From contig JASXTE010000012.1 in the NCBI GenBank assembly GCA_030280995.1, positions 6,953,001-7,017,000 on the forward strand: DNA of 64,000 bases. Direction: 5' to 3'. The notes below the pieces were generated by a model that saw only the letters and a list, made by a program, of their open reading frames with translations, made no database searches and was not told where the DNA came from. A program made the position numbers and the translations under genes. Of the stretch, positions 1 to 64,000 are shown piece by piece. Source of the stretch: Hemileia vastatrix (Eukaryota > Basidiomycota > Pucciniomycetes > Pucciniales > Zaghouaniaceae). The first letter of the stretch is position 1. The number at the start of each line of letters is the position of its first letter.

Positions 1-6
1 ACTTAG

Positions 7-495
7 ACTTTTGGAGGCTTCTCCAATGTACCACACAAAGATTTTGATGTTAGTGATGTTAGTCTGGGTGTTTGGTGGCCAAAAAGTTTAGATCTAATTT
101 TGAATGAAGATTCTTGGAAGGAAGACACACCTATACAACATGGTGGCCACTTTATCTTTCCAGAGCTCAAGTATATGGTGTATTTTGAGAAGTGTAATAT
201 TTTATGGGTGGTTATTTGGCCTGCTAAAAAACTATATCATCAAACCACTCCTGTAAAAGATTTTTGTAACTTTACAAGGCTAGGTTCTTCAATTCAAATT
301 AATAAAAGAATATCAAAATCTATTAAAACATTAAAAATGTTTATACCAGATGTTTTAGTGTCTGATTATATAAAAATGAATGAAAAAGAAAAGTTAGAAT
401 TCTTATATGATAGCTTTCTTCAAAAATTATTGGATAATACATGTTGTTTAGAAATTGTTAATTATTGTTATTATTATAAAAAGGCATGTATATAA
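7..495 (+). pseudogene. Tet/JBP-like 2OG-Fe(II) dioxygenase, C-terminal part (element C1)
   Basis: This open frame starts after an in-frame TAG at 4-6 and runs 162 codons, so the N-terminus is missing or lies in an upstream exon outside the window. An HxD-type motif (PHKDFD, near base 40) is followed by a beta-strand-like stretch and then GGHFIFPE, a WVVIWP core and a distal histidine in YHQTT. The same spacing and HQTT signature occur in the gene of elements A and B, which has HTD in place of HKD. This is the arrangement of the rust-expanded Tet-like 2OG-Fe(II) oxygenases, relatives of TET/JBP enzymes that hydroxylate bases in DNA. The frame is open to a TAA/TAG-type stop at about 495. A transposase remnant faces it downstream. 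Activity is unknown. Family assignment is by motif and fold pattern. Confidence 0.6.
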
Positions 496-699
496 TTAGA
501 AAAATACATTTAATTTTATCAGACTGGGAAACTTAAATACATATATATTGAGGGATACAGAAGGAGAGGAGGAAAACAATATGAGGGGTGAAAGAAAAAA
601 AAGAATGAAAGATATTAAAAATTTTAAAGTAGTTGTGCTGAGAAATTATGGATTGTGATTGGCATAATGAAAGAGTGAACCCCAGTGGAAATTAAGTTT

Positions 700-1890
700 T
701 GTGATTCAAGGGGGGGAGAGCTAGTGCAGGTTCAGGATCTTCTTCTTCATAAAGATCATACCACTCATCCTTCAAATCAGCTTGAATATTATGGAGTATT
801 ACACAAGTCATTATCCAATGATTTGCTGTTTTGAGGTCCAATCTTTTTTGAAATTTGATTCAAAGCTCATGGAGACTAGAAAATTTTCCCTTTAAAATTC
901 CAACAGCATGTTCAATTTGAGCTCTTGATTGTGCGAGGTGATACTTAAACATTGTAATTTGATCATTCTCTAATTTTGCTCCTTGGAAAGCAGGTATAAT
1001 GTATTTTCCACTTGCATATGCTGAGTCTAAAAGGAGGCACTGAGATTAGTCAAAGTATTTGTCAGTATCTACAGAAATCCTCATTCTTTGGAAGATGGAA
1101 GAGTCATGACCTGAGCCAGGGCAGCCACTATAAAAAGAAAAAAACTTTTTATTGACATTTCACACAAGATGAACAGAAATAAGGTATCTAGAAAGATGAT
1201 ATAAGTTAGTTCATGAATGATGAGAAATTTGAGAACATTTTGAAGAAACCTTTCTTTGCAATTAAAATAATGGTTGGAATCAGGAGCAGGATTTTGGCTC
1301 AATGGTATAGTTGTACCATCAACAAATCCTACACAGCCAGGGAAACCTTCAGCTTGCATTAAATGAGAGGTTTCAAGTTGCTGTTGTGGAGTTGGCCAAG
1401 CAAGTTTTCAAGACTTGAGAGAAAGGATAAAAATAATACAGCATTTGATTTATAATATGATGGTAAAATATCCTATGGTAAAGAAATTATCTTAATGTCT
1501 CACAGCAGAACCATTACCATTTAAACCAAAGCAACATAGTGCAACAGCAAGTTGAAAGGAAGGATTATTCTGTTTGTTATGAGAATTATTATGGAAGATA
1601 GGATGATTGGAGATGAGTTGAGAAAGTTTCAAAAAAGAGTCTGGAGAAGTTTTAAAAAGTTGTGTGAAGCAAAAATTAGGAATTTCATAAAGTTAGGCAA
1701 GATAATATCTGGGACCATGATAAATATTTGGCCCCCTTGGAATGTTTTAATGCTTTTTGGAAAGAAAAGAGATATAAGCTAAAGTGTCTTCTAATCCAGA
1801 GTCAGAATCAGAGTCAGAAGCTAAAGTTGAAGTGATAGCATTCATAGCTGAGTGAAGTTACTTCCTAGTAGAGAGGCGCTTCATTATTTT
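700..1890 (-). pseudogene. PIF/Harbinger transposase remnant (element C1)
   Basis: On the minus strand this follows the transposase of element C2 along its length. The segment at 1081-1359 encodes GFPGCVGFVDGTTIPLSQ, the block with the first catalytic Asp. The region 1552-1890, read in reverse, matches the N-terminal third, including an ATG near 1881 followed by codons like those of C2. The C-terminal ILADLKDEW-like block lies near 740-790. Frameshifts and stops break the frame, including loss of continuity around 1140-1200 and 1000-1080, so no functional enzyme is expected. The position next to the right terminus is the same as in C2. Confidence 0.8.
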
Positions 1891-2625
1891 TGATAGAAGT
1901 TTAAGGTTGATGAGTGGGAAGTTAGAATTTATCACCAAATGAGCAGGTGGGGTGTGTAGATAAATAAATATTTGATGTATCTTCTACCAAAATTAAGTAG
2001 AATAGAGTGAAGAGAGACTTAAGGATGGCATCTGAAATTGTATGTCATGTGACTTTCTTTTAAATTAATCATGGATGTGATCAGTTTGGGATCAGGAATA
2101 AGGAATTGAACTTGGGGTATAAGCGGTGTGATAATGCATTATTGTGTAATACGTATCCACTAGCACTGGGGCTAGTGGATAGAAATCTTCTGCAATTAAA
2201 AATTTTGGATCCCAGAAAAAATAGTTCCTGATCCCTAATTGCAGATCCCTGAAGATTAATACCCCCCATTAATTAGGGGGTATCAATGTTGACCGATCCG
2301 CAATTAAATTAATTGCGGAAAATAATCTGCATACCCCAATTATCTTCCGCAATTATTTTTGCTAATAATTGGGTTATTAGACACTTTACGTGTCAATGTT
2401 CACCTCTTATCCGACATTTTTTTACTCAATTTTCCATAACCACATCTTGGACAACTTTCTGGATATCCCAGCCTTCTACCTTGCTGCGCACTTCCATTCT
2501 CATCCCATCCTGTTCATTCTATCCGCTCAGAATTTCTCCCCATTTCATCTATTTGATTCTTCTCCTTTTCATCTCGCTATCTCATCTGCTTGTTTCTGCT
2601 CCTTTTCATCTTCATTTATAATAAC

Positions 2626-4023
2626 ATGCCTTGTCATCCTAGATCTTCTCAAAGGCAGCTATCACCCAGTTGTTCTTCAATTCCCACTACTTCCTCTTTT
2701 CCCCGCTCAGCCAAGAAATCAAAGACTGTTCAATTAAAAAAAGATGATCATCTCATTCTTATCAACTGGCTGAAAACCAAATCTAACTATGATTCTTGTT
2801 TTGGTACTGAGTATGCCACTAAAGTAGGACGGCCCCCCACATCAAAAGTTAATGGCTATCTTCTAATGGCAAATGAATTACGCAATAAGACCAAGGGAAG
2901 GATTGATCTTTTGCCTAAACAGATGTCTGAACGCTTCAAGCATTATCGAGCAAAATACAAGAAGGCAAAGGCTCTTTCATCTTCCACTGGTTTTGGGGTT
3001 ACTGACATTGATATAACTAAGGGTATAAAATCCATAGACAATAAACTTGATTCTTTATGTCCTTACTTTAAAGAGATGGATGCAATTTTTGGAGAGCGAG
3101 CCGATGTTAATCCTGTAAACATGTTGGATGGAGAAGATCCTATCTCCGAACATGATGTCAAAGCAAATCTTTTCCCATCCTCTTCCTCCACTCAAGCCTC
3201 CCCTCTTCTAAATTCTACAAATCTAGATAGCTTTGCTATTGATCCTATTGGCGATTTAACCCAACCCAATCTAACTCAGGTCTGTTTCTTTTATCTTATC
3301 AATTCTATTTTTTTATTTACTTATATTTTTCTTATTTCTTAAAAGGCTGATGAACAAACCCAGGATCCTCAATCAACTGAGTCTGAAGCTAGTGACAATG
3401 ATGAGGAGGAAAATGCTACGTTGAACAAAAAGAGAAGGGCTTCAACTAGTCTAAATTTCCTCTCCCAAAGAAGACGAAAAAGTGATACTTCATCACAAAC
3501 ACCTTTTTCTTCGATGGAACAGTTTTTAGAGAAACGTGATGCTTGTAAGTGATATCATACCTCTTATTACTTTACTCTGCTTTTCTTCTACTTTATGTTA
3601 ATTTTTATTCTCACTCTAGAACAAGTGGAAATTGATAAAGAGACACTGAGCTTTGAAAAGAAGAAATACGAGCTCTCTTTAAGGAGGGATGACAGAGTAC
3701 AAGATTTGGAAGAGAGGAAGTATGAGCTCTCCTTACGGAAGGATGATCGGATCCAAGATTTGGAGGAGAAGAAGTTTGAGCTCTCTTTACAGAAGGATGG
3801 TAGGGCCCAAGATTTGGAGGAGAAGAAGTTTGAGTTAACTCTTAGTATTGAAAAATCCAAAAATAAGGAAAAAACACTCGAGCATCAAAACTTAATGGAA
3901 CAGATGAAGTATAAGCATGATCTCCAAGAAAGTTCTAAAAAGAAATATTTCTTGATCGAATGCATTAAAGAAAACAAATCTGTTGAAGAAATAGAACGTT
4001 TAATGAAATTTTTTGTTGACTAG
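2626..4023 (+). CDS. Harbinger accessory protein: Myb/SANT-like domain plus repeated coiled coil (3 exons)
   Basis: The likely DNA-binding partner of the transposase; in Harbinger elements such proteins recruit the transposase to element ends in the nucleus. I read exon 1 as 2626-3279, exon 2 as 3346-3544 and exon 3 as 3620-4023, with GT-AG introns of 66 and 75 bp. The ATG at 2626 is the first good start and follows a TTTATAA tract. Exon 1 has a basic, Trp-containing helical domain (about residues 40-150, with INWLKTK and QMSERFKHYRAKYKKA) typical of fungal Myb/MADF-like proteins. Exon 2 is acidic, with a KKRR nuclear-signal-like patch. Exon 3 holds three 18-residue coiled-coil repeats (KYELSLRKDDRIQDLEEK type). 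Oddity: splicing at the consensus donor GTAAGT (3545) creates TAA across the exon 2/3 junction. The homologous exon in element D ends in G there, so C2 seems to carry a point mutation. An upstream GT at 3536 would avoid it. Confidence 0.68.
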
Positions 4024-4424
4024 TTTCTTTTATTTCTTTCACACTTCATGTGTTCATATTTATTTGTACATAAATTTTACAATTATTTTCTGTATTTCTT
4101 GAAATATCGTATTTTAATGATAAATATTCTTTTTTTAAATAAAATTTTCAGTTCTCCTTTGAAAATTTGACAATCCCCCACCCCTGGATTTTTTTGAAGT
4201 AAGGGGTGGGTATCACAAAAATTCTTTCATGTCATGAATCTTGAAAGTTTTATATGAAAATTTGGCTTTACTACCCCCTGCATTTTACCGGTATCCTAAA
4301 AATTCTTACATGTCAAGAATTTCACAAGTCTTATAAAAAATTTTGGCACAACCCCCCATGGATTTTATTGAAGTAAGGGACGGGTATCACAAAAATATTT
4401 ACAAGTCAAAAAAATTCTATATCT
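4024..4424. other. Intergenic spacer with a repeated 'CCCCTGxATTTTATTGAAGTAAGG' type motif
   Basis: No gene is seen. The stretch contains three imperfect repeats of a C-run followed by a TTTTATTGAAGTAAGG-like motif and GGTATCAC. The same motif occurs in the spacers of elements A (39430-39570), B (47310-47450) and D (62330-62450), so it is a conserved part of this element family. It lies downstream of the Myb-like gene in C2 and between dioxygenase and transposase in A and B. Its role is unknown; 3' processing or spacing are possibilities. Confidence 0.5.
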
Positions 4425-4510
4425 CACCACGCAATATGGGGGGCGGACTTGCTAGCAAGTCCGCAACCTTGAACCCTAATTCATATCTTTTTGTGCCCAC
4501 ATTGAATTAG
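4425..4510 (+). mobile_element. CACTA-like element, left terminus (inserted in C2)
   Basis: The terminus starts CACCACGCAATATGGGG and contains a perfect 22-bp palindrome at 4443-4464, centred on GCTAGC. The same terminus occurs at 18369, 24125, 49039 (reverse), 53135 and 55199 (reverse). Internal sequence just after it (AACCTTGAACCC) matches 53165-53185. I could not find the matching right end before 6000, so this is either a truncated copy or a larger insertion whose right end has decayed. Confidence 0.6.
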
Positions 4511-5110
4511 TGATGAAACCACCAAGAAAAAATATTGACATTCTGGTGAACTCAATATGAATATAACTTGAACATTTAATGAAGCATAGGAAATAATACT
4601 TTGAACAAATCTTGAGATATAAAGAATGAGATTTTTTTATAGAAATTTTAATACAGTGCAGATCACACTCAAATTAATCTGAAAAATACATATTTAAAAC
4701 TATTTAAGCAGTTTCTTTGCAATTTTTTAAAAAAAGAACAGCAATGTATAGATGCGGCAAGATACCATGTGACATTATTATATAAGTTTCTTTGGCCAGA
4801 AATACATGGAGAAACTACAATTTGAAATATGTCAATTTGTTCATGAAGGCTGGAGAGAGGGGTGAGGAAGGATATATGGGGTAGCAAAAAGGTTGGGAAA
4901 GAGTTGGAAGGGAAGATTAAGGGTTCCGAGGCATTTTAAATGAAGAAAAGGGTCTGGGAGAGGTTGAGAGGGGTGAAATGGGGATCAAAAGAGGATGGCA
5001 TACAATGGGGCTGGGAGGATAGCGAAAGGCATGGGGAGAGAAGACAAGCATGTGTTGATAGAATTGAAAGGGATGGAGATTGGTGCAAACAGAGTGTGAA
5101 AATAGGAGGA

Positions 5111-5144
5111 TGAACTCTGTTCTTCGGGCGAAGAACAGAGTTCA
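5111..5144. repeat. Perfect 34-nt hairpin (16-bp arms, GG loop)
   Basis: Arms 5111-5126 and 5129-5144 are exact inverted repeats around a two-base loop. It sits in the non-coding centre of element C2. Function unknown; cruciform or small-RNA precursor are possibilities only. Confidence 0.8.
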
Positions 5145-5216
5145 CTTCCATAAAATATTAGCTGAAACATAGTTTTCAATTCTGTAAAAACAGTTGTAAG
5201 TAATAGAAAAAGTCAT

Positions 5217-5495
5217 GGCGCCTAAAGAGAGGGAAAGGGGGGGTTTGATGTGGGTAAAGAGAGGTGAAGGGGGGGGTTTGAGGCGCCAAAAGAGAGGTGA
5301 AGGGGGGGTTTGAGGGACATAAAGAGAGGGGAAGGGGGGAGTATTGAAGCACCTAAAAAGAGGGGAAAGGGGGTGATGAGGGACCTAAAGAGGGGGGAAA
5401 GGGGGGATTTGAGGCAGCTAAAAAGGGGGTAAAAAGGGGGTCAGAGACAGGTAAAGAGAGGGAAAAAGGGGGGCCTTGAGGATCATAAAGAGAGG
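5217..5495 (+). repeat. G-rich minisatellite in element C2
   Basis: About seven imperfect units of 35-45 bp share the pattern CTAAAGAGAGGGGAAAGGGGGG followed by TTTGAGG, with variation in each copy. The plus strand carries many runs of 4-8 G separated by short A-rich spacers, so G-quadruplex formation is plausible. It lies upstream of the minus-strand transposase terminator and downstream of the Myb-like gene. Reading frames through it are proline-rich but look like a by-product of the repeat. Confidence 0.8.
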
Positions 5496-5607
5496 TGAAG
5501 GAGAGAGAAAAAAACAAAAAAATAAAAAGATAAAAAAGAGAAAAAAGCAAAACAAAAATTAGTTTACCCTAGAACAAAAATAATAGAAGCACTTACAAAA
5601 AAAACAA

Positions 5608-5660
5608 AAAAAACCAAAAAAAAAGCAAAAAAAAAGCAAAAAAAAAGCAAAAAAAAAGCA

Positions 5661-5690
<30 letters not shown>
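5608..5690 (+). repeat. (A8GC)n tandem repeat
   Basis: About eight head-to-tail 10-bp units of A-run plus GC, grading into a pure A-run. It lies in the non-coding centre of C2 just beyond the minisatellite. Confidence 0.85.
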
Positions 5691-5691
<1 letters not shown>

Positions 5692-5749
5692 AATCATGAT
5701 TAGCAAATAAAAAACCATGAAAAAAGAAAAAAAATGACCTACCTGGTGA

Positions 5750-6040
5750 GTTGAGTTGAGAAAATAAATGCAACCAAAATATTTGAGGGATGTTTGAGGA
5801 GAATAGGAAAAGGATATGAGTGATGAATGAAAAAAAAAATCACTGACAAAATATGCGATATAAGAAAATATGCGATTTCATGTTGAGGAAGTGAAAGAAA
5901 ACCAATGAGCAATCCAAAAAAAAGATATTCACCGTAAATTCAAAAAAAAAAAATGAATATGCAACAAACCAAAATACAAAACCAAGTGATTAAAGTACAC
6001 AAAGAGGACATTTGGAAAGTATGAAAACATAAAAATTAAA
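5750..6040. other. Conserved non-coding block of the Harbinger element family
   Basis: This block (GGAGAATAGGAAAAGGATATGAG, AAATATGCGATTTCATG and neighbours) matches 41470-41690 in element A, 45150-45420 in B (reverse) and, more loosely, 60400-60690 in D. In A, B and D it lies upstream of the dioxygenase gene and contains a GTAAGT splice donor (for example CTCTCCAG/GTAAGT at 45430), so it may be a spliced 5' leader. In C2 a dioxygenase gene is not recognisable next to it. C2 and B carry a short duplication of AAATATGCGAT that A lacks. Confidence 0.5.
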
Positions 6041-6042
6041 AA

Positions 6043-7302
6043 TTAAAAGGGTGAAGAGAAATGTTGAAGAGTAATTGGCATTATAATGGGGCGTATGCCG
6101 GTTGATTGAATGATTTGTGAATCAAGGGAGGGGAGTGCCAGTGGTGGTTCAGGATCCTCTTCTTCATAAAGATCATTCCACTCATCCTTTAAATCAGCTA
6201 GAATATTGTGGAGTATTACGCAAGTCAAGATCCAATGATTTGCAGTTTTGATCTCCAATTTTTTTTGAAATTGGATTCTGAGCTCCCGAAGACTAGAAAA
6301 TCGTCCCTTTAAAATACCTATAGCATGTTCAATTCGTACTCTTGATTGTGCAAGGTGATAATTAAATTTAGTTTTGGGGTCATTTTCTGAAGTTGCACCA
6401 CGGAAAGCAGGTATAATGTACTTTCCACTTGCATATGCTGAGTCTGCAAGGAGGTACTGAGATTCGTCAAAGTATGATTCAGGGGATTGAGAAATCCTCA
6501 TTCTTTGGAAGACAGAAGAGTCATGACATGATCCAGGGCAGCCACTGTGAAAAGCAATAAATTTTTTATTGACATCGCATACAAGTTGAACGGCAATAGA
6601 ATATCTAGAAAGAAGATAAAAAGTTAGATTGTGAAAGATGAGAACTTGGAGAAGATTTTGAAGAAACCTTTTTTTGCGATCAAAATAATGGTTGCCATCA
6701 TGAGCAGGCTTTTGACTCAAAGGGATGGTTGTGCCATCAACAAAACCTATACAGCCAGGGAAACCTTCAGCTTGCATTACTTGAGAGGATTCAAGTCGCT
6801 GTTCTGGAGTTGGCCAAGCAAGAGTTTGAGACTTGAGGGAAAGGATAGCAATCATACAGCGCTTGGTGTATAATATCACGGTACCATATCCTATGTTAAA
6901 GAGATTATCCAAATGTCTTACGGCAGCACCATTTCCATTTGAGCCAAAGCGACATACAGCAACAGCAAGTTGGATGGCAGGATTACGCTGTTTGTTATGA
7001 GAATTGTTATGGAAGATAGGATGATCGGAGATGAGTTGATAAAGTTTGAAGAAAGAATCAGGAGAAGTTCTAAAAAGTTGTGTGAAGTTTAAATGAGGAA
7101 TGTTGAGAATGGAGGCCAGATCATATTGGGGATCATGATAAAGATTTGGCCCCCTGGTGATGATGTAACGCTTTTTGGAAAGAAAACACATATAAGCTAA
7201 AGCATCTTCCAAATCAGAGTCAGATTTATAGTAAAGAACTAAAAGAAAAGTGATAGCATTCATTGTTGAGTGAAGTAGCTTCCTAGTAGAGAGGTGTTTC
7301 AT
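6043..7302 (-). CDS. PIF/Harbinger DDE transposase (DDE_Tnp_4 type), apparently intact
   Basis: Catalyses cut-and-paste transposition of its own element and of related MITEs. I chose the ATG at 7302, since the open frame further upstream has no other ATG; this gives 419 residues, normal for the family. The catalytic triad is visible: Asp189 in GFVDGT, Asp287 in LLADSAYASG and Glu325 in RIEHAIGIL, each in its usual block. SGCPGSCHDSSVF and ILHNILADLKDEW are further family hallmarks. The N-terminus is His/Ser-rich, then a helical region (about residues 60-150) likely contacts DNA or the Myb-like partner. It converges on the Myb-like gene of the same element. No internal stop is seen, so this is the only transposase in the window that could work. 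C1, A, B and D hold broken copies. Confidence 0.88.
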   Translation of the reverse strand: MKHLSTRKLLHSTMNAITFLLVLYYKSDSDLEDALAYMCFLSKKRYIITRGPNLYHDPQYDLASILNIPHLNFTQLFRTSPDSFFKLYQLISDHPIFHNNSHNKQRNPAIQLAVAVCRFGSNGNGAAVRHLDNLFNIGYGTVILYTKRCMIAILSLKSQTLAWPTPEQRLESSQVMQAEGFPGCIGFVDGTTIPLSQKPAHDGNHYFDRKKRFLQNLLQVLIFHNLTFYLLSRYSIAVQLVCDVNKKFIAFHSGCPGSCHDSSVFQRMRISQSPESYFDESQYLLADSAYASGKYIIPAFRGATSENDPKTKFNYHLAQSRVRIEHAIGILKGRFSSLRELRIQFQKKLEIKTANHWILTCVILHNILADLKDEWNDLYEEEDPEPPLALPSLDSQIIQSTGIRPIIMPITLQHFSSPF

Positions 7303-7564
7303 TGTTGCCGGTGGATGGGTTAAGTGATGAGGGAAGTGGGAATTCACCGCCAAATGTGCAGTTGGGGTGTGTAGATAGAAAAAAAACTTAAGTGTTTGCC
7401 ACCAAAATTAAGTAGCATAGAGTGAGGAAATACTTAAGGATGGCATCAGCAATTATAAGTCATGTGACTTTCTTAAAAATCCATCATGGATGAGATGAGT
7501 TTGGGATCAGGAATTAGGAATGGAAATTGGGGTATAAGAGACGGGATAATGCATTATCATGGAT

Positions 7565-7600
7565 TTCTTATCCACTAGCCCTGGGGCTAGTGGATAAGAA
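7565..7600. promoter_or_regulatory. Subterminal palindrome of element C2
   Basis: Two 17-bp arms (7565-7581, 7584-7600) around TG, containing CCACTAGCCC and its complement. It lies about 80-115 bp from the right terminus. Diverged copies sit at the same distance in C1 (2153-2181) and D (59752-59788). Such conservation suggests a transposase or accessory-protein binding site, but this is inference. Confidence 0.6.
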
Positions 7601-7996
7601 TCTTCCGCAATTAATAATGTCTGATCCCGGGAAAAAAAATTCCTGATCCCTAATTGCGGATCCCTGAACATTGATACCCCCTATTAGGGATACGTTTAAA
7701 TATTGTTACTTATGTGTTAAAGATTTATTTCACCAGAAAATATAGGAAAACTTGCTTGAATGTTTTTAATGAATCATAACTATTTTCTTCTATTTTCAAA
7801 AAAAATATGTTTCTCTTCATATTTTTCAGGGCGGGTGTCAAGGGTTGGTACAGAGGTGATTGAAGGATAGGTAATATTTATAGGATGTAAATTTCTGATT
7901 TCACAATAGAAGCTACTAGATATATCTTATTTCAAAGAAATAAATAGTAATTAGAACTTATGAATAATATTTATAATGTAATAAAACTAATTAATA

Positions 7997-8186
7997 GGGG
8001 GTACAAAATTTGAAATTATTTAAAAGGTATTTCACATCACAAAAAGAAAGCCACAATAATGACATTAATGCTCAGTAAAAAGATATTTTGGGGGCACAAG
8101 ATGGCATACCTTAAAAAATAATCATGGTTGATTTGGTGGAAAAAAGAAGTATTTTGAAATGGAAGATTTCTAACTTTGATACCCCC
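7997..8186 (+). mobile_element. Harbinger-type MITE, copy 1 (190 bp)
   Basis: TIRs of the form GGGGGTATCAAAGTTAGAAA (left end slightly diverged), flanked by TA on both sides, no coding capacity. Full-length relatives are at 35748-35945, 52328-52526 and, inverted, 51217-51410. The outermost bases match the Harbinger elements C1/C2/D, so their transposase could have mobilised it. Confidence 0.85.
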
Positions 8187-9095
8187 TATTAGTAATATAA
8201 GATAAAATAATGGTTTTGATTATAAAAGATACCCTTTAAGTCAGCCAGGCTCCTAAACTTACCCAATAAGTAATTGATTATTTACTAGAGTAGAGATACA
8301 CCTTTAACTCTCATTTAATGAATTTTACTCACTTTATAAATTACTTATACAATTTCGACCAATTAATAGGTAAAAATAAGTAAAGATATAATTCTATTAT
8401 TTCCTCATATATTTTATTCTGTGACAGAATCCTCATTACAGCTGAAGAGAAAATTAAAAATATTAAATATTAAATCAAATATTTTTAATTTTATTTTTAC
8501 TTTTAAATTTACAGAAAATTAAAGTAAATCAAATAAAATGGACATATACAGTTAAATACAGTATATGGGTACATTCTTTATAGAAAAACTTTAATATTTA
8601 AAATTTCTAATTGTGGAATTTTCTCTATCTGATACTCATATATATAGAATTTTGTTTCCGTATTTTCTCTCCTTTTTGCCTATATAAGGCCTCTCAATCT
8701 GGCTGTTTTCATTCATTCCATTCTTATTTTACAAATTTATTATATATACACAAATCACATCTATTACTACTGTTACTGCCTTAGTATTTACATCTGCATA
8801 CTTCTAAGCTTTTAAATTAATAATAATAATCTTTTACCTTTTTATAGAGTATTAAATATGAAAGAAAAAAATACATACCTCTTTTTGAAATTTTGAGTTT
8901 TCCTCACCTTTCATCACCTTTGGACCCCTGTAAAATCTTCTAGAGGAAAAGCACCCCTTGTCATTTTCCCTCAAATCCAAGCCCCTTTTATAAAAAAGTC
9001 AATACCATGACATATATTTAAAAAGAAAGAAAATAATTTCAAATAACTAAATACAGTTAGTTCTAGAAAAAGGATTATAAGAAGTAGATACACTT
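8187..9095. other. AT-rich stretch, no gene; possible LTR-like promoter
   Basis: No reading frame with coding character. A TGTGACAGAATCC motif at 8420, a TATATAAGG box at 8683 and a following pyrimidine-rich leader resemble the promoter part of a solo LTR (perhaps 8420-8870), but no second copy exists in the window to test this. Confidence 0.25.
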
Positions 9096-10406
9096 TGTGG
9101 AACACATCCTGCAGCAATGCAGCAAAGTTTCAGCTTTCAGAAAGTGCAACAAAGAAGATTCTATGAAGGATGGATATGAAAAAAGCAATAAGAAAGTCTT
9201 CAAAGTACAGAAAAAGTATAATCTCCACACAAATTTTATTTTTGTGTAATATGGATACACATGCTGCAGAAAGTTGAGGTTTGAGAGAAGTGCATACAAA
9301 ACTATGAGACAAGTGAGTGGTATGTAATTGAGGAGAAAATGGATAGTGCTAAAAGTATAGTATAGGTTTGGGAAGTAGTGTCAAGTAGTGGTAAAGGTTT
9401 CAATTCTAGATAGGTGCAACAGCACATAAAAATAGTACATGGGTGTCTATCTCTGGAAGTCTAGAAACTTGTAAGGATGATCAAACACAGTGCTAGTAAA
9501 ATAAGTGAATAAAAAACAAGAAAAATTTGCAGCACTCAAAAATAAGAAATTAAAGGGAAGACTATAGGTAGGGAAGAGTACATACTCAGCGCTGAGGGTT
9601 TCACAATTAGTAGAGAGTCACACAGAAAGCACATGTTTCCATAGTTAGTACAGAAGATGGTACAGGACTTACTATGTAGCTGAGAATTTCAGGGAGTATA
9701 AGGTATGTATGAATAGGTGTGGTGTAAGGTGATAATTGTTGATTTTAAAAAAAGTTTTTAGCAGCTATTAGAGTAGACTTATGCTAATACTGTAATTAGA
9801 TTACTTAGACAATTATTTTATTGTTTGAGATACTTATTCTTGCACTGAAATTGTGCAGGAGAGCCAGTAGGGGATGATAGAATAGGGGAAGTAAACTGAT
9901 CATATAGGGTATGTAAAAGAGATCACACCTTTTGATAAAAGGTATAGAGGGATCTATCTAGAAAACCAACAAGATAATAGCATAATTAGATATTAATAAA
10001 GAGAGAATAATTAGATTAGAGATAAAGAAATATATATATAAATTCTTTCATTGTGTGAATAACAGGTGTACATAGCCAGAAGTAGAATTGTAGAGTTATT
10101 ATATTACTACAATAAGGATAGTATTAGAGAGAGAACTTCAGAGTGGGAGTTATTGAGCATACTAGCGCTTACTGAGAGAAGGTCTAGACATCATTAGATT
10201 ACTAATATTAAAATATATTCTTTAATTTGTTCATTATATAAAATTCTTTCTACTCTTATTTTCTATCATTAACACTTACATACCTGTTTTTCACTTTCTT
10301 TAAAAATTAGAGTGGCAGGCACTTCTTTTTAAATTATTTTTTAAAAAGAGAACCAACCCATAATGTATTTTTTCTATAGCTTAGTATTAAAAAATCTCTC
10401 CCTACA
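9096..10406 (+). repeat. Old LTR copy of the Gypsy-A family (plus orientation)
   Basis: From TGTGG at 9096 to CCTACA at 10406 the sequence matches, with heavy divergence, the LTRs of Gypsy-A read on the minus strand (25242 downward and 36965 downward). Shared blocks include GCAATGCAG, AAGGATGGATA, the GTAGACTCTCC-like block and the terminal TTAGAGTGG...TTAGTATTA. No coding sequence. No clear target duplication. Confidence 0.65.
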
Positions 10407-10740
10407 AAATGAGCTTATAATAATACTGAAAAATATGATATGTCATTAAAATAATGAGTATACAAATTTTCACCCCAGTTTAAATTACTCATTTCAAAGA
10501 GATACAGGAATTATTAATTCACACTCAAGGTAAGTTCTCACTTGTCACGTTTCATTGGTGCGTCAAAGTAGTAGTTTTTATTCTCAATTACTTAAGTAGT
10601 CATATTTAGCACTAGTTAAGGAGTAAGGGCAACAAAAAATTATGGAAATATTTTGATAATATGACTCAACACTGGCTGAAACTCCTTCAATATAAAAAAT
10701 AATAATAATAAATGTTAAGGTTTTATTTTTTTAATTTTTT

Positions 10741-11720
10741 TCAAGAGTGTAGGTAAGTTGTTAATCTCCTTGGCTGGGATCCATCTTTAAAATTCAGTGG
10801 ATTTTCTTTAGACCTTGATAAATATTGAGTACCCTTCTCTTTTGTAAGAGTTCTTTCTTTTAAAACTTTAGCAACCTCATCATTATCATTTATTTCCATA
10901 GGAGTTTTATTTGGTTTCCCTCTTCTTTTTGGAAATAAATTACCATTAGATTTATAAGGTTTAATCAATGAGATTGGAAACACAGGATTTTTTCTGTCAT
11001 AAGGTGAATATAATAAAACCTCCATCACATTATCTCAAATAATTCTTTTAAAAGTAAATGGACCAACAGAAAAGTCTTTTAATTTATTTTCTCCTTATAA
11101 ATTAAAATGAATTGTAGATATTAAAACCTCATCTCCATCATGAAAAATGCTATCTTTATGAGACCTATCCCATCTCTTCTTTACATATTCAATAGCCTTT
11201 TCAATAAAACTGGATGCATGTTTTTTTATTCAGTTGTTGCATTTGAAGAGAAGGCTTAGAACCAGGATGAGCATCAATCTTGGGAAAATTAATTTTAAGT
11301 AAATGAACAGAAGTATTTGGTACATAGGTAAGCCAAAACTCAAAAGGTTTCTTTTCAGTGACTGAATGAAAAGTACTTTTGTAGGCAAATTCAAGACCAG
11401 GTAACAGAGTAACCCAATCATGAGTGAATCTTTTATTTTCCTTAAATTCTAAACCAAAAGAATGGTATCTTCTAGTGTTTTAATCTTTCATCAGTTTGGA
11501 GATGGTGAGCTGTTGAAAATTTCAATTCACGACCACAAATATCCATTAATGACATCCAAAATTCAGAAGTAAATTTTGGATCCCTGTCAGAAATAATAGC
11601 TTTGGTAAAACCAGAAATGTTAAAAATTTTCAGCCACCACAGGAAGTCTAATTCCTTTGTGTAAACCACTTTATGAGTTGGAATGATTTTACACATTTTT
11701 TTAAATTTATCTACAATTAA
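10741..11720 (-). pseudogene. Chromovirus integrase fragment (Gypsy, third family)
   Basis: Minus-strand frames at 11472-11696 give an integrase core with IISDRDPKFTSEFW and STAHHLQTD, containing the second catalytic Asp. 11230-11460 gives the following GLEF...FTHDWVTLLPGLEFAYKS-like block in shifted frames. 10741-11028 gives the C-terminal PISLIKPY module and a chromodomain-like tail (VLKERTLTKEKGTQYL). Several frameshifts and stops are present. The upstream side is cut by the CACTA-like terminus at 11722. This is the common rust/basidiomycete Gypsy type and differs from both Gypsy-A and Gypsy-B. Flanking LTR copies are in the opposite orientation and do not belong to it. Confidence 0.8.
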
Positions 11721-11721
11721 A

Positions 11722-12931
11722 ACACAATATTTGAGGGGGGACTTGCTAGCAAGTCCTCAAGTTGAAGTCAGATGGAACTCAAGTGGAACTCAAACTGAAC
11801 TTAGATAGAACTCTTACTGAATTGTTCTTGAAAACCAACTTGAACTTTTTTATAAACCTAGCAGAATCTTTTCTGGTATCATAATGAAAGTTCAATGAAC
11901 TTGTCTTAAATTTTTGATTAAAAAAGTTTCAGAAATCATTCCAAACACTGTACAAAATAAGCCCATAGTTTTGACTCAGTCTTTTAAATTATAGTTCAAG
12001 ATGGAGCTAAAAACCAATGTAAAACTTTCAATTTTTCAAGTGATATTTGTAATCAAAATTAATACTTATTTAAAATATACTGAAAGATATTAAAAATCAT
12101 ATTTAAGTATTTAATATTGTTTAAAAATTTATCAGAATTTTCCAATCTATGCATTTCAGAAAGTAATACAAAATTGGATTTTTTTGATTCAATTTTTGAT
12201 ATTTTGCAGTGATGTAACATTATTTTGGGTCAGATAAAGTAAGATTAAATATTCACATGCAAAGTAGTATTTAGTATGTAAATGTAAACTGATAATTAGT
12301 ATATATAATGAAAATGATTTTAAATATTCATCCAAGAAAAACATGCATAAAAAATTTATATTTAATATGCATATGAAAAATTCAAATTGAATACATATAT
12401 GAAATATCATAATGAATATGCATAAAAAAGTTAAATTGCATGTAAATATTAAAACTCATTGAATAAAATATTTAAAAAAAAATTCAGTATAAATTTATTT
12501 TATGTTATATTATGCAATTTTTTAAATTGACTTTATTTTATTTTATTATATTATATTTTAATACACTCATTTTATTTCATTAATTACCTCAAATTAAGTT
12601 AATTTAATTTTTATTTTATTGTATTGTATTTAATTATATTGAGTTGTATTTGGTTATGTGTTATATAACTTTATTTTATTAAACTTTATAACATTCATTT
12701 TAAAAAAATAAATTCATGATTTGATTTGATTTATCTTATATTATACCATTTTTATTTATCTTTTATCAATTCCAGATATAATACTCCTCTATGTGTCTTT
12801 TTTAAATTCAATTACATTATAATAAGTCTTAATGTCATTTAATTCATTTTATTTTATTTGATTGATGCTAGTGTATATCCATGTAGTGTCATTAAGTTTG
12901 TTTAAATTGGCTAGTGAGATCTGGTGTATGG
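11722..12931 (+). mobile_element. CACTA-like element fragment
   Basis: Starts with a degenerate ACACAATATTTGAGGGGGG and the palindrome GGACTTGCTAGCAAGTCC at 11738-11755. It then follows, in inverted orientation, the right half of the 2-kb element at 53135-55199 (for example AGATGGAGCTAAAAACCAAT, the ATGCATATGAA-rich part and the TTTTATT-rich part). It is interrupted at 12932 by an LTR copy; a continuation of its minisatellite (TGATGTATGGTGTGG) is seen at 14160-14190. No coding sequence. Confidence 0.6.
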
Positions 12932-14125
12932 TGTGGTACACACCTCGCTGTAATTCAGAAAATAACTCATTTTGAAGCAAGTGCAAAAAAGGAGTTGCTA
13001 TGAAGGATGGTTAAAAAAGTGCAATAGAGGGGTCTTCAAAAGCACAGAAAAAGTAGACTCTCCACGCACATTTATTTTTTTAGTGTAGTATGGATATAAA
13101 ATCCATGGCAAGTGAAAGTTAGAGAAAAGAGCATACTGGAATATAGAAAAATAGTATGGTATGTACTTGAGGAAATTGTGTCTAGCACTAAAGATATTGT
13201 ATGGATTTAGGAAGCAGCATCAAGTGATGGTATAGATTTCACACTTAGATAAGTTGGATGGCACTTAGATATAAGTATTCTGATACCCATTTCTGAAAGG
13301 AAGCCTGTAAGTAGGATCAAACGTGGTGCTAGAAAACAATCTATTAACAAGTGAGCCAAATATGTAGTGCTCAATGATAAGAAAATAAAGGTAAGACTCT
13401 TGATAGAGAAGGGTACTTACTCAGTGCTGAGGGTTTCATAATTAGCAGGTACTCACACAGAAAGTGCATGTTCCCATAATAAGTATAAAAAGCAGTACTG
13501 TACTTTTTATGAAGCTGAGGATCTCAGGAAGCATAGGGTATGTGTAGTGTAAGGTGCTAATAGTTGATTTTTCACAAAATATTTTAGGTGCTACTAGAAT
13601 ATACCTATACTATTGCTTTGCTTAGATTATTGTGATAATTATTTTACCATTTTAAACACACAGATTAGTGCTGAACTTGTGTACTAAAACCAGTAGGGAG
13701 AAAGAGCATAGGGGAAGGGCACTAAACATACTGTGTATATAAAAGAGAACTCACTCTATAATAAAAAGGGTTGTGAAAAAAAGTAGTGAGTAGTTAGAAA
13801 TGAGTGGATAATGTTTTGAAAAAGATATAGAGTAATTAGATTAAAGATAAAGAAAAATGTAGATATAAATTTTTTTTGTGCATAACAGGTTTACATATCC
13901 AGAAGTAGGATAACTTATATTTAAGATATATTACTTTCTTTCTCTAAGTCTCTTACAGAAAAATTCTTTCTACTCTCATTTTCTCTCACCACACTTACAT
14001 TCTTTGGTTATCATATTCTTTATAAGTTGGAGTGGAAGGATCTTCTTTTTAAATTATTTAGAGAAAGGGGAACCAGCCCATCTAAGAATGTAGCTATATC
14101 TTAGTATTATAGATATTTTCTTTCA
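12932..14125 (+). repeat. Old LTR copy of the Gypsy-A family (plus orientation), inside a CACTA-like element
   Basis: TGTGGTACACACC at 12932 to TTTCA at about 14125 aligns block by block with 9096-10406 and, in reverse, with the Gypsy-A LTRs. Sequence either side (…GATCTGGTGTATGG and ACAACAGCCATTGATCAG) belongs to the minisatellite of the CACTA-like family, so this is an insertion into that repeat. The 5' LTR of Gypsy-A (36965) also ends against such minisatellite sequence. Confidence 0.65.
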
Positions 14126-15281
14126 ACAACAGCCATTGATCAGATTTCAGAGGAATAAAATTGGATGTGATACTCTGATGTATGGTGTGGTAATCTAAAG
14201 ATTAGTAAGGCATTTAATTTTATTAAAATGGATCTTTGGGGAATTATTTTTGAGATTGTAAATGCCGATCTAATTTTAAAATGGTTATATTAAATAAATT
14301 AAGTATTAAAAGTGGTCAAAAAGAATTGATTGTACAGGTCAAGACTTAAAAAATAATTACAAGACATTAAATTTAAGTATAGGTCTAAAAGTGCATGAAA
14401 TTTAAGGTCAGGATTCACAAGAACCTTAGAGTATTCTTCTGGAATTTATACTATTTCTCTACTATTTTTAATAATTTTATAAAGTATTTTTAATTATTTT
14501 TAATTTTTCATAATTTTCTTTACTTTGATAAATTTTTACTAGGTGAAGAAAGCTTTGCAGACTAAAAAAAGTAGAATAAAATATAAAGGAGAAGTAGCTC
14601 TATCATCTGTAATTTTTCTAGATTTTTTATAAGTATTTTAAAGGTTCTAATTGAGTCTAAAAGTCTGTAAAAGCTCTGGAATTTTCTGGACAAGCTCCAG
14701 AATGCTCCGGTTAGAGAAAGTACGGCACATGACTTACTATGCATATAAAGCCTGTAGACTAAAAATTAGAGATCATAAGGAATTATAACATCATACAACT
14801 AGTAATCACAAAAATTCATATTTTAACAATCATTAATTATTTTTCATAAAAAATTATAAAAATTTTAATACCCTTATAAATATAACACTTTTATATAACA
14901 ATTTATTAAATTAACTCATAAGCATTAATATTAACTTATAGAGTACCATTTTAAAGTTCTCATCATCAGGGATCTAATTAAAACAACTAATTCTTATAGA
15001 AATTAAAGCTTCATAAAAATATACTATTCAATCATTTATATAACTTTTCTAAATACAACATCACTGTTGTGTTTTTCAACCTCATTATAAAGAACACAGA
15101 TTATACATCTCAACACCCCTATTAACATATATATTGTTGATCATTTCATAGCAAGAAGATTTTAAAGCTTAATTAATTGTGAACTCTTTATTTACTTAAA
15201 GTGACAGGTTATTCTTCAATTTATCTAGCTCCCTTGGATTCTGCTTAGAGCAAGGAAAATGTATGAGTCTTTCTACAATGG
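14126..15281. other. AT-rich stretch without genes
   Basis: The first 70 bases look like CACTA-like minisatellite. The rest shows no reading frame, TIR or LTR that I recognise. It forms the outer flank of Gypsy-A. Confidence 0.4.
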
Positions 15282-15410
15282 TGTAGGGAAGAAAAAGTTC
15301 TATAATACTAAGCTATAGAAACAATTCCAAGATGGGTTGGTTCTCCTTCCTAAATATAAATTTTGAAAAGAAGCTCCTTCCACTCTAATATTTTAAGACA
15401 GTGATAGCAC
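15282..15410 (-). repeat. Gypsy-A 3' LTR, distal piece
   Basis: Matches 35553-35684 of the 5' LTR (TTCTATAATACTAAGCTATAG, the GGTTGGTTCTCCTTC block and CTCCTTCCACTCTAATATTT). It stops at the AGCAC target site of Gypsy-B and resumes at 24065. Confidence 0.85.
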
Positions 15411-16224
15411 TGTCACCGGACGACCTATGCACAAGTTTGAGGGTTTTCCTGCGAAGGTGAAATGGATGAAGGAGTTTAGAGACTTCTTTGAAGTACAGAG
15501 GAAATACTCGAGGAAGTGATTCAAAGATGGCTCAAAGGAAAAACTACTGCTTTGAGATATGTTCAATAAGAATTATAATATAATTTAAAGGTAATATTAA
15601 TATTCTTAAGATTTCATAAAGGGTTGGAAACTCAATAATCAATTATTTAAGATTTAGAAATGATTACTGAGAAAAATAAGGAAATTTAAAATAATGATGA
15701 TTTAACCTAAAGCTTTACCACTATTAACTATATATACGTTTTTTATAATTTAATCCTAAAGAAATATCGAACCACAATCCAACCCCTTTTATATCCATTA
15801 CTCTTCCTCACATTGAACTCATACCCATCCATCATTCCGCACACCACAGACCACCAAAATTACACCCGTTACACCTGAACCCTCCTCACTAACATCTGTT
15901 AACCCTTTAATCCTCCACTAACCATCCCGTCCATGCTCACTACCCCTTTTAATAACCCACAGATACTTAATAAACCTTTTAGTGGACTATTACATTAACT
16001 ATTGCACTGTGCGTCGCTTATTGAGGAAAAGACTAAAACACACTATTGAGAGATTGACTAATTTAGATTTAAAGTTTAGACTGGTGCGGTTGAATAGTGA
16101 GTACACAAAGGAAAGTCGCAGTTGCTATGTAGAATTGTTTTCTGTGCTTTGAGCATGGATATAGACCTCTGTATTATTAATTTAATAAGTTGCTTTTACC
16201 TTTAGTGTCACATGGCACATGACA
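15411..16224 (-). repeat. Gypsy-B 3' LTR
   Basis: 814 bp, same length as the 5' LTR and very similar by eye, with scattered substitutions, so insertion is not ancient. It ends with short inverted repeats TGTCA/TGACA. The internal sequence next to it does not show an obvious polypurine tract. Confidence 0.9.
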
Positions 16225-16234
16225 GATTCCAGGG

Positions 16235-16240
16235 TATAAA
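16235..16240 (+). promoter_or_regulatory. TATA box for the antisense gene of Gypsy-B
   Basis: GGGTATAAAACGCG lies 11 bases inside the 3' LTR boundary and 82 bases upstream of the ATG at 16322, with a pyrimidine-rich leader between. Spacing and context suit a plus-strand promoter. Inferred from sequence only. Confidence 0.5.
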
Positions 16241-16321
16241 ACGCGAGCTCCATTGAGCATGAGACATATTTTTCCCACACTACTTTCTTTCAATTCTTCT
16301 TTTAATTATTTTATATTTATT

Positions 16322-17261
16322 ATGTCAACTTGTCCTACCCCAACTCCCATGCCTCCACACCCCAAAGCAGATGGTGTAATTGTTACCCGGAAATATTCTC
16401 AAGCCTGCACAGCCTGAAAATCAATGAAATATTTGTGTGTTGAAAGCACGGCTACACAAGGTCCTTTCCAGAAGTACGAGTTTTGCCGCTGGAGACGGGT
16501 GATGTGTGATGCAATATCAAAAAATGCAGACATCAAACAACAGTTTATGAGAACCAAATACTGGGTAATACTGAAGACAAAAAAGGTGTTCAAAGATATC
16601 TGGGACGTGTTGGTTGGGGAAATTCAGTCAGATGAAGAGATTGAGGAGGAGGTTGAGGATACCGTGGCAGCCTGGGTAACCCAGGCCACAGGTAAAAAAC
16701 GAAGGGTGGATGAAGAAGATGAGGATGAAGTCCACATCTTGAGACGGACGCCAAAAAAGTGGCGGATGTTCATCCAAGATGTCGAAGAGGAGAAGGAAGT
16801 GACGGTGGAAGTCACCCCAAAATTATTTTTATAGGATGACCCATTTTTCAAAGTAATTCTGCTTTTCTTTTATTTTCAAAAATTTTGTTACTGATGACCG
16901 TATGTTTTAGAATTCAGATGTCATCGGGGAAGCTCTAATTATGGAAGCTGCGCCATTGCTGCCAGTTGACAAAAATCAACCAGTGATTGATTTGAGGGAG
17001 GACAGCAAAGAAACTCTTGACCAGGTATGGTCAAAGAAACCTTGGCAGGGTCGACAAGCTCAATTCATCGAAGATTTAAGTGGTGAGGTTGACAAGATTG
17101 TCAACACCGCCTCCTTCGATGTGGAAGAAGAATTACTGGAGATTGGAGAAGTGGTACCGGTAGGAGAGGAGGAGGTATTTGAGAAATGCAGGAAGGAAAT
17201 AAGGGCGGTTTTGGAAAAAAAGAATAAATTGGTTCAGGAGAAAATACAGGAGAAAATTTGA
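16322..17261 (+). pseudogene. Antisense Cys-containing gene of Gypsy-B (2 exons)
   Basis: It runs opposite to gag-pol, starting 98 bp inside the 3' LTR. Exon 1 is 16322-16852, exon 2 is 16911-17261, with a 58-bp GT-AG intron that has a CTGAT branch-point-like motif; both exons are in phase 0. The product would be about 293 residues. The N-terminus is Pro-rich, followed by a Cys cluster (ACTA-stop-KSMKYLC, then EFCRWRRVMC). The in-frame TGA at codon 32 sits exactly where a CX2CX6C pattern needs a Cys. The middle is very acidic (EEIEEEVEDT) with a KKRR patch; exon 2 is acidic and helical. A TAG at 16832-16834 is a second nonsense codon. This looks like a nuclear or nucleic-acid-binding protein, but I do not recognise a named family. 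The GAL4-like half cluster is only a resemblance. Confidence 0.6.
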
Positions 17262-18115
17262 AATGGAAAGAGAAAAAAAGAAAGAAAGAGGGAAGGAAGA
17301 AAAGTAGAAAGCGATTTGTGTATTTATTTATTTATTTTATTTTGTTGTTTAATTGAAATTTTGATATATATTTTATAAGATTTCGAGAAAGAAAAAAAAA
17401 GGAAAAAAGAAAAGATTTGAATAAAATTTTGTTTCAAATTTTGAAAGAAGGAAAGAAAGAATGTTTAACTGAGGAAATTTTAGTTTAAGTTTTGAAAAGA
17501 AAAATTTAAGTAAGAAAAAAAATAGTTGATTGAAACAATTTCGTTTGAAATGAAAATTTAATGAGAGAAAAATTTGTTATTGGTGAAAGTTTATTTATTG
17601 AAGTTTTTGAGGAATTATGGTTATTTGAAAAAGAAAGAAGAAAAATAGTTTTGAAAAAAAGAATTTGAAAGAAAGAAGAAATTTGTTCCAAGAATTTTAA
17701 AAGAGAGATTTAAAGGTTGAAGTGAAATTTGAGAAAGATTGTTGCATTGAGTTCATGAAAAATTTTGATAGTTCAAAGAAAAAGAAATAAGGGAAAAGAA
17801 GAAAAGTTTGAAAGGAGAAAAAGAAAGACGATTAAAGGAATTTTTTTTTTAAGATTTTATTTTAATGAAGTTTAAGATTTTATTTTTATTATTTTATTTT
17901 ATTTTATTTTATTTTATTTTATTTTTTAAATTAATTTAATTTAATTTTAGTTTTATTTTATTTTATTTTATTTTATTTATTTTAATTTATTTCTTTATTT
18001 TTTAAATAAGGTTGAAAAAAAAACTTTTGAGAAGAAGAAAGAAGAAAAGAGAAAAAAGAGAAAAAATAAAAGAGAGTTCTAAGGTTTTGGTTTTAAAGGA
18101 TATTTAAAATGAAAA
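17262..18115 (+). other. Cytosine-depleted stretch with (TTTTA)n tracts
   Basis: About 850 bases downstream of the antisense gene consist mostly of A, G and T on the plus strand; C is rare. It includes GAAAGA-type purine runs and two (TTTTA)n blocks at 17880-17980. No coding sequence is recognised. It separates the antisense gene from the end of pol, so it could be a shared 3' region. Confidence 0.6.
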
Positions 18116-18120
18116 GATTT

Positions 18121-18365
18121 TAGGAGTTCAGGGGCGTTAGAAACATTGATGGCTGGTTACCAGGATGTTTTGTCTGAGTCATTGAGGAAGTCTTCCCATT
18201 CCACGAGGTATTTAAGTTTTCCCTTGCGCATTCATGAATCAAGGATATGAGTTACTTCCCACTCTAGATGATCTTCTAATTTGACCGGTTCCGGAGGAGG
18301 TTGGTTCCTGCCCAAGTATGTTTCTTGAGCCAGTTCCAGGAGAGATATGTGAAAAACAGGGTGAA
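18121..18365 (-). pseudogene. Gypsy-B integrase tail and chromodomain
   Basis: Read on the minus strand: HPVFHISLLE (the conserved module before the chromodomain), then HLEWEVTHILDS, GKLKYLVEWEDFLNDSD and TSW. This is a chromodomain with its aromatic cage residues largely visible (WEV, YLVEW, W). Chromodomains steer chromovirus integration to marked chromatin. Two stops interrupt it: TGA after ILDS and TAA after TSW. The MITE at 18369-18629 separates it from the rest of integrase. Confidence 0.85.
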
Positions 18366-18368
18366 TAG

Positions 18369-18629
18369 CACTACGCAATATAGGGGGTGGACTTGCTAGC
18401 AAGTCCCCAATCTGAACTCAGACAGAACTCAGATGGAACTCAGACTGAACTCATAATATACTCATACTGAACTCTACCTGAAGACCCACCTAAAACTGTT
18501 CTTCTGAGTGGTGTTCATCCCTGATTGTATGGTTCCTTTATCAATAGCTCAATGTGTGTTCAATCTGTGGTGAATTTGAGTCCAAGGTTGCGGACTTGCT
18601 AACAAGTCCACCCCCCCTATTGTGCGGTG
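18369..18629 (+). mobile_element. CACTA-like MITE (261 bp) inside Gypsy-B integrase
   Basis: Ends CACTACGCAATATAGGGGG and CCCCCTATTGTGCGGTG are inverted repeats of about 45 bp. Each contains a GGACTTGCTAGCAAGTCC-type palindrome (18389-18406; the right copy has one change). Target duplication TAG at 18366-18368 and 18630-18632. The interior has tandem GAACTCAGA-like repeats and no coding capacity. A 3-bp duplication and CAC ends are CACTA-superfamily features. Confidence 0.9.
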
Positions 18630-18632
18630 TAG

Positions 18633-19780
18633 CCTGCTATTTAGGAGGTAGCTTGAGTCGAAATGCAGTATTAGAGACTTCGGAGTTGATTTTGAATTAT
18701 CCCAAGCGCCTTTTGGCCAGTTTCTTTGATGGTCAAGTTGTTTGAATGTTTCGTGCATCAAGCCATACTTTGTCGCCTGGTTTAAAGGAAGGAGCAGATT
18801 GTCGATGTTTGTCGGCCTGTTCCTTGTACCTTTGAATCACTAATTCCAAGTTTGATTTAAGTTCTTCTTGGAGTCGTGATATGGTTCTTAGATAATGTTC
18901 CGCAGGATGACTAGTTCCTACATGGATTGAGTTGAATTGAGGATGTCTTCCATAAACCGTTTTGAAAGGAGATTGTTGTGTTGAAGAATGAGTAGAGTTA
19001 TTATAAGCAAATTCGGCCAATGGTAACCATGTGGTCCAATTGTCTTGTTGGTAACTGACTTACATTCAAAGGTATTTTTTGAGGATTTGGTTGACCCTTT
19101 CCATTTGCCCATCGGTTTCAGGATGATAGGCCGTGGAGAGATTCCTCGTGATATTGAGTTGTCAACACAATTGAGTCCAGAATGTGGATACAAAAAATGA
19201 GCCTCTATCTGAAATAATATCATTAGGTAAGCCATGTTTGGAAAATACATATTCTAGAAACAATTTTGACAAATCTTCTGCTGTAGCAGTAGTAGTGGTT
19301 TTAATGAAAATAGACATCTATGAAAATCTATCTACTATTACTAATATAGCATCAAAATTATTAGAAAAAGGAAGTTGAGAAATAAAATCCATCGATAAAG
19401 ATTCCCAAGGTTTAGAGGGAATAGGAAGTGGTTGAAGCAACCCATGCTTCCGGTGACGGTGAGCCTTATTCCTATTAGATTCGTAACAAGATCTTATATA
19501 GGCTTTGATTTCTCTGGTCATTCCTGGCCAGAAGAAATCCCTCGCTATTAACTGGTAGGTTTTATCAACCCCAAAATGACCAGCTAATGGAGAATCATGT
19601 CAACTATTGAAAATCCATAACTTTATTTCATTATTATTGGGTATGACTACTCTACCTTCAAAAACTAATAGACCAGATTCAATACTAAAACTTTTGGCCC
19701 CTTGCTTCAAGAGTATTTTGTCTTTTATCCCTAAACAATAATTGTCTTTCAACTGAGCTTTGAGGATGTTGGATAGTGGG
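18633..19780 (-). pseudogene. Gypsy-B integrase (zinc-binding domain, catalytic core, C-terminal part)
   Basis: In order on the minus strand: the HHCC-like domain (HDSPLAGHFGVDKT…SCYES, where a second Cys has become Ser), the core with MDFISQLP and VIVDRFS (first Asp in the core) and the IISDRGSFF block (second Asp). These are followed by [16 protein letters not shown], which contains the catalytic Glu, then WLPLAEFAYNNSTHSS and PGDKVWLDARN. It integrates element cDNA. At least six in-frame stops interrupt it, several of them TGA (near 19160, 19050 and 19600). The reading continues, after the MITE, into the chromodomain. Confidence 0.88.
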
Positions 19781-19782
19781 TT

Positions 19783-20300
19783 TCAAAAAGATTGAATTGT
19801 CATTGAATTAAGTTGATGAGTCGTTAACATTGATTTGTTGAAAATTGATTTCACATTTTCTGTGTTCTTGTCAGCAAATGCGTCCCCCCGCTGTGGGTAA
19901 ACGTTGTTCCGACATGACAGGATATCTGGGACAATGCAGTTCTTACCTGGGAGATAGGAAATAGAAAAAGGAAATTCTGACAAAAATTCAGCCCACCTGG
20001 CTTGACATCTGGTTAACACTTTCGAAGACATAAAGTATTTCAAAGCATTATGGTCAGTTAGGATTTGAAAAGGACTATCTAGGCTGAGAAGAAAAGAGCA
20101 CCATTTTTTAAGACAATGAATAATAGATAAAAGCTCCTTGTCATGAATTTCATAATTTAATTCTGCCGTAATGAGTTTGCGTGACTCAAAAGCAACAGGA
20201 TGAAACAATTTTGTTTCAGGATTGAATTGAGAAATGACCCCTAAAATAGCATAATTGCTAGCATCTATCTCAACTATTGTTGAAGCAGAAGGATCAAAGT
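19783..20300 (-). pseudogene. Gypsy-B RNase H domain
   Basis: The minus strand gives EIDASNYAILGVISQ, VAFESRKLITAELNYEIHDKELL and ILTDHNALKYF, then the RWAEFLSEF and YLPGKN blocks. This is the standard Ty3/Gypsy RNase H with its catalytic Asp/Glu positions present. A TGA separates it from RT (near 20300), and another TGA lies after IQSF (near 19780). Confidence 0.88.
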
Positions 20301-20301
20301 G

Positions 20302-21960
20302 TCAAAGAATTGGAGCTGTGGTAAACGCAGTCTTCAATGCTTCAAATTCCTTTTGTGCTGTAGAAGTAAAAACAAAAGGAATATCTTTTCTAAGAAGAGA
20401 GGTAAGATTGGAAATATTTTTGGAGTAATCTTTAATAAATCTTCTATTGAAATTGGCAAAACCCAAAAATCTTTGGAGGGATTTAACGGTTTTGGGCTGA
20501 GGCCATTCCAGCATTTTTTTGACCTTTTTGTTGTCCATGACTAAACTATCAGTAGACAACGTAAAACCCAAAAAATCAATAGATTTAAGATGGAATTTGC
20601 ATTTATTGTGCTTGGCGTAGAGACCGTGATCTCAAAGGCAATTTAGAACCTGTCAAACATGATGAATATGTTCATCTAGTGTCTTCGATAAAATTAAAAT
20701 ATTGTCTAAGTAGACAACAACATCTTGAAAGATGTCATTAATAAAATTTTGAAAAGTAGATGGTGCGTTACATAATCCAAAAGGCATTACTAAATATTCA
20801 AAACTACCAAATCTAGTGTGCATTGCAGTCAGTGGTTCATGACCTTCTGCAATGCAAATAAGATTATAAGCGCCTCAAAGATCAATTTTAGAAAATAAAT
20901 TAGCACCATTAAAAAGGGTAAGAAGCAATGACATAGGAGGAACTGGATATGCATTTTTCTTAGTGACTGTGTTGAGCTTTCTATAGTCAACACACAACCT
21001 AAGGCTACCGTCTTTTTTCTTTACAAAAAGAACAGGGGAGCCGGTTGGAGATTTAGTGGCTCTGATGAAACCTTTGGCTAAATTCTCTGCAATGTAGTCT
21101 CGAAGAACTTGAGATTCGTCTTTCAATAAAGAATATACAGGACCTGCCAGAGGTACTGGACCTATTAGCTCTACTTGATGGCCGTAGGGTCGATGAGGTG
21201 GTAATGTATCGGCCTTGCAGATTGAGAAAACATAAAGGAAATCATGATAGATTTCCGGTAGAGTTGATTTAATGGCTTCAACGTTGATTTGGTTGTCCTC
21301 ATCATCTTTGAGAGAATCTGTCGAGGGAAGACCAGAATTGAAAGAGCATAATTCAACTACTTCAAAGCAATTTAAATCCTCTTCAAGTGAAGTGATTGAG
21401 CTAGAAGGGTTAGCCAATTTTTCATTTAGAGAAAGATCAGATGCTTGCAAGTCATCTGGCAGATATTTGTCCTCTAGCAGGACATTGTCAGGCGGGTTGT
21501 TTAACTCCCTATTGACCTTCATTGAAGAATCAGAAATATACTTAGTGCGTGGGGTGATCAATCCCCATGACCAATCAATTTCAGGATTCCAATGCATAAA
21601 AAAGTCATGGCCAAGGATGGTATCATCCATTCTTGGGGAATCCAAGACTGATAATTCCCACTTGAAGGGGGGAAAATTCAGAAAGTTGAAAACCCATAAA
21701 ACTTTCTTACTTACCCAATATTTGGGCTCCTCTGATTTGACCAAATAAATTTGAGTTCGATCAATATCTGTGAATGTCAGCTTTAACTTCTCAGCAAAAT
21801 ATAAACTGACAAAAGAAATTGAAGCTCCAGAGTCTATAAGACAACTGAAGGGGGTATCCTCCTTGAAAAGAATGAATCTCAAGCGGTTTAAGGCAACTCC
21901 AGTCCTTAAGACATGGAGGTTCTTTGCACTGGGAGAGATAAGATAGTTTGCTTTGCACAC
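20302..21960 (-). pseudogene. Gypsy-B protease and reverse transcriptase
   Basis: The upstream part (21960-21500) holds an aspartic protease with LIDSGAS. RT follows: [40 protein letters not shown], then after TGA the GAYNL block, [13 protein letters not shown], and the catalytic motif at 20701-20712 reading YLDN instead of YxDD. The thumb and connection run to 20302 (FLGFANFNRRFI). Stops: TGA after KIDL (the family residue is Arg) and two TGAs near 20640. Loss of the second catalytic Asp plus the stops make the enzyme inactive. Confidence 0.9.
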
Positions 21961-21964
21961 AAGT

Positions 21965-23150
21965 AAAATATCTACTAGTTTTTTGACCTTGAGCTAGTAC
22001 CTTCTCTTTCCTTCAACTTTACACAATCTTCTAGCTTGTGCTTACCCCCAAAATACATACATAGCCCATTAAATGCTCGTCTCTTCCTCTCAGCTTCTTT
22101 AAGTTCCCCCTTTGGATCCAGTACCTTACTGATGTCCCCTGGGGTTGAGCCTTTTGGTCAAGGTTTGTCCTTTCCCTTATTAGTTTTGGATTGAGTTGAG
22201 GAGGATTGAGTTGTTTGTGGGTGTGAAGAAGGTCCCAATTTAAAATTTAGGCCTTGAGATTTGTTGGCATATCGACAATGTTGTAGTCATCCTTGGTAAA
22301 AGCCATCGAGTTCGAGGGTTCGATCCATTAAATCTGTTAAAGTAGTCATCTTCTGACCATGAAGATTTAATTGATCCAGAATACTCAAAGGAAGTCCCTT
22401 TTTGAAACAATACTTGAGGGCAGCATCATTCCAACCTACTCGAGTTTGAAGTGCTCTGAAATTCAAGATATATTCAGAGGCTTGACCATTATCACTCATG
22501 CGGAGAAAATCAAGTTCAATTTCCACCTTGTCAGTTTTATTAGGGTCACCAAACAACGTAAAAAGTTGGTCCTTGAAATTTTCCCAGTTATTAATGAGTG
22601 CGTGGGTTTCTGTTGAAGATAGCATGAGAAGATAAGGTTCAATCCACCTTGCTGATTTTCCAGCTAGAAATGAAGAAGCATAAAAAACCTTCAATTGGTC
22701 ATTATTGAAGGCTCAAGGGTTGTTATGGAATAAGAGCTTGCAGGTTTGCAAGAAGGGGCGCAATCTGTCTGTGTGTTCTCCATTGAATTTATCAGGAGAT
22801 TTCATGGAAGGAGTTTTGAATTTAGATCCCTCTGAAGAAGTTGGATTGGAAAGGGTTTTCATGAAACGTCTCATGAAGTCTTCCAGAGAATTAGATGGTC
22901 CAGTTTCCGAAGGTTGACAGAAGGGTGAGTAGCAGGGGCAGATGGTGCTTCATGCATCGTATCATCTCCTTCTTCTTCCTTGCTAGAGTCATCAAAATCC
23001 TGGGGGATGTCTTCTACAGATTGGACTGAGTGTCCCCGTTCCCTAAGGTCAAGAGGTTCCAGGGGGTGAGTGCGGGAAACAGGCCTTGTGGCTGTTCGCC
23101 TGCCTCTGGCGCAAGCCCTAGTAGTAGCGCCCGTAGGATGAGTGCATTAA
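21965..23150 (-). pseudogene. Gypsy-B gag
   Basis: The minus strand gives a gag capsid-like region: KSPDKFNGEH, then KVFYASSFLAGKSARWIEPYL and FKDQLFTLFGDPNK, then LRMSDNGQASEYILNFRAL. This is followed by a zinc-knuckle relic LCMYFGGKHKLEDC, in which the second Cys has become Phe. The N-terminal part (23150-22920) is Arg/Pro-rich then acidic (SKEEEGDD). TGA stops at about 22284 and 22155 and frameshifts break it. Gag would form the virus-like particle. Confidence 0.8.
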
Positions 23151-23245
23151 ACAGGTGCCATTTAAGAAAAATTTCGAGACACTTTGAAAAAAGGAAAAAG
23201 ACATAGTTATGCAAAGAATGAGAACTACAGAGAATTAAATTATAC

Positions 23246-24059
23246 TGTCACTGGACAACCTATGCACAAGGCCAAGGGTGTTCCTGGGAAAGTGAGATGG
23301 AGGAAGGAGTTTAGAGACTTCTTTGAAGTACAGAGGAAATACTCGAGGAAGTGATTCGAAGATGGCTCAAAGGAAGAACTACTGCTTTGAGATATGTTCA
23401 ATAAGAATTCTAATATAGTTTAAAGGTAATATTAATATTTTTAAGATCTCACAAAGGGTTAGAGACTTAATAATCAAAGACTTAAGATTTAGAAATGATT
23501 ACTGAGAAAAATAAGGAAATTTACAATAATAATTATTTAACCTAAAGCTTTACCACTATTAACTATATATACATTTTTTATAATTTAATTCTAAAGCATT
23601 ATTGAACCACAATCCAACCTATTTTATATCCATTACTCTTCCTCGCATTGACCTCATACCCATCCATCATTCCGCACACCACAGACCACCAAAATTACAC
23701 CCGTTACACCTGGACCCTCCTCACTAACATCTTTTAACCCTTTAATCCTCCACTAACCATCCCGTCCATGCTCACTACCCCTTTTAATAACCCACAGATA
23801 CTTAATAAACCTTTTAGTGGACTATTACATTAACTATTGCACTGTGCGTCGCTTATTGAGGAAAAGACTAAAACACAATATTGAGAGATTGACTAATTTA
23901 GATTTAAAGTTTAGACTAGCGCGGTTGAATAGTGAGTACACAAAGGAAAGTCGCAGTTGCTATGTAGAATTGTTTTCTGTGCTTTGAGTATGGATTTAGA
24001 CCTCTGTATTATTGATTTAATGAGCTGCTTTTGCCTCAAGTGTCACATGGTGCATGACA
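23246..24059 (-). repeat. Gypsy-B 5' LTR
   Basis: 814 bp, partner of 15411-16224. Going into the element (minus strand), the sequence after the LTR is GTATAATTTAATTCTC, which does not match the initiator-Met tRNA primer site I would expect, so priming may be atypical. Confidence 0.9.
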
Positions 24060-24124
24060 ATCACGTATCATAAATCTGGTTATTTATTCTGGGTGTGGAG
24101 GCGGAAGTAGAATGATGTTTAATA

Positions 24125-24182
24125 CACTATATGATATAGGGGGTGGACTTGCTAGAAAGTCTGCCCCCCATATTGTGTGGTG
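24125..24182. mobile_element. 58-bp foldback CACTA-like element (two termini only)
   Basis: Begins CACTATATGATATAGGGGG and ends CCCCCATATTGTGTGGTG. Between them is only GACTTGCTAGAAAGTC-type palindrome sequence, so the two family termini are joined with no interior. The homologous position of the 5' LTR (35740) lacks it, showing insertion. Confidence 0.75.
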
Positions 24183-24412
24183 ACAATAATAAAAGGGATA
24201 AAGGATAAATATATTTTAATATAAGCAATCAAACTGTCAGCTAGATCTATTCTCAATAAGTGCTAGTATTCTCAGTCACTCCCTCTTGAAGTGCTCTATC
24301 TAATACTATCCTTACTGTAGCAATATAATATCTCTATAGCGCTACTTCTGGTATGCACACCCAATATGTACAAAAAAAATAAAATAAATCTTTTTATATA
24401 TTAATTATTAAC

Positions 24413-24414
<2 letters not shown>

Positions 24415-24472
<58 letters not shown>
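24415..24472. repeat. (AC)29 microsatellite
   Basis: Uninterrupted AC dinucleotides. The matching place in the other Gypsy-A LTR (36177-36197) has a much shorter, interrupted tract, so it expanded after the element inserted. Confidence 0.95.
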
Positions 24473-24474
<2 letters not shown>

Positions 24475-25387
24475 CTACTATTTACAAGTGAGTACTTCTA
24501 TACATTTGTATGTTCTGCGCCCCTTTCCTATGTTTCCTTGCCCTACAGGTTTTTGTACACAAGTTAAGCGTTAATACAAGTATATCAAATGGTATCTAAA
24601 TATCTCAAGGATCTAAGTAAACTTATTAGCATGGGTTTCGGCTCAAATAGCACCTGAAACCTGCACTTCTTAAGATCCCTCACTAAATAATTGGAACTGC
24701 TCTGCCTTTCATACCTATTGCAATGACCCACCCTGGGGAAATGAGTATCCACTAATTATGAAACCCTTTGTGCTTCAGACAATGAATTTCCTATCTCAAG
24801 TCCTATCTTTCTTATACTTTTCTTCAGCACTAACTGTAAAGTCTTTGGTCTTTCTAGCACTTCTACTTATTTTTCTAAGATGTTTTCCATCTTCATGGGC
24901 AGGCAAAACTTCTCCCAAAAGCGTCACTTCTAACATAAGTGTAAATTTCCATTCCACCTCTATTGCCGCCTTCTAAGTCTATATCATACATCTAGCACTT
25001 CCAATGACTTTTTGCAAGTTCTTACCATATTTACTTGTCCTTTAGCCCATTATGTGCTTGCCCTAACCTTTTTCTTTCCACGGCTTATAATTCCATAAAA
25101 AAAAACTGTGCGCGGAGAGTCTACCTTTTCTGCGCTATCACATCCCATTGTTGCGCTCATGTATCCATCCTACTTGAAAACCCCTTTTTCACACTTGCTG
25201 TAAATTCCAACATTTCTGCATTGCTGTGAGATGTTAACCACAGTCTCTCCTTACTTGCAACTGTCCCCAGGTGCATATCTTGCACTTTTTCCTCATTCCT
25301 TCTTCTTCTCTTCTATTATCTTCTAGTTTCTCTTTATATTCTTACTTTTTCCTCCTTCTCTTATAAATTTTAATTCACCTTATTATT

Positions 25388-27802
25388 ATGGACACCAATC
25401 AAGAAATCATCAATGCCATACATTGATTTGTTGATGCGCAGAAAGATGCCACTCCTGCTGCCCCTAAAGTCAAAGCTGTCCTCACCAGTGCCGGGTATTG
25501 CCAACGCTGTTCTGAGAACGACATTAACCCATGCTGCTTTTTGAAAGAATTTCATGGTATTGGCTTTATACAGTAAGTTACCTTCCTCTGTTACATTCCT
25601 TGTAAACCTTTGGTGCTTATCTTATCCTTTTCTTTTCTCTAGTCATGCAGCTTTTTCAAAAGTTGCAAGAAGAAATGCAGTCTAAATGGTCCCCTACCAT
25701 TGCTTCAGACTCTCACACCACTCCCATTATTGATTCCAATGCTTCAAACTCAAGTCTTATGGATAAGCTGGCTATTAATTGACCTGCTTCTAAGAGAGCA
25801 CAAAAAATCATTGCTCACTGACTCCAAGCACCACATCAAATATGACGTTACGTTCACTCTTCTCTGAAGATTCAATTCATACCATAAGTTGCTCTTCTTT
25901 TTCATTCCCTTTGAATTTTCCTTGCTGACAACTATATTCTTCTTCTTTTCCTACTTAGGATATCCCTAACACTACTTACGCTGCAAAGCCTTCAACTTCT
26001 TGTGTTGACTTTACTATCCTGTTTCTGGAAGAAGATCCCTTCTGGGCTACAACCCCTGTTGCTTGTTTCTCCCCAGTAACAGAAGACACGGTTACCTGGC
26101 CTGAGCAAGAGGCTACTCCTCCACCCTTCACCCCTGACAATTAGTTCTCAGCTCCTTCAAAATCAAATTATACTTTTGAGGAAGATACCCCTCAAATTCA
26201 CCTTCCTTGCCCTCAATATTGGAAAGTCCTTAATCAAGTGGTTGTGGCCTCTTACTACTGCACTGTTGATCAAGTCAATACTGCTTTTGACGCAGTATAC
26301 ACTTACCTCAAAAAAAACTTGGCCCTTTAAAAGCGAGATTTCAAAAATTGAGTCACCATAGTCAAAACTATGGATTTGAATTATAATACTATTTATAACA
26401 ACTGGGAGTACACATTTCTTGATTGATGTTAAATAAAGTTTCAATCTCTTTTCCTTATTCATTATTTTGATACTAATTTTCCTTCCTTTCTTCAGAAACA
26501 AAAATTTCTTTTTATCTTTAAATTATTTAATGTTGTACTCCTATGTAACTAGTGTATCATTATATTTTCTTGTAAAATAAATATTATTATTTCCCAAAAA
26601 ACATTTCCAACCATCGCCCATGACTATTTGGTGAGAGTGAAAGGATCCCATAATCTCTTAAAAATTATAAGATTGCTTCTGTGAATCTTATTGTTTTTAC
26701 TCCTTCTGAAATAAGTTTGAATCAATAAAAGTTTTTCCACATATTTTAAATTGATCCTCCTCAAGCTATTATTCTTGAAGTATACTCAGATCTTCCCAAG
26801 ATCTTGCGCTCCTTAGTGCTAACCTCCTTTTCCCATAAATCTTGATACACTATATTATTCTGCTGATTAGCATCCTCCACTTGGATACTATTCAGTGCTT
26901 GCCTTTTCTTTGCATCCTTAAAGCGCCTGAATATTATAAATAGGCCTGCAATACACTCTTCTACCCTATCCATTCCATTATTCTTCACAAGTTCTAATTA
27001 TACATGATCATATATTTACTCGACCTAGAGATCAAGCATGCAGCTTTTTCCGCCACCGTAATTCTAACTGTACTTTCTCTAAGCCTTGTGGTTATGCTGA
27101 TTTTAGACTTGCTTGTGATAAATGCATTACATTTCATAAGACTTGTACCTTTTATTATGAATGCCCTAGTTCTCCTATAGCTACGTCCAGTTCCCATCCA
27201 TAGATACTTCCAGCGCTCCTACTGCTCTAGCTAGACCTATTAGCCCTACTTTACCATCTAATGAAACCTAACCCATTGATAGCACTTCTCTTCCTGCATG
27301 CTCCCAACAAGAAATCTCTATTCAACCTAAGGCTGAATCACCTTCTTCCTCTGAGCAATAATTCTCCATTAAATCTTTCTCTAAACCTGTACCCAACACT
27401 GTAAGTGTGCTTTCACCCTCCACATGGCCTTCAAATTTACTAGCAAGTAAGCTCATCATCATATATTTCTATTATTTAATTATTCCTAATGTTATTTTAT
27501 CCCAAGGTTTTAATGAATCCATTTCTTTAGGATGGGCTCCCATACCCCTTCACTTTGCTCATGCAATGCAAATCTTCTTTTGCCTTAGCCTTATTTACAA
27601 TGCTATGTCATCCTCCTAAAATAACGCTCCTGCATTCTCAGATGACAAATTTAATTCTTGCTATAATCATATAGAAATTATCAGTCAGTTAATGAAAAAA
27701 ATTATTTCCACTTCTATTCCCGGTTTTCCTGTGGATACCAAAAACTTTATTATGCCAGAAGAGTGGAAAAAGTTCCCCAGTAGTTTTAAAGACTCCAATT
27801 AG
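25388..27802 (+). pseudogene. Antisense Cys-rich gene of Gypsy-A (multi-exon, decayed)
   Basis: Like the antisense gene of Gypsy-B, it starts just inside the 3' LTR (ATG at 25388, 146 bp from the LTR) and runs against gag-pol. The first segment ends at a GTAAGT donor (25571) followed by a TTTTCTTTTCTCTAG acceptor at 25642. Cys-rich parts are SAGYCQRCSENDINPCC near 25490 and, at about 27030-27175, a run of eight Cys including ACDKCITFHKTC, a CX2CX6C pattern. Other open parts are acidic or Ser/Pro-rich (near 26000-26140, 27270-27360, 27640-27800). A GTAAGT donor is at 27401. Stops and probable frameshifts break it, and exon joins are uncertain. No named family recognised. Confidence 0.5.
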
Positions 27803-27849
27803 TTTTAAATTTTCTTCTTCACTTTCCTTTCTGATTAGCTCCATTACTT

Positions 27850-28425
27850 TAACACTTTTACATAGTTCCCCCTAAACTATCACTTTTATTATCATTTGTA
27901 ATTATCATAAACTCATAATTATTTGTAAAATCATGAGAAAAGTGCATAGTGCTTTGCAACTCACTTGACTTTTTGCCTCATAAAATTTTTTTCTAGAGAG
28001 CCCTTGTTAAAACTCCCTCTACTATCTTTTAAAAATTTTGAACCCCTCAGTTTACATTTTTATTTTGAGATTATTTATGAAAAATGGTTGCCTGAATCTG
28101 GGTGCTCCATCTCCTAATCTTCTTCAACTAAGTTTCCTGCCTTCTGATTTTCCCAGAAAGTTGTACATCTATCCAGTTGACCAATTGCCTCATGTCACCT
28201 CTAATGATGAAACATCTTAAATCCAAAAAAACTTTCATTGAGTGCTAATGCCAACCACTTGTTCAGCCATAGTTGCTTTGCAATTTCTAGCACCCTATCT
28301 GTCACAGTTGTGTCATTGCCTCCTAAAAATACTGCTGATAGTTTCATACTCTCTGTGGAGCTTTGAAACATAATTTGATAGTTTTACCTCATTCGGGATT
28401 TAATTCTTATGTTACCAATATCATT
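27850..28425. other. Gypsy-A region between antisense gene and integrase
   Basis: No convincing gene. A short plus-strand open stretch at 28075-28215 (PSPNLLQLSFLPSDFPRKLY) looks Pro-rich and could be a last exon of the antisense gene, but nothing supports it further. Confidence 0.3.
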
Positions 28426-28429
28426 CTTG

Positions 28430-29653
28430 GGTATAAACTTTTGATCTGATAAGCCACTACATGTTGCTTCCATTAAGTACCATCTAATTCCTCCAGTAAG
28501 TAAGACCCTTCAGTTATTTGTTTCCTGATCCTATAAGGACCATTGCATCTATCAGCAAACATTTTTCCCCATTGTATTTCTAGACTTCTATTATAATCCA
28601 AAAACAAATCTTCTGGGTTCAATGGCTTTCTTAATCTATGCGCTAAACACTCATCCCATTATTTAACTGATTTTTCCCAGATTTACATCATTCTTCCATA
28701 TGCCTTCTCCACAAACTCATATTTTCCTTTCAATTTGTGCTATCCTTGCTAGAATTAAATCTTCAGTCGAGCGCACTTGATCCCAATTGCATCCTAGAAA
28801 AGTTCCAGCTTCTAGATCAATAGGTAATACCTCCTTTTGACCAAACATAAGTTCATACAGTGAAAACACAGTGGTCCTTTTAACTTAAATCCTGTCTGCA
28901 AACAAAACTAATGGCAAGTAGTTCTTCCACTTTGCACCATTGTTTCCACATAACTTAACCAGAACATCCTTATTTACTTGATTCCCTCTCTCAATCATTC
29001 CTTTGGCCTCTGAGTAAGACGGTATTACAACTCAAACTTTAGGGCCAATCCCTTTAAAACTTCTTGAAATTCACCAGAAAATTCAGAGCCACCATCCACA
29101 GTTACCATTTTCATAACTCCATATCTATATATCCATTTCTTTTTTAAGAATTCAGCTACATTACTCGCCTTAAGGTTTTCCAATGGTGCTTCTTCAACAC
29201 ATCCTGACAGATTGTACCTTACTACTACCAAGTACTTAATCCCTCTTTCTTTAATATGAACCACATCTAAACTGATTCTGCTAAAAATGGTATCTTCACC
29301 TTTTTCTTTCCCTTTTTGTTAGGCTTTCTGTAACCTCTACACTGACATTCTGGGCAAGATTTAACCCAGTCCTTGACCTCTTCTCTCATATTAGGCCACC
29401 ATAATTTTTCCCTGACTCTGCAGTATGTCTCATCTTGACCCCTATTTCCTAAATTATCATGCAACTCCCTAAGAATTTTCTCTTTCCTTTCCCTAGTTTG
29501 AATTAATAGCTGAGGAGAAGAAGATTGATTCCTCCATAACTTACCATTTTTAATAAAATAACTGTTAGTGCGCTTCTTGATGTTGCACCAAACCTTTTCA
29601 TCACAAAAATCTGGTTGACTACTACCTTCCAGATATAAACTTAATAGCTCCAC
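28430..29653 (-). pseudogene. Gypsy-A integrase
   Basis: Minus strand. The zinc domain is at 29653-29330 (LRELHDNLGNRGQDETY…CPECQ; the second zinc His is Asn). The core has VKYLVVVRYNLSG-like sequence, VTVDGGSEFSGEF with a catalytic Asp, and AKGMIERGNQ with the catalytic Glu. The C-terminal GPY/F module is near 28560 (RCNGPYRIRKQ, EGSYLLEELDGT). Several TAA/TAG stops interrupt 29025-28430. The family differs from Gypsy-B: no chromodomain is visible and the core motif is VDGGSEF rather than SDRG. Confidence 0.85.
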
Positions 29654-29994
29654 TTCCCCATCAGTAGATGTGGCATCTTCAGAATACTCCCCATCTCCTC
29701 ATGGTGTATTACTATCTTGACTTCCCCTTGAGTCGTCTTCATCATCTTACTCTTCCGCTGTCCTGTCAAAGGCACTCCTTGTCGCTACTTTGATGTCATA
29801 GATCCCTAAATCCAGTTGCAGATCATCTTTTTTACAAACATCCCTCTTACACATATTTAATCTAATGTCTTTGCAACCATTCCATGCTTCTATTTTATCA
29901 TTGTCCAGGTTGTCTTTCCTATCATAATCATTTAGTTTTACGTCTTTAAGGAAGCTCTTATTCCTGAATATTTGATAACAATAGTCTATGCTGT

Positions 29995-31743
29995 TTATCC
30001 AACTCTTGTCCCCTTCACTCTCTTCTCCTCAGAATCTTCTTCACACAACAGCCTGATAAATAATGAAACTGGCATTGTGAAGGACTTCCCTGGCCCGTTT
30101 ACTAAATCAAAAGAAATAAAATAAATCTGCACTAACCACCTAGTCATGGGCGCATCTGGTAATCTAGGGCTACTAATCATTTGCACCAGCAACAGTGCAT
30201 CAACCTGCAACTCAAAATGTTTCCCCCAAAGCATTCATTGTAGCTTCTTAAGAATTTTTTCTAAACCACATAACTCCAACTTAGATTGAGAGTATCTATA
30301 CTCCACTTTAGTAAAAGTCTTAGATTCATTAAGGACAGGTCTATCATTACCTTCCTCATCCTCTTGCATCAAAACTGTGCCTACTGTAGACACACTAGAA
30401 TACACTGCTAGAGTAATTTTTCTAGCACCTGGTCCATACTTCAATATTTTCAAAAGTATATCTTTTCCTAAAATCCTTTTCAACAGCTTGAATGACTCTT
30501 CACATTCCTCTTTCCAATCCCATACAACATCTTTTCTTGTTAAGAACTTTAATGGTGAAGACAAGAAGGTAAAATCACAAATGAGCATTCTCATATAGAT
30601 AAAAATACCCAAAAAACCCATAACTTCAGTAGTATTCCTTGCTCTTGGCCATGTGAGAACCTTTCTTTTCTGCTTTTCTGTGATAATTCTTCCCTTCTTA
30701 CGTACAACGTGACCAACAATATCTACCGCTGGTATGCAACACAAAATTTTTGTCCCTGAGACCATCAATCCTGCCTCTTCTATCCTAAATAGTACCCTTT
30801 CAAGAGTAAAAGCATATTCCCAAATAAACCTCCTAATGTATGGGTTCTCCTCTAGAACCTCCCCATCATAATCACTAGCTGGTCCTTTTATAGCGCCATC
30901 ATTAATGAAGATTCCCACATTCTCTGGGATCTCATCCTGTAATATCCACATTATCTGCACCTGATATACTGCCACTGAATTTTTAGCACCCTGTGGTACC
31001 CTTATCAGCCTAAAGTGCCCCAATAGAGTTTCAAACATATTCATGGCTCTTGAAAACATATCAAGCTTGCGCTCATCATATCCTCCCATTATATCTTCTA
31101 ATCCATAACATGCGCATCCCACAAAAGAATCCACAAATTCTTCTGGCATTGGTGGTAACCCTGCATCTTTAACTGTAACATTTTTCATTTCTCTCAAGTC
31201 ATGAACAATCCTTAGCTTACCATTATGCTTGAAAACACAAAATACTGGACTTGAGTAACTAGACATTGACTTTTTGTACAATCCAGACCTTAATCTTTCC
31301 CTTATTAGCTCCATATATTCTTCCCTTATTGCCACTGGTATTGGAAAAGCCTTCTTTTGCCATGGCGCATGAGGTATTACTGGAACAAGATAAGGTTTAC
31401 CATAAGAGTGTTTCAACAAACCTCTTTCCTCTTCCAAAAATGCAATAGCCTTTTCCCTAAGAACCATAACATGTAACAATAACTTATTTTCTTCCTGAGA
31501 TAACCAATATTCTGGTCCAAAATTATCCATCTGAAGCCTTTCCATTGTGATTCCATAAGTGGGCAAAAATTCCAGTGGAAACTTTTTTAAAGGAGTATCA
31601 TAAAGATTCCTAGACAGCTCTGGCCTCTGAAAAGGAGGATTCGAATCCGCCATTGGAACATTAACTGATTTAAACTTGACTGCTACTGGTTTATACTTTG
31701 ATGCACAACAGCGCCTGCTGCTTCCTTCATTACTTAAAATCAA
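29995..31743 (-). pseudogene. Gypsy-A reverse transcriptase and RNase H
   Basis: Long minus-strand frame (31743-30235) with a further open part to 29995. RT blocks: SPVFCVFKHNGKLRIVHDLR, GLPPMPEEFVDSF, YGLEDIMGGYDERKL, FRLIRVPQGAKNS, and FIND at 30898-30909 where FxDD is expected. RNase H blocks: LAVYSSVSTVGTVLMQ, FTKVEYRYSQSKLELCGL, and after a TGA, the FELQVDALLLVQM block. The first Asp of the catalytic pair is Asn, so the enzyme is predicted inactive, although the RT frame is otherwise open for about 500 codons. Confidence 0.88.
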
Positions 31744-32128
31744 ACCCTTCCTGATATAACTATGGTTTGTACCTACATCCTGTTTTTGTCTATTCTTCTT
31801 AATATAAATATAAAGAAATTAAAAATCAAAGAAATTAAAAAGCCTAGGTATAATAAATTCTACTGTAGTATAGCCAAGACACCTATGAAGTACTGATTTA
31901 CGTATCCCCTCTTGTTGGACTGACTGGTCACTATCTGTGTTCCTTTCATCTTGGGAGATAGTAATACCTAAAATGCCAGTCCCTAATGAAAATTTTGGCA
32001 CCTTCCTAGTGGCCACCCCATTTCATCATCTGAGACTTCCTCATAAATCTCTCTTCCTTTCTCCAACCTTGCAGCTCCAGAACACTTAGTTTCCCAGCCA
32101 CCATCCTTAGGCACTACTAAGAGTGCTG

Positions 32129-32500
32129 TCACAAGAATACCATCATCACCCATGATCCTAATTCCATTTTTTTATTCAAACAATAATCAATAGTTTCAAA
32201 ATAATTCATTAAAAATGGAGTGCCTACAACTGGTTTAACTACACCCATTGGAACAAAAGAATGTATATCCCTTTTTGCTCCTGAAACTCTAGTGCGCACA
32301 AACTCTGATACTCCTATAACAGGTAACCTTCCTCTACTGATTCCTGTGGCGGTACCTTCACCATCTTCTACTGGAAGACCTAGCTCCACAGCATCATCAA
32401 CTGAAACCACATTGATTTGCAAACCTGTGTCAACTAACGCTCTAATCTACTTAACATTTACAGTGATTGTCAAATACTCTAAAGGACCTGAATAATGTGG
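32129..32500 (-). pseudogene. Gypsy-A aspartic protease
   Basis: The minus strand reads ITVNVK, a TAG stop, then IRALVDTGLQINVVSVDDA, so LVDTG is the catalytic triad motif of a retroviral-type protease. PVVGTPFLMNYFETIDY follows as the C-terminal half. It would cut the Gag-Pol precursor. The TAG lies eight codons before the active site. Confidence 0.8.
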
Positions 32501-33904
32501 TGCCCTTGGAAATCTCATGAATGGCTGAAATGACTGCTCTCCTACATCAAATTCAGCGCAATTGGCAACCCTTTTCTTCCTGCACTTATCCACAATTCCA
32601 TTTGCTATCTCTTGGGCTACTTCTGTCAGTACCCCCAATGGAACCAAAACCATAGTTTTTAAACACTGCACAACTAAATCCTCAGCTTCCATAGGAAATT
32701 CAGTGTTAACTGGGCGCTACATCCTCCTCTTAGGTTGAGTCACCTTTGCAGCAGCTTTTGCTCTTCCAGGTGGGCTGTTTGGAGTATTATGCCTTTTTCT
32801 GAACTACCTCTGGTCCTCCATCATTGCAGGTTGCTCTTATTCCTGATAATCCATACCATACTCAACAAAGTCCACACCATCCATTTCAATATCCTCCATA
32901 GGCGCAAGTGTATTCTTCCTTGTAGTATAATCTACTTCCTCAATATCTTCTTGATTCAAATATTTGGCACCAGCTCTTCTTGGCTTACTAATAGTTGGCA
33001 GGGCCATTTTCCTGTGCTTTGCTGCAGTAAGTGGTGCTGCAATGGCTCCTTCTTTTACTTTAAAATCAAACTTTGCAAGTAACTGAAAAATTAACTGATT
33101 TCACGTCCTTGCCCTTCTCTTTAGCTTCAGGCTCCTTTCCCTTTCTTGACTTTACCTCCATGGAATTTTTATTAATATGATCAATGACCTTTGCTCTCAT
33201 CCCTTGATCCTTATCCATGAAAATTATTGTTCCATCCTCTAGCATCAGTGCTGTAGCATCTTCAAAATTTATCTTCTTTATCCTATTGAAGTGAGTTACA
33301 CCTCGTCCTAGTATGACCTTCTTTACAACAGTAATAACATACCATTGAAGAAAACGGCAATGGTTGAGGAGTAAATTGTGGCTTGGGTTTAGCCGCTTCA
33401 CTCAACTTCTTTTCCAACTCTTCAATTCTTGCCATTACAGAATTTGAATCCTGCAATGTTGCTTTAACTTTTGGAGTTCTCACCTAAGAAGGTGATCTAG
33501 TGTTAGGCAAAACCTCTATAAGCTCTACATCCTCTAAAGAAACTCTAGTGGCTTGGCGCTCTACCCAAAGCAGCTTCATTTCTGCTTCTACAGCCATTTC
33601 CACTTCCTACAATCCTGGATACTTATAGTTTCCATTCTTCTTTCTAAAAAATTTCCCTTCATTATCAAGGCATCTTTTTTCCCAATCTTCAACCTCAGGT
33701 TCTAGCACCTTGCAACACCAAGGTAATGACACACTAGTATCACTAAAGTCCTTGTTACTTACCAAATAATACATGACCTGATCAAATTATTGTCGGAAAT
33801 TTTTAAAATCTTTAGGGTCTCTGATACCACTTCTATTCTTTGCCTTATTCACCAAGACATCCAGGTCTTTAATTGTGTACCTAGTTTCTTCTATTGTAGA
33901 CAGT
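32500..33904 (-). pseudogene. Gypsy-A gag, C-terminal part with zinc knuckle
   Basis: The minus strand gives the gag continuation (RYTIKDLDVLVNKAK near 33860) and a coiled stretch MARIEELEKKLSEA (33430). Next comes a zinc knuckle CYYCCKEGHTRTRC (33330), which fits CX2CX4HX4C, then a linker toward the protease. It is broken by stops near 33790, 33610 and 33485. The N-terminal part lies beyond the 1-kb insertion at 33914-34976. Confidence 0.8.
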
Positions 33905-33913
33905 CCTTTAGTA

Positions 33914-34976
33914 CTAGCTATAAGCCTTGACCAAGGTATTTGGAGTAAAACTGTAGAGAAAAACCCCTGTCCCGTTGAAAATTACCAGTTGAAAGTTATT
34001 TGCTACAGTAAATTAGAGCCTGTTACTATACCCCTTCGAACACACTTCTTGACTACTTTGCAAGTCATGACAGTAGCCAATAGCAGACCACTGAGAACCA
34101 AAGAAACAGAATCCTGAAATGCAGAAAGATCCACCCCAGAAAAACAAAACACTGTGCACTTGTTGCACAGAAAAAATCAATAATACTTGATGCAGGTTGC
34201 AAAGCTACACCAGAGAAACCAGTTGACAAAGTTGAGTTAAATGAAGAACTGACCTTGCAACAAACACAGCCAATTGTGGCTCAAAAACAGTGAAAAATGA
34301 GTGAGAAACAATGATATAATTACCAGATGGTTGTATGATAATTAAAGTTTCCCCAAACTGTCTTATTCAGTAAGTACACACAGACCACCATATAAAAAAA
34401 TCCATGCACAGCAACAAATTTGGCGCTTTTGACAGCCAAATTGAATAAAAACCTTCTAGAAACACTCCCCAGCCTTCTATAACCAAGGCAGCCCGCCTAG
34501 AAGCGTCCAGACTTCCCTGAAGCCAGAAAACCACCAAAAACCTCCAATAAAGCCCAAAATACTTAGAAAAATCCACCACAACTACTAAAACCCTTAAAAC
34601 ACAAAATTAAGCTATGACACCATTGTGACATAAAATATAGCGCCAAATCAGCTCTACTTAATGGTACTAAGCACTTAACCCAAAGACTTAAGGTTAGCCC
34701 CTAAAACACAAAAAACAAAATTAAACAGCTATCTTTTAGAAATAAAAAATGAAGAAACAACACCTTAAAACTTAGATTATGAAAAATGTCATCAGCACAT
34801 AAAATATATAGAAAAACTGGGGCTACCCAATGGTAGTACCCACATACCCATAGTCCCAATATTCACTGAATAAAACCAAAACAACACGTAATTATTTGAC
34901 CAATGTCAATTAAGACATACAAAAAAAGTGCCAAACAGACCAACAAAGGCCTCTGCCAATGTTGGAAGACCACACT
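33914..34976. mobile_element. 1.06-kb dispersed repeat, copy 1, inserted in Gypsy-A gag
   Basis: Matches 37099-38100 along its length (GCCTTGACCAAGG near the left end, AACACTGTGCACTTGTTGCACAG, GAGAAACCAGTTG, CAACAAAGG…CCAATNTTGGA…GACCACAC at the right end). Direct repeat GTA flanks it (33911-33913, 34977-34979). Gag homology stops on one side and resumes on the other. No TIR, LTR or coding sequence is apparent, so the element class is unknown. Confidence 0.75.
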
Positions 34977-34979
34977 GTA

Positions 34980-35302
34980 AGTTTAGGCCATCTTTTTAAC
35001 ATTTGTGCTTTTAAAGCCATCCAGTTGCATTTCTTGTGACCATCCAGTTCTTCTAGATCATCTTTACATTCATTTAAAACAAAAAATAACACTTGATGCA
35101 CCATATCATAATCCAATTCAACATGTACTTCTGCTACTTGTTCAAACCTCCTCAAAAAATTTTGAGTGTTAATCGCAGTAAATTGAAAGCTTTCATCTTT
35201 ACACCTAATAATTGTCAAAACCCTTGGCAGTATCAACACTCTTGAATTAGGCAACTTTTGCCTCTCCTGAGTGACTTTAGAAGTAGTAGCTGTAGGATCC
35301 AT
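34980..35302 (-). pseudogene. Gypsy-A gag, N-terminal part
   Basis: ATG at 35302 opens MDPTATTSKVTQERQKL, then a capsid-like region with FTAINTQNFLRRFEQVAEV, MVHQVLFFVLNECKDDLEEL and ALKAQMLKRWPKL. The frame then runs into the 1-kb insertion. It starts about 250 bp inside the 5' LTR boundary, a normal leader length. Confidence 0.8.
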
Positions 35303-35552
35303 TCTACATTTTTAACCACTATAATTATAAATAAAAACAAATAAGCACTAAAAGCTTATATTGACTGTATTACTTTTTTAATACAGTCCTACTCTATCCT
35401 CTGATAACGGCTCTTCATCCACTTGTTGTAGACCCTACAACTCTTCCACTGAAGGGCTGGTTTGATTATGCCCTCTTTTACAAAACCCTAAAAAAACAAA
35501 AAGAAAATAATAACCATACTTACAATTTGGCTGCCACTGTTGGGACACCAAT

Positions 35553-36965
35553 TGAAGGCAAGAAAGAGTTCTATAATACTAATCTATAGACACAACTCTG
35601 AGATAGGTTGGTTCTCCTTCTTAAATATAGCTTTTAAAGAGAAGCTCCTTCCACTCTAATATTTAAAGACAGTGAAAGCACATATTGTAAGTCTGGTTAT
35701 TTATTCTGGGTGTGGAGGTGGAAGTAGAATGACAGTTAATAATAACAGGGGGTATCAAAGTTGAAAATTTATAGTTATTTAAAAGGTATTTTACAACACA
35801 AAAAGAAAGCCACAGAATTGACATTCATTCTCAGTAAAAATGTGTCTTTGGTGCACAATATGGCATATTTCAAAAAATGATCATGGCTGATTTTTTTGAA
35901 AAAGAGGTATTTTTGAAATGGAAGATTTCTAACTTTGATACCCCCCAATAAAAGGAATAAAAGATAAATATATTCTAATATATGCAATTAAACTGTTGGC
36001 TAGATCTATTCTCAACAAGTGCTAGTATTCTCATTCACTCACTCTTGAAGCACTCTATCTAATACTATCTTTACTGTAGCAATATAATATCTCTACAGCA
36101 CTACTTCTGGTAAGCACACCCAATATGTACAAAAAAAACAAAATAAATCTTTTTATCTATTAATTACTAACTTACAAACACTCACACACACACACACTTC
36201 TACTATTTACAAGTGAGTACTTTTATACATTTGTATTTTAAGCGCCCCTTCCCTATGTCTCCTTGCCCTACAGATTTTCCTACACAAGTTCAGCGCTAAT
36301 ACAAGTATATCAAATAGTATCTAAATATCTCAAAGATAAAAGTACATTTATTAGAATGGGTTTTGGATCCAATAGCACCTGAAACCTGCACTTTTTAAGA
36401 TCCCTCACTAAATAATAGGTACTGCATTGACTTTCATACCTATTGCAATGACCCACACTGGGGACACAAGTATCCACTAATTGTGAGACCCTTTGCGCTT
36501 CAGCCAATGACTTTCCTATCTCAAGTCCTATCTTTCTTATACTCTTCTTTAGCCCTAATTTAAAAGCCTTTTCTATTTCTAGCGCTTCTACTTATTTTTC
36601 TAACATGTTTTCCATCTTCACGGGTGAGCACACCTTCTCCCAAAAGTGTAGCTGTTAACTTAAGCTTCAATTTCCATGCCACCTCTATTGCTGCCTTGTA
36701 AGTCAATATTGTAAATCTAGCGTTTTCCATGAATTTTTGTAAGTGCATACCATATTTCCTTGTCATTTAGCCCATTATGTACTTACCCTAACCTTTTTCT
36801 TGCTTCAGGTTATAATTCCATAAAAAAACTGTGCATGGAGAGTCTACCTTTTCTAGGCTATCACATTCCTTTTTTGTGCTCATGTAGCCATCCTACTTGA
36901 CAACCCCTTTTTTGTTCTTTCTGTGAACTGAAACATTGCTGCATTTCTGCAAGATGTGTACCACA
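35553..36965 (-). repeat. Gypsy-A 5' LTR (with nested MITE)
   Basis: Partner of 24065-25242 plus 15282-15410. Minus-strand start TGTGGTACACATC at 36965. Downstream of it, at 35552-35530, is GGTGTCCCAACAGTGGCAG, possibly the primer-binding region, though I cannot assign the tRNA. A MITE occupies 35748-35945. Confidence 0.85.
35748..35945 (+). mobile_element. Harbinger-type MITE, copy 2 (198 bp)
   Basis: GGGGGTATCAAAGTTGAAAA to TCTAACTTTGATACCCCC. Absent from the homologous place of the 3' LTR, which shows it inserted after the LTRs formed. Flanks are CA and AA, so its TA duplication has decayed. Confidence 0.88.
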
Positions 36966-37098
36966 ACAACTGTAGATCAGAGTCCACATTCATAAAAATG
37001 AGTGATGAACTATGATATACAGCCATTTATCAAGGCTCAAAAACATCAAATTGAATGTGTAACTCTGATTTTCTGCCATTTTAGAAAATCTTAAAGTA
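36966..37098. other. CACTA-like minisatellite remnant between Gypsy-A and the 1-kb repeat
   Basis: Contains TGTAGATCAGAGTCCACATTCATAAAAATGAGTG, a unit of the minisatellite seen at 53670-54010 and 38101-38270. No gene. Confidence 0.5.
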
Positions 37099-38100
37099 AT
37101 AGCTATAGGCCTTGACCAAGGGAGTTAAAGAATAACTAGAGAGAATAACCCTGGTGAGATTTATTTTCTACAGAAAATTAGAGACTATTACTATAACCCT
37201 TCTAACAGACTTCTTGACTTCTTAACAAGTCAAGAAAGTAGCCTAAGTTGACCACAAACCAAATAAGACCTTAAATGCAGAAAAATCCACATCAGAAAAC
37301 CAAAACACTGTGCACTTGTTGCACAGAAAACAGCAATAATACTTGATACAGGTTGCAAAGTTACACCAGAGAAACCAGTTGCCAAATTTAAGTCAAATGA
37401 AGAACTCACCTTGCAAAAAACACAGCCAATTGTGTCCAAAAAAACAGTAAAAACTTAGAGAGAAATAGTGATCTAATTACCAGATGGTTGGTTGATAATT
37501 AAAAATTCCCCAAACAGTCTTATTCAGTATGTAAACACAGACCATCATCTAAAAATCTATGCTACAGCAGCTAATTTGGCACTTCTGCTGGCCAAATTGC
37601 ATAGAAACCATCTAGAAACCCTCCTCAGAGTGCTAAAACTACTGCGTGTGGCCCACCTAGAGGATACCTTTCCCCCTGAAGCCATGAAATCACTTAAAAC
37701 AACTAAAAAATCATTTAACAAAAGAAAAAACCTTAAACCTTAAAATATGCTAAAAACATATAGACATAAAATATAAAGAAAAATTAGGGCTATCTAATTG
37801 TACTAAGATTTTAACTCTAAGACTTAAGTTAATCCAAAAAAGGCAAAAAACAAAATTAAACTGTTATAAGAAAAAGGGAAATCTGCCCATTTGAGCCCTT
37901 AAAACCCAAAAATACCCTTACATATATAACATAAAAAAAACCAAGGATATCCAATAATAATAGCCTCATCCTAATAGCTTCAATATTCTTTCTGTGAATC
38001 CAGAAAAACACCATAAACAGAAATCAATGCCATTTAAGACATCACCAAACAGTACCAAACTACGCAACAAAGGTCCCAGCCAATTTTGGATGACCACACC
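37099..38100. mobile_element. 1.0-kb dispersed repeat, copy 2
   Basis: Homologous to 33914-34976, with GTA at both flanks (37096-37098, 38101-38103). It sits in CACTA-like minisatellite DNA. No coding sequence. Confidence 0.72.
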
Positions 38101-38445
38101 GTAGATCAGGGTACACATGCATAAAAATGGGTGGTGAGCTTTGATTTCTAACTGTAGATCAGAGGTCACATGCTCAAGATTTGATATGGTAATTTGATGT
38201 ATGTCCATAGATCAGAGTCCACATGGATGAGATTGGGTTGTTAGCTCTGATCTATGGGTTTCAATCAGAGTTTGCCGGCTCATTTTGAGAATTCAAAGAC
38301 TGTTATTTGCACATGTAATATCAAATTTTGAAATTAAATAAGATAATAAAATTAAATTATGATTTAAGGGAATAATATATTCTAAAATAAAACAGAATTA
38401 AACTCTCCTATATTAATTAGAATAGAATTATAGTAAGTGAAATGA
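38101..38445 (-). mobile_element. CACTA-like element fragment with minisatellite
   Basis: 38101-38270 has 3-4 minisatellite units (GTAGATCAGAGTCCACATG type). 38280-38440 is the inverse of 53510-53655 (GAATTCAA…GACTGTTAATTGCACATGTAATATCAAA in that copy). So it is an interior piece of the 53135-55199 family in reverse orientation. Confidence 0.6.
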
Positions 38446-38727
38446 AAAAGATATTAGGGGGTGTCAGTTCTGGCAAATCCGCACTTAAATAAGTGCGGAT
38501 TTCAAAAACACACTAGCCCCAATACTGGTGGATTTCAAAATGAAATAAGTCACTTATTTCACTCAAATCCGCACTTTCTAAACCAAAAGTGCTGATTTCA
38601 CCATCGAGTCCCATTTCACTGATTTGTCAGCATCATCCCATTCATACGCAGCACTCCGCAGCATAACACTTCATAACTCAAAACATCTTACATCACTTAC
38701 ATCTTCATATCATATCATATAAGAGTT

Positions 38728-39360
38728 ATGCCTTCCTCACTTTCAAATCGTGATAAATTACATAAAGCAATGACTTTCATGGCTCTTGAACTGCTCTTGG
38801 ACTCTGATTGCAATTCTGATTCTGATCTAGAAAAAGATTTTGTCTTTTTATCAAAAATGGCCATGAAACATTACCTTCTTCCCAGAAAGCCTCAAGTACT
38901 TCATACCCCCAAGTACACCATCCAAACACTTCTTAAACTATCTACACCCAGTTTTAGACAGCTGTTCAGGACTTCTCAGGAATGTTTCCTTAAATTTCTT
39001 AATCTTATTCAGGATCATTCCATATTTCACAATAATTCTCAAAAAGAACAACGACATCCTTCAATTCAATTGGCCATCACACTATGTCGTTTGGGTTCAA
39101 ATGGTAATGGAGCCACTTTGAAACATTTAGAAAATGTCTTTGATTTAAGGTATTGTTCAGTTAACACTTATACCAAACAATGTATCACTTCCATCAACTC
39201 CTTGTAATCTCAACTTCTCACCTGGCGAACAAAAGAAGAGCGACTTGAATCATCTCAGGTTATGCAAGCAGAGTGCTTCCCAGGATGTATTGGTTTTGTT
39301 GATGGTACTGCTATTCCTTTGAGCCAGAAACCTGCTCAAGGTTGAAACAATTACTTTCAC
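38728..39360 (+). pseudogene. Truncated Harbinger transposase (element A)
   Basis: ATG at 38728, MPSSLSNRDKLHKAMTF, then RQLFRTSQECFLKFLNLIQ and CRLGSNGNGA as in the C2 enzyme. A TAA follows INSL (39205), then the frame continues LLTWRTKEERLESSQVMQ and GFVDGTAIPLSQKPAQG, a TGA, and NNYF. Homology ends there: the part with the second Asp and the Glu is deleted and replaced by element spacer. The TAA is shared with element B, so it predates their duplication. Confidence 0.85.
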
Positions 39361-39633
39361 ATTCTCGTCAAAAATTTTCACCAAAATATTTTCAAGTCAA
39401 TAAAATTCCATATCTGTTTTAAAAAATTTGCAATACTCTCCCCTGCATTTTATTGAAGCAAGGGGTGGATATCACCAAAAAATTTTTAAGTCATCAATTT
39501 CACATGTCAGATTTGAAAATTTGGCAATACCCCCCCCCCTGCATTTTATTGAAGTAAGTGGTGGAAGTCATCTAAATTTAATATAATTACATAAATTATT
39601 AAATAAATATCTAATATATATCAATTTCCCTAG

Positions 39634-39792
39634 TTTAAAGTAATGACAATCCCTCAGCCAAAATGCAGATCAAATCTAGAAACAAAAGTTTGGGACTTTC
39701 CACAGGTATAGGCTAGAGGAACCCCATGAAACAAATAAATGTTATCATGATTACCATTTATACAACACAAGGTCGTGGGCCCATTACTTTAG
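39634..39792. repeat. Conserved inverted repeat downstream of the dioxygenase gene (element A)
   Basis: AAAGTAATGACAATCC on the left and GGGCCCATTACTTT on the right form imperfect arms about 150 bp apart, with ACAACACAAGGTCGTGG inside. Equivalents: 47082-47240 in B, 61889-62042 in D. It follows the stop of the dioxygenase gene in all three, so it may be part of the 3' UTR or an old MITE fixed in the family. Confidence 0.5.
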
Positions 39793-39862
39793 TTGAGGAA
39801 ATTGATACATAAAAAATATTTATTAAAAATTTACGAAAAATATAAATTTTTTGATGACAACT

Positions 39863-40489
39863 CTAATCCCCATACTTTTTGGATCTAAATAAAGTTTTTT
39901 TAAATCGATTAACTTTACCTTCTTTCATTACCTTATTGATTCTTTGAATCAACTTATGACTGATTTGAAATGAGCAACCAAAATGTGTTAAATCTTGACA
40001 GGATTCCAAACCAGGAGGAGCTTTGGTCGTTTGATGATTATCCTTAGAAGAATTCCAAATAGTTTCGATGATACCATTTCCCAAACCAAAATCAATGATG
40101 CACTGGTGGTCTGGAAAATATAAACCATGTCATTTGATTTTAGCTGGAGATGGTATTGGTTGGCCAGTAATTGGTTTGATATATGAGAATATACCAAAAG
40201 TAAGAAAATTGGTGTCCTTGGTATCGGTGTGAATTTTATTGTGAAATCCAGAATGAGTGATAATAACATTAGAAAATAAAAGATATTCATGGCTGATATC
40301 TTCCCATTTGGAGTCACACCAATTCGGTATTCCTACTTTGGTTGCAGGTTCAGGATTTTTTTCAAATGCTTTATTACAGTGCTTTTTGAGTCGAAGAGCA
40401 AGAAAAGAGTTAAAGGAAGGTAGAGTGTCCCATAAGCAAAAATCTTCATCTTTTTGAGCTTTAGTGATATTCTTGAGCAACGGATACAT
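39863..40489 (-). CDS. Tet/JBP-like 2OG-Fe(II) dioxygenase (element A), one internal TGA
   Basis: About 208 residues from ATG at 40489. LWDTLPSFNSFLALRLKKH starts a helical N-part. The iron site follows as FHNKIHTDTKD (HxD), then LTFGIFSYIKPITGQP, HGLYFPDHQ, IIDFGLGNGIIETIW, the distal His in NHQTT, and THFGCSFQIS. This order matches rust Tet-like oxygenases, relatives of TET/JBP, which oxidise methylated or other pyrimidines in DNA using 2-oxoglutarate and Fe(II). A TGA (40130-40132) between AKIK and HGLYF interrupts the frame; element D has GAT (Asp) there, and B shares the TGA. The upstream non-coding block has splice signals, so an N-terminal exon may exist. Possibly a recent pseudogene. 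Confidence 0.65.
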
Positions 40490-42130
40490 GCCTAGATAAT
40501 AATCATATAAGAGTTTCAGAATCCTTATCCTCTAAATATGCAATATAAAAATGTGAAATAAGACAAGTGAAATTTGGAAAAAAGGCTCAACTTCAAAGGT
40601 CAAAATCTCAGCAACCACTGAACCTAATTCAAACCTGTTTGTGGGAAATAAAAGATATTCTTTAGTAGAATCTTCAGTTAAAGGACATGTGATTTAAATA
40701 AACCTAACCCTAATTTGTTACATAAAAAAATGAAATAAAAATTTAAATTGGGAAAAAAAAGGCTCAACTTTAACAGTCAATATCTCAGCAACCACTGAAT
40801 CAAATTCAAATCTGTTTGTGGAAAATGAAAGGTAGCCTTCAGGAGAATCTTCAGTAAAAAGAACATTAGATTTGAATAAAACTAACCCTAATTCCGAGTC
40901 TGATTTTCAAAATTTTACAAAAACTTGAAAAGTGGTAATGAAGATGAGATCAAAAGAAGTTTTATAAGTTCACTGTTATCCAGATAAGAGTCATACATAT
41001 ATTTAAGTATGAACTTTTCATAAATGGAATGAGATATCATATAGGCATGAAAAAAAGGAGATGAAACTTACCTTGATTGAAAAGTAGGAAAAATAGAGTG
41101 AGAAAGATTGATGTTGGAATTGTGGGGAAATTGAATATGGAGTAAGTGAAATGCATAAAGAATGTGCAATGTATGTGTTTCAATGAAATGGAGCCAAAAA
41201 CAAGTGAAATAAGGGAAAGGGGGGATAATGACCATGCCAAGGAGGGATGGAGAGTAGGGTGATGGAGCTAAAAAAGAAAGTAAAGAGGGAGAGAAAAAAA
41301 AGGTTAATTATACCATTGAAATCCAAAATAACCACTTACAAAAAAAATTTAGATAAAAAAAATAAAATAAACAGAAAAAAACAAAAAAAATTATAATTAG
41401 TAATCAAAAAATCAAAAAAAAGAATAAAGTGACTTACCTGGAGAGATGAGATGACAAAATGAATGAAACCAAATTGTTTGAGGGATGTTGGAGGAGAATA
41501 GGAAAAGGATATGAGGGATGAATGAAAAAAAAATCACTGACAAAATATGCGATTTCATGTTGAGCTGGTGAAAGAAAACCAATGAGCCATCCAAAAAAAA
41601 ATTTCCCCGTAAATTCCAAAAAAAATGAATATGCAACAAACCAAAATACCAACCCAAGTGAATGAAGTACACAAAGAGGAAATTTGGAGAGTACAAAATG
41701 GTATGTGAAAGAAAGGGATGATGTGGCCAACATGTGGTTTTGAAAAAAAAATCACGAAAAAAGTGCTGATTTGAGGTCAGAACTGACACCCATAGAAAAA
41801 AGATTAAGAAGTAGAAGAAATAAGTAAAAAAGAATTTAAACATGCCTGGTCAAAATATTGAAAATGTCAGGAAGGGGTGTGTGCCGAGGATTGATGGGTA
41901 GGTAGCGAGGAAGGTCAGTGTGTCACATGTGACAGGGATGGGGTAAGAAAGGAAGGGATGTTTTGTGGCCAAAATGTGGTTGTGAAAAAAACGGGAAAAA
42001 AGTGCTGATTTGAGGTCATAACTGACACCCTTTTTTGAAATAAGTGACTTTTTTGCAAAATTTAAGTGCTGATTTGGTTTGAAATCCGCACTTAAGTTAA
42101 GTGCGGATTTTCCAGAACTGACACCCCCTA

Positions 42131-44405
42131 ATATAAATGTCTATTCTTTTTCATTCAATAAATAAAAAAGATATATATGTAAGAGTATTTTTTACACAAT
42201 ATTAGCCCTTTATCTTTAAAATATGAAAAAATAAAGACATAAAATGAAATTTTATTAGAATTAATAATATAAAAATAGTTTTTTTTATTTAAATTTAATT
42301 CTGTGCTGAGTCCATTCCCTTATCCATACTATAGAACATATTTTTCATGTTTTATTATTATTTTATTTTTTAGCACACTAATTCTTATCTCCTCATTCCT
42401 ACCTTCTGCCTTACATAAAAATTTATCTTCAATATTGTTCTCCTCTTGAAAATTTCTTTTCTTTTCTCTAAAAAAAATTATTTCCATGCTTTTAAGCCCT
42501 TTCTTCTTCCATAAAGCCCTCTCTGACCCTTTAAAAGCATCCCTACCTCTTTCCACTTGTTTCCATCCCTATTTATTCCCTCCCCAGACCTTCATACCAG
42601 TTATAAATCATAGAAATTAAGTGAATTTTTTTGAGAAAGAAATGAGAAGGGATGGATGAGATAGAAGTTGTAGCAAAAGGTAAATATTGATAGTAAACAG
42701 TAGAAATATGGGTTTAAAAAAAGGGGTATAGAGGGAAGTAAAATTGGTTTAAAGATGCTGTAAATATAATTGAGGATATAAAAAGGAATCAGAAGTTGAT
42801 TTATTTTTGATTTAAGGGTAATGAAAGGAGTGAGGAGCAATTTTATGGTACAAGAAAAAGGTTAAGATTTATAGGATAGGGAGTAAAAGAAAAAGGAGGA
42901 GAGAAAAGGGAAATGTGAAATGAGGGTAGAAAAACATTTGTTGAGAAAATATGATCACATATAAAAGTGCTAGTAAGACTAGAAAGTTAGAAAAAGTGGT
43001 TGAGAAAAGGTAAATTAGAGTTTTTAAAAATATGAGGGTGGATGCTAATGTATGGCCAAACATCAGAATACACATTAATCTTATATTTCTCTCCACACAA
43101 AAAGCTTTATTTCAATCATATGAATACTTAATTATGGCATTAAATTCTTTATCCTGTTATACTAAAGTGTAGACTTCCATTTGAAATTTAAATGAAATGA
43201 AATTCTAGTTTAAGGCTTTGTATAAATCTTTGGTACTTCAAGATACAAAAGGTTTTGCTGCTCATATCAATAATAAAATTGCAAAAAATGAAAATTAAGG
43301 AAGACATTAAATTAATCAATACATATAAATACATTATTTCTTTCCAATAATTTAACTTTATGAGGATGATAATTATACATATCTTTGAAAAATTAGTCAA
43401 ATGGTATTATCTATAAAATAGATTTAGAAAAACAAACCTATAATTAAACCCAAAAAAATCAAATATATTAAGTAAAAATTAGAAGAAGGCCTCTACATTA
43501 GATAAAAGCTATAAATAAATATTATTCAGTGTAATTATACATAAGTTTTGGGAGGAAATTATTCAATTTGAATCTCCTATAGTGTGTTGATTTTTAGTTA
43601 CAAATGTTGCTCCTAATTTCCATACAATTCCACTTGAAATTTCATACAAGACCTTTTTACATGTCTTAAATTAGAGCTTCCACATTAAATTTTTATATAA
43701 CCATCTACAAAAAATTATTTTGATTTATTTTAAAAAATTCAAATACTTTTTTTAAATATATTGTTTTAATATTCAACCTTCTATTGCCTAAGTAATTTTT
43801 TTTTCAAAAAAAAATTAGCTAATAGAATTATATTTTTATTTATTTTTTAATATCTTAGAAAAATGTATATCTCAGTCTTGATGTATCTCCGATTGAACAC
43901 CCAATTCAAATCTCATCCAGAGAATTCTTCAAATTAACTTCAACTTAAAACATATTTAATGTCTTTGAATTTTTAAAATCTGTTTTTACAATGAAAAAAC
44001 TGGTATATGGTTTTAATGATAATCTTTAAATCTCATTACATAGGTATCTTGGAATAAAGAGACCTATTAAGCTCATTTGAGTTCCATTTTTTTAAATGAG
44101 AGCTATAAGAGCCATATTCATGAACAAGTATTTCTTTTACCCAAATATAAATTGATAAAAAGCTTATCAGGATTAAAAATCTGTCCATAATATATATATT
44201 AATGTATTTTTATATCTATACTCTTTTGACTACATTGAAAAAAAAAGCTCATGAAAAAGGTTGATTATTTTGATAATTTTTCTTGATGAGTTATAAACTT
44301 TCTATAATTTTAATTAGGCCTTTTAAAAAAATATTTACTTTACTTCATTTCATTTTATTTTATTTGATTTTTCTTTATTATATTCTATCATACTATATAT
44401 TACTG
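42131..44405. other. AT-rich spacer between elements A and B, no gene seen
   Basis: Open frames here are low-complexity and lack codon bias. No TIR, LTR or known motif was noticed. Confidence 0.5.
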
Positions 44406-44703
44406 TATTATATTATATTATATTATATTATATTATATTATATTATATTATATTATATTATATTATATTATATTATATTATATTATATTATATTATATTA
44501 TATTATATTATATTATATTATATTATATTATATTATATTATATTATATTATATTATATTATATTATATTATATTATATTATATTATATTATATTATATTA
44601 TATTATATTATATTATATTATATTATATTATATTATATTATATTATATTATATTACATTATATTATATTATATTATATTATATTATATTATATTATATTA
44701 TAT
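44406..44703. repeat. (TATTA)n microsatellite, about 60 units
   Basis: About 300 bp of perfect 5-bp units with one interruption (TATTACATTA near 44651). It ends two or three bases before the TA that flanks element B. Confidence 0.97.
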
Positions 44704-46381
44704 AATAGGGGGTGTCAGTTCTGGCAAATCCGCACTTAACTTAAGTGCGGATTTCAAACCAAATCAGCACTTACAAATCAGCACTTAAATTTTGCAAAAA
44801 AGTCACTTATTTCAAAAAAGGGTGTCAGTTATGACCTCAAATCAGCACTTTTTTCCTGTTTTTTTTCACAACCACATTTTGGCCACAAAACATCCCTTCC
44901 TTTCTTACCCCATCCCTGTCACATGTGACACACTGACCTTCCTCGCTACCTACCCATCAATCCTCGGCACACACCCCTTCCTGACATTTTCAATATTTTG
45001 ACCAGGCATGTTTACATTCTTTTTTACTTATTTCTTCTACTTCTTAATCTTTTTTCTATGGGTGTCAGTTCTGACCTCAAATCAGCACTTTTTTTGTGAT
45101 ATTTTTTTTTCAAAACCACATATTGGCCACATCATCCCTTTCTTTCCTATACCATTTTGTACTCTCCAAATGTCCTTTTTGTGTACTTCATTCACTTGGG
45201 TTGATATTTTGGTTTGTTGCATATTCATTTTTTTTGGAATTTACGGTGAAATTTTTTTTTTGGATGGCTCATTGGTTTTCTTTCACCAGCTCAACATGAA
45301 ATCGCATATTTTCTGAAATCGCATATTTTGTCAGTGATTTTTTTTTCATTCATCCCTCATATCCTTTTCCTATTCTCCTCCAACATCCCTCAAACAATTT
45401 GGTTTCATTCATTTTGTCATCTCATCTCTCCAGGTAAGTCACTTTATTCTTTTTTTTGATTTTTTGATTACTAATTATAATTTTTTTTGTTTTTTTCTGT
45501 TTATTTTATTTTTTTTATCTAAATTTTTTTTGTAAGTGGTTATTTTGGATTTCAATGGTATAATTAACCTTTTTTTTCTCTCCCTCTTTACTTTCTTTTT
45601 TAGCTCCATCACCCTACTCTCCATCCCTCCTTGGCATGGTCATTATCCCCCCTTTCCCTTATTTCACTTGTTTTTGGCTCCATTTCATTGAAACACATAC
45701 ATTGCACATTCTTTATGCATTTCACTTACTCCATATTCAATTTCCCCACAATTCCAACATCAATCTTTCTCACTCTATTTTTCCTACTTTTCAATCAAGG
45801 TAAGTTTCATCTCCTTTTTTTCATGCCTATATGATATCTCATTCCATTTATGAAAAGTTCATACTTAAATATATGTATGACTCTTATCTGGATAACAGTG
45901 AACTTATAAAACTTCTTTTGATCTCATCTTCATTACCACTTTTCAAGTTTTTGTAAAATTTTGAAAATCAGACTCGGAATTAGGGTTAGTTTTATTCAAA
46001 TCTAATGTTCTTTTTACTGAAGATTCTCCTGAAGGCTACCTTTCATTTTCCACAAACAGATTTGAATTTGATTCAGTGGTTGCTGAGATATTGACTGTTA
46101 AAGTTGAGCCTTTTTTTTCCCAATTTAAATTTTTATTTCATTTTTTTATGTAACAAATTAGGGTTAGGTTTATTTAAATCACATGTCCTTTAACTGAAGA
46201 TTCTACTAAAGAATATCTTTTATTTCCCACAAACAGGTTTGAATTAGGTTCAGTGGTTGCTGAGATTTTGACCTTTGAAGTTGAGCCTTTTTTCCAAATT
46301 TCACTTGTCTTATTTCACATTTTTATATTGCATATTTAGAGGATAAGGATTCTGAAACTCTTATATGATTATTATCTAGGC

Positions 46382-47008
46382 ATGTATCCGTTGCTCAAGA
46401 ATATAACTAAAGCTCAAAAAGATGAAGATTTTTGCTTATGGGACACTCTACCTTCCTTTAACTCTTTTCTTGCTCTTCGACTCAAAAAGCACTGTAATAA
46501 AGCATTTGAAAAAAATCCTGAACCTGCAACCAAAGTAGGAATACCGAATTGGTGTGACTCCAAATGGGAAGATATCAGCCATGAATATCTTTTATTTTCT
46601 AATGTTATTATCACTCATTCTGGATTTCACAATAAAATTCACACCGATACCAAGGACACCAATTTTCTTACTTTTGGTATATTCTCATATATCAAACCAA
46701 TTACTGGCCAACCAATACCATCTCCAGCTAAAATCAAATGACATGGTTTATATTTTCCAGACCACCAGTGCATCATTGATTTTGGTTTGGGAAATGGTAT
46801 CATCGAAACTATTTGGAATTCTTCTAAGGATAATCATCAAACGACCAAAGCTCCTCCTGGTTTGGAATCCTGTCAAGATTTATTACATTTTGGTTGCTCA
46901 TTTCAAATCAGTCATAAGTTGATTCAAAGAATCAATAAGGTAATGAAAGAAGGTAAAGTTAATCGATTTAAAAAAACTTTATTTAGATCCAAAAAGTATG
47001 GGGATTAG
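46382..47008 (+). CDS. Tet/JBP-like 2OG-Fe(II) dioxygenase (element B), one internal TGA
   Basis: Same protein as in element A; the first 119 residues are identical and the C-terminal part differs at one residue (CQDLLHFG against CQDLTHFG). HTD and HQTT iron ligands are present. TGA at 46739-46741 as in A. Upstream, GTAAGT donors at 45435 and 45799 and a CTAG just before the ATG suggest spliced 5' exons. The lack of further stops, while the transposase next to it is truncated, is notable but may only reflect recent copying. Confidence 0.65.
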
Positions 47009-47081
47009 AGTTGTCATCGAAAATTTTATATTTTTTCGTAAATTTTTAATAAATATTTTTTATGTATCAATTTCCTCAACT

Positions 47082-47240
47082 AAAGTAATGGGCCAACGAC
47101 CTTGTGTTGTATAAAAGGTAATCATGATAACATTTATTTGTTTCTTGGGGTTCCTCTAGCCTATACCTGTGGAAAGTCCCAAAATTTTGTTTCTAGACTT
47201 GGTCTGCATTTTGGCTTGAGGGATTGTCATTACTTTAAAC
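47082..47240. repeat. Conserved inverted repeat downstream of the dioxygenase gene (element B)
   Basis: TAAAGTAATGGGCC and GTCATTACTTTA arms; between them CGACCTTGTGTTGTATAAA and GGTAATCATGATAAC, also conserved in D (61900-61945). Confidence 0.5.
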
Positions 47241-47514
47241 TAGGGAAAGTTATATATATTAGATATTTATTTAATAATTGATGTAATTATATTAAATTTA
47301 GATGACTTCAACCACTTACTTCAATAAAATTCAGGGGGGGGGGTATTGCCAAATTTTCAAATCTGACATGTGAAATTGATGACTTAGAAAAATTTTGGTG
47401 ATATCCACCCTTGCTTCAATAAAATGCAGGGGAGAGTATTGCCAATTTTTTAAAACAGACATAGAATTTTTTTGACTTGTAAATATTTTGGTGAAAATTT
47501 TTGACGAGAATGTG

Positions 47515-48143
47515 AAAGTAATTGTTTCCACCTTGAGCAGGTTTCTGGCTCAAAGGAATAGCAGTACCATCAACAAAACCAATACATCCTGGGAAGCCCT
47601 CTGCTTGCATAACCTGAGATGATTCAAGTCGCTCTTATTTGTTGGCCAGGTGAGAAGTTGAGATTACAAGGAGTTGATGGCAGTGATACATTGTTTGGTA
47701 TAAGTGTTAACTGAACCATACCCTAAATCAAAGACATTTTCTAAACGTTTCAAAGCAGCTCCATTACCATTTGAACCCAAATGACATTGTGTGATGGCCA
47801 ATTGAATTGAAGGATGTTGTTGTTCTTTTTGAGAATTATTTTGAAATATGGGATGATCCTGAATAAGCTCAAGCAATTTAAGGAAAATTTCCTGAGAAGT
47901 CCTGAACAGCTGTCTAAAACTGGGTGTAGATAGTTTAAGAAGTGTTTGGATGGTGTACCTGGGGGTATGAAGTACTTGAGGCTTTCTGGGAAGAAGGTAA
48001 TGTTTCATGGCCATTTTTGATAAAAAGACAAAATCTTTTTCTAGATCAGAATCAGAATCGCAATCAGAGTCCAAGAGCAGTTCAAGAGCCATGAAAGTCA
48101 TTGCTTTATGTAATTTATCACGATTTGAAAGTGAGGAAGGCAT
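47515..48143 (-). pseudogene. Truncated Harbinger transposase (element B)
   Basis: ATG at 48143; 159 residues to the same TAA as in A. A one-base deletion near 47637 follows, then GFPGCIGFVDGTAIPL and PAQGGNNYF. The catalytic remainder is missing, as in A. It cannot catalyse transposition. Confidence 0.85.
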
Positions 48144-48689
48144 AACTCTTATATGATATGATATGAAGATGTAAGTGATGTAAGATTTTTTGAGTTATGA
48201 AGTGTTATGCTGCGGAGTGCTGCGTATGAATGGGATGATGCTGACAAATCAGTGAAATGGGACTTGATGGTGAAATCAGCACTTTTGGTTTAGAAAGTGC
48301 GGATTTGAGTGAAATAAGTGACTTATTTCATTTTGAAATCCACCAGTATTGGGGCTAGTGTGTTTTGGAAATCCGAACTTATTTAAGTGCGGATTTGGTC
48401 AAATTTAAGTGCGTATTTGCCAGAACTAACACCCCCTATTAGAGCTTAATTTTATCACCAAAATATAATTCCCTTCATTTTTATAAGTGTTTTAGATTTT
48501 TTAGATATTTTAAATTTTGATAATGGTTAATAAGATTGTGTTGAATCATTAGAATTGAAGTTTTTTTTTAAAGTCTTACTTAGGAAGTTTAATGGAATAT
48601 ATTAATTTTCAAAATATTTTTCTTGAATGATTTACTATAGTGCCTTATAAATTCATCATATATTTATAATTACGTAAAATACTTTGAAC

Positions 48690-49039
48690 ATCTAAAATCA
48701 CTTTTTTTTCAGTTTAAACTGGGGAGCTTCTAGTTTTAAATTCAGAAAAGTACAAAATTATTTAAAACATTTTGTAGCTTTCCAGACTGGCTTAGCTGTG
48801 GGGAAAGCTGATTTCAACATACCATTACAAAATTGTGTTTTTACTGCTTCAAAATTGGTTCAAAAAATGTTCACAAGTACTTCAATAATTAATTAAGCTA
48901 GCTTCATTAGAGGCTCTATGTATTTTCACAATATATGACTGATTGTTTCATCACTATCTCAATATGCACTCAATTAGATATGAATTCGTGTTCAGGGTTG
49001 TGGACTTGCTAGCAATTCAGACCCCCATATTGTGTGGTG
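48690..49039 (-). mobile_element. CACTA-like element, terminal fragment (inverted)
   Basis: Ends CCCCCATATTGTGTGGTG at 49039 with GGACTTGCTAGCAA just inside. Inward it is the inverse of 53135-53480 (CTTTCCAGACTGGCTTA, AAATTGTGTTTTTACTGC). The far end is not recognisable. Confidence 0.65.
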
Positions 49040-49059
49040 AATGACCCAAAAGAAGTTGA

Positions 49060-49860
49060 AACTTTCATTTCCAGCTGTGGGTAGACCAGTAACCAAAGTC
49101 CATGATAAAAATCTTCCATGGGTTTTCCTTTTTCTCAATTTGTTACATTAATCCAGCTCTCTTACCAGTAATTGTTTTGGATTTCTGGAAAGCATCACAA
49201 GATTCAACATAATATTATGCATCATCAGACATATTGATCCACCAAGTTGTATTTTTCAGTCTTATGAGTTTCTTTAAAGATCAAAGTGTCCAGCCAAAAT
49301 GTCATCATGAGCAACTTTCAAGATGGTTTCTTTCATTAAGAGATGAATTAATATAACACTATTTAGTTTTTTTCCATAATATATATAGCCATCTTCAATG
49401 GAAAGCTTAACTTTAGATAAGGAACCCTGATTCTATTCAAGTAGTGTTTTTATCAAAGGTTGGATGGATAAATTTTTGGGGTCATTGAGAATGGTTGGTA
49501 ACTTGTTCAAATAAAATTTTCTTGATATGAATCTAATTTTGATTTCATTATTTTGTCCTCCATACCCAAAATATATATACCAAAGATATGTGTGATATCT
49601 TTCTCAGGTACATAAGCCGGATTAAAATGATTGTTTTTGAGGGTTAATTTAGATAAAATATTAAAATTCAAATGCATGATTCCTGATCTATGGATAATTG
49701 TCATTCTTCCTCTGTATTCTTGTACCACCAATTGCCATCTAAAAATGTGCCTACTTGTGTTTTCTTTTTTAACAAAGATTTATCTGCCATACAATCAGTT
49801 ACCAATTCAAATATTTGGTCCTCAAGGTAACAATATAATTTATCTATTAGAGGGGGAAAG
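49060..49860 (-). pseudogene. Gypsy RNase H-integrase remnant
   Basis: The minus strand gives the end of RNase H (QEYRGRMTIIHRSG, then NPAYVPEKD, with an upstream LVTDCMADKSLL block in another frame). A linker follows, then an integrase zinc-domain relic (ILAGHFDL near 49300). This is the common rust Gypsy family related to the fragment at 10741-11720. Many stops and frameshifts. Confidence 0.65.
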
Positions 49861-49889
49861 AGGGAGGTCTGCGCATTATACATAAAAGG

Positions 49890-50097
49890 GATGAGGTAAG
49901 AAAGGAAGGGATTTTGTGGCCAACATAATATTTTAAACAAAAGATTGTGCAAATAATTCTGATTTGATATCAAAATTGAAACCAACCTTTTAAATTAGAA
50001 GCTTATTTAAAAAATTTAAGTGCTGGTGTGTAAGTTCTCATTTGGTTTATAATTTAAAAATAAATTAAGTGTGAATTTTTTACAACTGATACCCCTT
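49890..50097. mobile_element. Decayed terminus of an A/B-type Harbinger element
   Basis: GATGAGGTAAGAAAGGAAGGGATTTTGTGGCC and the end TTTACAACTGATACCCC align with 41940-42128 of element A. Only about 200 bp of this end is recognised. It abuts the Gypsy remnant. Confidence 0.6.
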
Positions 50098-50359
50098 ATT
50101 ATATTTAAATGTGAAAATTTTCTATTTCACATAAATTTTATTGGTTTGAGTTTCATGTATTTTTTATTTGGAACTGAAATGGGGATTAAATTAAGTTCAA
50201 ATTAAATTTTAAGTTTGAATTGAAAACTATGTATAATTAATTCTCAGTTAGTCAAAGAAATATCAACTCCCCCACTAAAAAAATTACTACCAAATAAACC
50301 ATTTTTCCCTTCATGAGAGAACTCAAGTCTGAAAGATAAACTAACCATTAAAAATAAAA

Positions 50360-50562
50360 ATAAAATGGGTAACTGATATCAGGTACTTATCCCTAATTTC
50401 TATTTAACTTAGTTTTTATCTCTGCTGTAAAACATCTGCACAGCCCACACATTGAACACTGACCAGGCCAGTGTGTGTAGCATTAAATCAAATTTTGTTT
50501 TGAATGGTGAATCAATTTAAAAATTTTTACCTGCTAGCATATTCTGGGTATTTTTTGTGGTG
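50360..50562. mobile_element. Decayed GCTAGC-type CACTA-like MITE
   Basis: Its right end (CCTGCTAGCATATTC…TTTTTTGTGGTG) and interior (GCACAGCCC…TTGAACACTGA, then TAAATCAAATTT) align with the better preserved MITE at 62068-62280. The left end is badly decayed. Confidence 0.4.
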
Positions 50563-51216
50563 CTTTTTTTCCTCATTAGCTACTAGTATTCAAATAATAT
50601 CTTAATAATGAAGAGCTAGACATGTATTTTGTTCTTTTTAAGTAGGCAGGAAAATGCCATTTCAACTTTTTATGTTAATCTTCTTTCAACCACCCACCAA
50701 ATCATTCTTATATAATACTGAATTAATTGGTCTGGACATCTAAATCTAATTAATTTTTTCATTTGGTTTCTATATCAGAAAAAAATATGTGCATTAGATT
50801 TATGTACAGTTTTTTTCATGTAATTATAATGTGGATAAGATTAATTCTAGCCCCACTTCAAACTTTTACAAAATTTCATTTAAAATTAATTGCCTTATTC
50901 TTATTGAAAGAACGTGAAAAGATTGGTTCAATTAAAGAGGAATACAAAAAAAATCTTATAAAATTAAACAGATGCTAACATACCATGTTTCATGCTATTA
51001 TAACACAAAAAAAATTCAGGTCCTTTATTGAAGGAACCCTTTTCCTTTTTCTTAAGGAAAGATATTGTTTTTTCATCTCATTAGTATCTCTAGCTTTAGT
51101 ATTGAAAAAATTAAATTTTATATTCTAATTCTATTGGTGCAAGGGGTGAGTTAATCATGGAGACAGAACCACCATTCTCACTTTTATTTGTAGAATAAAT
51201 ACCAATCTCATTATTA
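50563..51216. other. AT-rich stretch, nothing recognised
   Basis: No coding, TIR or LTR signal seen. Confidence 0.4.
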
Positions 51217-51410
51217 GGGGGTGTCAGAGCTTTAAATCTTCCCTTTCATAATTTCCCTTTTTTCCACAAAACAGTCAGAAAATCTATTTTATATATACCA
51301 TATATTTCCCTAAAAATATCTTTTTATTGATAATTAAAGTCAAGTTTTTGGCTTTTTTTTTGCTGTGAAATGAGTTGAAATAATTTCAGATTTATAGCTC
51401 TTATACCCCT
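51217..51410 (-). mobile_element. Harbinger-type MITE, copy 4 (inverted, degenerate)
   Basis: GGGGGTGTCAGAGCTTTAAATC and, at the other end, GATTTATAGCTCTTATACCCC, flanked by TA. The interior matches the reverse complement of copy 1 (AATCTTCCxTTTCA, ATATCTTTTTATTGA, TTGGCTTTTTTT). Confidence 0.7.
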
Positions 51411-52327
51411 TACTGAATGTATCATAAATTTATATAAAATCAAGCAGTAAAAGACTAAATCTTCAACTTCTTCAATGGAAGAAAAATCTTCATCCATTTT
51501 CTTTAATTTCCTTCCAAACTTAGCATCTTCATGTTTCACTTTGAGTTGGTTCAGAGACCAAAAGCCTCACCACAAGAAATTGGGGGTGAGCCTCTAGCAG
51601 TTTCCCCATTTGAAAAGTTTTTGAAATGGTCAGGAAGTGAGTGTGTTTATGTTATGAAACTTTTGAAGAATTAGATGAAAACAAATTTTTTTAAATTGGT
51701 TACATATTAAACACAAATCTACCCTGACTTAAAGTAATTTTGAGAAGAGTATCAAGATTGCTTTGAGAATTATTTTGAACCAATTTGAGCAAAGTTTGAG
51801 AAATCAATTAAATTTACTATATTATTTAAGTCTCTAAGGTACATATCTAATTTAATTATGGATAGTATTTATTATAAAGGTGGCCTCCTTAATAAAAACC
51901 ACTTTAAATATGACACCTCAAGTCACTTATAGTCTCCTTCAACAAAAATATTACTTAATTTTAGTAAGAATTTGCATATCAAGAGCTCATGTGGTGTATC
52001 TTGTATTGGCACCAATTTTTCAGAAGAGAAATGCTAAATGGACAGGTAAATAGTTTTAAAATGAGGACATGTCAGGCTGTCAATTTGTGTAACATATCTT
52101 ACATCAATTATACAATACTTAATTCTCAGTAGCATAACATTATTCATGTGGACACTTGTGCACCTTGTGAGACATTAGCTCTTATAATAGAATTTGTGCT
52201 TTAATATTGGCTACCATAAAAGTAAAACTGTTACAGACTTGGTCAAAAGTGTTCTTTTGAAGGAAATTCTGTTGCTGAGAACAAATTTTTTTTAATTTTT
52301 AAAAAATACAATGCTACACTTAAAATA
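51411..52327. other. AT-rich stretch, nothing recognised
   Basis: No gene or element identified. Confidence 0.4.
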
Positions 52328-52526
52328 GGGGGTATCAAAGTTAGAAATTTGTAATTATTTAAAAGGTATTTCACAGCACAAAAAGAAAGCCACAAGAGTG
52401 ACATTAATTCTCAGTGAAAAGATGCTTTAGGGGCACAAGATGGCATATCTTAAAAAATAATCATGGTTGATTTGGTGAAAAAAAAGAGGTATTTTGAAAT
52501 GGAAGATTTCTAACTTTGATACCCCC
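52328..52526 (+). mobile_element. Harbinger-type MITE, copy 3 (199 bp, best preserved)
   Basis: TIRs GGGGGTATCAAAGTTAGAAA and its inverse, about 21 bp, TA on both sides. No coding sequence. Confidence 0.92.
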
Positions 52527-52539
52527 TAATATGTATATT

Positions 52540-53060
52540 ATATACATCATAAAAGTGTTCCTCTCAGTGACAGAAAGTACTTCAAGCAAAAAACAGTTGA
52601 GAAATTCTAAAAAACTTCACTTTTATAATTAGTCAATTCTCAAGTACCAAAGCTGAAAAAATGGCTTATTTCATATACAGTGCCAAAAGTGCCCACCTGA
52701 AAGATATTCAGACATTGAGAAAAAAATTAAAATTAATAAAATATACACAGGTCACATTCGATATCCATATGTAATATCTTATAAACTATTCCTTGTCAGA
52801 ATCTAAATGACCTGCATGTTAGCACTTTTAAAAATTTCTGGGGTTACTTCTATTTTATGGTTAACCAAGAATTGAATATTATGGCAATTAGAAAAGCTCA
52901 ATTTTCTCTTACACAGTACCTAAAGTGTCAACCTGAATGATGGTCCATTGCTGAGAAAGACATCTTTATAATGCATAAAATATACACAGATATACATATG
53001 ATACCTAAATGATATGAATTATAAAAGTGTCCTTCCCAGAAACAGACTGTTGCTCAGATG
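52540..53060. repeat. Array of alternating 'TGTCCTTCTCA' units, left part
   Basis: Units such as ATAAAAGTGTTCCTCTCAG and ATGGTCCATTGCTGAGAAAGACA alternate in orientation. The array continues at 55205-55870 on the other side of the CACTA-like element, which therefore inserted into it. Confidence 0.6.
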
Positions 53061-53134
53061 AACACATTAGTTAATGTGCAATCAGATGGAATGAACTACT
53101 CTAATGGACACACTATTTAAATTTCTTTCACCAT

Positions 53135-55199
53135 CACCATGGAATATGGGGGGCAGACTTTCTTGAAAGTGCGCAACCTTGAACCCAAATACCTATCTGA
53201 TTGAGAACACATTGAGGTAGTGATGAAAACATTGGGGATAAAGTGTGAAAATAAGTTGAACCTCTGATCAAGCTAGCTTGATTATTTATTGAAGTACATG
53301 TGAACATTTTTTGAATCAATTTTGAGGCATTAAAAACACAATTTTTTAATGTTATGTTGAAATCAGTCCTCCCCATCTCTAAGCCAGTCTGGAAAGCTAC
53401 AAAATGTTTAAAATAATTTTACACGTTTTTGAATTTAAAACTAGGCACTCCCCAATTTAAACTTAAAAAAAGAGATCTTAGATGTTCAAAGAAATTTACC
53501 TAATTATTAATATATGGTGAATTTATGAATTCAGTTTAATTTTGTTTATTTTAGTATATTTTATTCCCTTAAGTCTTAATTTAAATTTTTTATCTTATTT
53601 TTTTTCAAAAATTTGATATTACATGTGCAATTAACAGTCATTGAATTCTAAAAATGATTTGGTGAAATCTAATGTACACCCATAGATCAGAGTACAGAGT
53701 TCACCACCCTTTTTATGCATCTGTACCCAGATCTACGGCTGTACGTCAGAGTACCACATCCATTTTTATGCATGTGGACTCTGATCTCCAGCCATACATC
53801 AGAATACCACTTCCAATTTGATGCATTTGAGCTTTAATCTATGGCTGTACACCAGAGCTCACCACCCACTCTTATGCATGTGGACTCATATCAACGGCCA
53901 TACATCGTAGTAACACATACACTTTTATACCTGTGAGCTCTGATCAATGGCTATACATCAAAGTTCACCAGCCAATTTTAACCAACTTAATGCTACTACA
54001 TGGCTGTACAACAGCATCCATCAAATCAAATAAAATGAATTAAATGACATTAAGACTTATTATAATTGAATTGAATATAAAAAAGACACATGGATAAGTA
54101 AAATAGCTGGAATTTAAAAAAAGATAAATACAAATGGTGTTTAATGATATAAAAAAACAAATCATTAATATATATTTTGAAAAGGAATGTAGTAAAGTTT
54201 AATAAAACATAATTATATAACACATAATCAAATACAATTCAATATAATAAAAATACAATACAATACAATTTAATTTTAATTAATTTGAGGTAATGAATAA
54301 AACAACATGAGTGTATTAAAATATAATAAAATAAAATAAAATAAAATCAATTTAAAAAATTACATTATATAACATAAAATAAATTTATAGTGAAATTTAT
54401 TTTAAATATTTTATTCAATATGAATTTTATTATTTATATACAATTTGATTTTTTGTATGAATATTCATTATGATATTGCATATGAATTTTTAATATGAAT
54501 ATTCAATATGAATTTTTCATATGCATATTCAATATAAATTTTTATATGCATGATAAATATAAATTTTTATATGCAGATTTTTTTGGATGAATATTCAAAA
54601 TTATTTTCATTATATATATGAATTATCAATTTACATTAAAATACTGAATACCACTTTGCATTTGAATATTCAATTTTACTTTTTCTGACTCAAAATAATG
54701 TTACATGACTGAAAAATATCAAAAATTGAATTAAAAAAATTAAATTTATATTAGTTTTCTGAATGCATAGATTTGAAAATTCTGGTGATTTTTTTAAACA
54801 ATATAAAATATTTAAATATTATTTTTAATATTTTTCAATATATTTTAAATAAGTATTAAATTAGATTACAAATATCACTTGAAAAATTGAAAGTTTTAAA
54901 TTGTTTTTTAGCTCCATCTTGAACTATAATATAAAAGACTATTTCAAAATTATGCGCTTATGGTGTACAATGTCTGGAATAATTTATGAAACTTTTTTCA
55001 TTCAAAATTTAAGATGAGTTCATTTAACTTTCATTATGACCTCAGAGACAATTCAGCTAGCTTTGTGAAAAAATTCAAGTTGGTTTTCAAGCAAATTTCA
55101 GAAAGAGTTCCATCTAAATTTAGTCTGAGTTTTATCTGAGTTCCAAGTGATTTCAAGTTGAGGACTTGCTAGCAAGTCTGTTTCAAATATTGCGTGGTG
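53135..55199. mobile_element. CACTA-like non-autonomous element (2.07 kb)
   Basis: Left end CACCATGGAATATGGGGGG, right end AAATATTGCGTGGTG, 3-bp duplication CAT at 53132-53134 and 55200-55202. Subterminal palindrome-like repeats are seen at 53155-53172 and 55161-55178 (GGACTTGCTAGCAAGTC). The interior has a minisatellite and very AT-rich DNA, but no coding sequence. Fragments of this family occur at 4425, 11722, 36966, 38101 and 48690. Confidence 0.85.
53670..54010. repeat. Minisatellite inside the CACTA-like element
   Basis: About eight imperfect units of 35-45 bp on the pattern CATGTGGACTCTGATCTATGGCTGTACATCAGAGTTCACCACC, varied in each copy. Related units occur at 36970, 38101-38270 and 14130-14190. 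Confidence 0.8.
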
Positions 55200-55204
55200 C
55201 ATAA

Positions 55205-55870
55205 GATATAAGTGCACTAGACTTGGCCAAAATTTTCCATGTGATGGAAAGTCCATCATTGAGAAGGACACTTTTATAATTCTCATCATTGAGGTATTAT
55301 ATGTAATCAGTGTATTTTTTAAAAATTATAAAAGTGTTCCTCTCAACAATGGACCATCCTTCAGGTTGACACTTTAGGTACTGGGTATGAAATGAGGTCT
55401 TATAATATCCTTGGTAGTAAGAAATTGGATAACCTTAAAATTTATGGTGTCTTGGAATTGGTCAAATATTTTCACTTAAAGGATGGTCCATCATTGAGAA
55501 GGACACTTTTCTAATGCATATCATAAACGTACCAGTGTATCTTCAATGAATTATCAAAATGTCCTTCTCAGCATTGGACCATTGTTCATGAGGATACCTT
55601 TGACCAAGTCTTTGATCCCTTCACTATAATGATTAACCAAAATAAAATGCCATGAACATTAGAAAAGCTTATGTCATCTTCTTACACAGTATCTAAAGTA
55701 ACCATCTGAGAAATGATCTGTGTCTCAGAAGGACACTTTTATGATTTTAACAACCTTTATTTTACAGACTCTACCCTCACTTATATGCCTTGTAAGAATG
55801 TCTTCCTTAGCATCTTCCAACGTTCAGAAGGACATCTTGAACCATGTCTAGCCAGAAACCACTTATTCCT
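55205..55870. repeat. Array of alternating 'TGTCCTTCTCA' units, right part
   Basis: GTCCATCATTGAGAAGGACAC and its inverse (TGTTCCTCTCAACAATGGACC) recur at about 55250, 55330, 55480, 55555 and 55720. Neighbouring units in opposite orientation could pair. No gene. Confidence 0.65.
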
Positions 55871-58149
55871 TATAGATGACGTAAAATATTAATCCTGAAT
55901 TTGAAAAATGCATTTCATTAAATTATTATTATTTAAGGTTAAATAATCTACCTGATGCATTTTGAAAATAAAATATAACTACCTCCAACATTAATAATAT
56001 AAGGGAAAGAATATTCCAACACAAAATGAATATTTAAAATATATTATTAATCTGCAAGAATAAAATTTTTTAAAAAAATTATAAATATAATGAATTGCTA
56101 AATATCTCTTAATTATTATGATCAAAAAGTATAGCATTCTGCCAGATGCAACTGGCACATAATATCCAACTATACCTCAGTCATTTATAATAAAATGGTA
56201 AGGAAAAACTCATTAAATTTTATTTTAAAAGAACAATATTATCTTATACATATGTGGAGACTATGATATCTAAATTTTCTTCACTAAGACCATTAATATG
56301 AATATGATTTAGGAATAGCCAAGGACTTGTAGAAAAATAATCCTCAAAATTTCTTCACATTTATAATACATTTAATTTTTTACAATTAACAAATAGATTG
56401 GTTAACCAAAACATACTCCAGTTTTATTATTTTTGGGACATGCAAATTATTATTATTATTATTTTACATTTCCTAAATCCTACTGATATGATATGTGAAA
56501 CCTGTTACAATTTTGGATATGACCCTTTTGACACATTAGCACAAATTTTTTGACCATCATTCAAGTCCTTTCTAAAAACACATAACCAAGAATCAAAGGG
56601 ATAATAAAATGTCTTTTTAACTAGTCTAAACCATATTTTATGTGTCAAAAAAATTTGACTCACTTTTTCTAGAAATAAATATTTATATAAATATAAAAAC
56701 ATAGAGTGAAAATTTTTACACCACATGTCTAGGAATTTTTTATATACATGGTTATGATTCTTTAAAAATGGGTGTCAAAATTCACTTGATATCAGAATTA
56801 ATAAAAATGTTTGATTTTAAATCACATAAAAGTATATCAATTATAAGGAATTATTGTGAATGTGCAGATTTTGTATAAATCATTTTATATACTAGTTGCC
56901 CAAAAAATCTACTGCTCACTGACAAGACTTGATAATGCCAACATATTCATCACCAAAAATTGGTTTATTTTTTCCCCACCACCAGCTCATGAAAGAAATA
57001 TTATCAGAACCATATATATATATATATTGGCATAATTAACTATATGCCATGGTCCACTGCACTGAAAATATATCACACCATAAAATGTAAAAATGAAGTT
57101 AAAACACAACACATACCTTTACCAGTTTTCAGACCATTGGTTAACTAATCATTACATTATTAAAAAATATGTAAAGTGTTTTCATTGACAAAAAAATACA
57201 CCAGTCAAAATTCACTTTAGATTACCACTAATAAATATTATATGTCATCAATATTATTTAATGAGTTAGTGACTGGAAAATTTGTGAAGAAAAATTTTCA
57301 GTCATAAGGCAATACAACAATTAATTCAGCCTTCCCTTATAATAAAAGTAACTTACTACCATGATTAAATTTTTTCCTGACTAGAATTAATTTTAATCAG
57401 GTATTTTTGTAATTCAATGGCCATAAAGTAGAGCCAACATTGAATTTCACCATAATCAAATCTTCATATATAAAAATATTTAATAATTTTAAAGAGTAAA
57501 ATTAAAATTGAGAATCAACTCTGGCACAGCTAAATCACAAACCAGCCAGCCAAAAGTCATTTTCAATAAAGAAAATGTTTCTATAAAATTAAGGAACTGT
57601 AATAAATTATGGGCACCCTCCATAATTCTTCACTGAAAATACCCTCTGCTCAAATATGAGTGCAAAAATTTTAGTTTTTGCTTGACAACTGCTTCATTTC
57701 CCATACTACTAGTCAAGTATGGAAATCTATCAGTGAAATTGCAAGTTTAGAATGCCACTTTAAATTATGCAATATTCATTTTCATATTGAATTCCAACTT
57801 CTTTACATCCCATTTTGTATTCAACCTTCAAAACTAGAATTGAACACAACAAATAAATATTTAATACAATTTTGCACATTGAATTTGAGACACATGGATA
57901 AGATAAAATATAGATATCTCTTACACATTTTTTTTCTCATAAGCTTTTAGCTGAGATTAAATAAGTAAAATACTAAAGATAATCATATTTTACATTAAGT
58001 CAACCATATTTCAAGTTAAATAGAGAGTGCTTTTAGTTGAAATTTATTTTTTTAACTTGATGAAGACTTTCTCACAAAAGATAAGGTTTTTTTCAATATA
58101 GCTCTTAATATTATAATTTCTAATTATATGAAAAAGCTAAGGCTACTGT
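55871..58149. other. AT-rich stretch, no gene recognised
   Basis: Short open frames lack coding character; a (TA)n tract is at 57012-57027. Nothing else identified. Confidence 0.45.
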
Positions 58150-58322
58150 CACTACAGCACATGTTTGTTTTGCCATGGGGCACAAAAATTATGCATCAGT
58201 TGTGCAACAGTTACAAAAATAGTGTTTTTTTGCAATTAAGACCCACCTAATACCTTCAAGTGCCAAAAGTAATTGTTGCACCATTGTTGCACCCCAAGTT
58301 AAAACAAACATTTATTTTAGTG
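58150..58322. mobile_element. CACTA MITE (173 bp)
   Basis: Starts CACTACAGCACATGTTTG and ends with the inverse CAAACATTTATTTTAGTG; the TIR extends about 36 bp (TTTGTTTT…TGGGG…CAA). Target duplication TGT at 58147-58149 and 58323-58325. True CACTA…TAGTG ends with a 3-bp duplication make the class assignment firm. Confidence 0.85.
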
Positions 58323-58429
58323 TGTATAAAAGCTTAAAATTATCATTTCTCTTATAACTTTTCAAAATTAAAGGTAACATGATTTAATTTTTACTTTTTT
58401 TGATATTAAGTTAAATTTTAGACTGCATA

Positions 58430-58800
58430 TGCAAGAGGATTTCATGTTACATATGCATCTATATGCAATATGCAATATTAAATTTATAGTATGCAATATG
58501 AAATTTGAAATATACAATTTACAATATGCATTTTGAATTTTGAAAAAAAAAATATGCATTTTGAAAAATTGAATTTTAAGAATGCAATATTATGTATGTA
58601 ATATGATATATGCAATATGCAGTATGAAATATTCATTTTGAATTATAAATTATGCTACATAGAATATTTAATATGCAATATGAAGAATTCAATATGCATG
58701 GTTATGCTTTATTCATAATTCATCAATAATGTATATAAAATATGCATGAATAATAGATACTGAATATGTATGAAATTTCAATATTGACTATTCATGAATA
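58430..58800. repeat. ATGCAATAT-rich low-complexity stretch
   Basis: Many overlapping variants of ATGCAATATGAAAT. A similar but separate ATGCATATGAA-rich tract lies in the CACTA-like elements (54480-54570, 12300-12430). Confidence 0.7.
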
Positions 58801-59352
58801 ATGAATATTGAGTTCACATACATGATGCTTATGTTAGACCAGTCTTTGCTTAATGTGTGCTCAATGAAAGAACAAATCAGGGTTTTGTTGGATCAACTTG
58901 TGATCAATGTAGGACACACTGGGCTTCAATAAAGGGAAAATCTCAGACTAAATGTGATTATAATTTTTTCTCAATGTTGTATTTATTTTGGGTCCAATAT
59001 ATAGCATAAAATAGGGTCAAAATTAAGTTCAAAGAGAGAACTTCTAGTAGTTCCCCCCTAAATTTCACATGGTGCTTCTATTCTTCATGATTTCTATTTT
59101 ATTCAAAACACAAAACTAAAATGGCACACCTTTATTCGGTACTTAATATGTATCTTTACATTTAATTCATTTTAAGTTGAATGATACCAGATCACCATAC
59201 CAAAATTTAAAATACAATATCTTCATTTCAAGTTTTATTTTCATCACACTAAAGCAGCATGTTTTTATAAGATTGGTGTTTAAGTTGCCACCAACCTGTG
59301 TAGCCCAGGGGAAATTGTTATAATGATTTCTTCATGAAAACCTGTTGAAACC

Positions 59353-59547
59353 ATGTTTGAGCCCCAACAGGAGCCAAATACTGAGATTAAAAGAGTAAAA
59401 ATTCCCATAAATGATGTGTTTAAGACAGACCAGAAAACTCCAGAGAACACCCAGTGTGATGCTGGTGATATGGCAGAATCTATTATTGATATACTTACCC
59501 AAAATATAATGGAGAAGTTGAAAAAAATGTGTGATAGAGACTAAAAT
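59353..59547 (+). CDS. Short ORF of unknown function
   Basis: ATG at 59353, 63 residues, with more even base use than the surroundings (EPNTEIKRVKIPINDVF, then QCDAGDMAESIIDILTQ). It is charged, with no membrane segment or recognised domain. It could be a relic exon of a mobile-element gene just outside element D. No family recognised. Confidence 0.3.
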
Positions 59548-60046
59548 TTTGCTTAAATAATTTTGATTCAGGATATGAAGCTCCTTAAAGCATTATAAGT
59601 CAGGCAGTTGATGAGGTACTTCACTTTGTCTTATCAGGAATCTTTGTTTTAAAATCTTATCTATAATAGGGGGGTATCAATTTTAAGGGATCAAAAATTA
59701 GGGATCAGGAAAAGTTTTTCCATAGATCCAAAATTATTATCTGTGGAAGATTCCTATCCACTATCCCTTGGGCTAGTGGATAAGGAATGTACAATAATAC
59801 ATTCTCCTGCCTCTTACACCCCAATTTCAATTCCTAATTACCGATTCCAATCTCATCACCTCTATGATTGATTTTTCAGAAATTCACATGAAATATAATT
59901 TTGGATGCCATCCTTATGTCTCTCTTCACTCTAGGCCACTTTATTTTGGTGGCAAAATCTTAAAATTTTTTTCTATCTACATACCACCCCTGCTCATATG
60001 GATGCAAATTTCTACTTCCCTCATCACCTAAACCTTCCACTAATAA

Positions 60047-60345
60047 CAATGAAGAACCTCTCTGCTAGGAATCAAATCTAGTAAACTATGAATGCTATTT
60101 AGTGCCTATATGCACAAAGCATTTCATGATTTCCATCCTTTCCCTCAAGTCAAAAACACTTTCTTGGCCAAATCCGCAACAGAAAATTGGATCCTCTCAA
60201 CATAAAATATTTTCATAATGACTTTTATTATACTCCATAAAATTCTAGCTGATTTAAAGGATGAGTTGTATGATCTTTATGAAGAAGATAATCTTGAACC
60301 TGCACCAGCTCTCTCCCCCCCTTTATTCACCAAACTTACTTTCCA
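60047..60345 (+). pseudogene. Transposase remnant (element D), internally deleted
   Basis: The start MKNLSARN at about 60050 corresponds to the C2 transposase start. Scraps of the middle follow (TCAAAAACACTTTCTTGGCC matches the SQTLAWP region). Then comes the C-terminal ILHKILADLKDELYDLYEED at 60233-60292. The catalytic blocks are gone. Confidence 0.8.
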
Positions 60346-61419
60346 CTGTGATACACTCTGTCAATCATTCCAATCAAACTCCAACATTTCTCAACACAAC
60401 CTTTTTATTTTTTTTCATACTCTCTTTCATGTTTTATTCACTTTGGATGGTTATTTATTTGGTGCATATTTAATTTTATTTTTACTTTTCTGTAAAATTT
60501 CCTTTGTTTTTCAGGCCCCTTTGTTTTCTTTCATAAACTCAACATGAAATTGAATTTTTTCTTCCATTGCATAATTTTTCTTTCTTTCTTTCTTTCATCC
60601 CTCATATCCTGTTCCTCTTCTACTCTTGCATCCCTAAATTATTTTGAAGTCAAATTTTTTTTCCTCACTCATCTCTCCAGGTTAGTCATTTTTTAATTTT
60701 TTTCTATCTTTTTCTTTCTGATTATTTATTTTTTTCTTTTTTTTTGTATCCCATGTTTTTTGTAAGTGGTTTTTCTTTTGGTTTTCATGGTTAAATTAAT
60801 TTTTTTTTCCCTTTCTCTTTCTTTTTTTATCTCAATCATTCTACTTTATATCCCTCCTTGGACTAGTTATTACCCCCTCTTTCCCCATTTTGCTTTTTTT
60901 TCTTTCCATGTCATTGATAAAAATTTATTGTGATTTATTTATGTATTTCACTTTCTCCATATTCAATTTCCCCCAAACTTTCAACTTTTCTCTCTCTCAA
61001 GCTATTTTTTCTACCTTTCCATTAAGGTAAGTGTCAACTCCTATTTATCTTTCTTGCATATATGATATATATGTCTTTTTATATATAATTCACACCCAAA
61101 TAGTTGTATGTCTCTTATCTAAATAAAAATGGACTTAAATAAATCCTCTTTTTTTGTTTTCATTATCACTTTTCAAGTTTTTGCGAGATTTTGAAAAAAA
61201 ATTTGGAATTAGGGTTAGGTTTATTTAAATATCATTTTCTTATAGCTAAAGATTCTCCTGAAGCTTATATTAAAGTTCCCAAAAACAGCTTTGAATTTGA
61301 TTAAGTGGTTTCTGAGATATTGTCCTTAAAAGTTGAGCCTTTTTTTCCAAATTTCACTTTTAATTATTTCATAATTCCTTCATCATGCATTTATCCTTCA
61401 AGAGTCCCCCTTTTTACAA

Positions 61420-61818
61420 GTAAAATTTTTCAAGATTTAATAACAAGATACATACTAACAAAATGATGCAAATTATATTACTTTTGGAATATTCTCTTGT
61501 ATCAATCCGATTTCTGGAAAACCTATACAATCACCTACTTAAATCAAAGATCATGGCTTATATCTTATGAGTCATAAGTCTATAATCAATTTTGAATTGG
61601 GAAATGGTATCATGAAAACTCTTTGTAAAACTTCTCATTACAATAAACAAAAAAAAGTTTTTTCATCTTTGAAATCTTGTCAAGACTTCACTCATTTTAG
61701 GTGTCCTTTTCATTTAAGTCAAAATTTAATTCAACAAATCAACAAGGTAAAAAAAGAAGGTGAAATTAATAAATTTAAAAAAACTCAAGGTAGATTAAAA
61801 AATTATGTGGATTTTTAG
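61420..61818 (+). pseudogene. Dioxygenase remnant (element D)
   Basis: Follows the gene of A and B: NKIHTN (HxD changed to HTN), a frameshift, then YITFGIFSCINPISGKP, a TAA, and KDHGLYL, INFELGNGIMKTL, where the distal His region reads YNKQKK. DFTHFRCPFHLSQNLIQQIN and a Lys-rich tail follow. Iron ligands are lost, so it is dead. The GAT codon (61545 region) shows what the TGA of A and B replaced. Confidence 0.75.
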
Positions 61819-61888
61819 TTTTTCCAAATATTTATTATTCTTTTATAAATTTTCAATAAATAATTCTAATATTTAAATTTACTAAATT

Positions 61889-62042
61889 AAAGTAATGGAC
61901 CAACAACCTTGTGTTGTATAAATGGTAATCATGATAACATTAATTTCTTTTATTAGGCTCCTCTATCTTAAACTTTTTGAAAGTCCCAAGCTTCTGTTTC
62001 TGGATTAACTGAATTTTGGTATGTGTAATTATCATTACTTCA
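61889..62042. repeat. Conserved inverted repeat downstream of the dioxygenase gene (element D)
   Basis: AAAGTAATGGACC and ATCATTACTT arms with CAACCTTGTGTTGTATAAA between, as in A and B. Confidence 0.5.
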
Positions 62043-62067
62043 AAACCAGTAAAATTGACATATCTTA

Positions 62068-62280
62068 CACCAGAAAAAAACATGGACACTTGATAGCAGG
62101 TGCCAATACCTATCTTTGATTCAACTCAATTTTAGCTCAGCTGTAATTCTTCTAGAAAGACTGCGCACTGAACAATGAGCCCACTAGCTTGCAAAATATC
62201 AAATCAAATTTACTCTTAAATCAAAACTGAATATAGGTATAGGCACCTGCTAGCATGTGCCACTTTTATTTTTTGTGGTG
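62068..62280. mobile_element. GCTAGC-type CACTA-like MITE (213 bp) inside element D
   Basis: CACCAGAAAAAAACATGG at the left, TTATTTTTTGTGGTG at the right; TIR about 55 bp, containing GGCACCTGCTAGCATGTGCC at 62242-62261. Flanks TTA and TAA. A decayed relative lies at 50360-50562. Confidence 0.7.
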
Positions 62281-62825
62281 TAAGTTATTTATTTATTCAT
62301 TTATGTAATTATATTGAATTTTGGTAACTACCACCCTTTTCTTCATCAAAACTTAGTGGAAGTTATTGCTGAATTATTTAATTGAAAATTTTTTGTTGAA
62401 ACCTACCTATTATTTCAATAAAATTCAAGGGTAAAATTGCCAAATTTTCAAAACAGATATTAAATTTTCTTGAGTTAAATCAATTTAGAAATGCAAATTT
62501 ATTGACTTGAGATGTAATTTTGTAAATTTTGTTATGAAAACACAAAGAAGTAAAAAAAAAGTGTGTTAAATTTTCCATTGGGACCATTTAAAAATGAATT
62601 TGGTTCATTTCTTGTTAAGTTGTTCAATTAATAATGGATAGAGTAATGAAATACAAGAAGTTATGAAATACTTTCATGTTCAAAAAATAATAAAAGAAAA
62701 CAAAAAACTATCAATCAATCAAAAATTTTCATAAATCATTTAATTTCCTCAATAGATTTATTAGCTTTAACACATTATATCAGGAAAAAAATTTTTGGAA
62801 CCATCTTCAAGTTAATTCTCAAGTT

Positions 62826-63800
62826 TCATCTGATCCAATATGAAATTGTACTCAAGAGTTTTCTTCTCTCTCTTTTATATTTTAATACTGAGAGATAGCT
62901 CAAATTTTTTCTCCTCCATGTCTTTTTCACTATCATCCCTCTCTGAAGAGAGCTCATACTTCCTCTCCTCCAAGTCTTTTTCCCTATTATCCCTCTGTAA
63001 ATAGAGGTCATATTGTTGCTTTTATAAGTTAAGAGTCTCTTGCGAAAATTCAACTTTACCTATTGTTTTAAGAAATATTAAAAAAAAAGAAAACAAAAGT
63101 AGACTGAATTATTAAGAGGTATCCTATCACTTTCCAGAATCATGTTTCTCTAAAAATTATTTGAAAAAAGAGATGGGGGTTTGAGAAGTACTATCTATTT
63201 CTTGTTTTCTTTGACTACTAAAATTTAGAGTAGATGAAGGCCTTTTATTTTTTTTGGAGGAATTTGGCATATTGTTTTCATCATCATTGTTTTTGCTAGC
63301 TTCAAAATTTCTTAATTGTGGCTGCTGGGTTTTCTCATCAGCCTTTTTAGAAATAATAAAAAGGGAAGTAAATAAAAATGAAGGAAAGAAACTAGATACA
63401 AGAAAAAAACTCACTGGAGTTAGATTTAGTTGGTTTATATCACCCTAAAGATCCATAAAAAAGATATCTTGATTGGTCAAATCAAAAAGCGGGTAGGCTT
63501 TAGTGGAGGAAAATGATTTTAAAATATTTCTCTCAATATCATTTTTGGAGACAGTGTCCTCTACATTCAAAAAACTTTCTGCATAAACATCATCTCACTC
63601 TTTAAATATAGAGTCCATCTCTTTATAGTAAAGACATAAAGAATCGAGTTTATTATCTATAGATTTAATGCCCTTACTGATATCAATGCAAGTAATACCA
63701 AAAACAGTGGAAGATGAAATAGTCTTAGCCTTATTGAATTTTGCTCAAAAGTTTTTGAAGAAGTCAGGTATATTTTTTTTCAAAAGATAAATAAAAGGGG
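62826..63800 (-). pseudogene. Myb-like/coiled-coil accessory gene remnant (element D)
   Basis: Same three-exon plan as 2626-4023, reversed. Exon 1 part 63800-63425 (FGITCIDISKGIKSIDNKLD, IFKE, with stops). Exon 2 is about 63347-63140 (KADEKTQQPQLRNFEASKN, then STLNFSSQRKQE). Exon 3 is 63045-62826, with two degenerate coiled-coil repeats (DLEERKYELSS type). The exon 2 donor reads GAAAGT instead of GTAAGT. Its N-terminal part is lost near 63800. Confidence 0.7.
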
Positions 63801-64000
63801 GGAAAATCTCTGACTTTGATTTTTAGTTCAATTTTTGGTTGCAGGGTGGAATTCTGTGTCTGATTTGTGGAGTGACCCTGTTTGACCCCACCTTATTCTT
63901 TTTCTTTTCTAAATTTTTTATATCCATGGCTCATGTCCTCTTATCTATGGATTCATACAAAATTTTTATTAGCACCTCCTCTTCCCTTCTCTTAAGAGAA

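What the first reader, a model, noticed from the sequence alone, without database searches (positions are those of the whole stretch)
39863..47008. Tet/JBP-like DNA dioxygenase genes carried by Harbinger-type transposons
Four elements (C1 7-495, A 39863-40489, B 46382-47008, D 61420-61818) each hold a gene or relic with an HxD motif, a G-[IV]-W/F core and a distal HQTT histidine, lying between Harbinger TIRs and next to a Harbinger transposase. Fungal TET/JBP genes are known to be expanded and linked to KDZ (Kyakuja-Dileera-Zisupton) transposons; linkage to PIF/Harbinger elements is not something I know to be described. A transposon that brings its own 5-methylcytosine oxidase could escape host methylation silencing.
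Basis: partly seen in the sequence, partly recalled or inferred. Interest (0 to 1): 0.88.

Follow-up and report, generated by a model that had tools for sequence, protein, structure and literature searches.

The report
Rust-fungus transposons carrying Tet-like oxygenase genes
In what appears to be a rust fungus, jumping genes of the Harbinger type carry a gene like the animal Tet enzymes that remove DNA methylation marks; this link was published in 2025, and the copies in this stretch are broken passengers.

Summary
C1 and the A/B genes match Pfam 2OG-FeII_Oxy_6 (Tet-like). A and B are two insertions of one 3.7 kb element with 16-bp TIRs and TA flanks. D is a relic without an intact iron-binding motif; all four window genes are broken.
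Genome-wide (747.6 Mb), a DNA search with part of B scored 40 of 8,281 first-look candidates. Of the 30 copies read (B included), 27 show both TIRs, all 27 with TA flanks. 28 of 30 share one internal stop, the transposase is truncated and substitutions look near-neutral: a non-autonomous burst.
Other Tet-like copies include open frames (88 of 150 scored hits lack stops); 30 loci read keep the H-D-H triad in 27-30, with dN/dS about 0.2 among stop-free ones. Flanks point to longer elements with a transposase and a convergent, possibly Myb/SANT-like protein; TIRs were not seen at both ends there.
The novelty claim fails: Kojima (2025, PMC12730594) described TET+ Harbinger 'PHISTA' transposons in rusts. 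Possibly new: the Myb/SANT-like protein (weak match), the truncated burst family, the AWTAWT target. Escape from silencing remains inferred.

The parts
38457..42128 (+). element A, 3672 bp, one copy of the A/B family; TA on both sides
   Evidence: TIR matches, TA flanks, 97% to B
38457..38472 (+). left TIR of A
42113..42128 (-). right TIR of A
38677..39411 (+). truncated Harbinger transposase of A (N-terminal part only)
   Evidence: tblastn with the 6043-7407 transposase, aa 39-259, 52%
39863..40489 (-). Tet-like 2OG-Fe(II) oxygenase gene of A, one internal TGA
   Evidence: PF20515 on both pieces
44708..48436 (+). element B, 3729 bp, second insertion of the same family, opposite orientation to A; TA on both sides
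44708..44723 (+). left TIR of B
48421..48436 (-). right TIR of B (one mismatch)
46382..47008 (+). Tet-like oxygenase gene of B, same internal TGA
   Evidence: PF20515 E 4.5e-27 with X at the stop; pieces apart
47461..48194 (-). truncated Harbinger transposase of B
7..495 (+). C1 Tet-like oxygenase, 3' part; an in-frame TAG lies just before it, inside the domain
   Evidence: PF20515 E 8e-16, E 5.7e-19 when extended upstream with X at the stop
704..1992 (-). C1 Harbinger transposase, broken frame
   Evidence: tblastn 63-74% to 6043-7407
2252..2266 (-). degenerate right TIR of C1
   Evidence: 2 mismatches to the C2 TIR
2276..7681 (.). element C2, 5406 bp, TIR-bounded, TA on both sides; transposase and Myb-like gene, no Tet-like gene found
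   Evidence: 33-nt inverted ends, 91%, TA included; flanks; no Tet-like trace
2557..3342 (+). Myb/SANT-like third protein, first frame
   Evidence: PF13837 E 9e-4, 20 bits, below the 27-bit cut-off, domain alone
3553..4023 (+). probable second exon of the third protein, repeated charged heptads
   Evidence: follows the Myb-like frame here, in D and in locus E51; exon status inferred
5661..6021 (-). remnant of the stretch upstream of the Tet-like gene
   Evidence: 86% to B 45160-45516
6043..7407 (-). C2 Harbinger transposase frame (DDE_Tnp_4), probable in-frame intron (inferred)
   Evidence: PF13359 E 3e-26
59670..64000 (+). element D, relic, runs on past the window
   Evidence: left TIR 59670-59684; Myb-like part continues to L002:5486
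59944..60313 (+). D transposase relic
61465..61812 (+). D Tet-like relic, no intact iron-binding motif
   Evidence: 56% to B; codons
62721..63066 (-). D relic of the third protein's second frame
63349..63792 (-). D relic of the Myb-like protein
   Evidence: 54% to 2557-3342

Best explanation
The window holds remnants of one Harbinger-type DNA transposon lineage of a rust fungus (PHISTA-like). Fuller elements carry a DDE transposase, a Tet-like 2OG-Fe(II) oxygenase and a convergent, possibly Myb/SANT-like protein between GGGGGTRTCA-type TIRs, and insert at the TA of AWTAWT sites. Shown: for the A/B family both TIRs, TA flanks and the target motif; gene content; in genomic relatives a conserved H-D-H triad and long-run purifying selection. 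Inferred: the full element as one unit (put together from D, E35, E51 and C2), that the Myb-like protein helps the transposase bind the ends, and that the oxygenase oxidises 5-methylcytosine on element DNA and so lowers silencing or C-to-T mutation. A and B belong to a derived subfamily: a Tet-like part joined to a truncated transposase, mobilised in trans (inferred) and recently amplified with one internal stop in most copies read, so that here the oxygenase gene is a passenger.
For: Pfam matches. Both TIRs in 27 of 30 copies read, B included, 27 of 27 with TA. AWTAWT in 29 of 29 sites (those 27 plus A and C2); AATAAT or ATTATT in 25 of 29 against 3.2% of TA sites in the window. PF20515 search of the own genome: 10,849 first-look candidates, 150 scored, 150 over the cut-off; 0 of 14 control genomes ring. 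By my count of that table 88 of 150 have no stop in the match, and 35 of these run from profile position 6-8 to 210-211. In the 30 loci fetched from it: H87 30, D89 28, H152 27; median dN/dS 0.22 over 50 non-independent pairs of 13 stop-free loci. Third-protein frame within 1.5 kb in 14 of 30, convergent in 14 of 14. E51 joins a Myb part 91-95% like C2 to a Tet-like part 94% like B beside a C2-type TIR. E35: TIR, transposase, Tet-like gene in a row, a 14-residue match to the third protein at its edge. Burst: truncated transposase, shared TGA in 28 of 30, mean pairwise identity 98.6% in 27 elements, N:S 112:51 against 144.5:58.4 expected.
Against: No element with all genes intact and both TIRs was seen. 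E51 has retroelement-like frames where the transposase should be, and its Tet-like match counts one TAA upstream of the 218-aa frame; E35 has five stops in the Tet-like gene. A transposase match lies within the flanks in 1 of 30 loci (flanks may be too short). The third protein's Myb match is below Pfam's cut-off, its model is of low confidence (pLDDT 48.7) and the fold search gave nothing under E 0.001. Closest pairs of stop-free genes have dN/dS of 0.34-1.01. In A/B-type genes a His (28 of 30) stands where C1 has an Arg that could hold 2-oxoglutarate. No significant match to a solved structure by sequence. Activity, expression and methylation are untested.
Confidence: 0.8

Rival explanations
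1. The Tet-like genes are host genes that lie by chance next to Harbinger debris; the TIRs do not move them.
For: C1 and D show only one clear TIR each; the window is dense in repeats; both TIRs were not seen around an open-frame copy.
Against: 27 of 30 copies of the A/B element read have both TIRs with TA at both ends, at different sites with one target motif; the similarity of A and B stops at the TIRs.
Confidence: 0.04
2. The internal TGA of the A/B family is read through or spliced out, and the A/B gene is still functional.
For: No indel in the 627-bp frame in 30 of 30 copies (L029 aligned from base 9); 0 unique indel events in 27 elements against 4 in the 735-bp transposase remnant.
Against: N:S among copies is close to the neutral expectation and further stops occur; 30 of 30 other genomic relatives have an amino acid at that place; removing an intron there would delete conserved core (inference). 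The indel contrast is weak and the copies read are the best-scoring ones.
Confidence: 0.06
3. The oxygenase has another job, such as making a hypermodified base or acting on 6mA, and does not relieve silencing.
For: The Arg of C1 is replaced by a His in 28 of 30 A/B-type relatives; Kojima writes that another activity cannot be excluded.
Against: Membership of the Tet-like family; CpG scarcity in the window (o/e 0.23) fits methylation with mutation but proves nothing about this enzyme.
Confidence: 0.2

Closest known systems
TET+ Harbinger / PHISTA transposons of Pucciniales (Kojima 2025, Biology 14:1741, PMC12730594)
   Same: Rust host clade by the transposase tree, PIF/Harbinger DDE transposase, Tet-like gene between TIRs, TA target-site duplication, a third protein
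   Different: The third protein here has a weak Myb/SANT-like match, which Kojima says none of his have; a truncated Tet-carrying burst family and the AWTAWT target are not in the parts that I read (1-5 of 7, legends)
KDZ transposons with TET/JBP genes (Iyer et al. 2014, recalled, not held; described in PMC12730594)
   Same: Transposon-borne Tet-like gene
   Different: 7-8 bp duplications according to PMC12730594; TA here
PIF/Harbinger two-protein elements of the Nuwa lineage (as described in PMC12730594)
   Same: DDE transposase plus, possibly, a Myb/SANT-type protein
   Different: 3-bp duplication reported for Nuwa, TA here; Tet-like gene added

Membership tests
PHISTA (TET+ Harbinger) | TA target-site duplication | tested here: met
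   27 of 27 copies with both ends recognised, of 30 read; A and C2 too
PHISTA (TET+ Harbinger) | PIF/Harbinger DDE transposase of the rust lineage | tested here: met
   PF13359 E 3e-26; 11-row clade 100/98 with six Puccinia and two unnamed sequences
PHISTA (TET+ Harbinger) | Tet-like gene inside the TIRs | tested here: met
   A/B family
PHISTA (TET+ Harbinger) | third protein without a Myb/SANT domain | tested here: inconclusive
   PF13837 E 2e-4 to 8e-3, 17 to 22 bits, cut-off 27
PHISTA (TET+ Harbinger) | place in Kojima's transposase tree | not testable with these tools
Tet-like 2OG-Fe(II) oxygenases (PF20515) | profile match over the curated cut-off | tested here: met
   59.1 (C1) and 95.9 bits (B, X at the stop) against 27; D not met
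Tet-like 2OG-Fe(II) oxygenases (PF20515) | H-D-H iron-binding triad | tested here: met
   C1, B (A differs from B at codons 8 and 168 only); 30, 28 and 27 of 30 genomic relatives; not met in D
Tet-like 2OG-Fe(II) oxygenases (PF20515) | double-stranded beta helix in a model | tested here: inconclusive
   C1 model pLDDT 35.3
5-methylcytosine oxidase | activity on 5mC DNA | not testable with these tools
   needs bench work
KDZ transposons | 7-8 bp target-site duplication | tested here: not met
   2-bp match in 27 of 27, none at 6-8 bp

The most novel reading that the evidence does not exclude
The elements carry a self-contained anti-silencing module: a Myb/SANT-like protein that binds the repeated TIR motifs and brings the Tet-like enzyme (or the transposase) to them, so that protection works in trans. 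That would explain how the truncated A/B subfamily, with a broken oxygenase gene and part of a transposase, could multiply at the expense of intact relatives in the same genome.
Probability: 0.15. Interest if true: 0.65.

Novelty: new member of a known kind. Interest (0 to 1): 0.4.

Why it matters
It extends a recently published link between Tet-like enzymes and DNA transposons to a genome where the Tet-like family looks very large (10,849 first-look candidates, 150 scored). The A/B burst (broken gene, mobile element) beside open relatives is a natural comparison of cis and trans action: if the enzyme protected only its own copy, broken copies should not have spread so well. A Myb/SANT-like partner, if confirmed, would also bear on how PHISTA elements relate to other PIF/Harbinger lineages.

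Tried and rejected
Protein searches with the A/B gene and with a three-row alignment found nothing at E 0.001; that search needs exact shared words, so it is no evidence of absence. Sequence comparison with solved structures gave nothing significant. AlphaFold models without alignments were of low confidence (pLDDT 48.7 and 35.3) and the fold search of the Myb-like model gave no match under E 0.001. Rfam: no match at the gathering scores. NCBIfam gave only sub-cut-off IS-type matches to the transposase. PF12851 in the own genome: nothing, and nothing in the controls either.

Considered and rejected: A and B as arms of one large inverted-repeat element or of a segmental duplication (each has its own TIR pair, TA flanks and unrelated flanks). 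A 3-bp duplication (0 of 27 copies match at 3 bp). The 5-bp matches in 11 of 27 follow, I infer, from the AWTAWT target and not from a longer duplication.

Not completed: the DNA search of the genome with the C2 transposase, protein searches with C1, transposase and Myb-like proteins, and a TIR pattern search did not complete, so the number of intact transposase copies is unknown. Confidence in the best explanation was lowered from 0.85 to 0.8 on re-reading, because both TIRs were not seen around an open-frame copy and E51 has a stop upstream of its open frame.
Full report
What was claimed.

The genes. Frames at the given coordinates are real. Pfam finds 2OG-FeII_Oxy_6 (PF20515, Tet-like) in C1 (59.1 bits) and in B with X at an internal stop (95.9 bits), cut-off 27. 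The two pieces on either side of that stop match on their own in both copies (56.7 and 34.0 bits in B, 56.7 and 34.1 in A). The A/B frame covers profile positions 59-211 only. D has no match, stops around the HxD site and no distal His; it is a relic 56% identical to B. C1 also has a stop inside the domain: with X there and the upstream residues added the score rises to 69.4 bits. So none of the four window genes is intact.

The elements in the window. A (38457-42128) and B (44708-48436) are copies of one family in opposite orientation, 97% identical, 2.6 kb apart. Each has GGGGGTGTCAGTTCTG ends (B's right end with one change) flanked by TA, and their flanks are unrelated by eye. Both contain only the first part of a Harbinger transposase; between A and B that remnant shows 18 nonsynonymous and 1 synonymous difference, p 0.09, as expected of a dead gene. 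C2 (2276-7681) is a third element with 33-nt inverted ends, 91% complementary, TA included, and TA flanks. It holds a Harbinger transposase frame (PF13359, E 3e-26), a Myb/SANT-like frame and a following frame of repeated charged heptads. No Tet-like trace was found between them (best E 0.058), although a stretch like that upstream of the gene in B (86%) and a repeat-rich stretch like that downstream of it are there. D shows a TIR, transposase relic, Tet-like relic and convergent third-protein relics, running past the window end.

The genome. The window lies in a 747.6 Mb assembly of 791 contigs. The C2 transposase's best database matches are 51-52% identical Puccinia coronata and P. striiformis sequences, and the C1, A and C2 rows fall in an 11-row clade (100/98) with six Puccinia sequences and two from unnamed sources. 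For that tree I used 68 of the 120 listed hits (197 found) plus three window rows. A rust host is thus inferred.

The A/B family. A DNA search with 2,460 bases of B gave 8,281 first-look candidates, of which 40 were scored; these cover 2,112-2,460 bases of the query at 96-98% identity (B itself 100%). Element A is not among the 40, so the list is a part. I read the 30 that became loci, B included. Both TIRs were recognised in 27; all 27 have TA on both sides, none matches at 3 or 4 bp, 11 match at 5 bp. Adding A and C2, 29 of 29 sites read AWTAWT, and 25 of 29 are AATAAT or its complement ATTATT, against 3.2% of the 5,575 TA sites of the window. The 627-bp Tet-like frame has no indel in 30 of 30 (L029 aligned from base 9). 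The internal TGA is present in 28 of 30 (27 seen directly; one search counts 2 copies without it). One copy, L009, is open over this frame. Substitutions among copies are near neutral (nonsynonymous 112 against 144.5 expected, synonymous 51 against 58.4, new stops 11 against 15.0). Indels are rarer in the Tet-like frame (0 unique events in 27 elements) than in the transposase remnant (4 in 735 bp), a weak hint against pure neutrality. The loci are the best-scoring copies, not a random sample.

Relatives elsewhere. The PF20515 search of the own genome gave 10,849 first-look candidates; 150 were scored and all 150 exceed the cut-off; 0 of 14 control genomes ring. By my count of that table, 88 of 150 have no stop in the matched stretch, and 35 of these run from profile position 6-8 to 210-211; many others begin near position 49 and may lack their first part. 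The 30 loci fetched (the top 30) all match the B protein, at 50-91% identity. Of these, H87 is kept in 30, D89 in 28, H152 in 27. A His is conserved (28 of 30) in the place where C1 has an Arg 13 residues after the distal His; such an Arg often holds 2-oxoglutarate in this superfamily (recalled). Thirteen loci are stop-free in the stretch aligned to B (other stretches than in the table). Of their 78 pairs, 60 have pS under 0.7; for the 50 of these with dS over 0.1 median dN/dS is 0.22, range 0.05-0.72, pairs not independent. Among the 12 closest pairs listed, (dS 0.06 to 0.10) dN/dS runs from 0.34 to 1.01. In the window, B against D gives dS 0.66 and dN 0.27 (Fisher p 0.001). So the gene was under purifying selection in the long run.

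Full gene order. In 14 of 30 loci the third-protein frame matches within the 1.5 kb flanks, and in 14 of 14 it faces the Tet-like gene from its 3' side; a transposase match is within the flanks in 1 of 30, which says little because the spacer may be longer than the flank. Locus E51 (L063+L051+L064) has a TIR of the C2 kind, the Myb-like frame (91% identical to the window's), its second frame, and a 218-aa stop-free frame with most of the Tet-like domain (107.5 bits, positions 49-211), 89% identical to B; the longer profile match of this locus counts one TAA upstream of that frame. On its other side lie retroelement-like frames (by eye) and no transposase match. E51 ties C2 (Myb part) and A/B (Tet-like part) to one lineage. 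Locus E35 (L035+L065) has a TIR, a transposase, a Tet-like gene on the same strand (five stops), and at its edge a 14-residue convergent match to the third protein. I infer the ancestral order: TIR, transposase, Tet-like gene, convergent third protein, TIR, and A/B as a rearranged, truncated derivative. No single uninterrupted example was seen.

The third protein. Its domain matches PF13837 (Myb/SANT-like) at E 9e-4 in the window (20.0 bits) and 2e-4 in E51 (22.1 bits), below the 27-bit cut-off. The structure model is too weak to decide. I call it probable, not shown.

Comparison with print. Kojima 2025 (PMC12730594; I read parts 1-5 of 7 and the figure legends) reports fifteen TET+ Harbinger families with TA duplications in six rust species, names the lineage PHISTA, and proposes escape from methylation silencing. 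He states that none of the third proteins of TET+ Harbinger families has a Myb/SANT domain. Paper searches; only this paper holds all of TET, Harbinger, Pucciniales and transposon. PMC12210899 (passages only) reports that PIF-harbinger is found only in Pucciniales among the Pucciniomycotina studied, and DNMT1 and DNMT5 in all 12 genomes. I made no search aimed at a truncated Tet-carrying Harbinger burst or at the AWTAWT target; they are not in the parts of Kojima's paper that I read, and its supplement was not available.

How it works. Shown: structure and target of the A/B family, conservation of the triad, selection. Inferred: trans mobilisation of A/B (truncated transposase, shared stop, recent spread) and oxidation of 5mC. 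CpG is scarce in the window (observed/expected 0.23), lower in the relics C1 and D (0.07, 0.09) than in A, B and C2 (0.28-0.39), and lowest in the stretch between A and B (0.03); two retroelement stretches without a Tet-like gene have 0.38 and 0.21, so age may explain it and the oxygenase need not.

Noticed in passing
window 35748-35945, 52328-52526, 7992-8186: Short (about 195-199 bp) elements, 83-92% alike, two with GGGGGTATCAAAGTT at both ends and one at one end, i.e. MITEs with ends like the C2 TIR; one is flanked AATA..TAAT.
   Followed up: partly
window 5198-5546; E35 (L035+L065): A G-rich tandem repeat of about 33 bp units beside the transposase in C2; a similar G-rich stretch lies between transposase and Tet-like gene in E35.
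   Followed up: no
window 44403-44705: A long run of a 5-bp unit (ATATT) directly at the left end of element B.
   Followed up: no
window 44708-45073 and the mirror part of A: The TIR motif GGGTGTCAGTT recurs inside each element at about 110 and 350 bp from the end, and a palindromic stretch follows the outer copy: possible repeated binding sites.
   Followed up: no
window 19783-22712 and 30235-31818, minus strand: LTR-retroelement coding remains: aspartyl protease at 20875-21993, reverse transcriptase and RNase H at 30235-31818; the other frames were judged by eye.
   Followed up: no
A/B-type Tet-like genes, B residue 169: A conserved His (28 of 30 loci) replaces the Arg seen in C1 behind the distal iron ligand.
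   Followed up: partly
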